Part shown: positions 1-64,000 of the stretch, piece after piece | Numbering within the stretch: the stretch's first letter is position 1 | Layout: each line of letters starts with the position of its first letter | Assembly: GCA_913057135.1 (NCBI GenBank) | Contig: CAJXNM010000004.1 | Coordinates: 1-64,000, forward strand | Direction of reading: 5' to 3' | DNA from: an uncultured Halieaceae bacterium | Lineage (GTDB): Bacteria; Pseudomonadota; Gammaproteobacteria; Pseudomonadales; Halieaceae | DNA length: 64,000 nt | Translations under genes and position numbers: made by a program | Notes under the pieces: generated by a model | Database searches by the model: none | Seen by the model: only the letters and a program-made list of their open reading frames with translations | What the model was told of the DNA's origin: nothing

Positions 1-1314
1 TTGCAGCTTCGACACTGTTGTTCCGTGGCGCCGGGCAATGACCCACAGGGAATCACCGGAGCGCACCTGATACCGTTGTGTGGCGCGGTTTTTGCGTACT
101 GGTGTGGGCGGCCAGTCAATCGCTGTTCCAGCCAGACCCTCCGTCCACTGTCCCGAGCGCGGAATGATGAGCTCATCACCTGCTCGAATAAAATGGCTGT
201 CGAGTTGGTTAACCGCTCGTATCAGGTTCACCTCGGTATCAAAGCGCTGGGCAATGGTGCTTAGACTGTCTCCGGGAACGATTTGATAATGCGCCCACTC
301 TACACGCTGCTCGGGCGTCAGTTCTGCAAGCTGATTAGCGAAGACATCGGCTCTGTTGGCCGGTAGCCACAACAGCCCATGTCCCTGTGGGTCGGTAGCC
401 CAGCGCAATTGAGCCGGGTTTAAGCGGCGAAGCTCACCCGCCTCGATGCCCGCAAGCTCCGCAGCCCGATCTAACTCTATTTGGCCATGGGTTGCCACGG
501 CGAGTACCCCGGGGTCTCGGGACACTACGGGCAAGTCAACCTGGTAGGCCGCCGGGTCACGCAGTATCTGAGCAAGAGCCAACAGGCGGGGTACGTAACG
601 ACGTGTCTCCCTTGGCAACCGCAGCGACCAGTAGTCGGTGGGCTTGTTGTGACGCTCGGCGTGTTGAATGGCCCGAGTCACACGCCCCCAGCCGCCGTTG
701 TAAGCGGCAAGTGCCAATAGCCAATCGTTGTCAAAGGCAGCGTTGAGTTCTAGCAGGTAGTCGAGGGCGAATTCGGTTGCCACGGGAATGTCGAGCCGGG
801 CGTCGTACCACCAGTTCACCTCAAGGCCATAGTGGGCTGCCGTGGCGGGACTTACCTGCCATAAACCCGCTGCGCGTTGGCTGGAGTAAGCCCAGGGGTC
901 TAGCATGCTTTCAATGATGGGAATGAGGGCTAACTCTAGGGGTAAATCTCGCCGCTCGATCTCCTGCACTATCCAAGCCAATCCTGGATTGGCGCGCTCT
1001 GATAGCACCTCGAAAAATTGTGGCTGTTGTAGTATGCGGGCCCGCTCTCGGTCGACATCGGGGTCGTCGTGTTGCCAGCTAAACCCCCATGCCAAGTAAC
1101 CCCATAGATCATCGGGTCGATCGATAACCCGTTGTATCGACTCGGGAATAGGTCGTGTTTGGGCACTGACATGAACTGGCTCGAAGACAATATGCTGCAG
1201 CTGTGGTGCCGGCGATGGCAGTAGGCTACAGCCACTAAGCAGCAAAGACAGCGATAGCAGCCCAAGCTGGCGAGTCCAGAGTGTGCTGGCGCGTTGGAAA
1301 AACATAGACATCAT
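1..1314 (-). CDS. mltD: Membrane-bound lytic murein transglycosylase D with LysM repeats (partial, 3' end outside window)
   Basis: Open minus frame running off base 1, absent from ORF track because it lacks a stop here. My reverse translation gives MMSMFFQRASTLWTRQLG..LLLSGCSLL (lipobox), ..ALIPIIESMLDPWAYSSQRAAGLWQ.., ..LALAAYNGGWGRVTRAI.. (SLT fold), then YQIVPGDSLSTIAQRF and YQVRSGDSLWVIARRHGTTVSKLQ (LysM). Confidence 0.93.
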   Translation of the reverse strand, partial: MMSMFFQRASTLWTRQLGLLSLSLLLSGCSLLPSPAPQLQHIVFEPVHVSAQTRPIPESIQRVIDRPDDLWGYLAWGFSWQHDDPDVDRERARILQQPQFFEVLSERANPGLAWIVQEIERRDLPLELALIPIIESMLDPWAYSSQRAAGLWQVSPATAAHYGLEVNWWYDARLDIPVATEFALDYLLELNAAFDNDWLLALAAYNGGWGRVTRAIQHAERHNKPTDYWSLRLPRETRRYVPRLLALAQILRDPAAYQVDLPVVSRDPGVLAVATHGQIELDRAAELAGIEAGELRRLNPAQLRWATDPQGHGLLWLPANRADVFANQLAELTPEQRVEWAHYQIVPGDSLSTIAQRFDTEVNLIRAVNQLDSHFIRAGDELIIPRSGQWTEGLAGTAIDWPPTPVRKNRATQRYQVRSGDSLWVIARRHGTTVSKLQ

Positions 1315-1316
1315 GA

Positions 1317-2093
1317 TTAGAAATTGTCTTTCCACGTGCGCAGTCCAGCGAAGACGTCATCGGGCTGGCTGCCTGTTACACGGTTGTGCTGAGCTAATTG
1401 CGCGATAACCGCACTGTCATCCCAGCGCAGAAACGGGTTGGTTTGCAATTCATCCACCAAACGGGAGGGCACGGTAGGTATGTCTTGCTCTCGCAAGCGC
1501 TGACAGTGGACCACACGCTTTGCCAGATCCGTGTTCTCGGGGTCAGCTGCTTGGGCAAAGCGCAGATTTGCAAGGGTGTATTCGTGGGCGCAGTACACCG
1601 CGGTGTCACTTGGCAGCGCTCGCAACTTCGCCAAGGAAGCGCGCATCATGGGAAACGTCCCCTCAAACACGCGCCCGCAGCCACCGGCGAATAGGGTATC
1701 GCCGCAAAAAAGCGCTCCGTGACCCCAGTAAGCAATGTGATCTAGGGTATGTCCCGGCACTTCTAAAACACTGAAACTAAGTCCCAGTATGTCAATGGAA
1801 TCGCCGTCACTGAGCACTGTGTCGATACCCTTGATCGCGGAATTATCAGGACCCACAACGCGGCAGCCGGTTGCCTCTTTCAATGCCACAAGGCCACCCG
1901 TGTGATCACCGTGATGGTGGGTAATCATGATGGTGTCGAGGGTCAGCGACTGTGCCTGCAGCGCATCGAGTACAGGCGCTGGATCACCGGGATCCACAAC
2001 AGCCGCACGTCCATCGGCCACGGTCAAACACCAGATGTAGTTATCGTTAAATGCTGGAATAGCTGACACCGACAAATTGGGCGACGTGCTCAT
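1317..2093 (-). CDS. gloB: Hydroxyacylglutathione hydrolase (glyoxalase II)
   Basis: MBL motif THHHGDHTGG, GHTLDHIAYW, FCGDTLFAGGCGRVFEGT, YCAHEYTLANLRFA; next to rnhA/dnaQ as in many gammaproteobacteria. Confidence 0.96.
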   Translation of the reverse strand: MSTSPNLSVSAIPAFNDNYIWCLTVADGRAAVVDPGDPAPVLDALQAQSLTLDTIMITHHHGDHTGGLVALKEATGCRVVGPDNSAIKGIDTVLSDGDSIDILGLSFSVLEVPGHTLDHIAYWGHGALFCGDTLFAGGCGRVFEGTFPMMRASLAKLRALPSDTAVYCAHEYTLANLRFAQAADPENTDLAKRVVHCQRLREQDIPTVPSRLVDELQTNPFLRWDDSAVIAQLAQHNRVTGSQPDDVFAGLRTWKDNF

Positions 2094-2149
2094 GATTGAA
2101 GACCCTCGATGGAGTGTTTTTGTGGTTCAAGCTGGGTTATCGTTGCGCT

Positions 2150-2989
2150 ATGACGACTCTGGAACAAACACCAACCGGTAGTAACTCTAGTCAACGCCAG
2201 CTGCTAGCCCAATGGTATAGCAAGAGCAGGGTGGCAGCGCGGCTGCGCGAGCAATACGCCGACGATCTGCGGCGTATTCTCGACGATTGGTTCGGTTACC
2301 ACTTACTCATTATTGGGGTAGATACGGGCATCGACATCAACCGTATGACCCGCGTCCAGCATCTTCTGCGCATCATACCTGATGGCAGCGTTCGCGAGGA
2401 GAGTGAAGCGGGTACGCCGGTAATAGCTCTCGACGAAGATCTGCCCATCGAAACGGAGTCAGTCGATGTGGTCGTCCTAATGCACGCTCTCGATTTTTCC
2501 GAGTCGCCCCATCAACTATTGCGCGAAGTGCATCGGGTATTAACCCCCCACGGTCACTTGGTGATCCTAGGCAATAATCGTTACAGCCCCCGTGGGTGGT
2601 GGTATCAACTACGTAACACCTTCAAGGGTGACAGGCGCGCCTCACAACAAGCGCCAGGGTTACGCAAACTCGACGATTGGTTAAGGCTTCTAGACTTCGC
2701 TACAGCACCTGTGCGACACAAACTCATTGTGCCCACCGGCGGGCGCGGTCGTGTCGGAGCTGCGCTGGCTCGGCTGGACCAATGGCTGGTCGAACACAAT
2801 CTGTTTCGCGGCAGCGCGTTTTTGCTGTATGCCAACAAAACGGTCCGCGGCCATATATCGGGCAAGCGCGTCGCTAGTACCAACGCGCGACTCATTGGCC
2901 TGCCGGTAGCAAAGCCGGTAGTGGGTGCACGTGGTGCTGCCAGTGAACCTGCTGCTCAGCGACAAAGCCACTTAAGGCCCGTTGATTGA
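2150..2989 (+). CDS. SAM-dependent methyltransferase, class I
   Basis: [61 protein letters not shown] at 2150 (MTTLEQT) preferred over track start 2096. Confidence 0.85.
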
Positions 2990-3432
2990 AGCACGTCGAG
3001 CTGTATACCGATGGGGCGTGCAAAGGTAACCCCGGTCCCGGCGGCTGGGGCGCATTGCTGCGTTTTGGTGATGCCGAACGGGAGCTGTGCGGCGGCGAGC
3101 ATGAGACCACCAATAACCGCATGGAATTGATGGCTGCCATTGAAGGCTTAAAAGCCCTAACACAGCCATGCCATGTGACCCTCACTACCGATTCGGTTTA
3201 CGTGCGCGACGGTGTCACCCGCTGGATGGCCAACTGGAAGCGCAACGGCTGGAAAACCGCGGGCAAAAAACCCGTCAAGAACCAAGATCTTTGGCAAGCA
3301 CTCGATACCCAATGCCAACGCCATACCATCGACTGGCAGTGGGTGAAGGGCCACAGCGGCCACCCGGGCAACGAGCGGGCCGATGAGCTGGCCAATCGAG
3401 GTATTACACACCTAAACCCTAAAGCGAGCTAA
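2986..3432 (+). CDS. rnhA: Ribonuclease HI
   Basis: [69 protein letters not shown]; start TTG overlaps upstream TGA (TTGA). Confidence 0.97.
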
Positions 3433-3434
3433 CT

Positions 3435-4148
3435 GTGCGTCAGGTTGTTCTCGATACCGAAACCACAGGCCTTGAGGTCAGCCAAGGCCACCGTATTATT
3501 GAGATCGGTTGCGTCGAAATCGTTAACCGGCGGCTTACCGGGCGTCATTATCATCAGTACATCAAGCCAAACCGCGAGATTGATGAGGGTGCGCTGGCTG
3601 TACACGGTATCAGCAACGAATTTTTGGCCGATAAACCAACCTTCGACAGGATTGCGGATGAGTTTCTTGCGTTCATCGATGGTGCCGAGCTCATCATCCA
3701 CAACGCACCTTTCGATGTGGGCTTTATCGACGCTGAACTGAAACGGCTTCAGCCAGACATGCCGCTGACGGCTCAGCGCTGCAGTATCACCGACTCGCTA
3801 TTGTTGGCCCGGGCAAAACATCCTGGGCAGCGCAATAGCCTAGACGCCCTGTGCCAGCGTTACGAAGTAGACAATGCCTCACGTACCCTGCACGGCGCAC
3901 TGCTCGATGCGGAGATTCTGGCGGACGTGTACCTGGTCATGACCGGGGGGCAGACGAGTTTGGGCCTACACGGTGATAACGAGAATGATACTGGCCAAGA
4001 TGGCGGGCAACGCATTCGCCGGTTGTCCAGTGACCGGCCGCGATTGGCGGTTATTCACGCCACGGAAGACGAAATTGCCCATCATGAAGCCAGGCTTGAT
4101 GCGATTGCCAAGGCTTCAGGTGGGACCGTCTTGTGGCGCCTAAAATAA
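3435..4148 (+). CDS. dnaQ: DNA polymerase III epsilon subunit (3'-5' exonuclease)
   Basis: RQVVLDTETTGLEVSQGHRIIEIGCVE, HNAPFDVGFIDAEL, LHGALLDAEILADVYL; GTG start. Confidence 0.97.
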   Translation: MRQVVLDTETTGLEVSQGHRIIEIGCVEIVNRRLTGRHYHQYIKPNREIDEGALAVHGISNEFLADKPTFDRIADEFLAFIDGAELIIHNAPFDVGFIDAELKRLQPDMPLTAQRCSITDSLLLARAKHPGQRNSLDALCQRYEVDNASRTLHGALLDAEILADVYLVMTGGQTSLGLHGDNENDTGQDGGQRIRRLSSDRPRLAVIHATEDEIAHHEARLDAIAKASGGTVLWRLK

Positions 4149-4156
4149 GTGGCGCT

Positions 4157-5662
4157 TTAAATAAACAGTGACACCATGGCCATACCGACGCCGCCGAGCA
4201 CGAGGGTGTAGGGCAGCGCCATAATGACCATGCGCCCATAAGACAGGCGAATGAGGGGCGCTAGGGCCGAGGTGAGCAAGAACAGGAAGGCCGCTTGGCC
4301 GTTGGGCGTGGCAACACTGGGTAAGTTGGTTCCGGTGTTAATGGCAACCGCCAACTGGTCGAACTCGGCGCGAGTGATTTCGCCCGCATCGAGAGCGGCT
4401 TTCACTTCACTGATATACACCGTAGCCACAAATACGTTGTCGGAAATCATCGACAATACCCCGTTGGCAATGAAGAACATCGCCGGGCGCACGCTGGCTT
4501 CCATGTGCAATACATACTCAATGACGGGGGTGAACAGGTGTTGTTCATGGATTACCGCAACGATGGCGAAAAACACCACCAGCAGTGCCGTAAACGGCAG
4601 GGCCTCTTCGAAGGCATGACCCAATTGGTGTTCTTCAGTAATGCCGTTAAAGGCTGTGAGGAGCACAATCACCATTAAACCGATGAGGCCCACCGCCGCC
4701 AAGTGCAGTGCTAAGCCCACTACCAAAATGAGCGCTACGATGGCTTGGATGACCAATTTAGCGTTGCTGCGGGGATTGGCTCGGCTCATCTCCCGGGCTT
4801 GATACTCCTCGAGCACCTTTCGAACGTTATCCGGTAAGGTAGCGCCGTAGCCAAAGGAACCCGTCATTTCCAATAGTAAGCAGGTAAGTAGACCCGCGGC
4901 TAGTACCGGCATGGTCACCGGGGCCATAAGCAGGAAGAACTCGACGAAATCCCATTCAGCTACTGTGGCAATGAGCAGGTTCTGGGGTTCGCCCACTAAT
5001 GTACAAACACCGCCCAGGGCTGTTCCGACCGCGCCGTGCATAAGCAAACTGCGCAAAAAGGCACGGAATTGCTCTAAGTCCCGGTGGTGGGTGTCGACGA
5101 TGCTGTCGTCGTTGCCGTGATCGTGATCATCGGCGGAGTGGTGTTTGCCGGACGCCACCTTGTGGTACACCGCATAAAACCCCACGCCAACACTGATGAG
5201 TACCGCAGTGACCGTTAATGCATCAAGGAATGCGGACAACACGGCGGCCGATAAGGAAAACAACAGGGACAGCAGCTTTTTCGACTTCACATTCAGCAAC
5301 AGCTTAGTGAATACGTACAACAGCAGATCCTTCATGAAATAGATGCCCGCCACCATGAACATGAGCAGCAAGATCACTTCGAAGTTTGCCTCGGCCTCGT
5401 GGAACACCGTGTGGGGGTCGGCCATACCGATGGCAATGGCCTCGATAGCCAGCAGGCCACCGGGCTGCAACGGGTAGCAGCGTAGGGCCAATGCCAAGGT
5501 AAAGATGAACTCGGCAATCAATACCCATCCGGTAACAAACGGACCCACGGTAAACAATAAAATGGGATTCAAAATCAGGAAGCCGACGATTGCCTGCTTG
5601 TACCAGGTGGGCGATGGCCCAAGAAAATTGTGCCAGAGTGCCTGACCCGCGGATTCGCTCAT
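4157..5662 (-). CDS. nhaB: Na+/H+ antiporter NhaB
   Basis: Polytopic protein with NhaB-like segments ([89 protein letters not shown]); start MSESAGQ at 5662 with AAGGTGG-type RBS, not the track start 5803. Confidence 0.9.
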
Positions 5663-5806
5663 GTTGCCACCTTGTTGTGTTTTGGCGAAGGCCTGTGAAT
5701 GTTGGGGTGCCATTCTAGGGGATAGCACAGAATTTGGTAGATCTGGATCGGAATTAGCGTGACGATTGCTGTGCATTTGTCGGGCCGTTGCAAGAGGTGT
5801 CACTCT

Positions 5807-6559
5807 GTGAGGAATGTTGTTTTATTTCAATCGGCTGGTCCCGATCGTCCCCCCTGGATCGATGCCTGTATGGCAACCGTGCAGCATTGGGCGTTAACGC
5901 AGGGCTGGCATTATCGTTTCTTGGGTGACGAACTGTTCGATACGCTCCAGGCAGACATCAGGCAGAAACTGGATGGGCGCAACCCTATAAAAGCCGATAT
6001 TGGGCGCCTTGATCTTCTGCAAACATGCCTTAACGGCCCCGATGCACCCGATTCCGTTGTGTGGGTCGACGCGGACACACTGTGTATTGATGCTACTTGG
6101 GCACCCGATTTGTCGGCTAATTCAGCCTTCGGCGAGGAGTGTTGGGTACAACAGCGACAAGACAAGACATGGCGACGGTATCTAAGCCCGCATAACGCGT
6201 ACATGAGCTTCAACAGAGGATCACCGGTTTTACCGTTCTTGCGCTTCGCAGCGCGCTCTATTGTCGGACGTATCGATGAGCATCATGTGGCACCTCAAAT
6301 TGTAGGTCCGAAGCTTCTTAAAGCCTTGCACAATCTGGTGCCGTTTACGTTACAACCACAAGCTGGAGCGCTCAGCCCCGCCTTGCGCGATGAACTACTC
6401 GACGCACCCGGACCGGCTATTAACTGCTATAGGCAGGCACAACGAACACCGCTGGCGCTGGTGAATCTTTGTCAATCTCTAATCGATGACAACAGCACTG
6501 GGGCTGTACTAACGTTAATCGATGAGCCTCATCGTTTTGAGGCGTTAAGCAGGTCCTGA
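5807..6559 (+). CDS. Putative glycosyltransferase-like protein (GT-A type, DxD motif)
   Basis: [26 protein letters not shown].. and [13 protein letters not shown] (DAD) resembling nucleotide-sugar transferases; GTG at 5807 with upstream AGAGG preferred over 5759. Confidence 0.5.
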
Positions 6560-9500
6560 AGCACCACGTACAACGCGGGAATCAGCAGCAAGGTCACACT
6601 GGTGGCAAAAATGACCCCAAATCCCAACGATACTGCTAACGGTACAAAGACCATCGTCTCCTGATCAGCGGTGATCATTAAGGGCGCCAGCCCAATGAAC
6701 GTAGTGACCGATGTCAGAAGAATGGGTCGGAAGCGTGTGACACCTGCGGCCACGACCGCGTCATAGACGGAGACCCCAGCCTGACGCTGGCGGTTGACGT
6801 AATCGACCAATACCAAGCTTGAGTTGATCACCACACCCGATAGGGCCACGATCCCCAATAACGAGAAGAACACCAAGTCGTAGCCCATGACATAGTGACC
6901 CAATATGGCGCCCACCATACCAAAGGGGATACTGGCCATGACCACCAAGGGCTGCAAATAGGAGCGCAAGGGTATCGCGAGCAGGGCAAAGATAATCATC
7001 AGTGCCACCAAACTCGTGCGCATAATGTCAGCAAATGCAGCCGCGCGCTCCTCGGCTTCACCGGCGATAGTAAATGTGATGCCGGGATAGCGATCGGCCA
7101 TGGTGGGTATGTGGGATGCAAACAGTTCAGCGAGCACCGTTTCTGGTGCGACTCGGCTGCGATCGGCGGCGGCAGTGATCGTCACAACCCGCTTCCCATC
7201 AACGCGACGTATCAGAGATTGACCTCGGGTCAATGTGATATCGGCAACACTGAGTAGCGGCACTTCGGTACCATCGGCTAAGCGAATGCGCATCTGCTCC
7301 AAATTGGCCAATGAGCGACGCTGGTTAGCGGGATAGCGGACCATAATGCGCACATCGTCTCGACCCCGTTGGAAACGCTGTACTTCATCGCCATAAAAAG
7401 CCCGTCTTACCTGCTGACCCAGAAGCCGCTGATCAAGTCCCAGCAGGGCACCTTCCGGCTTGAGTTGCAGCACAATCTCTGATTTGCCAGCGCGGTAGGT
7501 ATCGTTGATATCGTACAAACCTGTCCAGCGGGCCAATAGTTCACGGAGCTCCGCAGCGGCTTGCCCAAGCTGCTCGACGTCGTCTCCCCGTATCTGGATA
7601 TCGATATCAGGGCCCAACGACAAGCTGCTTGCGGTGAAACTCATCTCAACCACACCGGGCACTGCCCCGGTGTAGTCCCGCCATAAGTTCACTGCCTGGT
7701 CAGGGGTCAGGCCACCCCGGTCCCGCCAGGGTTTCAGGGATATACCGACCTCGGCCACATGACTCCCTTCACCCTCGCTAATATTGAGTGCGGAGCGTGC
7801 AATAGGCATACCCACCGAGATGAGGCTATGCTGCAAAGCGCTACCTCCCTCCGGGCCTAGGCGATCGAGTTCTTGAACCATGCGTTCGCCAGCGGCTAAT
7901 ACCCTATCGGCGGCAGCTACCGTCGCACTGATGGGCGCGCCCTCTGGCAACACCACCCGCGCATAGAGATCGTCGCCGGGTACCGCGGGGAAGAATTGAA
8001 ACACAATACGGCCGCTTGCGATCAAGCCCACCATCACAATGACTGCCGCTAATGCCAGGGCGGCGGTTGTATAACGTTGCTGAACCGCCCGCCGTAATAA
8101 GCGCTGGTAGGGGCCGGTTGCGAAATCCTCGAGCGCCGCGGATAACCGCTCCTGCCATGCTTCCCAGCGACGACTGAACCCGGTTTTACCCCGGCCCCGT
8201 TTACGATGGGCTAAATGCGACGGCAATATCAATTGGGATTCCAGCAGACTAAAGGCCAAACAGAGGATAACCGTGACGCCAATCGCCTTGAGGAACTCGC
8301 CCATGGAGTCTTCAACGCTAAGAACCGGAATGAACGCCGCCATGGTGGTGAGCACGCCAAAAAACACCGGGACCGCCACTTGGTGAGTACCGTTAATGGC
8401 GGCATCTCGGTCACTCAGGGCGTCACTCTCGTGGGCATAGATACGCTCACCCACGACGATGGCGTCATCCACCAGAATCCCCAGAGACAATAAAAACCCT
8501 ACGAGGGATAACGTACTAATACTCAGCTCGAACGCGGGGAATAAAGCCAGCGCGCCCAAGATAGAAATGGGAATACCCATACTGACCCAAAGGGCTAAAC
8601 GGGTTTTTAAAAAAAGTGCGAGGGTCAGTAACACAAGGGCCATACCGCCCAAGGCGTTGTTGATGAGCACCCGCAAGCGACTGATAAGGTCATTCGATTC
8701 ATCGCGCCAAATCGACAGCTCGATACCCGGTGGTAAGGTGGCCTGCTTCTGTTCAATATAGGCTTTGGCTGCCCGAGCAATCGCTACCGTATCTTCACCG
8801 CCGACTCTGGATAAATGCAGCAACATGGCAGGCTTGCCATCTAGCGTCGCAGAGACGTCGTTATCTTCGAAAATATCCCGAACCTGGGCTACATCGCCCA
8901 CCAATACTTGGGTACCGTCGGTACGATTGATCAGCGGGATCTGACGCAGCGCCTCGGCGCCGTAGCGTTGCCCGTTGCTGCGCAACAGCATTTCCCCTTC
9001 AGCGGCTTTGATCGAGCCGCCGGGAATATCGACGCTAGCGCCATTAATCGCTGCGGTGATGTCACTGAAACGCAATCCATAGGCGCGCAGTGTTTGCTCG
9101 GACACCTCGACACTGATCTCATCTCGACGCCGATACAAAATATCAACATGGCTAATGACACCCAGCTCGAGTAATTCGGTGCGTACCTCTTCCGCCAGCT
9201 GCTTAAGTACCGTCTCGGTAGTGGCGCCCGCGAGGGCTAATTGCATCACCATGGATCGGACGGTGATTTTCGCGACCACCGGGCGTTCCGTGTTCTTGGG
9301 CAAGGTCGAAATAGCGTTGATCTGCGCTTTAATGTCATCAAGAGCCTGATTGGGGTCAGCGGCGTGATCGAGCTCTGCCATCGTGCTACATAAGCCCTGC
9401 TTGGCAGTGGTTCTAATGCGCTTTATGCCGACAATGCCCTGAATGGCCTCCTCGATACGCAGACATACACCTGACTCAACTTCGGCGGGGGCCGCACCCA

Positions 9501-9657
9501 AATAAGGCACCGTGATCGAGATCACCGGCACTTCAATTTCCGGGAACTCCTCTCGATGCACAGCGGACACGCCCAAGAGACCTGCGGCGATGAGAATGAG
9601 CATGAGCAAGTTCGCGGCAACGGGGTTGTCCACAAACCAAGCAATAATCCCTTTCAT
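6529..9657 (-). CDS. RND-family efflux transporter, inner-membrane subunit (AcrB/HAE1-like)
   Basis: 1042 aa; VDNPVAANLLMLILIAAGL, EFPEIEVPVISITVPYLGAAPAEVE, LVDDAIVVGERI, TSVTTFIGLAPLMI. Confidence 0.93.
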   Translation of the reverse strand: MKGIIAWFVDNPVAANLLMLILIAAGLLGVSAVHREEFPEIEVPVISITVPYLGAAPAEVESGVCLRIEEAIQGIVGIKRIRTTAKQGLCSTMAELDHAADPNQALDDIKAQINAISTLPKNTERPVVAKITVRSMVMQLALAGATTETVLKQLAEEVRTELLELGVISHVDILYRRRDEISVEVSEQTLRAYGLRFSDITAAINGASVDIPGGSIKAAEGEMLLRSNGQRYGAEALRQIPLINRTDGTQVLVGDVAQVRDIFEDNDVSATLDGKPAMLLHLSRVGGEDTVAIARAAKAYIEQKQATLPPGIELSIWRDESNDLISRLRVLINNALGGMALVLLTLALFLKTRLALWVSMGIPISILGALALFPAFELSISTLSLVGFLLSLGILVDDAIVVGERIYAHESDALSDRDAAINGTHQVAVPVFFGVLTTMAAFIPVLSVEDSMGEFLKAIGVTVILCLAFSLLESQLILPSHLAHRKRGRGKTGFSRRWEAWQERLSAALEDFATGPYQRLLRRAVQQRYTTAALALAAVIVMVGLIASGRIVFQFFPAVPGDDLYARVVLPEGAPISATVAAADRVLAAGERMVQELDRLGPEGGSALQHSLISVGMPIARSALNISEGEGSHVAEVGISLKPWRDRGGLTPDQAVNLWRDYTGAVPGVVEMSFTASSLSLGPDIDIQIRGDDVEQLGQAAAELRELLARWTGLYDINDTYRAGKSEIVLQLKPEGALLGLDQRLLGQQVRRAFYGDEVQRFQRGRDDVRIMVRYPANQRRSLANLEQMRIRLADGTEVPLLSVADITLTRGQSLIRRVDGKRVVTITAAADRSRVAPETVLAELFASHIPTMADRYPGITFTIAGEAEERAAAFADIMRTSLVALMIIFALLAIPLRSYLQPLVVMASIPFGMVGAILGHYVMGYDLVFFSLLGIVALSGVVINSSLVLVDYVNRQRQAGVSVYDAVVAAGVTRFRPILLTSVTTFIGLAPLMITADQETMVFVPLAVSLGFGVIFATSVTLLLIPALYVVLQDLLNASKR

Positions 9658-9661
9658 CAGA

Positions 9662-10807
9662 TTACTCGGCCCGGGACACCGGCACCACGCTCATGCCGTC
9701 GACCGGTGTCGGTAATGGCGCTAAACAAAGAAGGTCGCCATCACTTAACCCCTTGTGAATAAGCGCAGTATCGCCGCTCATGCGCAGTACCTGTACTTCT
9801 CTGAAACGCAGCCGTTGCTCGCTGTCGACAACAAGGACACGGTTGTTCTGTAACAAGGAAGAGCGGGGAATCGCAGCGACCCCAGCTACCGTAATACCGC
9901 TAATATCCGCGTCCACGAACAGGCCGATAGGCAGGGTATCAACGGTGGGGTCCGTGGCTGTTGTGACCTCCGCCACAATGTGGACCATGCGACTTTGGGG
10001 ATCTATCTCGCCTTCCGTGCGGGCGACGACGCCTTGCCATACCCGCTCGCGCCCGGCGAAATTAGCGCGCAAACGCACCTTGGGTGCGGCCATCTCAGGA
10101 ACAACACCTACCTGACCTAATGCTGGATCGAGAAAGGCTAGCTGGCTATCGGCTAGGGGTAGGCGCACCTCGAGGTGATCGGTTGCATATAGGCTGGCCA
10201 GCGGTGTACCTCGCTGGACAAATTGACCAAGGGCCGCACTGGCTGCCCGCACACGTCCCGAGTAGGGTGCACTGAGTGTGCAGCGCTCTAACTCCAGCGC
10301 TGCCTGGGACAAGGCACTTTGAGCTCGCAACAAAGCCGCCTCGGCAATATCGCGGCTGCGTTGAGCCTGTTGTAGTTGGGTATCGCTGGCCAACTCTCGG
10401 TTGCGCAATGACTCAATGCGACGCAATTCACTATCGGCAAAGGTGAACTCCGCTTGAGACCGCTGCTGCTCCGCTTTGGCTTGTTGGTGCGCTAATTCGT
10501 AGTCGGCACTGTCAATCTTCAGCAGCGTGTCGCCCCGTTGAAAGCGCCCACCCGAACGCAGGGCAGGGGATACCCAGACGATCTCCCCGGCTACCCGGGC
10601 AATCAAGGGCGTCTGTGTTCTGGGTTGCACACTGCCCTGGGACGTTACCTCGAGCTTAATGTCTTCAAGCTCGATACTTTGGGTGGTCACTGCCACAGCA
10701 GGCTTTACCACCGGTTCAGTATTGGGAGCGGGAGCACTGAGTTGCAGCAGGTAAAACAGAAGGCAGGCCGCAGCGACGATAATCAGCGGCAACCGCAAGC
10801 GAGTCAC
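9662..10807 (-). CDS. RND periplasmic adaptor (membrane fusion protein, HlyD/AcrA-like)
   Basis: IELEDIKLEVTSQGSVQPRTQTPLIARVAGEIVWVSPALRSGGRFQRGDTLLKID, LERCTLSAPYSGRVRAAS; GTG at 10807 in a GTGA overlap with the uxuB stop is the likely start. Confidence 0.9.
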   Translation of the reverse strand: MTRLRLPLIIVAAACLLFYLLQLSAPAPNTEPVVKPAVAVTTQSIELEDIKLEVTSQGSVQPRTQTPLIARVAGEIVWVSPALRSGGRFQRGDTLLKIDSADYELAHQQAKAEQQRSQAEFTFADSELRRIESLRNRELASDTQLQQAQRSRDIAEAALLRAQSALSQAALELERCTLSAPYSGRVRAASAALGQFVQRGTPLASLYATDHLEVRLPLADSQLAFLDPALGQVGVVPEMAAPKVRLRANFAGRERVWQGVVARTEGEIDPQSRMVHIVAEVTTATDPTVDTLPIGLFVDADISGITVAGVAAIPRSSLLQNNRVLVVDSEQRLRFREVQVLRMSGDTALIHKGLSDGDLLCLAPLPTPVDGMSVVPVSRAE

Positions 10808-12282
10808 GATGACGAATCTCCAATCGATAAGTCGCTGCGGCTGTGAAGGCTGCGGTAGCAATACTCGAGCTCATTGCGCCACGCCGGGAATCGGGTGACT
10901 AAGCCCTGCAGCGGTGGATACGCCTCAATAATAAGGCTTGCGCGGGCTTGATAACAATGCGGAGCCGCCTCTAATTGCCGTGCAAGTGCAGGTTGCAGTG
11001 GGTCGGTAAACCTGAGCGGCTGATCCGACTGTGAGACACCCCCTTGTATGCACATCCAAGCAGCAACCACATGGGTCAGTGTTGATACCTGTTCACCCCG
11101 CTCGAGTCGCTCCGATAATGGCGCCAGAATCCGCTGGGGAAGCTTTTGGCTAGAGTCGGTGGCGATTTGGAGCAGTGCGTGCTGAAGGTGGGGATTGGCA
11201 AAGCGCTGCTTTAACGCTCGGCAATAGGCTTCAGCATCAAAGTCATTATCGATGGGCAGCGTCGGTAGGATCTCACGCCACAAGGCATCGCAGAGTCCGC
11301 CCAACAGTTCACCAGAAACCGCCTCATGGACGTGCTCAAGTCCGAACCAACTACCTAAACACGCCAGGCCAGAATGGGCAGCGTTCAACAATCGAAGCTT
11401 GCGCTGCTCCCACGGGGCGACATCTGCTACCCACGTAACACCAACCTTTTCGAGGGCAGGTCGCTCTGCGGCAAACGTATCTTCGATGACCCACTGAGAA
11501 AAAGCTTCAGTGACGACAGCGCCATCATCGCGAAAGCCAAGTATCGCTGTCACCTCGTCAAACTTGGCGGAACTCATGGCTGGCGCAATGCGATCCACCA
11601 TAGCGTTAGGGAAAGCCACATGGGTATCAATCCAATGAGCTAACGCCGGGTCGTGATGCTGCGCAAGGGTTAACACCATGCGCTTGGTGATATTGCCGTT
11701 GTGGCTCAAATTATCGCAGGACAGCACGGTGACGCCCTTGTGACCGGCCCTGTAGCGCTGCATCAATCCTGCCAGTAGATGCCCCAATGCTGTGACTGGG
11801 TGCTCAAGACTCGCCAGATCTGCCTGCACCGCGGCATCACTCTTTGCCAGCTCACCTGTGGCTGGGTCATAGCAATAGCCCTTTTCGGTAATGGTCAAGG
11901 TCACCAATTGCGTCGACGGCGCGGCGATTAAATCACGAAGTCGCCGGGGTTCGCTGCGGGCATCGATAACAGAGTGAATAGAACCCACCAACTCATGACT
12001 CACGTCGGTCGCACTCTGTGCGTGATGGCTGTACCAACCCTGCTGGGGGTTGAGTTGATCAGAGGCGGTTGGCGAACGCAGTGATGCGCCAACAATCATC
12101 CAGGGTGCGTCAGCTTGTAACTTGTTTAACTGATGGAAGTACCACGCCTGATGGGCGCGGTGAAACGCACCCACGCCCAAATGCACTATCTTGGGCGCCA
12201 CATCCCTTGGGTAACAACCACGCCCCACGCTATGAGGAACCTGAGATTGGTTATTGTCATTTAATCGTTGCAAGGGATGCAT
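10804..12282 (-). CDS. uxuB: Fructuronate reductase / mannitol dehydrogenase family
   Basis: KIVHLGVGAFHRAHQAWYFHQL, VTLTITEKGYCYDPATG, VLSCDNLSHNG, FPNAMVDRIAPA, KLRLLNAAHSGLACLG; start about 12282 (MHPLQRL); track start 12405 overlaps the TonB receptor gene. Confidence 0.88.
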   Translation of the reverse strand: MHPLQRLNDNNQSQVPHSVGRGCYPRDVAPKIVHLGVGAFHRAHQAWYFHQLNKLQADAPWMIVGASLRSPTASDQLNPQQGWYSHHAQSATDVSHELVGSIHSVIDARSEPRRLRDLIAAPSTQLVTLTITEKGYCYDPATGELAKSDAAVQADLASLEHPVTALGHLLAGLMQRYRAGHKGVTVLSCDNLSHNGNITKRMVLTLAQHHDPALAHWIDTHVAFPNAMVDRIAPAMSSAKFDEVTAILGFRDDGAVVTEAFSQWVIEDTFAAERPALEKVGVTWVADVAPWEQRKLRLLNAAHSGLACLGSWFGLEHVHEAVSGELLGGLCDALWREILPTLPIDNDFDAEAYCRALKQRFANPHLQHALLQIATDSSQKLPQRILAPLSERLERGEQVSTLTHVVAAWMCIQGGVSQSDQPLRFTDPLQPALARQLEAAPHCYQARASLIIEAYPPLQGLVTRFPAWRNELEYCYRSLHSRSDLSIGDSSS

Positions 12283-12301
12283 CCTCCGTCGTGCGCTGGG
12301 C

Positions 12302-12327
12302 AAAAAAAGGGCTGCCAGCGGCAGCCC
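12302..12327 (-). terminator. Rho-independent terminator downstream of TonB receptor gene
   Basis: On minus strand GGGCTGCC-GCT-GGCAGCCC followed by TTTTTTT; 8-bp perfect stem, 3-nt loop. Confidence 0.9.
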
Positions 12328-12361
12328 ATAACAGGGGTGTCGAGCACCCAACGCAAAGTTA

Positions 12362-14632
12362 TTAGAAAGACCAACGTGCCCGCAATCCCGCAAATCGCTG
12401 GGCATTTCGGGGCAAGATGTGCGTCATCACAGGCACGCCGCCATAGAAGCCCGAGTTGTCACCGATAATGCTGGCGTAGCGCTCATCAAAAGCATTGTTC
12501 ACAAACGCAGTGATGCGATAGCGCCCCTCGTTATCCTCAATACCCACGCTGAAATTGGCGATACCGTAACTGGTTTGAACCGTGCGCGGGTTGGCGAACA
12601 AATCAAAATTCACGTCGTCTTGGTAGGTATAGTTACCGTTAGCGAAGAGAGAGAATGGCATGCCACTCAAGTCCGACTCATAGGTCAGACCCAGGTTGTA
12701 TTTGAAGTCGGGGGAGTTAGCCAGCGGCTTACCCGCAAGGTCCTGCAGACCGCCCACACAACCTTCGGCCTCGGTCTGTCCGGGGTAGCAGTTGGCACCA
12801 CGGAAAGACTCGATAGTGGCATCAATAAGCGCGGTACTCGCGTCGAGACGCCATGAGCTGCTCAACTGCATGGCAAACTCGGCCTCGATTCCTTGGGTAC
12901 GCAATTCACCCACGTTATTAAGCGCAACGACAATGCCTTCATCGGCAGTCACCTCGGCGCTTTGTGCTTGAAAGTCGTCATAGTCCGTTAAGAAAGCCAC
13001 CACACTAAACTGGGCTCTACCATCAAAAATGGCGCCCTTTAGGCCCGCTTCATAGGAGACGGAATTCTCCGCACCCACGGGGTTTGCAGCACGATCGGTG
13101 TTGAAACCTGAACTCACGTCGTAGGCTTGACCTTTGTAACCGGTAGAGACGCTGACAAATGTGCTGAGGTCCTCGCGCATGAAGTACTGCAGCGCCACTT
13201 TGCCGACTGTGAAGGTATCGGAGTCATCCCCTTGGAATGTTTCACTGATGGCATCGTCATTGAAAAACACTTCGATTTCTTCGCGACCAACGCGGCCGCC
13301 GACACTTAGATCCAGCGCATCACTCAAGTGGAAATTGACTTGACCAAACAGGGCAAGGTTGGTGTTGGTCGTGCCCGCATCCCAATCCGCAACGAACAAG
13401 GGCAGGCGATCAAAGACGCGGGTCGTCTCGGCGTTGGAGTACCAAAGACCGACGATGTAATCCATGTTGTCGCCCTGGGGCGACTCCAAACGAAGCTCTT
13501 GGGTGATTTGATCGGCTTCAAAGGGGGCTACTTGATAAATACCCCCTGACAGGGCGCCGCCAGTGAAGGCGCCAGCCACATCAAACTCGGTGCCGTCCAC
13601 ATCTTGCTCGAATAGGTAGCTCCAGTCCTGGTAGCTGGTAACACTGACCAGGGTGTAGTCACCCATGGCGTAATTGAATTTCAACGATGTGCTGAACTGC
13701 TCGTTATTCGATACCGGCGCGTAATCGAGACGGGTATTGAAATTATCGTCCCCCGGCGTCAAACCTTCAGTGAACAGTGCCGTGGGGAAGGCCCCAAACA
13801 AAGCCGCGCCCTCTGGAATGTCGCGATAGGTACTTACGCCCCCCTTGATATCACGCTCGCTGTAGTCTGCGATGAATCTCACCGAGAGACTGTCTGATGG
13901 ATCAAATACGAACTTTGCACGCACGCCTAAGCCATCGTCGTCGTTGTAGTCGTCACCGTTGGTCAAATTGGTGATATAGCCGTCACGCTGATGGGTGAAG
14001 GCATTAATCCGATAGCCTGCGTTATTGCCGATCGGACCCGACAATGAAGCATTGATGCGTGTCTCATCGTCATCGGTGACGACCGCTTCGACACTGCCCT
14101 CGAATTCAGTACTGGGCGCCCTGGTCACAAGGTTGATCACACCAGCGGAGGCATTTTTCCCAAATAATGTGCCCTGTGGGCCCCGCAAAACTTCTATTCG
14201 TTCGATATCCGCTAGGCTATTGAAGGCCTGAGCTTGTTGTACAACGGGCACGTCATCGACGATGACCGACACGCTGGGTTCAACGCCGATAGAGAAGGCG
14301 TAGGTACCAATGCCGCGTAAGTTAATACTGGCATTGGTGGCGGGCCCCGCATCGCGAATCGTCAGCGATGGCGATACCGCCGTTAATCCTCGGAAGTCAT
14401 TAATACCGGCATTTTCAAGCATCTCTGCCGATACCGCAGAGACCGCAGCGGGAACCTCAAACACCGTCTCTTCACGTTTCTGAGCGACAACTTTTACTAC
14501 TTCCAGCGCTAAACCGTTGCCGCCACTATTCTGTGCAAACGACAGGGTAGGGACGGTAACGCCAGCCGCTAACACCGCGATGGCTGCCGTTAGGGGACGA
14601 CGGGGACTTGGGGATTTTCGATAGTTGGGCAT
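12362..14632 (-). CDS. TonB-dependent outer-membrane receptor
   Basis: Signal peptide, VVAQKREETVFEVPAAVSAVSAE plug, IERIEVLRGPQGTLFGKNASAGVINLVT, C-terminal LRARWSF; start MPNYRKSP at 14632 with upstream GAGG. Confidence 0.92.
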   Translation of the reverse strand: MPNYRKSPSPRRPLTAAIAVLAAGVTVPTLSFAQNSGGNGLALEVVKVVAQKREETVFEVPAAVSAVSAEMLENAGINDFRGLTAVSPSLTIRDAGPATNASINLRGIGTYAFSIGVEPSVSVIVDDVPVVQQAQAFNSLADIERIEVLRGPQGTLFGKNASAGVINLVTRAPSTEFEGSVEAVVTDDDETRINASLSGPIGNNAGYRINAFTHQRDGYITNLTNGDDYNDDDGLGVRAKFVFDPSDSLSVRFIADYSERDIKGGVSTYRDIPEGAALFGAFPTALFTEGLTPGDDNFNTRLDYAPVSNNEQFSTSLKFNYAMGDYTLVSVTSYQDWSYLFEQDVDGTEFDVAGAFTGGALSGGIYQVAPFEADQITQELRLESPQGDNMDYIVGLWYSNAETTRVFDRLPLFVADWDAGTTNTNLALFGQVNFHLSDALDLSVGGRVGREEIEVFFNDDAISETFQGDDSDTFTVGKVALQYFMREDLSTFVSVSTGYKGQAYDVSSGFNTDRAANPVGAENSVSYEAGLKGAIFDGRAQFSVVAFLTDYDDFQAQSAEVTADEGIVVALNNVGELRTQGIEAEFAMQLSSSWRLDASTALIDATIESFRGANCYPGQTEAEGCVGGLQDLAGKPLANSPDFKYNLGLTYESDLSGMPFSLFANGNYTYQDDVNFDLFANPRTVQTSYGIANFSVGIEDNEGRYRITAFVNNAFDERYASIIGDNSGFYGGVPVMTHILPRNAQRFAGLRARWSF

Positions 14633-14707
14633 GAGCTGGGCCTCTTGCATGTTGTTATTTAGTAACTGCAGTGAAAGGAGCACGGCTATGCCCCTACTGC
14701 CGGTAAG

Positions 14708-14719
14708 GTAACCGGTGTC
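14708..14719. promoter_or_regulatory. Possible second, degenerate LacI-type operator upstream of TonB receptor gene
   Basis: GTAACCGGTGTC shares ACCGGTGTC with the perfect palindrome at 15876-15887; the 9-mer also occurs inside CDSs (9702-9710, 48196-48204). Confidence 0.4.
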
Positions 14720-14772
14720 GTAAAGGGACGCAAGACCCGACGAGTGATTAGTAGTGAAAACGTTTGGATGAG

Positions 14773-15801
14773 TTAGTCAGCGTTAATGGGGTGCGGCACA
14801 GCGGTTGACTCACGGGCCACGACCTCGGCATCGAACTGGGCGATTCGGTCGCTTGGAGGGCGTTTGCTATCACCGGTTAACATTTGAACCGCCAGCGCCA
14901 TCATGGCCTGCACCGGCTGGCGCACCGATGTCAGCGGCGGGTATAGATGTGACGCTACTGGCGAGTCGTCGAAGCCGGTCACTGACAGCTCAGCGGGAAT
15001 GGCCACCCCGCAAACGGCCGCAGCGTGATAGACACCAGCGGCCATTTCATCGTTGGCACAGACAATCGCCGAAGGTCGAGTACTGCCTTGCAACAATGCA
15101 AGACCCTGTTGTTTACCAGACTCAAAGGTGAAATCACCATACACAATGGTGAGGTCATCGGCGGTCAGTCCATGCAGAGTCAAGGCATCTTGAATACCCG
15201 CCAAGCGACGTTTAGTAGGGCCTGCGGCTGCGGGTCCACCGATAAACGCAAGCTCACGATGTCCGTCCTTAAGTAACTGATTTGTGAGCGATAATGCCGC
15301 CGTTCGATCGTTGTAACGGATTTGCGGAACAGCAAAATCCGCATGATCGCCTGCAACGCGAACCATGGGCCAATCCTCGCTCACTAAGTCCGCAAGTAAT
15401 CGTGCGGACTCGGATAGGGGTGGAGTGATGATCAATCCATCACAGCCCGAGCGACGCATGAAACGGATAACATCGTCAGCAGCGGCACCTTCATCGGCAA
15501 TTTGATGCATAACCACCTCATAACCCAGGGCATTCGCCGCCCGCTGTGACCCCGCAAGCAGGTCTAAGATGTAGCTGGGATTGCGGTTATTGTAGGCTAG
15601 GCCCAACAGTAGCGATCGAGAACTCGCGAGTGCCCGCGCCCGCCGGTCGGGTTCATACCCGGCTTCCTGCATGATGTGTTTGATGTGTGCGCGAGTCTTG
15701 TCTGACACCCCCTGTTCGTCGTTGAGTACTCGAGAAACCGATTTTTTAGACACGCCCGCCAGGCGCGCGATTTCGTTGATCGTGATGGTCTTCTTTGACA
15801 T
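14773..15801 (-). CDS. LacI-family transcriptional regulator, probably of the hexuronate locus
   Basis: N-terminal HTH TINEIARLAGVSKKSVSRVLNDEQGVSDKTR; SBP-like effector domain; GFDDSPVASHLYPPLTSVRQP; start MSKKTIT at 15801. Confidence 0.94.
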   Translation of the reverse strand: MSKKTITINEIARLAGVSKKSVSRVLNDEQGVSDKTRAHIKHIMQEAGYEPDRRARALASSRSLLLGLAYNNRNPSYILDLLAGSQRAANALGYEVVMHQIADEGAAADDVIRFMRRSGCDGLIITPPLSESARLLADLVSEDWPMVRVAGDHADFAVPQIRYNDRTAALSLTNQLLKDGHRELAFIGGPAAAGPTKRRLAGIQDALTLHGLTADDLTIVYGDFTFESGKQQGLALLQGSTRPSAIVCANDEMAAGVYHAAAVCGVAIPAELSVTGFDDSPVASHLYPPLTSVRQPVQAMMALAVQMLTGDSKRPPSDRIAQFDAEVVARESTAVPHPINAD

Positions 15802-15873
15802 GCCGCTACCAACCGCAGGAAAACCAACATCCTCTGGCCTGCAGACCATTTTGTCTAGTCATCGCAAAAATAT

Positions 15874-15902
15874 TAGACACCGGTGTCGCAAATGCCTATT
15901 CT
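15874..15902 (+). promoter_or_regulatory. Candidate promoter of glucuronidase operon with embedded palindromic operator
   Basis: TAGACA (-35, 15874-15879), 17-bp spacer, TATTCT (-10, 15897-15902); perfect 12-bp palindrome GACACCGGTGTC at 15876-15887. Confidence 0.6.
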
Positions 15903-15936
15903 ACGGGCAAACCAATAACACTTAACGGAGTGATAC

Positions 15937-18009
15937 ATGCTATCCGCCCTTTACCACCAACTATCCAAAGCAGCTGCGGCGCTGATTGTGCTGTTGGCAG
16001 CGGCAGTATTGCCGACAGCGATCGCTTCGGCCGCCGATGAGGACGAGGAGAGCACACCTTTTGCGGCACCCGAGGTAAAGATTCCTGCGCCTGATCCCAA
16101 CGTGCTTGCCTTTGTTGACGCCCGTGCAACGACAAGTCTGAACGGCACGTGGAACTTCATTGTCGACCCAATGAACATGGGCACGCCTGGTGGATTTTTT
16201 GGCGGCTGGGCAACCACGCGCATTCCTGTCGATGAATGGCAGTTACTGGAATACAACTACCCGAATGCTCGACAAATTCGGGTTCCCGGTGACTTCAATA
16301 CCCAGTTCGATGACTTGTTTTTCTACAGGGACAGTGTCTGGTATCAGCGTGATGTCGACATCACGCCGGCGCCTGGGCAGCGGTATCACCTGTGGTTTGG
16401 TGGCGCCAACTACACGACAAAAGTATTTCTAAATGGCGAACCGGTCGCTGAGCAGAAGGGCGGTTATGTACCATTTTCTGTGGACGTTACCGATGTATTG
16501 GTTGCCGGCCGTAACGATCTGGTGGTTAACGTCAACAATCGACTTGGGGCAGATACGGTACCCACTGGTCGCACCGATTGGTGGCCCTATGGCGGCTTAA
16601 CCCGCGACGTGCTGTTAGTAGAAGTCCCCGCTGCGGGCATTACCAATGCAAAGCTGACACTCGCCAGCGATCGGCGTCATATTGAGGGTGAAGTGACCAC
16701 CCGTAACGTCCCTAAGGGGGGGGGCGTTGCGATTAAGATTCCTGAGCTGAATATTTCCCACAAGGCCAAGGTGGATGCCAATGGCGTGGCCAAATGGCGT
16801 GTCGCAGCAAAACCAGAGCTGTGGCACCCCAATAATCCCAAGCTCTATGACGTAACCATCAGCGCCGGTGATGAGTCGGTTGAAGATCGTATCGGCTTCA
16901 GAACCATTGAAACCCGCGGTCAGACTATCTTGCTCAACGGTGAGCCCATCCGTTTTGCAGGTATTTCGACCCATGAAGAGCCCATCGGTCGAGACGGCGC
17001 TGCCTATTCCCGCGCCGATATGGAAGTGTTGTTCGCCGAAGCGAAGGCGTTAGGTGCTAATTTTGTGCGCGCTGCACATTACCCATACTCGCGTCACGCC
17101 GCCGAAGTGGCCGATGAAATAGGCCTGCTGCTTTGGGAAGAAGTGCCCATTTACTGGAATATTGCGTGGGAAAATCCAGAAACCCTCGCCATCGCCCGTG
17201 ATCAGTTATCGCGTTTAATTCAGCGGGATTGGAACCGTGCCAGCGTCGTTATTTGGTCTGTTGCCAACGAGACGCCGTACTCTAAGCCGCGAATGGCATT
17301 TCTTGAAAATCTTATTGAGGATGCCCGGGCAGCGGATCCGTCACGTTTGGTAAGTGCAGCCCTGCTGGGTGACACCCGTCGCGAACTTAAAGATGTGGCC
17401 TTACATCTTGCCGCTTACGGTGTAGCACAAGATGATGTTCCCGCCGAAGAGCGGGCGATTTTCCAGGCTATTCTCGATCGGGCCGGTAGTGCTGCGCCCG
17501 AGGTCGGCTCTGGCTTCACCCTTGTGATTGATGACCCACTGGGCGAACTGGTCGATATCGTCAGCTACAACGAATACTTCGGCTGGTACTACGCCCGGGG
17601 CATCGCGCCGGCTATTGGAGTGTCGGAGAAAACCGTGCGTCAGCTGATGTTCCAATTTATGCATCACGTTAACCTGAGTGCCGATTTTGACAAGCCCATG
17701 CACATCTCTGAGTTCGGTGCTGGAGCAAAGTCAGGCAAACGGGGCGAAGGGGTCTGGACGGAAGACTATCAAGCCCGAGTATACGAGGCACAGACGGCGA
17801 TGATCGCTAACAGCCCGCAGGTTCAGGGTATGACACCCTGGATTCTCAAGGACTTCCGCGCCATGCTGCGCACGCTGCCCGGGATTCAGGACTATCGCAA
17901 TCGCAAGGGGCTGATTGACGAGAACGGTCGTCGCAAGCAGGCCTTCTACGTCTTGCGTGATTTCTACTCGGGTCCTTGGGTCACCGCCGCTGAGGAGTCT
18001 AGCCGTTGA
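15937..18009 (+). CDS. Exported glycoside hydrolase family 2 protein, probable beta-glucuronidase
   Basis: Signal peptide AAALIVLLAAAVLPTAIASAA; GH2 fold NGTWNFIVDP, YQRDVDI, GGLTRDVLLVEV; acid/base region VIWSVANETPYSKP; nucleophile region MHISEFGAGAKSG; cluster with uronate genes. Confidence 0.85.
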   Translation: MLSALYHQLSKAAAALIVLLAAAVLPTAIASAADEDEESTPFAAPEVKIPAPDPNVLAFVDARATTSLNGTWNFIVDPMNMGTPGGFFGGWATTRIPVDEWQLLEYNYPNARQIRVPGDFNTQFDDLFFYRDSVWYQRDVDITPAPGQRYHLWFGGANYTTKVFLNGEPVAEQKGGYVPFSVDVTDVLVAGRNDLVVNVNNRLGADTVPTGRTDWWPYGGLTRDVLLVEVPAAGITNAKLTLASDRRHIEGEVTTRNVPKGGGVAIKIPELNISHKAKVDANGVAKWRVAAKPELWHPNNPKLYDVTISAGDESVEDRIGFRTIETRGQTILLNGEPIRFAGISTHEEPIGRDGAAYSRADMEVLFAEAKALGANFVRAAHYPYSRHAAEVADEIGLLLWEEVPIYWNIAWENPETLAIARDQLSRLIQRDWNRASVVIWSVANETPYSKPRMAFLENLIEDARAADPSRLVSAALLGDTRRELKDVALHLAAYGVAQDDVPAEERAIFQAILDRAGSAAPEVGSGFTLVIDDPLGELVDIVSYNEYFGWYYARGIAPAIGVSEKTVRQLMFQFMHHVNLSADFDKPMHISEFGAGAKSGKRGEGVWTEDYQARVYEAQTAMIANSPQVQGMTPWILKDFRAMLRTLPGIQDYRNRKGLIDENGRRKQAFYVLRDFYSGPWVTAAEESSR

Positions 18010-18014
18010 CCGCA

Positions 18015-19445
18015 ATGACGCCACTTGCTGTTTCGCGCCAGCGTCTGTTCCCTCTGGATCCGGGCGCCCGCGAGCTGTGTGCCGCGCTTTACGAGCGTGC
18101 GTGTAATCACCCCATTATTTCGCCCCACGGGCACACGGACCCAAGCTGGTTTGCCACCGACGCGTGCTTTGACGATGCACTCTCGTTATTGGTGACACCC
18201 GATCACTATGTGCTGCGGATGCTCTACAGCCAGGGGGTCGCCCTCGAGGATTTGGGGGTGCCCAACCAAGCGGGAGAGGTATTGGTTGAGCCCAGGGAGG
18301 CGTGGCGTTGTTTTGCCAGTCACTACCACCTGTTTGCCGGCACACCTTCGCGCCTGTGGCTCGATGCTACCTTTGAGGAGGTATTCGGTTTAAACGTGGC
18401 ATTAAATGCAGCATCAGCCGATCATTATTTCGACCACATCAATGCCTGTCTCGCCGAAGATGCGTTTCGACCACGGGCGCTGCTCGATCGATTTAATGTG
18501 GCGTTTATCGCAACCACCGAGCACGCTCTCGATGATCTAGAGCATCACCAGATGCTTGCAGCGCAGGGTTTAAGCCATCGTATTACCACCACCTTTCGCC
18601 CTGATGACGTGCTCGACCCAGACTTCCCTGGCTTTAGCAATAACATTGCCACGCTCGGTGAAAAGACAGGCAATGATATTGGGCATTTTCAGGGTTATTT
18701 ACAGGCACTGCGTGATCGACGTTCTTATTTTAGATCGGTAGGGGCAATCGCTACCGATCACGGCCCCATCGATCCAATGACCGCTGACTTAGATCCTGGC
18801 GCGGCTGCCAAATTGTACCAACGCTGCCTGACAGAGCAGGCCAGTGCCCAGGAGCGCTGCCTTTTCAGAGCGCATATGCTCACTGAAATGGCGCGAATGA
18901 GTCTTGAGGACGGTATGACCCTACAGATCCATCCCGGGTCGCACCGTAATCACAATCAGCGCTTACTCCAGCGTTTTGGTCGGGATAAAGGGGCCGATAT
19001 CCCGACCCGTGTCAGTTACACAGATGCCTTGGCCCCGCTGCTAAACGCCGTGGGCAATGAGCCGTCTCTGGAACTCATCGTGTTTACACTGGACGAGTCC
19101 AATTACAGTCGCGAGTTAGCTCCCCTTGCAGGCCATTATCCAGCCCTGCGTCTGGGTCCCCCATGGTGGTTCCACGACAGCCCCGAGGGAATGTTGCGTT
19201 ATCGGCGCGGCGTCACCGAGACCGCGGGTTTTTACAACACGGCCGGCTTTAATGATGACACGCGCGCACTGCTGTCGATCCCCGCTCGCCATGACATGGC
19301 AAGGCGTATAGATGCCAGATTCTTGGCCGAGTGGGTCATGGAAGGGCGTCTCTCGGAGGATGATGCCTTCGAGCTCATCGACGTGCTCACTTCAAAACTG
19401 GTACGGGACGCTTACCACCTCGACCAACGTCCACTGGCCCCGTAA
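18015..19445 (+). CDS. uxaC: Glucuronate isomerase
   Basis: NHPIISPHGHTDPSWFATDACFDDA, VALEDLGVP, MTLQIHPGSHRNHN, GPPWWFHDSPEGM, GFNDDTRALLSIPARHDMARR. Confidence 0.96.
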   Translation: MTPLAVSRQRLFPLDPGARELCAALYERACNHPIISPHGHTDPSWFATDACFDDALSLLVTPDHYVLRMLYSQGVALEDLGVPNQAGEVLVEPREAWRCFASHYHLFAGTPSRLWLDATFEEVFGLNVALNAASADHYFDHINACLAEDAFRPRALLDRFNVAFIATTEHALDDLEHHQMLAAQGLSHRITTTFRPDDVLDPDFPGFSNNIATLGEKTGNDIGHFQGYLQALRDRRSYFRSVGAIATDHGPIDPMTADLDPGAAAKLYQRCLTEQASAQERCLFRAHMLTEMARMSLEDGMTLQIHPGSHRNHNQRLLQRFGRDKGADIPTRVSYTDALAPLLNAVGNEPSLELIVFTLDESNYSRELAPLAGHYPALRLGPPWWFHDSPEGMLRYRRGVTETAGFYNTAGFNDDTRALLSIPARHDMARRIDARFLAEWVMEGRLSEDDAFELIDVLTSKLVRDAYHLDQRPLAP

Positions 19446-19475
19446 TTCAACGACATTCTCCCGGAGACATTGACG

Positions 19476-20657
19476 ATGATAGAAACCTGGCGGTGGTTTG
19501 GTCCTCAGGATCCTATTTCACTCACCCAAGTCCGCCAAGCGGGGGCAGAGGGGATTGTTACCGCGCTCAACCATATCCCCACCGGTGAATTATGGCCGAT
19601 CGAGGATATTCTTGAGCGCAAGCAGCTGATTGAAGCAGCGGGTATGGTCTGGTCCGTGGTTGAGTCTGTGCCCGTGCACAACGCAATTAAAACCCGCAGC
19701 GGGGACTACGCTCGCATGATCGGCAACTACCAACAGACCCTGGAGCATCTTGGGCAGTGTGGTATCGATACCGTGTGCTACAACTTCATGCCCGTCGTCG
19801 ACTGGACGCGCACCAATTTACGCTACTCGCTACCCGACCAGAGCGAGGCACTGCGATTCGATATCACCGATTTCGCCGCCTACGACATTCATGTACTCAA
19901 ACGGCCTGCCGCCGAAGCCGATTACCCCGCTGAGATAGTTGCCAAAGCCGACAGTTATTTCGCCGAGCTAGATGCAGAGGCCATCAACGCGCTCGAGCGG
20001 AATATCATAGCGGGTCTGCCTGGCGGAGAAGGTAGTTACAACCGCGAGTCAATTCGCGCCGCTATTGATGAGTTCAACCAATTTGACAATGATCAGTATC
20101 GCGAGCACCTCATCGCATTTCTCAAAGCGGTTATGCCCGCGGCGGAGAAATCAGGTATCCGCATGGTTATTCATCCGGATGATCCGCCGTTTTCACTCTT
20201 TGGGCTACCCAGGGTTGTCTCGACGGCCGAAGATGTCCGCAAGCTTCAAAGCGCCGTGCCGAGTTCAAGTAACGGCTTAACGCTGTGTGCGGGGTCATTT
20301 GGAGCCCGGGGCGATAATGATCTGGTGGCCATGGCCCGCGAATTTGCCGAGCACATTCATTTCGTTCATCTGCGCAATATCAAACGAGAAGCCGATGGCT
20401 CGTTCTATGAATCAGCCCACCTCGATGGCGACAATGATCTGGTCGGTTTGATCGCCGCGCTGCTCGATGCGGAGCAGATTGATCCCTCTCATTCCCGGCG
20501 TATTGCTATGCGTCCTGATCATGGCCACACCCTGGCGTCCGAGCAAAATGACCCTCGTTTACAACCTGGCTACTCCTATGCGGGCCGAATGAAAGGGTTA
20601 GCGGAATTACGTGGTGTTATTCATGCGCTTCAACGTGTTCGACAAGCTACGGTGTAA
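19476..20657 (+). CDS. uxuA: Mannonate dehydratase
   Basis: TWRWFGPQDPISLTQVRQAGAEGIVTALNHIPTGELW, YNFMPVVDWTRT, IHPDDPPFSLFGLPRVVST, RPDHGH; ATG 19476 after GGAG. Confidence 0.97.
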   Translation: MIETWRWFGPQDPISLTQVRQAGAEGIVTALNHIPTGELWPIEDILERKQLIEAAGMVWSVVESVPVHNAIKTRSGDYARMIGNYQQTLEHLGQCGIDTVCYNFMPVVDWTRTNLRYSLPDQSEALRFDITDFAAYDIHVLKRPAAEADYPAEIVAKADSYFAELDAEAINALERNIIAGLPGGEGSYNRESIRAAIDEFNQFDNDQYREHLIAFLKAVMPAAEKSGIRMVIHPDDPPFSLFGLPRVVSTAEDVRKLQSAVPSSSNGLTLCAGSFGARGDNDLVAMAREFAEHIHFVHLRNIKREADGSFYESAHLDGDNDLVGLIAALLDAEQIDPSHSRRIAMRPDHGHTLASEQNDPRLQPGYSYAGRMKGLAELRGVIHALQRVRQATV

Positions 20658-21639
20658 TCCTTTGCGACCGTTGACAGTCGTTATCGCAACACTCCTTGTC
20701 GCCACCCTTTTAGGGTGCTCCGCTGAGCGGGAGGTTCGAGTTCTGCGCCTGGCTCATTCACTTGATACCGGCCACCCAGTACACAAAGCACTACTGCACA
20801 TGGCGGAGCGATTGCGCAGCATTAGCGACAACGCATTGCAGCTGCGTATTTATCCCAGTGGCCAGTTGGGGAATGAGCGAGAGCTTATTGAGCTGCTTCA
20901 AATTGGCAGCCTCGACATGACCAAGGTATCCGCCAGCCCACTCGAGGGGTTTGTACCGGTCATGAAGGTTTTTAACGTACCTTATATTTTCAGGGATGAG
21001 CGGCACTACTGGCAGGTGTTAGAGGGGCCCATTGGTCAAGACTTACTCAATGCACCTATACCTGCGCGACTTAAGGGTCTGGGCTATTACGATGCGGGGG
21101 CTCGCAGCTTCTACACCGTCGATCATCCGGTCGAGGCGCCCGAGGATCTTTCCGGGTTGAAAATCCGAGTGCAAGAGAGTGCTACCGCCATGGCGATGGT
21201 GCAGGCGATGGGCGGGGCACCTACGCCTATTGCTTGGGGTGAATTGTACACCGCACTCCAACAGGGGGTTGTCGATGGGGCCGAAAATAACCCCCCCAGT
21301 TTTTATCTGTCGGGCCACTATGAGGTCAGTCGTTATTTCATCCTCGATGAGCACACGGCAGTGCCCGACCTTGTTCTCATCGGCACCTTTAGCTGGGAGC
21401 GTCTCACAGTTGTTGAGCGCCAGTGGCTAACAGCAGCTGTACAGGATTCGGTAGCATTTCAACGGCGACTGTGGGCCGAGGAGACGGAGCGGGCGCTGGC
21501 GGCGGTGAAAGCCGCTGGCGTTACAGTGATTGAACCCGAAAAGGCCGCTTTCAAAACCCGAGTTAGCGCCTTGCATAAGCAATATAAGGATACGGTGGTA
21601 GGCCGTTTAATCGAGCAGATACAGAAGGTTAAGCCGTGA
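20611..21639 (+). CDS. TRAP transporter substrate-binding protein (DctP family), predicted lipoprotein
   Basis: LLVATLLGCSAE lipobox; RLAHSLDTGHPVHKALLHMAERL, IYPSGQLGNERELIELLQIGSLDMTKV, GLKIRVQES, GVVDGAENNPPSFY; exact start uncertain, overlaps uxuA end. Confidence 0.92.
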   Translation: MVLFMRFNVFDKLRCNPLRPLTVVIATLLVATLLGCSAEREVRVLRLAHSLDTGHPVHKALLHMAERLRSISDNALQLRIYPSGQLGNERELIELLQIGSLDMTKVSASPLEGFVPVMKVFNVPYIFRDERHYWQVLEGPIGQDLLNAPIPARLKGLGYYDAGARSFYTVDHPVEAPEDLSGLKIRVQESATAMAMVQAMGGAPTPIAWGELYTALQQGVVDGAENNPPSFYLSGHYEVSRYFILDEHTAVPDLVLIGTFSWERLTVVERQWLTAAVQDSVAFQRRLWAEETERALAAVKAAGVTVIEPEKAAFKTRVSALHKQYKDTVVGRLIEQIQKVKP

Positions 21640-22112
21640 AGGGTTTGATGGTCGGTTTAGCGCGGGTCATTGTGTTGCTCATGGCCACATTGGTGGTCGC
21701 CATTTTATGGCAAGTGGTTTCACGCTACGCGCTCGGCTCGCCCAGCGTCTGGACAGAGGAATTAGCCCGTTTCGTCTTGATCTGGGTCGGTATTTTGGGT
21801 GCCGCTTACGCGTTCCACGAGCACTCCCATTTGGCTATCGATTTATGGGGGGAACGCCTCAGCGCCGCACGTCGGCACCGACTTGCCAAAGGCCAATCGA
21901 TTACTGTGATGCTGTTCGCGCTACTTGCCATGGTCATCGGTGGCGGGCGACTGGTACTCATCACCTGGTCACTGCAACAGTATTCGCCCGCGTTAAACAT
22001 TCCGATGGCTCTGGTCTACGCCGTCCTGCCAATTAGCGGCCTACTGATACTACTTATCGGTGCCCATCAGCTCATGCACGCTTTACCAACCGACAAAGAG
22101 CGCCACCCATGA
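21636..22112 (+). CDS. TRAP transporter small permease (DctQ)
   Basis: VSRYALGSPSVWTEELARFVLIWVGILGAAYAFHEHSHLAIDL; 4-nt overlaps with both neighbours. Confidence 0.93.
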   Translation: MKGLMVGLARVIVLLMATLVVAILWQVVSRYALGSPSVWTEELARFVLIWVGILGAAYAFHEHSHLAIDLWGERLSAARRHRLAKGQSITVMLFALLAMVIGGGRLVLITWSLQQYSPALNIPMALVYAVLPISGLLILLIGAHQLMHALPTDKERHP

Positions 22113-23407
22113 TTGAGTGGCTCATGTTGGCGTTGTTTTTCCTGCTGTTAATTGCAGGTGTCCCTATCGCCATCTGCATTGGCTCGGCGGCGATGGTCAC
22201 CATGATGATGGTACTAGAGCCATTGCCGGCGCTCACCACCGTGGCACAGCGAATGGCTGGGGGTATTAACAGCTTTCCGCTGCTGGCCATCCCGCTGTTT
22301 GTCCTCGCCGGTAATATCATGAGCCGCGGTGGTATGGCGGGACGCCTGATAACTTTTGCGCGATGCTTTATGGCGGGGCTGCCCGGAGGCTTGGCCATTG
22401 TGAATGTCGTCGCCTGCACCCTGTTCGGTGCGGTTTCCGGTTCTGCGATTGCAGCCACCACCGCTATTGGCGGCGTCATGGTGCCGGCCATGGAAAAAGA
22501 TCGTTATTCGCCAGCCTTTGGTGCGGCACTCACCGCCACAGCAGCGACCACGGGCCTGCTGATACCACCGAGCAATATCCTCATTATTTATGCGGTAGCC
22601 AGCGGCGGTGTCTCTATTGCTGCGCTTTTTATTGCGGGCTATTTACCGGGCTTGCTATTGGCGCTTTGCCTCATGCTCGTGGCCGTCACCTACGCACACC
22701 GAAGGGGTACAACAGGCGGCGATATCACCGTCGACTTACCCTCTAAGCGACGCGCGCTGGTAGAGGCGGGGCCCAGCCTCTTGCTGATTGTGGTGATTAT
22801 TGGCGGTATCGTCGGCGGCGCATTCACCGCAACAGAAGCTGGCGCCATTGCTGTCTTTTATGCATGGGCGCTGTCGTCTCTGGTGTACCGCGAGTTGCCA
22901 CAGGTAGCACTACCCGAGTTACTGCTTCGTTCTGCAATGACCTCAGCCACGGTGATGATTCTTGTGGGAACCTCTATCGCCATGTCATGGTTTCTCGCTT
23001 TTCAGGACATTCCGGCAACCGTCGCCGACAGTTTATTGTCACTGAGTGACAACCCTCTATTGCTCTTGCTACTGATCAATTTGGTGCTGCTGCTGGTAGG
23101 CTCAGTCATGGATATGACACCGGCGGTCATGATCTTTACGCCTATATTCCTGCCTGTTGCGACACAACTGGGCATGTCACCGCTGCATTTCGGCATCATG
23201 ATGGTGCTGAACTTATCGATTGGCTTGTGCACACCACCGGTGGGCAGCGTGCTTTTTGTGAGCTGTGCCGTGGCCAAAACCAGTGTCCAAAAGATGATTA
23301 AACCCTTGCTACCGCTTTACGTGGCAATGCTCACCGCACTCTTACTGGTCACCTATGTGCCGAGTCTTAGTGAAGCGCTACCAAGGGCATTAGGGTTATT
23401 CGAATGA
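22109..23407 (+). CDS. TRAP transporter large permease (DctM)
   Basis: GVPIAICIGSAAM, GSAIAATTAIGGVMVPAMEKDRYSPAFGAALTATAATTGLLIPPSN, LFIAGYLPGLLLAL. Confidence 0.96.
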   Translation: MIEWLMLALFFLLLIAGVPIAICIGSAAMVTMMMVLEPLPALTTVAQRMAGGINSFPLLAIPLFVLAGNIMSRGGMAGRLITFARCFMAGLPGGLAIVNVVACTLFGAVSGSAIAATTAIGGVMVPAMEKDRYSPAFGAALTATAATTGLLIPPSNILIIYAVASGGVSIAALFIAGYLPGLLLALCLMLVAVTYAHRRGTTGGDITVDLPSKRRALVEAGPSLLLIVVIIGGIVGGAFTATEAGAIAVFYAWALSSLVYRELPQVALPELLLRSAMTSATVMILVGTSIAMSWFLAFQDIPATVADSLLSLSDNPLLLLLLINLVLLLVGSVMDMTPAVMIFTPIFLPVATQLGMSPLHFGIMMVLNLSIGLCTPPVGSVLFVSCAVAKTSVQKMIKPLLPLYVAMLTALLLVTYVPSLSEALPRALGLFE

Positions 23408-24381
23408 GCATCCATTTAAAAAACCCAAGCTTTGCTGCCATAGGCGAATGCATGCTCGAGCTCAGCGAGGCGCCTGACTCGGGGTTGCCGCCCAAGTTAC
23501 AACTGGGCTACGGCGGTGACACACTGAATACAGCCCTGTATTGCGCGCGTCTTGGTGTCGAGGCGCACTACGTCACCGCCCTCGGTGAAGACGCCCGCAG
23601 CGAATGGCTCATCAATGAATGGCGCCAAGAGGGTCTGGGGGTATCGCATGTTGCCCGACTCCCCGATCGAGAGCCCGGCTTGTACTGGATTACCATCGAT
23701 GACAAGGGTGAGCGCTCCTTTAGCTATTGGCGCAGTGAGTCGGCGGCCAGGGAACTGTTGTCAGATGCAGAGCGAGTCAGAGGACTGAGCACCGACTTAA
23801 CCGCGTTCGGCATGGTTTATTTATCAGGCATCACTCTGTCGTTATTCAATGCACAGGGGTTAGAACGACTGTGGGCCCTACTGCGCTCGTTGCGAGACGC
23901 GTCAGTCTGCATCGCATTTGATGGAAATTACCGACCCCGCGCTTGGGCCAGTCGAAAACAGGCTCAGGGTGTATTTGACATGGCATTACGTCACAGTGAT
24001 ATCGCCTTACCCACCTTCGACGATGAGCAGAAACTGTTTGGTGATAAAACCCCTGACCATACGCTGGATCGGATTCACCGGTGCGGTGTCAGCGAGGCGG
24101 TGGTTAAAGTGGGACCAGAGGGCTGCTGGATTTCTGATAACGACACTAGAGCGCACATAAAAACCGCCACCGTTAGTCGACCTGTCGACACCACCGCCGC
24201 AGGTGATTCCTTCAATGCGGGTTATCTGGCCGGCCGTCTACATAAACATACAGCGGCGGAATCGGCACGTCAGGGCAATCGCCTGGCGCAAATCGTCATC
24301 GCTCATCGGGGCGCTATTATTCCTCGATCGCTCATGTCAAACCTCGATACGCTGCCGCGAGCAGCATCAATACAGCGCTGA
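23404..24381 (+). CDS. kdgK: 2-dehydro-3-deoxygluconokinase (PfkB family)
   Basis: AAIGECMLELSE, LGYGGDTLNTALYCARLG, VVKVGPEGCW, DTTAAGDSFNAGYLAGRL; ATGA overlap with dctM. Confidence 0.92.
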   Translation: MSIHLKNPSFAAIGECMLELSEAPDSGLPPKLQLGYGGDTLNTALYCARLGVEAHYVTALGEDARSEWLINEWRQEGLGVSHVARLPDREPGLYWITIDDKGERSFSYWRSESAARELLSDAERVRGLSTDLTAFGMVYLSGITLSLFNAQGLERLWALLRSLRDASVCIAFDGNYRPRAWASRKQAQGVFDMALRHSDIALPTFDDEQKLFGDKTPDHTLDRIHRCGVSEAVVKVGPEGCWISDNDTRAHIKTATVSRPVDTTAAGDSFNAGYLAGRLHKHTAAESARQGNRLAQIVIAHRGAIIPRSLMSNLDTLPRAASIQR

Positions 24382-24440
24382 CGGCGACGCACAGCCACAA
24401 TTTCGGTAGACTCGGGCCCTTTCAAAACGCAGGCCCAAAT

Positions 24441-25253
24441 GTGCTGACCATTACCTCTGAATCTTCGCCCGCGAGTGACCAGGATTGGATTTTCCCGCTG
24501 GTGGGACGTGACGCGGTCAGTTTGCTGCGGGGCGCTCCCGGAGAGCCGTGGACGCGCGCCGCCTGTAACAGTGCTTTCGGGCCGTTGCGGGCCGAGGTTC
24601 ACCTAGGTCAATGGCAGGGCCGCGATTGTTACAGCGCGCAGGTGCCCCCCGAACGCCTAGATCCGCTAGAGCACTTGCAGGGCAACCTTTATACCTTGAT
24701 CGGCAGAGTTCCTGATGCCCTGTTTACGGCGTGGGGCAGGGCGGTCCAGCTTCAAAACTGGTTGCGCGACCATGCCTACTGTGGCCGCTGCGGTGCGCCT
24801 ACTGAAGCTGCAGATCGTGGTCGTGCGCTGTCTTGCAGTGGCTGTGATCACAGTCAGTATCCCCGACTATCGCCCTGTGTCATCGTCGCCATTACCCGTG
24901 GCGAGCAACTGCTGTTGGCGGCGGCACAACATCGACGAGCGGCTTTTTACAGCACCCTAGCGGGATTTATCGAAGCGGGTGAAAGTGCAGAGCAGGCGGT
25001 GGTGCGTGAAGTGTATGAGGAAGTGGGTTTGTCGGTGGGTAACTTGCGGTACTTTGGCTCGCAACCCTGGCCGTTCCCGGGACAACTGATGCTGGGGTTT
25101 TATGCAGACTACCTCGATGGCGATATCCGGTTAGACGAGCAAGAGCTATCTGACGCCGGTTGGTTTAGTGCCAATCAATTACCACCCATACCACCTGCGA
25201 CGTCCATTTCAGGGCAGTTGATTAGGCAGTTTTTCCATTCACACAACAGTTGA
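24441..25253 (+). CDS. nudC: NADH pyrophosphatase (Nudix)
   Basis: CGRCGAPTE..CSGCDHSQYPRLSPCVI zinc motif; GFIEAGESAEQAVVREVYEEVGL Nudix box; SQPWPFP motif. Confidence 0.96.
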   Translation: MLTITSESSPASDQDWIFPLVGRDAVSLLRGAPGEPWTRAACNSAFGPLRAEVHLGQWQGRDCYSAQVPPERLDPLEHLQGNLYTLIGRVPDALFTAWGRAVQLQNWLRDHAYCGRCGAPTEAADRGRALSCSGCDHSQYPRLSPCVIVAITRGEQLLLAAAQHRRAAFYSTLAGFIEAGESAEQAVVREVYEEVGLSVGNLRYFGSQPWPFPGQLMLGFYADYLDGDIRLDEQELSDAGWFSANQLPPIPPATSISGQLIRQFFHSHNS

Positions 25254-25260
25254 GGCAACT

Positions 25261-26316
25261 ATGGAGTTTCTTCAAGAGGTAGGCATTTTCTTCGTCGAAG
25301 CCATCATTTTGGTGGCCGCCTTGCTTCTGGTGGTAGCAGGTTTGGCTGCTATTAAGCAACGGCAGCGGGGAGGCGATGAGGGCTACATTGAAGTGCGTAG
25401 GCTCAATGACCGCTACAACGCTTACCAAGATGCGCTACGCAGCGTGACTGAGCATCCGGAGGCCCGTAAGAAGCGCCTTAAAGCTGATAAAAACGCCACA
25501 AAGGCAGAAGAGAAAGAAGCCAAAAAAGCCATCAAAGGGGACGGGGATGCACCGGTAAAACCGCGCTTATTCGTGCTGCACTTCGATGGTGATATGCGCG
25601 CATCGCAAGTCGAGGCGCTCCGGCAAGAGATTTCTACCTTACTCACCGAGGCCACGCCAGGGGATGAGGTGTTGCTGTGTCTTGAAAGCGGCGGAGGCTT
25701 GGTACACAGCTACGGATTGGCCGCCAGCCAGCTATTGCGATTGCGCGGTGCGGGGCTAAACCTGACCGTGGCGGTCGATAAAGTGGCCGCCAGTGGTGGC
25801 TATATGATGGCCTGTGTTGCCCATCGAATTGTCGCTGCACCCTTTGCCATCATCGGTTCCATTGGTGTGCTGGCGCAACTGCCCAATTTTCACCGGCTAC
25901 TGAAAAAGCACGACGTTGACTTTGAACAACTGACGGCGGGGGAATACAAGCGCACCCTGACGATGTTTGGGGAAAATACCGATGAAGGCCGTCAAAAGTT
26001 TGTTGAAGACTTAGAAGACACCCACGAGCTGTTCAAGCAATTCGTTAAAGACAACCGCGATGGGGTTGATATTGAGAAAGTCGCTACCGGTGAGATTTGG
26101 TACGGGCAGCGCGCCCTAGAGGTCAATCTGGTCGATCAGTTGCAGACCTCAGACGACTACATTCAGGCTCGCTTGAAAGACGCGGACATTTTGGAACTGC
26201 GCTACACACCCAAGAAAACCTGGCAGGAGAAACTTGGGGTGGCCGCCGAGGGAACCGTTGAACGGCTCCTAACCAAGTTGTGGCAGCAGGGCAGCCAGCG
26301 CCACTGGTTCTCCTGA
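25261..26316 (+). CDS. sohB: SohB-like S49 family protease
   Basis: N-terminal TM; VLLCLESGGGLVHSYGLAASQLLRLR, VDKVAASGGYMMACVAHRIVAAPFAIIGSIGV. Confidence 0.93.
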   Translation: MEFLQEVGIFFVEAIILVAALLLVVAGLAAIKQRQRGGDEGYIEVRRLNDRYNAYQDALRSVTEHPEARKKRLKADKNATKAEEKEAKKAIKGDGDAPVKPRLFVLHFDGDMRASQVEALRQEISTLLTEATPGDEVLLCLESGGGLVHSYGLAASQLLRLRGAGLNLTVAVDKVAASGGYMMACVAHRIVAAPFAIIGSIGVLAQLPNFHRLLKKHDVDFEQLTAGEYKRTLTMFGENTDEGRQKFVEDLEDTHELFKQFVKDNRDGVDIEKVATGEIWYGQRALEVNLVDQLQTSDDYIQARLKDADILELRYTPKKTWQEKLGVAAEGTVERLLTKLWQQGSQRHWFS

Positions 26317-26376
26317 CGTACTGTCGTCACCCTGACCGACAATGGCAGGGCAAGCTGCGGAGGCTGCGGTAGACGA

Positions 26377-28086
26377 TTAACGGCTACCCACCAGCCCCGC
26401 TATGGCCGAGTGGTGGCTGAGATGCACGGCGCCACCTAAGTGCTCCAGAAAATGGCTGCGCTGCAGAGCATCCATAACCGGGCCTTTCACTTCGCTCAAG
26501 TGTAGCTTGATATCGAGCTCTAGCAGGCGACGGTTGATCTCCTCAAGTGCCTCCAACGCACTCAAGTCAATCTCGTTGACCGCGGGACACATGAGAATGA
26601 CGTGCTCAACCTCCTCGTGGGCGGCGAGTTGCCCGTAAATCACATCCTCGAGATAGCTGGCATTGGCAAAATACAGACTTTCATCAATTCGCAGCGACAG
26701 AATAGTGGGGTAGGTCACCACATCGTGACGCAGCACGTTGCGATAATGCTCTGTGCCAGGCACGGTGCCGACGATGGCAAAGTGTGGTCGACTGGTTTTG
26801 TAAAGATGCATGCCTATCGATGCGGCCACCCCTGACACCACTCCGATTTCAACACCGAACAGTAAGGTTAGGCCGATCGTTGCGGCCACCGCCGTAAAAT
26901 CGGCACGGGAAAAACGCCAGGCCTCTTTCACAATATGCCAATCGATAAGACTGGTGACAGCAATGATGATCGTTGCCGCCAAGGTCGCCTTGGGCAAAAA
27001 GTACAGGGCCGGGGTCAACACCAGCGCCGCCACCCCAATACCCAACGCGGTCAGCAGCGAGGCGGCTTGGGTCTCGGCACCTGCATCGAAATTCACCACC
27101 GACCGAGAGAAGCCGCCAGTCACGGGAAAGCCGCCAGACACCGCAGACGCGACGTTGGCCGCACCCAAGCCAATAAGCTCTTGATTAGGACTGATGCGTT
27201 GACGGCGCTTTGCCCCTAGGGTCTTGCCCACCGACACCGATTCGACAAAGCCAATCAGTGAGATGAGAAAAGCGGGCATGGCCAGGGTCTCGATTAGTGC
27301 CCAATCAAGAAGAGGCGTTGAGAACACAGGTAGACCGCTGGGCACATGGCCAACGAGCGCAACACCCCGGGACTCCAAGTCCCAGATAATGGCGGCAGTA
27401 ATAGTGAGCACAATGGCTAACACGGGGGCAGCTCGGGTGATAAGCCCCGCGACTTGTCGCGACACACCTGCTCGTGTCAGAAGGGTCCCCAGCTTACTGC
27501 GACAAAACAACAACAAACCAAGCGTAAAAAGGCCCACCCCGAGGGTATACAAATTGGTATCTGCCACATGATGTCCGAGGCTCGAGAGCAGCGCTGGTAC
27601 CGCTTCACCGTGGGCATCAATACCCAATATATGACGCAACTGACTAAGTGCGATGATGATGCCCGATGCGGTAATAAAGCCAGACACCACCGGATGGGAT
27701 AGAAAATTGGTGACAAAGCCGAAACGTAGTAGCCCCAGCCCAATCAACATAACCCCGCTGAGCAGGGCCAGCATAACGGCAGCGGTGGCGTAGTCGGCAG
27801 TACCATGCTGTGCAACCGCGCCCACCGAGGTGGCGGTCATCAGCGACACCACCGCCACCGGCCCCACCGACAAGGTGCGGCTTGTACCGAAGAGGGCATA
27901 AGCAACCAGGGGTAAGATGCTGGCGTACAGACCCATCTCGGCGGGCAAACCCGCCAGCAGGGCGTAAGCCAGCGACTGGGGGATCAACATGATGGTGACG
28001 ATAATCGCCGCCATCAGATCACTCATGAACGTTTGCCGGGAGTAGCCCTGCAGCCAATCGATGCAGGGCAGGGCGGTTTTCAGCAT
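26377..28086 (-). CDS. SulP-family anion (sulfate) transporter with STAS domain
   Basis: DLMAAIIVTIMLIPQSLAYALLAGLPAEMGLYASILPL, SRSVVNFDAGAETQ, C-terminal STAS (ILMCPAVNEIDLSALEALEEINRRL). Confidence 0.94.
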   Translation of the reverse strand: MLKTALPCIDWLQGYSRQTFMSDLMAAIIVTIMLIPQSLAYALLAGLPAEMGLYASILPLVAYALFGTSRTLSVGPVAVVSLMTATSVGAVAQHGTADYATAAVMLALLSGVMLIGLGLLRFGFVTNFLSHPVVSGFITASGIIIALSQLRHILGIDAHGEAVPALLSSLGHHVADTNLYTLGVGLFTLGLLLFCRSKLGTLLTRAGVSRQVAGLITRAAPVLAIVLTITAAIIWDLESRGVALVGHVPSGLPVFSTPLLDWALIETLAMPAFLISLIGFVESVSVGKTLGAKRRQRISPNQELIGLGAANVASAVSGGFPVTGGFSRSVVNFDAGAETQAASLLTALGIGVAALVLTPALYFLPKATLAATIIIAVTSLIDWHIVKEAWRFSRADFTAVAATIGLTLLFGVEIGVVSGVAASIGMHLYKTSRPHFAIVGTVPGTEHYRNVLRHDVVTYPTILSLRIDESLYFANASYLEDVIYGQLAAHEEVEHVILMCPAVNEIDLSALEALEEINRRLLELDIKLHLSEVKGPVMDALQRSHFLEHLGGAVHLSHHSAIAGLVGSR

Positions 28087-28099
28087 GGTCGGGCTCGAT

Positions 28100-29326
28100 T
28101 TACACCTGATGGATGGGGTTTGTCATCCACTCACGGCCTTTGAGCATGGCCTCCCAGTAGATCCAAGGCAGCATTTTAGCCTTCAGGAACCACGCCAACT
28201 GTGTCGGTTTCTCGCCATCGAGCAAAAACTTGGGGAAACTGGGCTTTAACATGCCGCCGTAGCCAAACTCCGCCAACACAATCTTGCCGCGCTCTACCGT
28301 CAAGGGGCAGGAGCCATAGCCGTCGTAATGGCATAAGTTAGGTAACTTGCCCGCGTGGTGCAGCAGATTAATGGCCACCACCGGCGCCTGCGCCCTTGCA
28401 GCCGCTGCGGTTTTTGCATTGGGCGCGTTCATGCCATCACCCAAAGACCAAATGTTCTCATAGCGCTTGTGCTGCAGCGTATTTTGATCGACATCGATCC
28501 AGCCGCTGGCGTCCGCTAGCGGGGACTGCCGAATGAAATCAGGCGCCACCTGAGGTGGGCAGACATGGATCATGTCGTAGTCAGATTCAACGGTGTCGCC
28601 ATCACCGTTTTGGAAGGTGGCTATCTTTTTATCGCCATCTATTTTCACGAGGTTGTGTTGAAAATGCAGGTCCGCCTGATATTTCTCCACATACTGCATC
28701 AGCGCTGGCACATAGGCGGCGACGCCGAACAGGCCGGGGGTCGCAGTGTAAAACTGAACATCGATACTGTTAATGAGGCCTTGCTTTGTCCAATAGTCCG
28801 CCGACAAATACATGGCCTTTTGAGGCGCACCTGCGCACTTGATGGGCATGGTCGGCTGGGTGAAGAGGGCCTTGCCTGACTTTAACTCTTGGACGAGCTT
28901 CCAGGTGTAAGGTGCTGTTTCGTATGTATAATTTGAAGTTACACCATTCTTGCCGAGGGATTCTTTCAGTCCCTCAACGCCGTCCCAGTTAAGCTTAAGC
29001 CCAGGGGCCACGACCATTCGATCGTAGTGTAGTTGGCTGTCATCATCGAGATGCACGGTGTTGTTGTCGGGGTCGAATCCTGCGACCGCCTGTTTAATCC
29101 AGGTAGCACCCGTGGGGATAACGCTGGACATGGGGCGAGCAGTGGTGACCGGCTGGAAGATACCGCCGCCGACCATAGTCCAACCCGGTTGGTAGTAGTG
29201 CTTGTCCGCCGGATCGACGATTGCCAAATTAAGGCGCTTGTCGCGGCTTAAGAGACTGGCCGCCGCCGCAATACCACCGGCGCCGCCACCTACCACGATC
29301 ACATCGTAATGCTGTCCTGTACCCAT
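28100..29326 (-). CDS. sqr: Sulfide:quinone oxidoreductase-like FAD protein (SQRDL/type II-like)
   Basis: YDVIVVGGGAGGIAAAASLL, YYQPGWTMVGGG, PIKCAGAPQKAMYLSADYW, YGSCPLTVERGK; beside persulfide dioxygenase gene. Confidence 0.88.
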   Translation of the reverse strand: MGTGQHYDVIVVGGGAGGIAAAASLLSRDKRLNLAIVDPADKHYYQPGWTMVGGGIFQPVTTARPMSSVIPTGATWIKQAVAGFDPDNNTVHLDDDSQLHYDRMVVAPGLKLNWDGVEGLKESLGKNGVTSNYTYETAPYTWKLVQELKSGKALFTQPTMPIKCAGAPQKAMYLSADYWTKQGLINSIDVQFYTATPGLFGVAAYVPALMQYVEKYQADLHFQHNLVKIDGDKKIATFQNGDGDTVESDYDMIHVCPPQVAPDFIRQSPLADASGWIDVDQNTLQHKRYENIWSLGDGMNAPNAKTAAAARAQAPVVAINLLHHAGKLPNLCHYDGYGSCPLTVERGKIVLAEFGYGGMLKPSFPKFLLDGEKPTQLAWFLKAKMLPWIYWEAMLKGREWMTNPIHQV

Positions 29327-29367
29327 TGTTATTATCCCCCAGATGAAACGTTTGTTATGTGCTGTGC

Positions 29368-30300
29368 TTACTGGTCTGCCGCCAAGTCCGCCACATTATC
29401 ACCCCCGAACACATTCAGTGGTACCCGTAAAAACAAGCGACCATCGGCATCGACCGGCGGTAAATGCCCTGCACGCATGTTGACCTGCAGTGACGGCAAA
29501 ATGAGCGTTGGCATCTTCAATGTGGCATCCCGCGCCTCGCGCATCGCGACGAATTCCGCCTCGGTGACACCATCATGGACATGAATATTGGCCTCGCGCT
29601 GTGCACCGACCGTCGTCTCCCACGCCAACTCCCGACCATTGGGCTGATAATCGTGGCAGACAAACATGCGAGTCTCGCGGGGCAAGTCGAGTAAGCGCTT
29701 AATAGAACGGAAGAGGGTAGCTGCATCACCGCCGGGAAAATCGCAACGGGCAGTGCCGCCATCGGGCATAAACAATGTATCGCCGACAAACAGGGCATCA
29801 CCGATCAGATAAGCCATGCAGGCTGGGGTATGACCCGGGACATGAAACGCGCGCCCCTGCAGTGAGCCAACCGAGAATCGATCGTCATCGGCCATAGTCA
29901 GGTCAAACTGCTCGCCGTTTTTAGGGAAATCTGAGGGCTCGTTGTAGACCTGGGCAAAAGTCTGTTGCACCGTACTAATGTGCTTGCCAATCATGATCTC
30001 ACCACCCAGCGCCGACTTCAGATAGGGCGCTGAGGTCAAGTGATCGGCGTGCACATGGGTCTCAATAATGTAATCAACCGTCAACTGCTGGGAGCGGACA
30101 AACTCGATAACCGTATCGGCACTGGTCGTGTTTAATGTCCCTGAGGCGTAATCAAGATCGAGCACGGGATCAACGATGGCACAACGCTTTGTCTCCGGGT
30201 CGATCACCACGTAAGTAAGCGTCCAGGTGTTGGGATCAAAGAAATGTTGGACCACGGGTTTAGTCAGTTGCTCGAGATCGACGTCGGCTATAGCGTTCAT
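29368..30300 (-). CDS. MBL-fold persulfide dioxygenase (Blh/ETHE1-like)
   Basis: VVQHFFDPNTWTLTYVVIDPETKRCAIVDPVLD, IIETHVHADHLTSAPYLK, HVPGHTPACMAYLIGDALFVGDTLFMPDGGTARCDFPGGDA, CHDYQPNGRE. Confidence 0.9.
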   Translation of the reverse strand: MNAIADVDLEQLTKPVVQHFFDPNTWTLTYVVIDPETKRCAIVDPVLDLDYASGTLNTTSADTVIEFVRSQQLTVDYIIETHVHADHLTSAPYLKSALGGEIMIGKHISTVQQTFAQVYNEPSDFPKNGEQFDLTMADDDRFSVGSLQGRAFHVPGHTPACMAYLIGDALFVGDTLFMPDGGTARCDFPGGDAATLFRSIKRLLDLPRETRMFVCHDYQPNGRELAWETTVGAQREANIHVHDGVTEAEFVAMREARDATLKMPTLILPSLQVNMRAGHLPPVDADGRLFLRVPLNVFGGDNVADLAADQ

Positions 30301-30376
30301 GGTGCCCCCAATTAGGTACTGGTCGGATACACTGACAAGGAGCCATCATCCTCGTCGGTGTGCTCATGCGTGTAAG

Positions 30377-30396
30377 TATAATGGAATAAGCTTATT
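30377..30396 (+). promoter_or_regulatory. Candidate -10 (TATAAT) with adjacent 12-bp palindrome AATAAGCTTATT
   Basis: TATAAT 30377-30382; palindrome 30385-30396, in the divergent intergenic region between persulfide dioxygenase and sulfurtransferase; no good -35 seen. Confidence 0.45.
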
Positions 30397-30425
30397 TCAA
30401 ATAGTGCTTTTTGGAAACTCAGCCC

Positions 30426-31289
30426 ATGATTCATAGCGATAGCAGCGCTTTTGTCACCGTCGATTGGTTAGCCGAACATCTAAATAGGCACACGCTTCGG
30501 ATTTTGGATAGCTCTTGGTATCTGCCAGGTTCCCCGCGAGATCCCCAACAGGAATTTCTCGCGGGACACATCCCTGGCGCCCAGTTTTTTGATATCGACT
30601 CGGTGACGCGCACTGACACATCATTGCCCCATATGCTGCCATCGGCTGACATTTTCTCAGAGATGCTTAATAGCTTGGGCATAGAACCGGGTGACTGCGT
30701 GGTGGTATACGACAGCTTTGGGCTGTTTTCAGCGGCCCGGGTATGGTGGACGCTGCGGGTCTTCGGTCATGACAACGTCGCCATTTTAGAGGGTGGCTTA
30801 CCCGCATGGCGCCGCGCAAAGGGGCCAATAGTAGCCGGTGAGTCGCCTGCGGCATCAGACAGCGCCGGCGCTGCGCAAGCTGTTTGGCGAGCCGAGTATT
30901 ATGCTTACTGTGCGGATGTACACCGGGCGGTCACAGAAGGTACAGCCCAGATCATTGATGCCCGTAGCCCCGGGCGTTTTATGGGGGTCGACCCAGAGCC
31001 GCGTCAAGATTTGGCCAGCGGGCACATTCCCGGTTCGCACAATGTCCACTACAGCACGCTTATCGACCCTGAGCGGGGTTGCTTACATGATCGGGCAACC
31101 CTTCAGCAGTTGTTCGCCGCAGCAGGGGTCGATGTGTCGCAACCGATCATCACCAGCTGTGGCAGCGGTATCACCGCGTGCATTCTTGCCGTGGCCTTGT
31201 ACGAGCTAGGTGTGGATCCAGTGGCGGTGTTTGATGGTTCTTGGGCCGAGTGGGGATCAACACCGGGTTTGCCCATTGCCACGTCATAA
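30426..31289 (+). CDS. Thiosulfate/3-mercaptopyruvate sulfurtransferase (tandem rhodanese)
   Basis: VTVDWLAEHLNRHTLRILDSSWYLP, GHIPGAQFFDID, second domain IIDARSPGRFMG, active-site ITSCGSGITAC; ATG 30426 preferred over TTG 30411. Confidence 0.92.
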   Translation: MIHSDSSAFVTVDWLAEHLNRHTLRILDSSWYLPGSPRDPQQEFLAGHIPGAQFFDIDSVTRTDTSLPHMLPSADIFSEMLNSLGIEPGDCVVVYDSFGLFSAARVWWTLRVFGHDNVAILEGGLPAWRRAKGPIVAGESPAASDSAGAAQAVWRAEYYAYCADVHRAVTEGTAQIIDARSPGRFMGVDPEPRQDLASGHIPGSHNVHYSTLIDPERGCLHDRATLQQLFAAAGVDVSQPIITSCGSGITACILAVALYELGVDPVAVFDGSWAEWGSTPGLPIATS

Positions 31290-31387
31290 CTGCACAGCGA
31301 CGCAACATTAACTGCGCATAATGTATATTATGTTAAATTGTGATTGCTAAGCTGGCAGGGAGCCTTGGTCGAAATGAAGCACCTCGG

Positions 31388-31409
31388 GCTCGACACCCCG
31401 TTGTCGAGC
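31388..31409. other. Hairpin between convergent sulfurtransferase and cusA genes
   Basis: GCTCGACA-CCCCGT-TGTCGAGC perfect 8-bp stem, no adjacent T tract. Confidence 0.5.
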
Positions 31410-31455
31410 GAACCCTCAGGGCACCATTGCTCCGTCACATGCCATCCAAGTCTGC

Positions 31456-34400
31456 TTAGATACGGCGCGACCAAAACCACCAAAACAGTACTGGCACGAC
31501 GAACATAGCCAGCAGTAAAGCCGATGCCATACCACCAATCATCGGTGCGGCGATGCGTTGCATCACATCCGCGCCAGCGTCGTCGCCAAACATAATGGGC
31601 AACAGGCCAATAACCACCGTCAACGTAGTCATTATTACGGGACGCAATCGCTGCGCTGCGGCGCTAACCACCAGTGTCTGGGTTGAGCGCTCATCAAGAT
31701 CCTTGGTGTGATCAAAAGCTTGGTGCAGATAGACCAACATCAACACCGAAATCTCCACCGACAAGCCCGCCAGAGCAATGAGCCCCACGGCCACCGCCAC
31801 GGACAGGTTGTACCCCAAAAACCACAACAGCCAGACAGCACCCGTCAACGCCAATGGCAGTGTCGCGAGCGTAATGATCACGTCGCTCCATCGACGGAAA
31901 TTCACGTACAGCAATGCCACGATAATGAGCAATGTAATGGGCACGATCAGCATCAGTCGCTGTTTGGCACGTTCCAGATACACATACTGTCCAGACCAAT
32001 CCACCGCATAGCCTGATGGTAATCTGACTCGAGCCGTCACGGCCTCTCGTGCGCGTTCGACATAGCCACCAACGTCATCATCGCTGACGTCGACCAATAC
32101 CCAGCCAGTCGGGCGAGCGTTCTCACTTTTTATCCCAGCGGGACCCTCAGCAACCCGAATATCCGCGATATCTCCCAAGGTAAGCCATTCGCCATTGACC
32201 GAACGCAGGGGTAACGCCGCCAAGGCCGTTGGGGAATCACGCCAAGACTGAGGAAAACGCGCATTGACCGAATACCGTGCTACGCCCTCAACGGTCTGTG
32301 TGAGGTTGACACCACCAATCGCTGACGACGTTAGCTCGTGAACATCGGCGATATTTAGCCCGTATCGCGCAGCACGCATCCGATCAATCTCAATATCGAT
32401 ATAACGCCCCTCGGCAACGCGATCAGCGTAAACCGACTCGGTACTGGGCAGATCAGCAACAACGGTTTCGATATCGGCACTTATGCGGTCGATAACGGAT
32501 AGATCAGGGCCTGATACTTTGATACCTACCGGCGTTTTTATACCCGTGGCCAGCATATCGATGCGCGTGCGGATAGGCATGACCCACGCATTGGTGAGAC
32601 CAGGGATCTGCACGACCCGATCAAGCTCCTCTTTGATAGAAGCCAGTGTCGAGCCTGGCCGCCATTGCTCTTTCGGTTTCAACTGGATCAGAGTTTCAAT
32701 CATGGTCATGGGCGCGGGGTCCGTGGCGGTGTCTGCGCGCCCCACTTTGCCGAAGACACGGGCAACCTCAGGCACGGTCGCTATCAACCGGTCAGTTTGT
32801 TGCAACAGACTTCGGGCCGTATCGATGGATATCGCTGGATACGTGGTTGGCATGTATAACAAGTCACCCTCGTCTAACGATGGTATGAACTCACTGCCAA
32901 GCTGACTGAGAGGCCAAAATGAGACGACAACGAAGGCCAGCGCGGCCGCCAATATCGAAGCCGGCCTGCGCAACCCCGCATAAAGCGCGCTTTCGTATAT
33001 TTCAAGCACGCGCATCTTGCGGCCGGGTTGCTGCGAACGCACCGGTCCGCGCACCCAATACCCCAACAACACGGGGATGACGGTGATCGAAAGACCAGCA
33101 CTCACCGCCATAGCCCACGTTTTGGTGAACGCCAGCGGCGCGAACAGCCTGCCCTCCTGAGCCTGCAAGGTAAAGACAGGCAAGAAACTGACCGTGATAA
33201 TCGCGAGGCTAAAGAACAGTGCAGGACCCACCTCTCGCACAGCCCGGCTTACGATCTGCCAATGGGGTTCATCCTCTTCTGCTGAGGATAAGTGCTTGTG
33301 CAGGTTTTCCAACGTGACGATCGCGCCATCGCTCATGGCGCCGATCGCGATCGCTATGCCTCCTAATGACATGATGTTGGCACTCAAGCCCTGCAACCGC
33401 ATGAGTAACAGCGCGCCAAGAATACCCAAAGGCAGCGAGACCGCAGCGACGATGCTTGAGCGCAAGTGACGCAGAAACACTGCGCACACCAGTGCCACAA
33501 CCAACAGTTCCTGCCACAGCTTTTGCCAGAGTGTCGCCACCGCTCGATCAATTAGCCCAGAACGGTCATAGACAGTGACCCATTCGACACCGTCCGGTAG
33601 GCTGGCACGCAGCGTATCAATGCGCTGCTTCAACAGCTTGATGGTCTCGCGAGCATTTTCGCCTGATTGCATGACAACAATGCCGCCAGTGACTTCACCT
33701 TGTCCATTTAAGTCGGCAACCCCGCGACGAGCTTTGGGTCCAACGCGAATATCTGCGATGTCGGATAAAACTAACGGCACGCCATTCAGCGGCCGACCGA
33801 TAGGTACCTGAGCGAGGTCCTCGACACTCTGTATGTAGCCGGTCGCGCGAACCATGTACTCAGCCTCGGCCATTTCAATTACCGAGGCGCCCTGCTCGGC
33901 ATTAGCACGACGAATGGCACGGTTAACTTGAGCCAATGGAAGGTCGTAGGCTCTCAACTTGAGTGGATCAACAATCACCTGATATTGCTTCTCCATACCA
34001 CCGACGGTTGCCACTTCTGCAACCCCCGGCACCGTTTGAAGTTCAAACTTTAAAAACCAATCCTGCAGACTCCGCAATTCGGCGAGATCGTGCTGCCCAG
34101 TCCGATCAACCAATGCATATTGATAAATCCAACCGACGCCTGTCGCATCGGGACCGAGTTGAGGACGGGCAGACTCGGGTAGTGTCGCCGCGACTTGTGA
34201 TAGCGACTCGAGCACCCGCGAGCGCGCCCAATAAGTATCGGTGCCCTCCTCGAAAATGACGTAGACGTATGAGTCTCCTAAAAACGAGAAGCCGCGAACG
34301 TGGGTCGCTCGAGGCACCGAGAGCAGTGCTTTGCTCAGTGGATAAGTAATCTGATCTTCTACCACCTGCGGCACCTGGCCTGGGTAGGCGGTTTTGACAA

Positions 34401-34542
34401 TAACCTGAACATCGGACAAGTCAGGAATCGCGTCAACGGGGGTCTTCCAAGCCGCCCATATGCCGCCTAGGACCAGTAGACAGGTAGCCAACAGTACCAA
34501 TGTACGCTGGCGGATTGACCAATCAATAATCGCCTCAATCAT
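31456..34542 (-). CDS. cusA: Cu(I)/Ag(I) RND efflux pump inner-membrane subunit (CusA-like)
   Basis: VDAIPDLSDVQVIVKTAYPGQVPQVVEDQITYPL, GRADTATDPAPMTMIETLIQLKPKEQWRPG, MPIRTRIDMLATGIKTPVGIKVSG; start MIEAIIDWSI at 34542. Confidence 0.94.
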   Translation of the reverse strand: MIEAIIDWSIRQRTLVLLATCLLVLGGIWAAWKTPVDAIPDLSDVQVIVKTAYPGQVPQVVEDQITYPLSKALLSVPRATHVRGFSFLGDSYVYVIFEEGTDTYWARSRVLESLSQVAATLPESARPQLGPDATGVGWIYQYALVDRTGQHDLAELRSLQDWFLKFELQTVPGVAEVATVGGMEKQYQVIVDPLKLRAYDLPLAQVNRAIRRANAEQGASVIEMAEAEYMVRATGYIQSVEDLAQVPIGRPLNGVPLVLSDIADIRVGPKARRGVADLNGQGEVTGGIVVMQSGENARETIKLLKQRIDTLRASLPDGVEWVTVYDRSGLIDRAVATLWQKLWQELLVVALVCAVFLRHLRSSIVAAVSLPLGILGALLLMRLQGLSANIMSLGGIAIAIGAMSDGAIVTLENLHKHLSSAEEDEPHWQIVSRAVREVGPALFFSLAIITVSFLPVFTLQAQEGRLFAPLAFTKTWAMAVSAGLSITVIPVLLGYWVRGPVRSQQPGRKMRVLEIYESALYAGLRRPASILAAALAFVVVSFWPLSQLGSEFIPSLDEGDLLYMPTTYPAISIDTARSLLQQTDRLIATVPEVARVFGKVGRADTATDPAPMTMIETLIQLKPKEQWRPGSTLASIKEELDRVVQIPGLTNAWVMPIRTRIDMLATGIKTPVGIKVSGPDLSVIDRISADIETVVADLPSTESVYADRVAEGRYIDIEIDRMRAARYGLNIADVHELTSSAIGGVNLTQTVEGVARYSVNARFPQSWRDSPTALAALPLRSVNGEWLTLGDIADIRVAEGPAGIKSENARPTGWVLVDVSDDDVGGYVERAREAVTARVRLPSGYAVDWSGQYVYLERAKQRLMLIVPITLLIIVALLYVNFRRWSDVIITLATLPLALTGAVWLLWFLGYNLSVAVAVGLIALAGLSVEISVLMLVYLHQAFDHTKDLDERSTQTLVVSAAAQRLRPVIMTTLTVVIGLLPIMFGDDAGADVMQRIAAPMIGGMASALLLAMFVVPVLFWWFWSRRI

Positions 34543-35929
34543 TCTCGAGGCCCTCAACATCTTGCTCAACGCCATGGCCCATCTTGCTGTGGTCCATCTG
34601 GCTGTGGTCTATCTGGCTATGATCCATCTGGCTGTGGTCCATGGTGCTGTGATCCATCGCACCATGTTCGCCCTGCACCGATCCTTCCCCGAGCGGCTCG
34701 CCTGAATCATCAACGGTCATCTCGGTCAGCGCGGCGCGACGGTTCGATTCAGCGTCTATCATGAATTGCGCAGACGTCACCACTCGCTGCCCGGTCTGCA
34801 GGCCCGATTGAATTTCTACCCAGTCACCCACACGACGACCAGAGGTTACCTCGACCGATCGATAACGATTGTCCCCGAGCGCCAACACCACTCGATCGCC
34901 ATCACCTGTTTGAATCAGCGCCTCACGAGGGATAACCAACATGGGCTGCGTGGCTGGCAGCTCGAGCCTCGCAGCAACAAACATGCCCGGCATCAGAACA
35001 CCGGCAGCATTATCTACACTGGCTCTCGCCTTCCATGTTCGCCGAGGCAGGTCCACCATTGGATAGACATAATCAATGGGCACCCGTGAGAACCCGCCGG
35101 GCTGAGCTGGATCAGCAAGCTCAAGCGTTGCAGTCGCCAGAACTTTTGGAGCTACCGGCTGCAAGCCCTCAACAACAAGCCACAGCCTATCGGTGGGTGC
35201 AATCGCCATGACTTCCATGCCGGGTTGAACGAACATCCCCTCGCGAATGTTAAGCGTATTGACGACACCCGATGTCGACGCAGGCACTAATACGCTGCGA
35301 TGTACACGCCGCGTCGCCTTAACATTTTGTATCACGGACTCGGGCACCTGCAGTGCATAAAGCCGATCGCTAGCAGCGTTGATCAGTTCAGGGCGGCCAC
35401 GCTCCAGAGCAACAATCAGTTCCTCCTGAGCGTTGACCCATGTTGGCGAATACAAGGTGAACAATGGCTCACCTTGCTCAACCCTATCCCCTGCCGCGGC
35501 CACGTTGAGCTGTTCAACCCACCCCTCAACCCGAGGATGTACGTGCGCCAAGCGTGATTCATCCCATTGCAGTTGTGCGAAAACAGGGATTGATTCAATC
35601 AATGCTCGCCTCTCGGCTAATGCAGTCCGCGTACCCAGGTTGTGTGCCACCGCAGACGAAATCTGGACCACATCATCGCCGCGCTCGCTGGCGCCGTCGG
35701 GATACACTGGCACAAGGTCCATGCCCATCGGAGATTTTCCGGGCTGATCACGCCGATAGCTCGGGTCCATCGGCGCCACCCAATACAGTGGTTTAGGCTC
35801 ACTGGATTCAGCAGAAGCGGTATTGGATTCAATATCGGTGGTTCTGTCGAGTGTGACGAACACGACGGTGCCACCTAAAAGCGTGCCCACCGCCAGTGCC
35901 ATGACGATCGTTTTAAGCTGGTTTTGCAT
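34535..35929 (-). CDS. cusB: Cu/Ag efflux periplasmic adaptor (CusB-like) with His/Met-rich C-terminal repeats
   Basis: KPLYWVAPMDPSYRRDQPGKSPMGMDLVPVYPD heavy-metal-binding motif; adaptor core; tail MDHSTMDHSQMDHSQIDHSQMDHSKMGHG. Confidence 0.93.
   Translation of the reverse strand: MQNQLKTIVMALAVGTLLGGTVVFVTLDRTTDIESNTASAESSEPKPLYWVAPMDPSYRRDQPGKSPMGMDLVPVYPDGASERGDDVVQISSAVAHNLGTRTALAERRALIESIPVFAQLQWDESRLAHVHPRVEGWVEQLNVAAAGDRVEQGEPLFTLYSPTWVNAQEELIVALERGRPELINAASDRLYALQVPESVIQNVKATRRVHRSVLVPASTSGVVNTLNIREGMFVQPGMEVMAIAPTDRLWLVVEGLQPVAPKVLATATLELADPAQPGGFSRVPIDYVYPMVDLPRRTWKARASVDNAAGVLMPGMFVAARLELPATQPMLVIPREALIQTGDGDRVVLALGDNRYRSVEVTSGRRVGDWVEIQSGLQTGQRVVTSAQFMIDAESNRRAALTEMTVDDSGEPLGEGSVQGEHGAMDHSTMDHSQMDHSQIDHSQMDHSKMGHGVEQDVEGLEND
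34580..34657 (-). repeat. 15-bp tandem repeat encoding the MDHSx pentapeptide array
   Basis: Five degenerate 15-bp units (catctggctgtggtc-like on plus strand) plus a terminal MGHG. Confidence 0.9.
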
Positions 35930-37320
35930 CAGGAAGATACCTCCGTGACCAGCCCATTGGCTGCCGGTGAGTCGGCATTCGTGGTGAGATACTGCACCTC
36001 GGCTATAGCCGCGGCCCTATTCACTATCAATTCGATGGCTTGAATACGAAGATCCAGTTGCGTAATTCGAGCTCGAACTACCTCAACAAAATCGCCATCG
36101 TCGTTGTCGTACGCATTCAGGGCCGCCTCGGCGACAAAGGCTGCCTGGGGCAATAAAGTTTCCCGATAGAGCTGCAGGCGTTGATCGCTCTGAATACTGT
36201 CGTCCCGTGCGCTGCTGAGGCGTCTTAACCATTGGCGCAACAACAGTTGATAGTCTGTTCGAGCAGCTTCTGCGCGCGCCAATTCGGCACTGACAGACCT
36301 GTCCTGCCGACTGGCCGTGAACATTGGCACATCGAAGCTCAGCGCTACCGAAAACAAATCCGCACGCTCATTACCAAATGCGTCATCCGCGCGATAACCG
36401 TAGCGTGCTTCCACACTCCATGCAGGTTGGTAACCCTGCTGCACGATATCCACCTCTGTATCGCTGGCTGAGATGTGTTGTTGAACAGCCAGTAGATGCG
36501 GATGATCGACGATAAGCGCATGTAACTCTGTCGAACCTAGTGTGGCCAACCCACCATCCCTGTCACTAGGAAACATCTCTTGGAGCCCAACCTCTTCTGT
36601 TACCGGTAGAAACCCAGACGTACCGACCCACTCCACTAACGCCGCTCGCGCCATACTGAGCTTGCCGTTGAGCGCTGTCAGGCGCTCATCTATCCGAGAC
36701 AGCTCCAACTCAGCACGCAGGACGTCTTGCTGTCGCGCCTCTCCCGTGGTGCTGCGGTAACGTGCACTGGCAATATCGCGCAACTGATCAAAAAGCACAC
36801 GATCATCCAGTAAAAGGCGACGGCTTCGCTGCCAACGGTAAACCTGCAACCAGGCAATTGAAACGGCATGTTTGACTCGGGCTATACGATCCTGTCGTGC
36901 CCATTCCTGGGCCTTAGCGCGTTGCTCAGTTTGCAACTGCTTAAGGCGAAGGGTGTCTCCGCGGGGAAATGCTTGCTGAACACCCACAGACAATTGTGTC
37001 ATCGGCTCTTGATCTAACGACCAGCTATCAACCGGAAGATTGCCTGCCATCAAACTCACTCGGGGGTCGGGTAAAGACCCTCGGGCAACAGCCTCATTGT
37101 TCAGAGCATGCAATCTCAGTGAGGCGCCGCGCACGCCGGGATCTGATTCGAGCCCGAGTGCAATGGCACGCTCCAAGGATAGCGTTGAACTATCGATCGA
37201 CGTGACGTGAATTGGTTGAACAGAGATATCCTCGCTAGTAAGCGATTCCATCCCGGCCTTAGCGGATGCAGATAACAACAGCAGGCACGCAGCTAGCGCG
37301 CGGTACAGACATGTCGGCAT
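35929..37320 (-). CDS. Outer-membrane efflux protein (CusC/TolC family)
   Basis: Signal peptide LYRALAACLLLLSASAKA; long alpha-helical OEP pattern (ALGLESDPGVRGASLRLHALNNEAVARGSLPDPRVSLMAGNLP); co-directional with cusBA. Confidence 0.85.
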   Translation of the reverse strand: MPTCLYRALAACLLLLSASAKAGMESLTSEDISVQPIHVTSIDSSTLSLERAIALGLESDPGVRGASLRLHALNNEAVARGSLPDPRVSLMAGNLPVDSWSLDQEPMTQLSVGVQQAFPRGDTLRLKQLQTEQRAKAQEWARQDRIARVKHAVSIAWLQVYRWQRSRRLLLDDRVLFDQLRDIASARYRSTTGEARQQDVLRAELELSRIDERLTALNGKLSMARAALVEWVGTSGFLPVTEEVGLQEMFPSDRDGGLATLGSTELHALIVDHPHLLAVQQHISASDTEVDIVQQGYQPAWSVEARYGYRADDAFGNERADLFSVALSFDVPMFTASRQDRSVSAELARAEAARTDYQLLLRQWLRRLSSARDDSIQSDQRLQLYRETLLPQAAFVAEAALNAYDNDDGDFVEVVRARITQLDLRIQAIELIVNRAAAIAEVQYLTTNADSPAANGLVTEVSS

Positions 37321-37380
37321 AAATAACCTCGACTCGCAGATATGACGGATGCTGCCCGCAAAAGGCAGCAAAGAAGGGTG

Positions 37381-37803
37381 TCAGATCTGAATAGGAGGTC
37401 GATAGAGATCTTCGAGGTGCGCACTCACAGGAGTCGCTTGAACACTTATCGTCAGGGGATGGCTTGCCGTGATATCCGGCAGGATCGTATGCACAGAGCC
37501 GACCAATGCACCGCTCACGCAGCCTGCGGCATCACACTGCATCCATGCGCAACAATCATCTTCATGCACAGACTCGTCCGTATGCTCAATAGGGACACCA
37601 CCTGCATAGGTCTGATCAGCACTGTCAGTGGCGCAGGGCGTGTGCCCGCCCATGCTGTCCATCGACATCGCATGCGGCGATTGAGCGTTTGGAACCAACT
37701 CCATAGCGCAAAACACCGGAGCGCCACGCATTAGGCACAGGAGCACCAAAAGCACGACGACGGTACGATGTTGTCGAAATGGCAGCGAACTCACGCGACA
37801 CAA
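37381..37803 (-). CDS. Small exported His/Met/Cys-rich hypothetical protein preceding the cus-like operon
   Basis: Signal-like VVVLLVLLCLMRGAPVFC, MSMDSMGGHTPC, CCAWMQCDAAGC, C-terminal LYRPPIQI; co-directional and upstream of the OMP gene. Confidence 0.6.
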   Translation of the reverse strand: MCRVSSLPFRQHRTVVVLLVLLCLMRGAPVFCAMELVPNAQSPHAMSMDSMGGHTPCATDSADQTYAGGVPIEHTDESVHEDDCCAWMQCDAAGCVSGALVGSVHTILPDITASHPLTISVQATPVSAHLEDLYRPPIQI

Positions 37804-37991
37804 TCCACAAAGCGATGAAGATTAAAGATAGCACAGTCTAAAAGTCCACTGTTCACCGGTTTATTTTTGGAATTCGGACCTCTCTGATGAAACTCAATAA
37901 GGCGCCGGAAAGTGGTTGCCAAAGTGGCTAATATTGAAGGATCTTCCACATGACCCACCATAGCCACAACAACAACCAAGGAGAAACCCAC

Positions 37992-38765
37992 GTGGATTTA
38001 AAAGGAAAAGTCGCCATCGTCACCGGAGGCGCATCAGGTTTAGGAGAAGCCACCGTTGAAGCGTACGTCGCCAAAGGTGCCAAAGTCGCCATCTTCGATT
38101 TGAATGAACAGCGCGCCGCTGATGTGATCGGGCGGGTCGGTGCCGACAACGCACGTTTCTGGCAGGTTGATGTCGCCAGTGAAGACTCGGTTAAAAATGC
38201 GGTTGCTGCGGTTGTCGAAACCTTTGGTGCCGTCCACATTTGCAACAACTTTGCGGGTATTGGCGATGCGGCCAAGACCTACGGCAAAGACGGCGTTTTC
38301 CCGATGGACAAGTACATGAAGGTTGTCATGGTTAACCAAGTGGGGACGTTCAATGTCTGCCGTTTTGCGGCAGAGGCCATGGCCGCCAATGAACCTGTCA
38401 CGAGTGATGGTGGGCGCGGTGTCATCATAAACACCTCATCGGTTGCGGCTTATGAAGGGCAAATTGGACAGGTGGCCTACTCTGCTACCAAGGGCGCCGT
38501 CGTCGGTATGACCTTGCCGATGGCTCGGGATCTCTCAACCTTGGGCATTCGTGTGAATACCATCGTACCGGGGCTCATTCACACCCCGCTCTTTGATAGC
38601 CTACCCGACAATATCTACGACGCACTCGCCGCAACCGTGCTGTACCCGAAACGATTGGGTAAGCCTGCCGAGATTGCCCATTTAAGCGTCGCTATAGCGG
38701 AAAATGACTACATTAATGGTGAGTGCATTCGCATGGACGGCGGCATACGCATGCAACCCCGTTAA
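37992..38765 (+). CDS. SDR-family oxidoreductase
   Basis: GKVAIVTGGASGLGEATVEAY, NTSSVAAYEGQIGQVAYSATKGAVVGMT, RVNTIVPGLIHTP; GTG 37992 after AAGGAG preferred over ATG 37950. Confidence 0.9.
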   Translation: MDLKGKVAIVTGGASGLGEATVEAYVAKGAKVAIFDLNEQRAADVIGRVGADNARFWQVDVASEDSVKNAVAAVVETFGAVHICNNFAGIGDAAKTYGKDGVFPMDKYMKVVMVNQVGTFNVCRFAAEAMAANEPVTSDGGRGVIINTSSVAAYEGQIGQVAYSATKGAVVGMTLPMARDLSTLGIRVNTIVPGLIHTPLFDSLPDNIYDALAATVLYPKRLGKPAEIAHLSVAIAENDYINGECIRMDGGIRMQPR

Positions 38766-38795
38766 ATCAGTGTTCGATTGAGGGCTGACCACTCA

Positions 38796-39644
38796 TCAGC
38801 CTTCAATCGATTGCACCGTCGTCCTATGCAACAGGCGATCATGTGCCTCGTAGCCACCCGTGGCACGGTGAAGTACCGCCCTGTTATCCCACATCACCAG
38901 CATATTGGCCTGCCACCGGTGCGCGTAAACGAATTGGGTTTGCGTCTGGTGGTTGTGCAACTCCAATAACACCTGCAGCGCCTCATCATCGGGCATACCA
39001 TCTATGCCAATAATGTAGCCCACACAGCCAAAGATGCGCTCCTCACCAGTCACGGGATGCGGGGATAACAATGGGTGCAGTTGCGTCGCCTCGGCGGAAG
39101 CGTCCGCGCGGATATCCATACTTCTGTCCCCTGCTCTATCTGCATCCCCATACACCCCCTGGGGAGCGTATGGCAGCTTCGCCGAGTGAATGGCTTTTCG
39201 ACCCTCGATGGCAGATCGCAGTGCCGCCGGTAGCGCAGCCGCAGCCGCAACCTGATCCGCGTACCAGGTGTCGCCACCGACAGGGGGAATCCTAATGCCA
39301 TAGAGGCAGGTGGCCGCAGGTGGAGTGGCTTGAAAGCTCCAGTCCGTATGCCAAGCCTCAGCGAAAATGGGCGCTTGCTCATCCGCTTTTCGCTGCACCG
39401 CAATAATATGGGGATAGCCTGGTATGGGGGCTATGAAGGGATCATCCCCAAACGGGCCAAACTGCAATGACGCCGCTTGTAACTGATCATCGTTTAAGGA
39501 CTGATCGGGAAAGGCTATCACCCGATATTTGTGCAGTGCCTCAACACAGGTGCGCCGCTGATCTTCAGTTAAGGGTTTCGAGAGATCAACACCGGTTATG
39601 GCCGCGCCACATATTGCATCGGCCGAGCTTACTTGAATAGCCAC
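38796..39644 (-). CDS. TauD/TfdA-family Fe(II)/2-oxoglutarate dioxygenase
   Basis: WHTDWSFQATPPAATCLYG (HxD), GGDTWYADQ, WDNRAVLHRATGGYEAHDRLLHRTTV. Confidence 0.9.
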   Translation of the reverse strand: MAIQVSSADAICGAAITGVDLSKPLTEDQRRTCVEALHKYRVIAFPDQSLNDDQLQAASLQFGPFGDDPFIAPIPGYPHIIAVQRKADEQAPIFAEAWHTDWSFQATPPAATCLYGIRIPPVGGDTWYADQVAAAAALPAALRSAIEGRKAIHSAKLPYAPQGVYGDADRAGDRSMDIRADASAEATQLHPLLSPHPVTGEERIFGCVGYIIGIDGMPDDEALQVLLELHNHQTQTQFVYAHRWQANMLVMWDNRAVLHRATGGYEAHDRLLHRTTVQSIEG

Positions 39645-39777
39645 CGAACACTCCTTTTTGTCATTATTCTCCGAGGTATACCATTATTTTTCCCGGGTCG
39701 CACGCGCACCCTTCTGTGACCGTGACCCGTGACTCAAAACGAATCTAAGGTTTGTAAAAGCGATGCCGAAGTGGTCA

Positions 39778-39865
39778 TGTAGACGCTATAACGCGTATAA
39801 CACACGAAGTTAGCGATGTTTGGTAACTTCAGCGCTATCGTGTTGTCTACACAGCTAGCGCGTCT
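39778..39865. other. Nested inverted repeats upstream of prc
   Basis: TGTAGAC(39778-39784)/GTCTACA(39845-39851); AACAC(39799-39803)/GTGTT(39840-39844); GAAGTTA(39806-39812)/TAACTTC(39824-39830). Confidence 0.6.
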
Positions 39866-39952
39866 GTATCCAGAGAGCGTGGGATGACCACAGTAAATCG
39901 ACAGGACTTTTTCATGACAGATCTACAGCAAGCTACAAGGACCGAAAGCACC

Positions 39953-42163
39953 ATGGGTTTGCGACCAGTAGTAAAAGCTCCGCAACAGACCCTGTTGGCG
40001 TGGGTGGCGACAGCGCTACTGTTGGTTGGTGTCGGGTTGCCCGCCCACGCCCTCTCCCCCACTACGTTACAGGGGAAAACCTTCGAAGAGATGGTCGACA
40101 CCCTCGAGGATCGACACTACGCGGGGCGCATTTACAATGATGAACTCTCCCGCGCTCACCTTGAGGCTTACCTCGACGGGCTGGATCCCCAGAAGATGTT
40201 CTTTTTGCGGTCCGATATTAACGAGTTTCAGCAGTGGGCCACCCAGCTCGATGACTTGAGTCGTGACGGCGATGTCAGCCCTGCCTTCACCATCTTCAAT
40301 CGCTACCTTGAGCGTTTACAAGCGCGATACGAGCGCATTCTGGGTGGTCTCAAAGAGCAGATCGCAGGCTTTGATTACACTGTCGAAGAGTACGTCGACC
40401 TCGAAGGGGACAGTTACGACTGGGCCAATGACGTGGCAGAGCTTGATGAGCGGTGGCGCAAGAGTCTGAAGAATCAGGCCTTAAGCTTGCGTCTAGCGGA
40501 AAAACCCGATGCAGAGATACCCGAGACCCTCGAGCGCCGCTTCAAAAACCGATTGAACCGACTCGATCAATACAATGAACAGGATGTATTTGCGGTTTAT
40601 GCCAACGCATTAACGGAACTGTATGACCCCCACACGTCCTATTTTTCGCCTCGTCGTGCGGAAAATTTCGACATCAACATGAGCCTGTCTTTCGATGGCA
40701 TTGGGGCGGTACTGCAGGTCGATGATGAATACACCAAGGTCGTGCGCCTCGTACCGGCAGGTCCCGCTCAAAAGCAAGGCGAACTTGAGCCCTCCGACCT
40801 CATCATTGGTGTTGGTCAGGGCGTTGACGGTCCCATCACCGACGTGATTGGCTGGCGGTTGGACGAGGTAGTGGATCTGATTCGAGGCCCTCGTGAGACC
40901 ACCGTGCGTCTTGAGGTCATCCCCGACGCGGGCAAGATGGATCAGCGCCATGTCATTGCCATTGAGCGTAATCAGGTCAAGCTCGAAGAGCAGGCCGCTC
41001 AAGGGGAGCTCATTGAAGTGGAAGACGTTGACGGCACCCTGCGTAAAATTGGTGTCATCGACGTTCCTGCCTTCTACATCGATTTCGCGGCCCTACGCCG
41101 CGGTGAGAAAGACTATAAATCGACCACCCGGGACGTGAAGCGCATTATTGACGAGCTAGAGGCACAAGGTGCGGAGGGTTTGGTCATTGACCTGCGCAAC
41201 AACGGCGGCGGCTCGCTTCAAGAAGCCAACGACCTCACCGGCCTTTTTATAGAGTACGGACCAACGGTGCAGATTCGTTCGGCTGAGCGTCGAGTATGGC
41301 GCGATGGCAAACGCCGCCGATCTGAGTACTACCAAGGCCCGGTTGCGGTACTCATTAACCGTTTGAGTGCGTCAGCCTCTGAGATTTTTGCGGGCGCCAT
41401 CCAAGACTATGGTCGAGGTGTAGTCCTTGGGGATCGTTCCTTTGGTAAGGGCACGGTACAAACCCTGCTCGATCTACCCGAAGGTCAACTCAAGGTCACG
41501 GAAAGTAAGTTTTATCGAATTTCCGGCGACTCTACACAGCATCGGGGCGTGCTCCCCGATATTGAGTTCCCCTCCATGTTCGACCACGAAGAAATTGGCG
41601 AAAGCGCCCTCGACTATGCCCTTGACTGGGATCAGATCGATCCCGTGAGGCATCGTTTATATGACGCATTTGGGCCCTTGGTCCCGGCTTTAGAAAAGCG
41701 CCATCGGTCCCGGGCTGCCAACGACCCAGACTTTATCTACCTGACTGACCAGGTAGCACTAGCGGAGGAGACACGCGGTATCACCCGGTTACCGCTGGCT
41801 GAAGCCGCGCGTCGAGCGATGCGCGAAGAGCAGGAAGCACGCGCCCTCGCTATTGAAAACAAACGCCGACAGGCTAAGGGCTTACCTGTCCTCGCCAGTC
41901 TCGACGAACTTAACGAGGACGAACCTGACGAAGACGAACCTGACGACGATAGCAACGACGCCACTTCAGAGGATTCAGAGTCAGCAGAGGTTGATAGCGC
42001 AGACACCGGCATGGGGAGTTACGGCGCTACAGAGCAGACCATCGACGATGAAGAGGACGATAAGGCTGAAGACGACGTATTGCTGTTGGAAGCGGGCAGG
42101 ATTTTGGCCGACTCGATGGCCCTTAGCGTCGCTGCGCCAAGCTCTCAAACCGCCTCACGCTGA
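39953..42163 (+). CDS. prc: Carboxy-terminal processing (tail-specific) protease
   Basis: Signal peptide WVATALLLVGVGLPAHA; PDZ region (YDPHTSYFSPRRAENFDINMSLSFDGIGAVLQ); VLINRLSASASEIFAGAIQDYGRGVVLGDRSFGKGTVQ Ser/Lys core; ATG 39953 or 39884. Confidence 0.94.
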   Translation: MGLRPVVKAPQQTLLAWVATALLLVGVGLPAHALSPTTLQGKTFEEMVDTLEDRHYAGRIYNDELSRAHLEAYLDGLDPQKMFFLRSDINEFQQWATQLDDLSRDGDVSPAFTIFNRYLERLQARYERILGGLKEQIAGFDYTVEEYVDLEGDSYDWANDVAELDERWRKSLKNQALSLRLAEKPDAEIPETLERRFKNRLNRLDQYNEQDVFAVYANALTELYDPHTSYFSPRRAENFDINMSLSFDGIGAVLQVDDEYTKVVRLVPAGPAQKQGELEPSDLIIGVGQGVDGPITDVIGWRLDEVVDLIRGPRETTVRLEVIPDAGKMDQRHVIAIERNQVKLEEQAAQGELIEVEDVDGTLRKIGVIDVPAFYIDFAALRRGEKDYKSTTRDVKRIIDELEAQGAEGLVIDLRNNGGGSLQEANDLTGLFIEYGPTVQIRSAERRVWRDGKRRRSEYYQGPVAVLINRLSASASEIFAGAIQDYGRGVVLGDRSFGKGTVQTLLDLPEGQLKVTESKFYRISGDSTQHRGVLPDIEFPSMFDHEEIGESALDYALDWDQIDPVRHRLYDAFGPLVPALEKRHRSRAANDPDFIYLTDQVALAEETRGITRLPLAEAARRAMREEQEARALAIENKRRQAKGLPVLASLDELNEDEPDEDEPDDDSNDATSEDSESAEVDSADTGMGSYGATEQTIDDEEDDKAEDDVLLLEAGRILADSMALSVAAPSSQTASR

Positions 42164-43543
42164 TACCCCATCGTACCAACCCAGGGTTGGATGCAACCTC
42201 ACCACATCGCCGATGATCAGTAAGGTGGGTGCTTGGGGTTGCTCTTGGGCCACCCTCTCCTCGATGGTGGCCAAGGTTGCCGCGAGGACCCGTTGCTGTG
42301 GCAGCGTCGCTTTTTCGACGACGGCTGTTGGGGTTTCGGGATCTCGCCCTGCCCCTATCAGGCTCTGGGCAATAATAGACAATCCAGCGAGGCCCATGTA
42401 AAACACCAGTGTCTCACTGGGATTCAGGTAGTCGGCCCACGTTAAATCGAGTGTGTAATTGCGCGTATGGCCGGTGATGAAGCGCACCGATTGGGCGTAA
42501 TCACGGTGGGTCAAAGGAATACCGCCGTAGCAGGCAGCGCCCGAGGCCGCGGTGATACCGGGCACCACTTCGAACTCTACGCCGGCGGCCATGAGCCCTT
42601 CTATTTCTTCGCCACCACGGCCAAAGATAAAGGGATCACCCCCTTTCAGACGTGCAACACGCTTACCCTGTTGAGCCAGAGACAACAGGGTTGCGTTGAT
42701 TTCACTCTGGGGCATCGCGTGCTCAGCGCGCTGCTTGCCCACATACATTTTCTCTGCGTCCCGGCGTGCCATTTCAACGATGCCGGGTCCGACCAAACGG
42801 TCGTAGAGTACAACGTCGGCCCTTTGCAATAGACGCAGCGCCTTGAACGTCATCAAATCGGGATCACCGGGACCTGCGCCGATAAGATAGACCGCGCCCC
42901 GTTGTGTGCCATCCCTGTTTGCTAATGCGGCGTCGAACAAAGCCTGTGCCCGTGCTGTTTGTTGCGCCAGCAAAGCGGGTACAAGCTCAGTCTCGTCGAT
43001 GAGATGTTCCCAAAACAGCCGACGCTCGCGCTCTTCGGTAACCACATTAGCAAGCTGTTCCCGCCGCTCCCCTAAAAACCGCGCGACATCGGCGTAGCCC
43101 TCTGGGTAACGGCTCTCGATGTCGCTGCGCACCCGTCTGGCCAAGACAGGACTGCTGCCACTGGAGGAAATCGCCATGACCAACGGTGTGCGATCGACAA
43201 TGGCTGGAATGATGAAAGAACACAGATCGGGATCATCCACCACATTAACGGGGATGTGTTGTCGTTGCGCAGCCTCGGATACCTCGCGGTTGACCGCTCG
43301 ATCGGGTGTAGCGGCGATAATGGCACGATAGCCCTGTAGAGGCTGGTTGGCCCAAACAGTCGAATAATGGTTACCGCCCTCACCCAGTAACTCGGCTAAT
43401 TCCTCGGTGATATTAGGCGCTAACACATCGAGGACAGCACCGGCGCGGTGCAGCAAGCGAGCTTTTCGCGTGGCGACAATACCACCGCCTACCAGCAGCA
43501 CCTTGTGACCCTGAAGTTTGAGACAAATCGGCAAATAGTCCAT
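42155..43543 (-). CDS. cysG: Siroheme synthase (trifunctional)
   Basis: N-terminal [50 protein letters not shown]-terminal [34 protein letters not shown]. Confidence 0.97.
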
Positions 43544-43554
43544 GACCGTCGTAG

Positions 43555-44850
43555 TCAGCTAATCCGGGTTTGACCTGCCATGTATGGCTGCAGAACCTCT
43601 GGGATCAGCACAGAACCATCGGCCTGCTGATAATTCTCAAGAACCGCCACCAGGGCTCGACCGACGGCCACACCAGAGCCATTCAAGGTATGCAGCAATG
43701 CGGGCTTGCCCGTTTCGGGATTGCGCCAGCGGGCCTGTAATCGCCGTGCCTGATAATCCCGAAAGTTGGAGCAACTTGAAATCTCTCGGTAGGCGCTCTG
43801 TCCAGGCAGCCACACTTCCAAGTCGTAGGTTAGCGCGGAGGAGAAGCCCAAATCACCGCCGCACAGTATGACTTTCCGATAGGGTAGTTCCAGGGCCTCT
43901 AGGATGAATTCAGCATGTCCTGTCAGGTCTTCGAGGGCTTGGGCAGACTGTTCTGGCCGCACCAGCTGTACGAGTTCGACTTTCTCAAATTGGTGCTGAC
44001 GAATTAAGCCCCGGGTGTCGCGACCATAACTCCCGGCCTCGGAGCGGAAACACGGGGTGTGGGCAACCATCCGAATACCATCGGCGCCCAGCTCCTGCTC
44101 TTCAATAATACGATCCCGAGCAATATTGGTGACCGGCACCTCGGCAGTGGGAATAAGGTAGTAGCCATCATCCCCTTGAACCTTAAATAGGTCCTCAGCA
44201 AATTTTGGCAGCTGACCTGTGCCGTACAAGGATTGGCTGTTCACCATGTAGGGCACGTAAGCTTCGGTGTAACCATGGCGTTCGGTGTGCGTATCGAGCA
44301 TGAACTGGGTCAGCGCCCTTTGCAGTCGAGCGACGCCCCCTTTCAGTACCGCGAAGCGTGAGCCGGTAATACGCGTCGCCGCATCGCCATCGAGTTGTCC
44401 CAGACCCTCGGCAATATCCACATGGTCGAGGGGCTCAAAGTCGAATACCCGCGGCGTGCCCCAGCGAGCGACTTCGACGTTGTCATCCTCAGAGGCTCCT
44501 GCCGGTACCTGTGAATCGGGCACGTTCGGTGTGCTTTGTAACAGCTCATCGATGGCCCCCTGCGCGGCCTTGGCGTCGGCGGTTGCACCGTCGATCTCGG
44601 CGGCGATTCGCTCTAGCAGGGTATTTACCTCGGCCTTGGCGTCCTCGACCGCCATACCCTGCCCCACCAGCTCGCCAATCTTTTTCGATGCTGCTTTGCG
44701 TTCGGCGAGCAACTGCTGGGAGCGCATATCGGCCGCTTTGCGTCGACTGTCGAGGTCGATAAATTGCTCGATCGGAAACCTGTGGCCCTTGCGAGCCAGC
44801 GCAGCGGCGATAGCCTCGGGATCCGAGCGAACAACTTTTAAATCGAGCAT
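43555..44850 (-). CDS. serS: Seryl-tRNA synthetase
   Basis: [14 protein letters not shown]; class II motifs [66 protein letters not shown]; start 44850. Confidence 0.97.
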
Positions 44851-44906
44851 GACAGCCTCCAGCAAGCCAAATTTGGGGGGTTGAAATAGCCGCGCATCAT
44901 ACCCGA

Positions 44907-45281
44907 TCAGAGCACCATGCGTGTCAGCATGACGCCACTCGCTGCACCGACAACACAAATTAACAGGGTCGCCAAGCCGTATAACAGGCCAAGCACCAGC
45001 TGACCGCGCTCGAGCATTTGCAGTAGTTCAAGGGATACGGTCGACAGGGTGGTGAACGCCCCAAAAAATCCCACCATCCCTAAGGCCCGTAAATCTGGGT
45101 GCAGGACTTGGCGCTCGAGTAGCACCGCCAAGACACCGATACCGAAAGCACCCACGATATTCACTGCGAACGTTGCCAAGGGCCAGTGGCTGTCATTGAT
45201 GGGGCGAATCGCCAGTGAAATGCCATAGCGAGCCATAGCCCCCGCCGCGCCACCGATGGCAACGTACAACCAAGCCAACAT
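44907..45281 (-). CDS. crcB: Fluoride ion channel CrcB/Fluc
   Basis: [46 protein letters not shown]. Confidence 0.95.
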
Positions 45282-46627
45282 CAGGACGCCTCCCCGAAGG
45301 TGGCCGCGATGTCACGCTGCCGCAACTGCTGCAGTTTTTCCCGAATCTTGATCTCCAAGCCTCGTGGAACCGGTTCATAGTAATGTTGGCGCTCCATAGC
45401 ATCGGGAAAATAGTGCACCCCCGCCGCGTAGGCATCGGGCTCATCGTGGGCATACCGATAGCCCTGCCCAAGCCCCTGCTCCTTCATCAAAGCCGTAGGG
45501 GCATTGCATAAATGGGCTGGCACCGGAAGACTTGGGCCATTTTCTGCCTCGGCTCTTGCGGATTTGTACGCCAGATAAACCGCATTGCTCTTCGCTGCGC
45601 AGGCCAGATAGGTAATGGCTTGCGCGATGGCGAGCTCACCTTCGGGGCTACCCAGACGCTCTTGCACTTGCCAGGCGTCCAACGCCAATGCCAACGCACG
45701 GGGATCCGCATTGCCAACATCTTCACTGGCCATTCGCACCACCCGACGCGCGATATAAAGGGGGTCGCAACCCCCGTCCAGCATTCGGGCAAACCAATAC
45801 AGGCTCGCGTCAGGGTTGCTGCCTCGAACCGATTTATGCAGTGCACTTATTTGGTCATAGAACGCATCGCCACCCTTGTCGAATCGCCGAACGCTCCCCG
45901 TGCCAATCTCATCAATAACCGATTGATCGATACGACGTCTGCCATTGGCATCGCTGTGTGCCAAATCGGCGGCCAGTTCCAATTGCGCTAACGCTCGGCG
46001 ACCATCACCGTCAGCACTTCGGGCCAACTGCTGAAGACAGACCTCATCAATCACCACATCACACAGTTGCGTCGATAGGGCCCGTCGCATCAGGGTTTCC
46101 AGATCATCCTGTTCAAGGGCACGCAAGCGATACACTCGAGCCCTGGAGAGCAAGGCCGAGTTCAACTCAAAGGAGGGATTTTCCGTGGTTGCCCCAATGA
46201 AAGTAATGGTGCCCTCCTCCACATAAGGTAGAAACGCATCCTGCTGGGCTTTATTGAAGCGATGCACCTCGTCGACAAAAAGTACCGTGGCCCGGCCCCT
46301 CGCTTGTTCCGCCTGGGCCTGGGTCATCGCATCGCGAATATCCCGCACACCTGCCATAACCGCCGATAACTGCAAGAATCGGGCATCGGCCTGCTGGGCA
46401 GCAATGCGTGCGAGCGTCGTTTTACCCACCCCCGGCGGCCCCCACAGAACAAACGAGTGCAAATGACCACGATTAATAGCCTGGGCTAGCGGACGATCAG
46501 CGCTCAATAAATGGCCTTGACCCACGAACTCTTGCAAGCATGTCGGTCGCATTGCAGCGGCCAAGGGCACCGGCACCTGCGCCGAATCGGCACTCGAGAA
46601 GAGTCCTTGCTGGGGTGTATCAACCAA
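45281..46627 (-). CDS. rarA: Replication-associated recombination protein A (AAA+)
   Basis: LAAAMRPTCLQEFVGQGHLL, LWGPPGVGKTTLARIAA, FVDEVHRFNKAQQDAFLPYVE, GATTENPSFELNSALLSRARVY. Confidence 0.97.
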   Translation of the reverse strand: MVDTPQQGLFSSADSAQVPVPLAAAMRPTCLQEFVGQGHLLSADRPLAQAINRGHLHSFVLWGPPGVGKTTLARIAAQQADARFLQLSAVMAGVRDIRDAMTQAQAEQARGRATVLFVDEVHRFNKAQQDAFLPYVEEGTITFIGATTENPSFELNSALLSRARVYRLRALEQDDLETLMRRALSTQLCDVVIDEVCLQQLARSADGDGRRALAQLELAADLAHSDANGRRRIDQSVIDEIGTGSVRRFDKGGDAFYDQISALHKSVRGSNPDASLYWFARMLDGGCDPLYIARRVVRMASEDVGNADPRALALALDAWQVQERLGSPEGELAIAQAITYLACAAKSNAVYLAYKSARAEAENGPSLPVPAHLCNAPTALMKEQGLGQGYRYAHDEPDAYAAGVHYFPDAMERQHYYEPVPRGLEIKIREKLQQLRQRDIAATFGEAS

Positions 46628-46630
46628 GAC

Positions 46631-47287
46631 CTAGGGTTCCTGGGTGTAGACGTCGATGGTGTCTGGGGGTTCGAACAGGAATGTCGATAACGGAGGCACC
46701 TCGTTGGCATCGACCGTAAATACGATATCGATGGTCTGCCCCAGATTATCGTCGATGGTAAGTCGCCGGGGTAAATCGTCGCGATAGTGCACGCGCATGG
46801 CATCAAAGTCTGCCTTGGGACTCAGGGGCGTCAGGGTCAACAGGTCTGCCGTCCATTCAAGCCGGTAGTCACGGGCCAAATCTTTCATCGATTGAGTCAA
46901 AAGTCGCAAGGGCGCACTGCCGTCGAGACCCATGGGCTGACGTGTGATCGTTTCCAAATCGAGGTCGTACTGCCAGAGCCAGTTTCCGTCGGCAACCAGT
47001 AGTTGCTGTCCTGGCGCCTCTATTGACCACCGAAAAAAATGGGGCTTACGCAGGGCAAATTGTCCCCGACTTTGACTGAGCAACTCGCCCTCGGCATCTT
47101 CGATACGCTGTTCAAAACGACCCAATAGACCCTCTACTGGCAATAAACTGGCAGACGCGTCAAAGGGTTGTGCGCCGGGACTTGGGTGTTCAGGTATCTC
47201 CTCGGCGAGCGCCCTCGTACTGCAAGACACAAGCACCGCGATGGCCGCAACACGCCCCCAAACCGATCTCATGGCTGACTCCAGCAT
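46631..47287 (-). CDS. lolA: Outer-membrane lipoprotein carrier protein
   Basis: Signal-like N-term; LLGRFEQRIEDAEGELLSQSRGQFALRKPHFFRWSIEAPGQQLLVADGNWLWQYDLDLETI; between rarA and ftsK. Confidence 0.92.
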   Translation of the reverse strand: MLESAMRSVWGRVAAIAVLVSCSTRALAEEIPEHPSPGAQPFDASASLLPVEGLLGRFEQRIEDAEGELLSQSRGQFALRKPHFFRWSIEAPGQQLLVADGNWLWQYDLDLETITRQPMGLDGSAPLRLLTQSMKDLARDYRLEWTADLLTLTPLSPKADFDAMRVHYRDDLPRRLTIDDNLGQTIDIVFTVDANEVPPLSTFLFEPPDTIDVYTQEP

Positions 47288-47291
47288 TAGG

Positions 47292-49640
47292 TTAATCTTC
47301 GGCCGGGGGTGGTGCCAACACATCCCGTTGACCATTTGTCCCCATGGTGGAGACCACACCCGCCATCTCCATGGCTTCTATCAGTCGCGCCGCTCGGTTG
47401 TAGCCAATGCGAAGCTTACGCTGAACACTGGAAATAGAGGCCCGCCGACTTTTACAGACGTGGTGCACCGCTTCATCGTAGAGCGGATCACTCTCGGGGT
47501 CGTCACTATCCGAGGAGGCTGACTGAAGTTCACCGGCGGTGACGGGGGTTTGACCGCCCTCATCGAGTAAGCCCTCGATGTATTTGGGTTCAGCCCGACG
47601 CTTCCAATCATTCACAACCCGATGCACCTCATCATCGGAGCAGAAAGCACCGTGAACCCGTACAGGAACGTTGCTACCCGAGGGTTGATACAGCATATCG
47701 CCGTAACCCAACAACTGTTCAGCGCCCCCATGATCGAGGATGGTGCGGGAGTCGATTTTCGAGCTGACTGAAAATGCGATGCGGGTTGGAATGTTCGCTT
47801 TGATAAGCCCTGTAATCACATCGACCGAGGGGCGTTGTGTCGCCAGTATCAGGTGGATACCTGCAGCTCGGGCCTTTTGAGCAATCCGTGCAATTAGCTC
47901 TTCGACCTTTTTACCGACGATCATCATCATGTCGGCGAATTCGTCGATCACCACCACGATGCTGGGCAGCTCTTCAAGGTGAGGTTGAACCTGATCTTCC
48001 TCAGGCGTCATCGACAAGGGATCAGGCTTCCATGTTGGATCAGGAATAGGCTCGCCCGCACGAATGGCGTCAGCCACCTTCCGGTTGAAGCCTGCCAAAT
48101 TACGCACCCCCATGAGCGACATCAGCTTGTAGCGCCGCTCCATCTCGGCAACACACCAGCGCAGGCCGTTGGCTGCGTCTTTCATGTCGGTAATCACCGG
48201 TGTCAACAAATGGGGAATGCCCTCGTACACCGATAGCTCCAGCATTTTCGGATCCACCAGGATAAGTCGTACCTGATCGGGGCCCGCCTTGTAGAGCAGG
48301 CTCACCAACATGCAGTTAACGCCCACCGATTTACCCGAGCCGGTTGTACCCGCCACCAGCAAATGGGGCATTTTTGCCAGATCTGCCACCACGGGCGCCC
48401 CCGCAATATCGTGACCGAGCGCCAGGGTCAGGGGTGATTTGGAATCTTCAAAGGTCTTTGATGCAAGCACTTCCTTGAAGTTCACTGTCTGGCGATCGGC
48501 GTTGGGGATTTCGATACCGACCACACTCTTCCCCGGAATCACCTCAACAACTCGCACAGAAATCACCGCCAGTGATCGGGCCAAATCTTTCGCAAGATTG
48601 GAGATACGCGATACTTTAACGCCCGGTGCCGGTTGAATTTCAAATCGCGTCACGACAGGTCCCGGGTAAACCGCGGTTACCTCAGCCGTGACGTTGAAAT
48701 CGGCCAACTTGAGCTCTAGCAAGCGCGATAAGGACTCGAGTTCTTCTCGGGAATAACCCCTTGGGCCAGTATGGACTGGGGCATCAAGCAGCTCGAGGGG
48801 TGGCAATTCACCGACCAGAGGTTGATCAAACAGCGGTTGCTGTTTTTCCGCTTGAATCCGCTGTCCAGACTCGACTTTGGGTTCCGGTGCCTTGATTTTT
48901 GGCGGAGGCCGCTTTTTGGTGGTTTCAACGTATTCGGCAATTTTTGTTTTACGCGCTTCGACCTGTTGAGCCCGGGCCCGGCGCTCGGCCCAACGATCCC
49001 GCAGTGTGTAAAAACGGTCTCGCGTAGCGTTCAGGAACGCCAATACCCGAGCGCCGATCCAGTCGATGAGGTGTAGCCAACTGATATCGGCGAACAGGGT
49101 CATGCCCAGCAAAAATACGGCAACGAGAATAAGACGACTACCCACGGGGCTAAACGCGACGTCAAACCCAACACCCACCGCCGCACCCAATATGCCACCC
49201 GCCCCCTGGGGCAAGCTTGATCCACCCTTGTCGTTCAGCGCGGCAATTGATGTGAACGCGACAACGGCCAGCAGTAATCCCAGAGCCCGCAAGCCAAAGA
49301 GCAGCCAATGCAGCGGCTGGTGATCGTCCGCCTCTGTCAGTATGCGCAATGCCCGCCATGCCAGTAGTATCGGCACCAGGTAGGCGGCAAATCCAAGCAG
49401 AGAGAAGGTAACGTCGGCCACGAAAGCGCCGGTAATGCCGGCCATATTGCGCACGGAGTCACCCGTGCCACTTGCAGACCACCCCGGGTCATCCGGGTGG
49501 TAGCTCACCAGGGCTAGCAACAGTAGTAGGCAGCCAGCGCTCACCGCAATGAACAAACCGTCACGCAAACGTCGGCGAGGATGACTCAGCTCGGCTGTGG
49601 TTGCGGTCTTACGCGTACTCGCCAAACTATTAACTCCCAA
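47292..49640 (-). CDS. ftsK: DNA translocase FtsK
   Basis: N-terminal TMs; [72 protein letters not shown]; gamma domain [24 protein letters not shown]. Confidence 0.98.
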
Positions 49641-49769
49641 TTAAGAAAGGCAAAACTCTAACATATGCCACCAGCAAAAGCCCTCTTTCTTCAATTTTTT
49701 CAGTGGCTTGCATTGTTTTTCGAGAATCCGCCTTCGCTTTGCCGGGAATGATTCTGTGGTTTACCCTAG

Positions 49770-49800
49770 CGCACCATTTTTTTGACGCACCATTTTTTGA
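49770..49800. repeat. Tandem direct repeat in trxB leader
   Basis: CGCACCATTTTTTTGA (49770-49785) followed directly by CGCACCATTTTTTGA (49786-49800), units differ by one T. Confidence 0.85.
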
Positions 49801-49808
49801 AGAGGTAG

Positions 49809-50762
<954 letters not shown>

Positions 50763-50769
50763 ATCTTCG

Positions 50770-51537
50770 ATGGAACCGTTCCCCCCTTCCAGTGCGGCGT
50801 TGGCAGAACCCAATGGACTGCTGGCGGTTGGGGGGGACTTGAGTGCAGAGCGGTTAATTGCCGCCTACTGCAGGGGAATATTTCCCTGGTTTAGCGAAGA
50901 CGACCCGATCCTGTGGTGGACACCCAACCCACGAGCGGTGTTGTTCCCCAGTGAATTCCATATGAGCCGTTCTTTGCGCCGGGACCTCCGTAAGGGCGTG
51001 TGCTCGCTGGCAACGAATCAGGCCTTTGAATCGGTTATCCGCGCCTGTGCCGCCCCCCGCGCCCGGGAATCGGGCACCTGGATCAGCCCTGACATGATGG
51101 CCGCTTACACCCAGCTTCACCGCATGGGCTATGCACACTCCATTGAGGTTTATCAGCAGGAACAACTCATCGGCGGACTGTATGGCGTGGCGATGGGCCG
51201 GGTCTTCTTTGGGGAATCCATGTTCTCAAAACGCCCCAACGCCTCCAAAACAGCCCTGGCGGCACTGGCGTTGCTGGGGCGAGAGGGCCATATCGATCTC
51301 ATCGACTGTCAGGTAGAGAGCGATCACTTGAGTAGCCTCGGAGCCCGGAATGTGTCCCGAGAGGTCTTTGAAAATCATCTCGCACAGGCTATAAAGTCTC
51401 CCATGACCAGTGCACATAACCAGCTCTCCGAGGACACTTTGGCAAATCCTGAGGCGTTTACAGGCCCTGTGGGCGCCTCAGTTTGGGAGCAACTGCCGAG
51501 TAGCACCACCGAATTACTTCTCAGGTGGTCAAGATGA
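50770..51537 (+). CDS. aat: Leucyl/phenylalanyl-tRNA-protein transferase
   Basis: GLLAVGGDLSAERLIAAYCRGIFPWFSEDDPILWWTPNPRAVLFP, GVAMGRVFFGESMFSKRPNASKTAL; ATG 50770. Confidence 0.97.
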   Translation: MEPFPPSSAALAEPNGLLAVGGDLSAERLIAAYCRGIFPWFSEDDPILWWTPNPRAVLFPSEFHMSRSLRRDLRKGVCSLATNQAFESVIRACAAPRARESGTWISPDMMAAYTQLHRMGYAHSIEVYQQEQLIGGLYGVAMGRVFFGESMFSKRPNASKTALAALALLGREGHIDLIDCQVESDHLSSLGARNVSREVFENHLAQAIKSPMTSAHNQLSEDTLANPEAFTGPVGASVWEQLPSSTTELLLRWSR

Positions 51538-52307
51538 GCGCCTCCCTCAGAGATATCAAGGTGTTTACCACCTTCCCCCACGACTGCAGTTATCTGCAGG
51601 GCCAGGAGGCGACAACACTCTTTATTGATCCTCGGCAGCGCATCACTGAATCCCTGTATACCCAGCTGTCTTTATTAGGGTTTCGACGCAGCGGCGACCA
51701 CATTTACCGCCCCCACTGCGCTCGCTGTAACGCCTGTATTGCCGCTCGGGTGCCGGTCAGCGAATTCACCATGAGCAAGAGCCAGCGCCGGGTGTGGCAA
51801 CGCAATCAGGATCTTGAGGTCGAGCTGTGCAGCTCTATTTTCGATGACGAATCCTATAATTTATACAGCCGTTATATTGAGGGTCGACACGCCGACGGCG
51901 ACATGTACCCACCGGATCGGGACCAGTACCAATCCTTTCTCAACAATGGTTTAGGTTGTACCCGTTACTTCAAACTTCGCAAGGATGAACAGCTCATTGG
52001 GGTGTTGGTCTGTGATGAGATGCTCGACGGTTTATCGGCCATCTATACGTTTTATGACCCCACAGAGCAGCAGCGCAGCCTAGGTACCTATGGGGTGCTT
52101 GTGGAGATTGAGCAGGCGCGCCAACGACAGTTGGATTACTTGTATTTGGGTTACTGGATACAGGACTGCACTAAGATGAGTTACAAAACCAGATTCCAGC
52201 CCCTGGAATTGCTGCTCGGCGGTGAATGGCAGCGCTACGAGAAATTGCCCAGCGTCTCCGATCAACAGCAGAGCCTCCCCCTCCACTTCGTGGACAATCC
52301 CCGCTGA
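51534..52307 (+). CDS. bpt: Arginyl-tRNA-protein transferase / Bpt family
   Basis: LGFRRSGDHIYRPHCARCNACIAARVPVSEF, LDYLYLGYWIQDCTKMSYKTRFQPLELL; ATGA overlap with aat. Confidence 0.95.
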   Translation: MSASLRDIKVFTTFPHDCSYLQGQEATTLFIDPRQRITESLYTQLSLLGFRRSGDHIYRPHCARCNACIAARVPVSEFTMSKSQRRVWQRNQDLEVELCSSIFDDESYNLYSRYIEGRHADGDMYPPDRDQYQSFLNNGLGCTRYFKLRKDEQLIGVLVCDEMLDGLSAIYTFYDPTEQQRSLGTYGVLVEIEQARQRQLDYLYLGYWIQDCTKMSYKTRFQPLELLLGGEWQRYEKLPSVSDQQQSLPLHFVDNPR

Positions 52308-52374
52308 TGGTGCTTTTTTAACCGCTCGCTTTCGGGTACAGTGCGCGCCTCATAGTTAACGGTGCCCAGCATAC

Positions 52375-52593
52375 ATGGCGAAAGAAGACCAAATTGAAAT
52401 GGAAGGGGAAATCATCGACACCCTTCCCAACACCACATTCCGCGTGAAGCTCGAGAACGGCCACGTTGTCACGGCTCACATCTCTGGCAAGATGCGCAAA
52501 AACTATATTCGCATCCTAACCGGCGACAAAGTGCGCGTTGAAGTTACACCCTACGACCTCACCAAAGGCCGTATTACCTACCGCGAGCGCTAG
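52375..52593 (+). CDS. infA: Translation initiation factor IF-1
   Basis: [72 protein letters not shown]. Confidence 0.99.
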
Positions 52594-52625
52594 ACCCTAA
52601 AGGCCGCAATGCTGAGGCCTGCCGG

Positions 52626-54911
52626 CTAGACCTCGACGGTCGCGTCGTCAGAGACCGCTTGTTCCGCACTCACCTCAAGCGATGTCCGATCGTCTTTCAA
52701 GCGAACAAGCGCGGTACCGCCCTTACTGAGAGCACCGAAGAGCACCAAGTCCGCCAAAGGTTTCTTGATGTGCTCCTGGATAACCCGAGCCATGGGTCGT
52801 GCACCCATGTTCCGGTCGTAGCCTTTCTCGACTAGCCACAATCGCGCCTCGTCATCGATTTCGAGTTGCACCCGCTTCTCATCTAGCTGGCCCTGCAGCT
52901 CTGTCAGGAATTTATCGACGACCGTTAAAATGACATCCTCACCCAAGGGTGCGAACGGCACGATAGCATCGAGACGATTGCGGAATTCTGGCGTGAAAGT
53001 TCGGTTGATGGCCTCGAGGGAGTCGGTACTGTGGTCCTGCTGCGTAAACCCGATCGACCGGCGGCTGACATTTTCAGCGCCGGCGTTAGTGGTCATGACA
53101 AGAATCACATTGCGGAAATCCGCCTTGCGCCCGTTGTTGTCAGTCAGAGCCCCGTGATCCATCACCTGCAAGAGCAAATTAAAGACCTCTGGATGGGCCT
53201 TCTCGATCTCATCGAGCAACACCACGGAATGGGGGTGCTTGGTCACCGCATCGGTCAACAGCCCGCCTTGATCAAAGCCGACATAGCCAGGAGGCGCGCC
53301 AATCAAACGCGATACCGTGTGGCGCTCCATGTACTCCGACATGTCGAATCGAACCAACTCGAGACCGAGTTGCAGTGCCAACTGCTTGGTAACCTCGGTT
53401 TTACCGACGCCGGTTGGCCCCGCCAATAAAAACGAACCAATAGGCTTATCACCGGAGCGCAGCCCCGCCCGCGCGAGTTTAATGGACGCTACCAATTGGC
53501 TGACCGCCTGCTCTTGCCCAAACACCACCATGCGCAGGTTGGATTCGAGCTTCTCGAGCAACTCGCGGTCATCCGAGGTCACGGTTTTGGGAGGAATACG
53601 TGCAATCTTTGCCACAACAGCTTCAATATCAGCGGGGCCAATGACCTTTTTTCGCTTGCTGGCAGGGACGAGTTGCTGGTACGCACCGGCCTCATCGATC
53701 ACGTCAATAGCTTTGTCAGGAAGAAATCGGTCTGTGATGTAACGCGCCGACATTTCAGTGGCCACACGCAGGGCTTTATCGCTGTAACGCAAGCCATGGT
53801 GTTCCTCGAACCGAGATTTAAGCCCCTTCAGGATCTTGTATGCGTCATCAATAGACGGCTCGAGCACATCAATCTTTTGGAAACGGCGACTGAGCGCTTT
53901 GTCCTTATCAAAAATACCCCGGTATTCGGCAAATGTGGTCGATCCGATACAGCGCATCTTGCCGGAGCTCAACAACGGCTTAAGGAGGTTACTAGCGTCC
54001 ATCACGCCACCGGATGCGGCCCCCGCTCCAATGATGGTGTGGATTTCATCGATGAATAAAATAGCGTGATCACGCTCTTTAAGATTCGCAAGTAAGCCTT
54101 TGAATCGCTTCTCAAAATCACCGCGATACTTAGTGCCCGCCAAGAGCGCACCAAGGTCCAGGGAGTACACGACCGCATCTTTTAGGGTATCGGGCACGTC
54201 ACCATCGACAATCAACTTTGCCAGACCCTCGGCGATAGCGGTTTTACCCACCCCTGATTCACCGACTAACAGAGGATTGTTTTTACGCCGTCGGGCCAAA
54301 ATTTGTGCGACCCGCTCGACTTCATGCAGGCGTCCAATCAGAGGATCAATATGGCCTGATTTTGCCTCTTCGTTGAGATTGGTGGCGTAGGTATCGAGTG
54401 GGCTCGCCTCGGCGGCACTATCGCCCTCTGCCCCGCTCTCGCGCTGCTCGGCATCGCCCACTCCGGCATCGTCGTCGTCTTTCGCAATACCGTGGGTGAT
54501 GAAGTTGACCACGTCCAGCCGCGACACATTCTGGCTTTTAAGAAAGTAAACCGCCTGGGATTCCTGCTCAGAGAAAATAGCCACCAGCAAATTAGCGCCG
54601 GTCACCTCCCGTTTTCCAGAGCTCTGCACATGAAAGACGGCCCGCTGCAGCACCCGCTGAAAACCGAGGGTCGGCTGGGTATCACGACCGTCGTCCTCTT
54701 CGCCCAACAAAGGTGTTGTCGAGTCGATGAATTCCACGAGATCGCTGCGCAGGGTATCCAAATTCACCTGGCAGGCTTGCAGAACGGTGAGCGCTGCTGT
54801 GTCATCGAGCAGTGCCAATAACAAGTGTTCGACGGTAATAAACTCATGCCGACGGCTTCGAGCGGTGCGGAACGCCTCGTTGAGAACCTGCTCAAGATCC
54901 TTGCTCAGCAT
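52626..54911 (-). CDS. clpA: ATP-dependent Clp protease ATP-binding subunit ClpA
   Basis: MLSKDLEQVLNEAFRTARSRRHEFITVEHLLLALL; GESGVGKTAIAEGLA; GPTGVGKTEVTKQLA; next to clpS; start 54911. Confidence 0.97.
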   Translation of the reverse strand: MLSKDLEQVLNEAFRTARSRRHEFITVEHLLLALLDDTAALTVLQACQVNLDTLRSDLVEFIDSTTPLLGEEDDGRDTQPTLGFQRVLQRAVFHVQSSGKREVTGANLLVAIFSEQESQAVYFLKSQNVSRLDVVNFITHGIAKDDDDAGVGDAEQRESGAEGDSAAEASPLDTYATNLNEEAKSGHIDPLIGRLHEVERVAQILARRRKNNPLLVGESGVGKTAIAEGLAKLIVDGDVPDTLKDAVVYSLDLGALLAGTKYRGDFEKRFKGLLANLKERDHAILFIDEIHTIIGAGAASGGVMDASNLLKPLLSSGKMRCIGSTTFAEYRGIFDKDKALSRRFQKIDVLEPSIDDAYKILKGLKSRFEEHHGLRYSDKALRVATEMSARYITDRFLPDKAIDVIDEAGAYQQLVPASKRKKVIGPADIEAVVAKIARIPPKTVTSDDRELLEKLESNLRMVVFGQEQAVSQLVASIKLARAGLRSGDKPIGSFLLAGPTGVGKTEVTKQLALQLGLELVRFDMSEYMERHTVSRLIGAPPGYVGFDQGGLLTDAVTKHPHSVVLLDEIEKAHPEVFNLLLQVMDHGALTDNNGRKADFRNVILVMTTNAGAENVSRRSIGFTQQDHSTDSLEAINRTFTPEFRNRLDAIVPFAPLGEDVILTVVDKFLTELQGQLDEKRVQLEIDDEARLWLVEKGYDRNMGARPMARVIQEHIKKPLADLVLFGALSKGGTALVRLKDDRTSLEVSAEQAVSDDATVEV

Positions 54912-54915
54912 GGTA

Positions 54916-55323
54916 TTACTCCTCGTCTTCTGAAGGTTCGACTTCGCACAGTAATGGGTGGCCATTGTCTCGGGCGTGCTGATTGACTTGGGCGGCCTTG
55001 GTCTCAGCAATATCCCTAGGATAGATACCACACACACCCTTACCCTGGGTATGCACGGCCAGCATGATTTGCGTTGCCCGCTCGCGATTGAGACCAAAAA
55101 ATTGCTCTAGCACGTCGACCACAAACTCCATGGGGGTGTAGTCATCGTTTAGCAGCACCACTTTATAAAGGGGTGGCCGCTTCAGCGCGGGCTTTGCCGG
55201 GGCTACAGCCAGCCCCCCATCGTCCTCGCTACTCCCTGGATGACCGGGCTTAGCGCTGGCGTAATGGGCTATCGACGCTGAAATAGTGGTCATTGGCTCG
55301 ATATTCGTCATGGTTTCCATCAT
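54916..55323 (-). CDS. clpS: Clp protease adaptor ClpS
   Basis: [61 protein letters not shown]. Confidence 0.97.
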
Positions 55324-55457
55324 GCCCAGAGTATAATTGAAGCGTCAAATGCTACCGCCTGCGCAGTGGCGAAAACTCGCCTGACCTGCCCCTAAAGAAG
55401 CACGACAGGGTCTGGGCGATGGTCGTTTACGTGTACCCGAATGCCTGGCATACGAAG

Positions 55458-55480
55458 AAAAAAGCCCGCACTAGCGGGCT
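55458..55480 (-). terminator. Rho-independent terminator (minus strand), downstream of clpS-oriented or upstream of icd-oriented region
   Basis: AGCCCGC-TAGT-GCGGGCT followed by TTTTTT on minus strand; lies just after the icd stop only in plus coordinates, i.e. between icd start-distal end (55510) and clpS start (55323). Confidence 0.85.
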
Positions 55481-55509
55481 TTTCGGGTGGGTACTGTTTT
55501 CCCCAGGTG

Positions 55510-56763
55510 TTACATGGCTTTGATGATCGCTTCGCCGAACTCTGAGCAAGACACCAAAGTGGCACCTTCCATCAGGCGCTCGAAGTCATAGGTGACGGTT
55601 TTGGACTGAATCGCACCGTTCATACCATTGATGATGAGGTCAGCGGCCTCGTTCCATCCCAAATGCCGGAGCATCATTTCCGCTGACAGAATGAGCGAAC
55701 CCGGATTCACCTTATCTTGGCCCGCATATTTGGGCGCTGTGCCGTGGGTCGCCTCAAACAGAGCAACGGTATCGGACAAGTTCGCACCGGGCGCAATACC
55801 AATACCACCGACCTGGGCCGCCAACGCGTCTGATAGGTAGTCCCCATTGAGATTCAGGGTGGCAACCACACTGTAATCCCGGGGTCGGGTCAGTACCTGC
55901 TGCAGCATGGCATCGGCAATGACATCTTTCACCACTATAGGCTTACCGTTATTGGGGTTTTTGATTTCAACCCACGGACCGCCATCGAGTAATTCACCGC
56001 CGAACTCCTCACGGGCAAGCTCGTAGCCCCAATCCCGGAACGCGCCCTCGGTAAATTTCATGATGTTGCCCTTGTGCACCAGCGTAACCGAGGGCAAATC
56101 TTGGTCGATGGCATATTGAATGGCTTTTCTAACAAGACGCTTGGTGCCTTCGGCTGATACCGGCTTGATACCGATACCCACGTTGTCGGGGAAGCGGATT
56201 TTTGTAGCACCCATTTCCTTGATGATGAAGTCGACGACTTTTTGGGCCTCTTCGGTACCCGCCTGGTATTCAATACCCGCGTAAATATCTTCCGAGTTCT
56301 CTCGGAAAATAACCATATTACAGGCGCCGGGGTCCTTCACCGGTGAGGGCACACCCTCGAACCAACGCACGGGTCGCAAGCAGGTGTACAGATCGAGTTC
56401 CTGGCGCAGTGCTACGTTTAAGGAACGGAAGCCACCACCCACTGGCGTAGTGAGTGGTCCTTTGATGGCTACAGAGTATGTCTTAATGGCCTCGAGGGTC
56501 TCCTCTGGGAACCAGTCGCCTTCGTATAGCTCGGCGGCTTTTTCACCGGTGTAGATTTCCATCCAAGAAATCTTTTTGTCGCCGCCATAGGCCTTCTCGA
56601 CGGCGGCGTCGACGACTTCTATCATGACTGGGCTGATGTCTACGCCAATGCCATCACCTTCAATGTAGGGGATGATTGGGTTATTGGGCACAGTGAGACT
56701 GTTGTCGGCGTTAACGGTGATGACATCGCCCGATTCGGGTACCTTGATGTGCTTGTAAGCCAT
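55510..56763 (-). CDS. icd: Isocitrate dehydrogenase (NADP+)
   Basis: [97 protein letters not shown]. Confidence 0.98.
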
Positions 56764-56903
56764 AGGGTGAGGATCCTTTATTAGGTGGATATATCGTGCT
56801 CGCTATACGGCAAGGGGCACACCACAAGCGTGGCAATTGCTGCCTGCTTGATCCATAGAATCCCCCTGGACCGCCGGCGGCTCAACGCCGCTCTTAAGGC
56901 CTA

Positions 56904-57530
56904 ATGTTACCACTAAAACCGGGTGTGCTGCGCTTGTCGAACATCATTCTGCTGAACAAACCCTTCCAGGTTTTGTGCCAATTCACCGACCGGGACAGCA
57001 CGGTGGCAACACCGCGCGCTACCTTAGCTCGGTATCTCAGTGCCCCCGGATACCGGGTGGCAGGCAGGCTCGATTACGACAGTGAAGGCCTAGTGGTACT
57101 CACTAATAACGGTCGGCTTCAGCAACACATCGCCAACCCACGACACAAGCAGTGGAAAGTCTATTGGGTGCAGGTAGAGGGCACGGTGACACAAACGGCC
57201 ATACAGCAATTGATGGATGGTGTGGTGCTAAAAGATGGACCTACCCTGCCCGCGCGAGTTCGCACTATGACGCCGCCGCCCCTCTGGGATCGGCACCCGC
57301 CGGTTCGATACCGGGCGACGGTACCCGACAGTTGGCTTGAGATTGCCTTACAAGAGGGGCGCAATCGCCAAATTCGGCGAATGACCGCGGCCGTTGGCTT
57401 GCCAACCCTTCGTTTGGTTCGGGTATCGGTTGGCCCTTGGCACGTGGGGGACTTAGCGCCCGGCTGTTACCGTACTGAACAGCATAGCCATCAGGAAGCC
57501 TCCCCAAAACGGGGCAGAGCAGCGCGATAG
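56904..57530 (+). CDS. rluE: 23S rRNA pseudouridine synthase (RluE-like)
   Basis: IILLNKPFQVLCQFTDRD, GRLDYDSEGLVVLTNNGRLQQHIANPRH, EGRNRQIRRMTAAVGLPTLRLVRVSVG. Confidence 0.9.
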   Translation: MLPLKPGVLRLSNIILLNKPFQVLCQFTDRDSTVATPRATLARYLSAPGYRVAGRLDYDSEGLVVLTNNGRLQQHIANPRHKQWKVYWVQVEGTVTQTAIQQLMDGVVLKDGPTLPARVRTMTPPPLWDRHPPVRYRATVPDSWLEIALQEGRNRQIRRMTAAVGLPTLRLVRVSVGPWHVGDLAPGCYRTEQHSHQEASPKRGRAAR

Positions 57531-57766
57531 GCCCGGGGAAGCTGGCTCAGCGCGGTCTGCGAACCTGGGCTCAGTTACCGTCGGTATTGTCAGCATTGAC
57601 GCAGTATTTCCTTAGACGTACTCGAAAGCGGTATCATTGGGCCGTGTGGAATGCGCGATTCATCGGACACTTTGCCAGACACGTCATCGGACCACTCATT
57701 TGACAATGGAAAGTCACCCAGTGCTGGCCGCGCGCTTCATCCTCGTTGACGACATCATGGTTTAGC

Positions 57767-58968
57767 ATGCCCTCACCTCAACACACAAAAGTCATCGTCG
57801 GACTATCCGGCGGCGTCGACTCCTCGGTCTCCGCGCTGCTACTTCAGCAGCAGGGCTACCGGGTTGAGGGGCTGTTCATGAAGAACTGGGAGGAAGACGA
57901 CGGTACCGAATACTGCACGGCAAAAGTCGATTTCGCCGATGCACAGGCCGTTTGCGACCGACTGGGCATTCACCTACATGGGGCTAATTTTGCGGCAGAA
58001 TATTGGGATGGCGTGTTTGAGCATTTTCTGAGCGAGTATCGCGCTGGACGCACGCCCAATCCCGATATCCTGTGCAACCGAGAAATCAAATTCAAAGCGT
58101 TTCTCGATTACGCGACCCATTTAGGGGCAGACCTTATCGCTACCGGGCATTATGTGCGCCGACAACACCGGGATGGCAGCACGCGGTTACTAAAAGGCCT
58201 CGATAACAACAAAGACCAAAGCTACTTCCTTCATCAGGTGGGCCACGAGCAGTTGGCTAAAACCCTGTTCCCTGTCGGTGAATTGCCAAAATCGTCAGTA
58301 CGCGCCATCGCCGAGCAGGCAGGTTTGGCAACGGCCCGTAAAAAAGATTCCACGGGCATTTGTTTTATTGGTGAGCGCCGCTTCAAAGATTTTCTACAAA
58401 CCTATTTACCCGCCAACCCCGGCACCATCGAAAGCGTTGATGGCGAGCCCTTGGGGACGCATCAGGGATTGATGTACCACACCATCGGACAGCGACAGGG
58501 CTTGGGCATCGGCGGTTTAGCGGATCACGATGAGGCACCTTGGTATGTGGTGGGCAAGGATCTGGCACGCAATGTGTTGCTGGTGGCCCAGGGTAACGAC
58601 CATCCGGCATTGTTCTGCGGTAGCCTGGTAACCGACCCTATCTTTTGGATCAGCGGCACCGCTCCCACACTGCCACTCCGTTGCACTGCCAAAATTCGTT
58701 ATCGCCAGGCCGACCAGCAATGCACCGTCCTGCCGCTCACAAGCAGTCCAGCCGACACTAAACTGGCAAGAATCGGCGGCGCTGAAGAATGCGGGGTCAG
58801 AGTAGTCTTTGATACGCCCCAGCGTGCGGTGACGCCTGGGCAGTCCGTGGTATTTTATCAGAATGACGAGTGCCTCGGAGGCGGCGTCATTGTCGACGGA
58901 ATCCCTCATAATCCAAGGTGTTCCCAGCCAGTTGCAGGGCATGTCAACGCCAGCAGCGAGAGGCAGAC

Positions 58969-58972
<4 letters not shown>
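57767..58972 (+). CDS. mnmA: tRNA 2-thiouridylase
   Basis: [69 protein letters not shown] 57767. Confidence 0.97.
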
Positions 58973-62195
<3,223 letters not shown>

Positions 62196-62199
<4 letters not shown>

Positions 62200-62639
62200 G
62201 TGACGATCAGCAAACATTGGTCCTCGAGCAGCTGGCCAGTACCAGCCGCCATGTCACGATTTTAAGCCCCGACCTTAAACCTCAGGTGCTGAACTCAGCG
62301 CCGGTGGTCGATGGTCTTGCCCTCTTGGCCCGAAGAGGTCGGCAGAGCCGTATTAGGCTGCTGATGGAGCATTTTCAACCGGCGCAGATGAACAGCCACT
62401 TGTTGGTACAGCTGGCCCGTAGACTCACGAGCGCTGTGGAGCTCAAGGTCCTTAGCGAACATCCCCAATGGCAAGGTGAAACGGTGATTCTTTTCGATCG
62501 CAGCAGCGCGCTAATTTGGAAAGACACCCCAGGGGCCTCGGCGATGCTAGCGCCGCGAGCTATCGCTGCTCGATGGCATGAAACCCTGGAACAGCTGTGG
62601 ACAGCAGCCGATCACAGCCCTGACATGCGGCGTTTATAG
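62196..62639 (+). CDS. Conserved hypothetical protein in purB-ycfD operon
   Basis: 147 aa ORF with ATGA overlap with ycfD-like gene; VTILSPDLKPQVLNS..RIRLLMEHFQPAQMNSHLLVQLARRLTSAVELKVL. Confidence 0.75.
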
Positions 62640-62642
62640 GGT

Positions 62643-64000
62643 TTATCCGAGACCTGCACGGGCAAAGTGCTCGAATAAGTCGGTAGGCAATAGACTTACC
62701 TTGCCACAGCGCTCGGTCGCGAGATCAGCGGCCTTAGCGTGTACACAAACACCGAACTCTGCTGCCTGCCGAGGGGGCAAACCTTGCGCTAGCAAGGCCC
62801 CCAACAGCCCCGCAAGGACATCCCCCATCCCCGCGGTCGCCATGCCAGGGTTACCATAGATGCAGACACCTACCGGTCGCTCACTGGGGTCAGTCACCAG
62901 GCTGCCACAACCCTTGAGTACAATATTTGCCTGCCATCGCTGGGCTAACTCACTGACCGCAGCATAGCGATCCTGATTGACCCTATCAGTGCCGGTACCC
63001 AACAAACGCGCCGCTTCACCCGGGTGCGGTGTCATAATGGTGGTAGGGGGAAGCTCGGGTAGCCCTTCAGAGTGCTCAGCCAACAAAGAGAGGGCATCGG
63101 CATCGAGCACCGTTGGTTTACCCAGGGCTAGAGCCATCGCCAGCACTGACTGGGCTGCCGTATCAGTGCCCAGACCGGGCCCCACCACAAGCACGTCAGC
63201 ATCACTAAGATACTGTGTCAAAGCGCCACGATCAGCGAGGTCGGTCGTCATTAGTGCCGGGCAGCGGACGAGCGCCGCTTGCACAGCACTGCTGTGGGCG
63301 GCCAAGGTGACTAAACCAGCACCAGCACGTAAGGCCGATTCCGCCGCTAGCACGCCAGCACCGGCATAACCCTGAGAGCCACCCACCACCATGACGTGTC
63401 CAAACTGGCCTTTGTGGCAGTTCTTGTTGCGGGCGGGCCAATCTAAGCGCAGTCGATCCAGCTGCAATCGGACTGCGGACGGCTGCTCGGTTTGAACAAG
63501 CCCCGCGGGTAATTCCAAACCCGCCAGCACGACGTTACCGAAATGATCTGGACCAGAGCCCGTGTCCATACCCTGTTTTGGCACGATAAACGTAATGGTG
63601 AGTGCCGCTCGGACGGCAACCGGCTGAGGCATACCCGTATCGGCATTGAGACCCGAGGGCACATCGAGACTGACAACCGGGGTTTCAAGGGTGTTAATGG
63701 CGTCAATTATCCGCTGATGCTCAGGGCGCAATTCCCCCACGAAACCGGTGCCCAATAAGCCATCGACAATCAGATCGGCACTGTCGATGGGGTCCCAGCT
63801 TTCAGCGATCGTGCCCCCTGCGGCCTTGTAACAGGCCAAGGCCTGGGATGCTTCACCATGGATACGCCCCCGAGACCCGACTAACACCACCGTCACGGCC
63901 AAACCCGCTTCGTGGGCCAATCGAGCCACCACAAAACCGTCGCCTCCGTTATTTCCCGTGCCGCATACCACCGCGATACGCGCGGCATCGGGCCAGCGCT
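62643..64000 (-). CDS. nnr: Bifunctional NAD(P)H-hydrate epimerase / ADP-dependent dehydratase (partial, 5' end outside window)
   Basis: VVCGTGNNGGDGFVVARLAHEAG (YjeF_N), TIMTPHPGEAARLLG, GNPGMATAGMGDVLAGLLGALLAQG; frame stays open to window end. Confidence 0.95.
   Translation of the reverse strand, partial: RWPDAARIAVVCGTGNNGGDGFVVARLAHEAGLAVTVVLVGSRGRIHGEASQALACYKAAGGTIAESWDPIDSADLIVDGLLGTGFVGELRPEHQRIIDAINTLETPVVSLDVPSGLNADTGMPQPVAVRAALTITFIVPKQGMDTGSGPDHFGNVVLAGLELPAGLVQTEQPSAVRLQLDRLRLDWPARNKNCHKGQFGHVMVVGGSQGYAGAGVLAAESALRAGAGLVTLAAHSSAVQAALVRCPALMTTDLADRGALTQYLSDADVLVVGPGLGTDTAAQSVLAMALALGKPTVLDADALSLLAEHSEGLPELPPTTIMTPHPGEAARLLGTGTDRVNQDRYAAVSELAQRWQANIVLKGCGSLVTDPSERPVGVCIYGNPGMATAGMGDVLAGLLGALLAQGLPPRQAAEFGVCVHAKAADLATERCGKVSLLPTDLFEHFARAGLG

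Follow-up and report, generated by a model that had tools for sequence, protein, structure and literature searches.

The pump genes and uxuB

The window, by which is meant the whole 64,000-nucleotide stretch of DNA from an uncultured Halieaceae bacterium that was analyzed, carries on its minus strand four genes in the order TonB receptor, uxuB, MFP, RND. The last three, with the features of their junction, are as follows:

6529..9657, minus strand: RND permease (ACR_tran, 8.7e-156), 1042 aa
9662..10807, minus strand: MFP / RND periplasmic adaptor (TIGR01730 RND_mfp, above cut-off), 381 aa, GTG start
10804..10807, minus strand: GTGA overlap of the uxuB stop and the MFP start, read from the sequence
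10818..10821, minus strand: GGAG, likely Shine-Dalgarno sequence of the MFP gene, inside a short C-terminal extension of UxuB
10804..12273, minus strand: uxuB-type fructuronate reductase, Mannitol_dh family (family match; TTG start preferred)

Read from ATG 12282, the product of uxuB would have 492 amino acids. However, the gene more likely starts at TTG 12273, because the Shine-Dalgarno sequence GGAGG (12287-12283) directly abuts the ATG (it lies 9 nt from the TTG) and because UxuB homologues align from MxRLN. The protein scores 312 bits with the fructuronate reductase model, below the cut-off of 603 bits, and the solved structures nearest to it are those of YdfI and of mannitol dehydrogenases, so its substrate is assigned by context.

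The MFP and the RND permease are encoded side by side, as in a tripartite RND efflux system, and the MFP, read from GTG 10807, has its N-terminal membrane segment. Of the proton-relay residues of the permease, the Asp-Asp of TM4 is intact, and the TM10 Lys position is occupied by Asn, as it is in all members of the subfamily that were aligned. The closest solved structures by sequence, the multidrug RND permeases MexK and MdtB, score about 238 and 227 bits across some 1030 residues, a distant match, and differ from this permease at the TM10 position. The pump operon contains no gene for an outer-membrane channel; the next ORF past the RND gene (5759-6559) is on the opposite strand. Many RND pairs borrow a TolC encoded elsewhere, so the missing channel gene is compatible with a pump.

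The opposite-strand ORF encodes 266 amino acids with no Pfam match. A DxD-like motif (WVDADTLC) suggests by eye a glycosyltransferase, and in another genome (G516, L250 7426-8166) a 37% homologue has GH2 and TonB receptor genes close by. At 31456-37371 (minus strand), the window has one more RND permease gene (ACR_tran, 755 bits); two ORFs of the same strand directly upstream of it could encode an adaptor and an outer-membrane channel.

The junction of uxuB with the MFP gene

The first-pass annotation described a GTGA overlap between uxuB and the start of a HlyD-like adaptor, with the RND gene beginning within a few nucleotides of the adaptor's end, and both descriptions are accurate. The uxuB stop (TGA 10806-10804) and the MFP start (GTG 10807-10805) overlap by 4 bases, with GTG 10807 opening the full-length MFP, and the ATG of the RND gene (9657) comes 4 nt past the MFP stop (9664-9662). 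The GGAG (10821-10818) stands 10 nt upstream of the MFP GTG. Few junctions in bacterial operons are commoner than a 4-base overlap, so the overlap alone does little more than suggest a single transcript. A single uxuB-MFP-RND transcript is nonetheless likely and so, from the adjacency, is co-translation of the pump with uxuB in the host.

The C terminus of UxuB extends 7-9 residues beyond that of the UxuB of G376, a genome of the same family and another genus, and the extra codons contain the GGAG of the MFP gene. Going by this one comparison, the extended end fits a join that would have placed the leader of the MFP gene onto the 3' end of uxuB.

The genome is in 103 contigs and the adjacency is unique, so one might ask whether the junction at 10.80 kb is an artefact, two contigs wrongly joined during assembly. 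This is highly improbable, as both genes are full length, their overlap is in frame and typical, and G+C is even across the junction. Also, the pump lies inside an insertion (described below) whose two outer edges are conserved flanks.

The glucuronide-use cluster

Beyond uxuB, the locus comprises these genes:

12362..14683, minus strand: TonB-dependent receptor (family match; 79% identity to the G376 copy)
14773..15849, minus strand: LacI-family regulator (family match)
15937..18009, plus strand: exported GH2 with the NxK motif of beta-hexuronidases (family match and motif)
18006..19445, plus strand: uxaC, glucuronate isomerase (family match)
19470..20657, plus strand: uxuA, mannonate dehydratase (family match)
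20611..23407, plus strand: TRAP transporter DctP, DctQ, and DctM (family match; specificity by context)
23404..24381, plus strand: PfkB kinase, presumably KdgK (family match; role by context)

UxaC, UxuB, and UxuA occur together, as in a UxaC-UxuB-UxuA hexuronate locus, and import and the KDG kinase step are covered by DctPQM and PfkB, with specificity by context. If the steps beyond the family matches are taken from established uronate biochemistry, the locus is a complete predicted route from glucuronides to KDPG, TonB receptor included. The reading of the region as a glucuronide-use locus was therefore sound: GH2, TonB receptor, TRAP transporter, UxaC, UxuB, UxuA, and PfkB are all present. 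Glucuronate and glucuronide loci with a TRAP transporter and a LacI-family regulator (e.g., UxuPQM and UxuR2) are known (PMC5507952), and they have in common with this one the isomerase-reductase-dehydratase route, the TRAP importer, and a LacI-type regulator encoded with the genes. They differ in that here a GH2 and a TonB receptor replace GH109 and an MFP-RND pair is appended. A search of the literature for RND efflux in combination with uronate or glucuronide genes found no paper.

The GH2 has a signal-peptide-like N terminus and, at residues 655-658, the sequence NRKG, an instance of the NxK motif (loop 8) that marks GH2 beta-hexuronidases (PMC12243196). These two features lend some appeal to a role for the pump in aglycone export, in which the GH2 would free toxic aglycones from glucuronides imported through the TonB receptor and a co-expressed RND pump would clear them from the periplasm. 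Release of aglycones in the periplasm would suit an RND pump. We consider this role unlikely in light of the evidence from regulation and from relatives given below.

Two members of the genus (G006, L248 9037-11103; G016, L249 476-2509) retain a GH2 of 66% identity that includes the NxK motif. No uronate catabolic genes lie near it, and both genomes are without uxuB.

Regulation

Three features of the locus bear on its expression:

12309..12327, minus strand: intrinsic terminator separating the TonB receptor gene from uxuB (stem of 8 bp, 7 T)
14707..14720, plus strand: LacI operator candidate upstream of the TonB receptor gene, minus-strand sequence CGACACCGGTTACC (same 14-mer in G376)
15875..15888, plus strand: LacI operator candidate in the lacI-GH2 intergenic region, AGACACCGGTGTCG (same palindrome in G376)

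The candidate before the TonB receptor gene is a partial copy of the palindrome between lacI and the GH2 gene, and both candidates occupy the same places in G376. A whole-genome search for ACCGGTGTCG gave 31 matches, and the reversed control gave 24; by itself, then, the 10-mer says little, and the conserved position in G376 is better evidence than the counts. No shared palindrome or LacI-type operator was found upstream of uxuB, the candidates being confined to the GH2/lacI and TonB receptor genes. The terminator of G376 (L164 15643-15664) has the same position and a different stem, and the terminators of the two genomes are strong (-16.7 and -18.2 kcal/mol). This retention of position but not sequence across two genera may serve to set the ratio of receptor to enzyme. 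In the promoter scan, sigma-70-like sites were rarer than in shuffles, so no promoter can be placed upstream of uxuB or the MFP gene.

With no operator at uxuB and a terminator in front of it, transcription of uxuB and the pump genes would depend on read-through or on an unmapped promoter. These sequence features give no support to direct control of the pump by LacI. The first-pass annotation saw the pump as a likely part of the hexuronate regulon, an assignment that lacks support for the same two reasons, which count also against aglycone export.

An insertion between nhaB and nudC

Both the uronate genes and the pump genes lie in one region bounded by conserved genes:

5746..24440, no strand: entire nhaB-nudC insertion (left boundary no earlier than 5745; right boundary within 24382-24440)

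The neighbors in the genus are dnaQ, nhaB, nudC, and sohB. The adjacency of nhaB and nudC is found in 12 of 14 genus genomes (in the other 2, the genes are on different contigs) and was confirmed in all 8 of the loci read. Here 18.7 kb lies between them, from the end of the pump to pfkB. On the left side, homology to a relative's spacer runs to 5745. No tRNA in the window marks an edge of the insertion. Since the site is empty in relatives and holds 18.7 kb here, pump and cluster share a single insertion, which speaks for aglycone export and makes co-arrival from an unseen donor an alternative to be weighed. In one version of that alternative, the donor would have an island combining glucuronide feeding and aglycone clearing, in which an RND pump dedicated to aglycones is co-translated with uxuB, and the whole would have come as one unit. 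We regard this version as quite unlikely.

The cluster and the pump in relatives

The genome G376 (L164/L165) has genes for PfkB, DctM, DctQ, DctP, UxuA, UxaC, GH2, LacI, TonB receptor, and UxuB in the same order as in the window, their proteins 52-79% identical to those encoded here, with both operator candidates and the terminator before uxuB. It differs in that the GH2-uxaC pair is duplicated in tandem and no MFP or RND gene follows uxuB. Furthermore, no close homologue of the pump was found in the whole genome at the threshold used. The tandem copies (L164 5027-11931) are equally similar to the genes of the window (72% and 71%). Adjacency of uxuB, MFP, and RND genes in relatives had been set beforehand as a test of the link, and it is absent from G376 despite the same cluster. 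As G376 is the only full-cluster relative found, the test has one comparison behind it, in which loss of the pump in G376 is indistinguishable from gain here. Still, the absence of the pump from a genome that has the same cluster, and its GH2 in two copies, argues against aglycone export.

It argues also against a second role, suggested by the overlap of the MFP gene with that of a pathway enzyme, in which the pump would export an overflow of a sugar-acid intermediate (fructuronate, mannonate, or KDG). The substrates of such RND pumps are hydrophobic or amphiphilic, whereas the three intermediates are small, polar, and cytoplasmic. There is very little chance that this is what the pump does.

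Among 57 genus genomes, uxuB is found in this one only, and in the family 31 of 140 genomes, G376 among them, have a homologue. No MFP or RND gene stands beside uxuB at 34 further uxuB-type loci (1.5 kb flanks) or in 8 wider uxuB neighborhoods. Conversely, no uronate genes lie near relatives of the pump at 59 further loci (flanks up to 10 kb). Pump and uxuB both occur in 15 other genomes of the family, on different contigs or at distances of 116 kb and 1.3 Mb. Across the family, their co-occurrence is weak and confounded by kinship (16/31 versus 38/109; Fisher p = 0.10), and its lack of clarity is a further point against aglycone export.

The pump relatives in the genus (RND 55-59%, MFP 41-46% identical) mostly adjoin a gene for a KshA_C Rieske oxygenase. 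These pairs (L047-L059) are of the same subfamily and have the same MFP-RND order as the pump of the window, but their neighbors are different and include no uronate genes. In other genera of the family, many pump relatives sit between ygiQ and hrpB. In a tree of the pumps, the present one is sister (100/100) to the rest of those in the genus; its branch is long and of uncertain placement. The KshA homologue of this genome (74%) is on another contig, without a pump. The company of a ring-oxidizing KshA-type oxygenase hints at hydrophobic substrates, in agreement with aglycone export, and the KshA_C-linked RND subfamily in the genus (L047-L059, L226, L235) may hint more particularly at substrates resembling steroids or terpenoids.

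Discussion

The observations are probably best explained by the joining, specific to this lineage, of an unrelated general RND pump to a glucuronate locus of known kind. A standard glucuronide-utilization locus would have been inserted between nhaB and nudC, and we infer that the MFP-RND pair was joined directly behind uxuB, the last minus-strand gene of the locus. Such a join would bring the ribosome-binding site of the MFP gene into the 3' end of uxuB, which would thereby gain a few codons and come to end in GTGA. The pump would then probably be translated from the uxuB message, which would arise from an unmapped promoter or by read-through past the terminator behind the TonB receptor gene. 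Most likely the pump would serve general efflux, expelling hydrophobic or amphiphilic compounds by way of a shared outer-membrane channel, and no role in glucuronide use need be supposed.

Three points run counter to this explanation. With one full-cluster relative, a loss of the pump there would look the same as a gain here. A shared insertion site, absent from relatives, is as expected from joint arrival, and the tidy junction (both genes intact, with a 4-base overlap) would also result from selection for co-expression. However, the first-pass proposal that the pump forms part of the glucuronide system is not supported, in view of the pump-free cluster of G376 and the linkage of pump relatives to other genes. 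What speaks for a link between pump and uronate genes is a likely shared transcript and a shared insertion site. Adjacency gives little support to a function of the pump in glucuronide use.

If the pump truly served glucuronide use, it would mean that there are bacteria that couple the deconjugation of glucuronides with export of the compound set free. As matters stand, the locus illustrates how a tidy overlap, of the sort seen in operons, can come from local rearrangement and mislead a reading based on gene order only.
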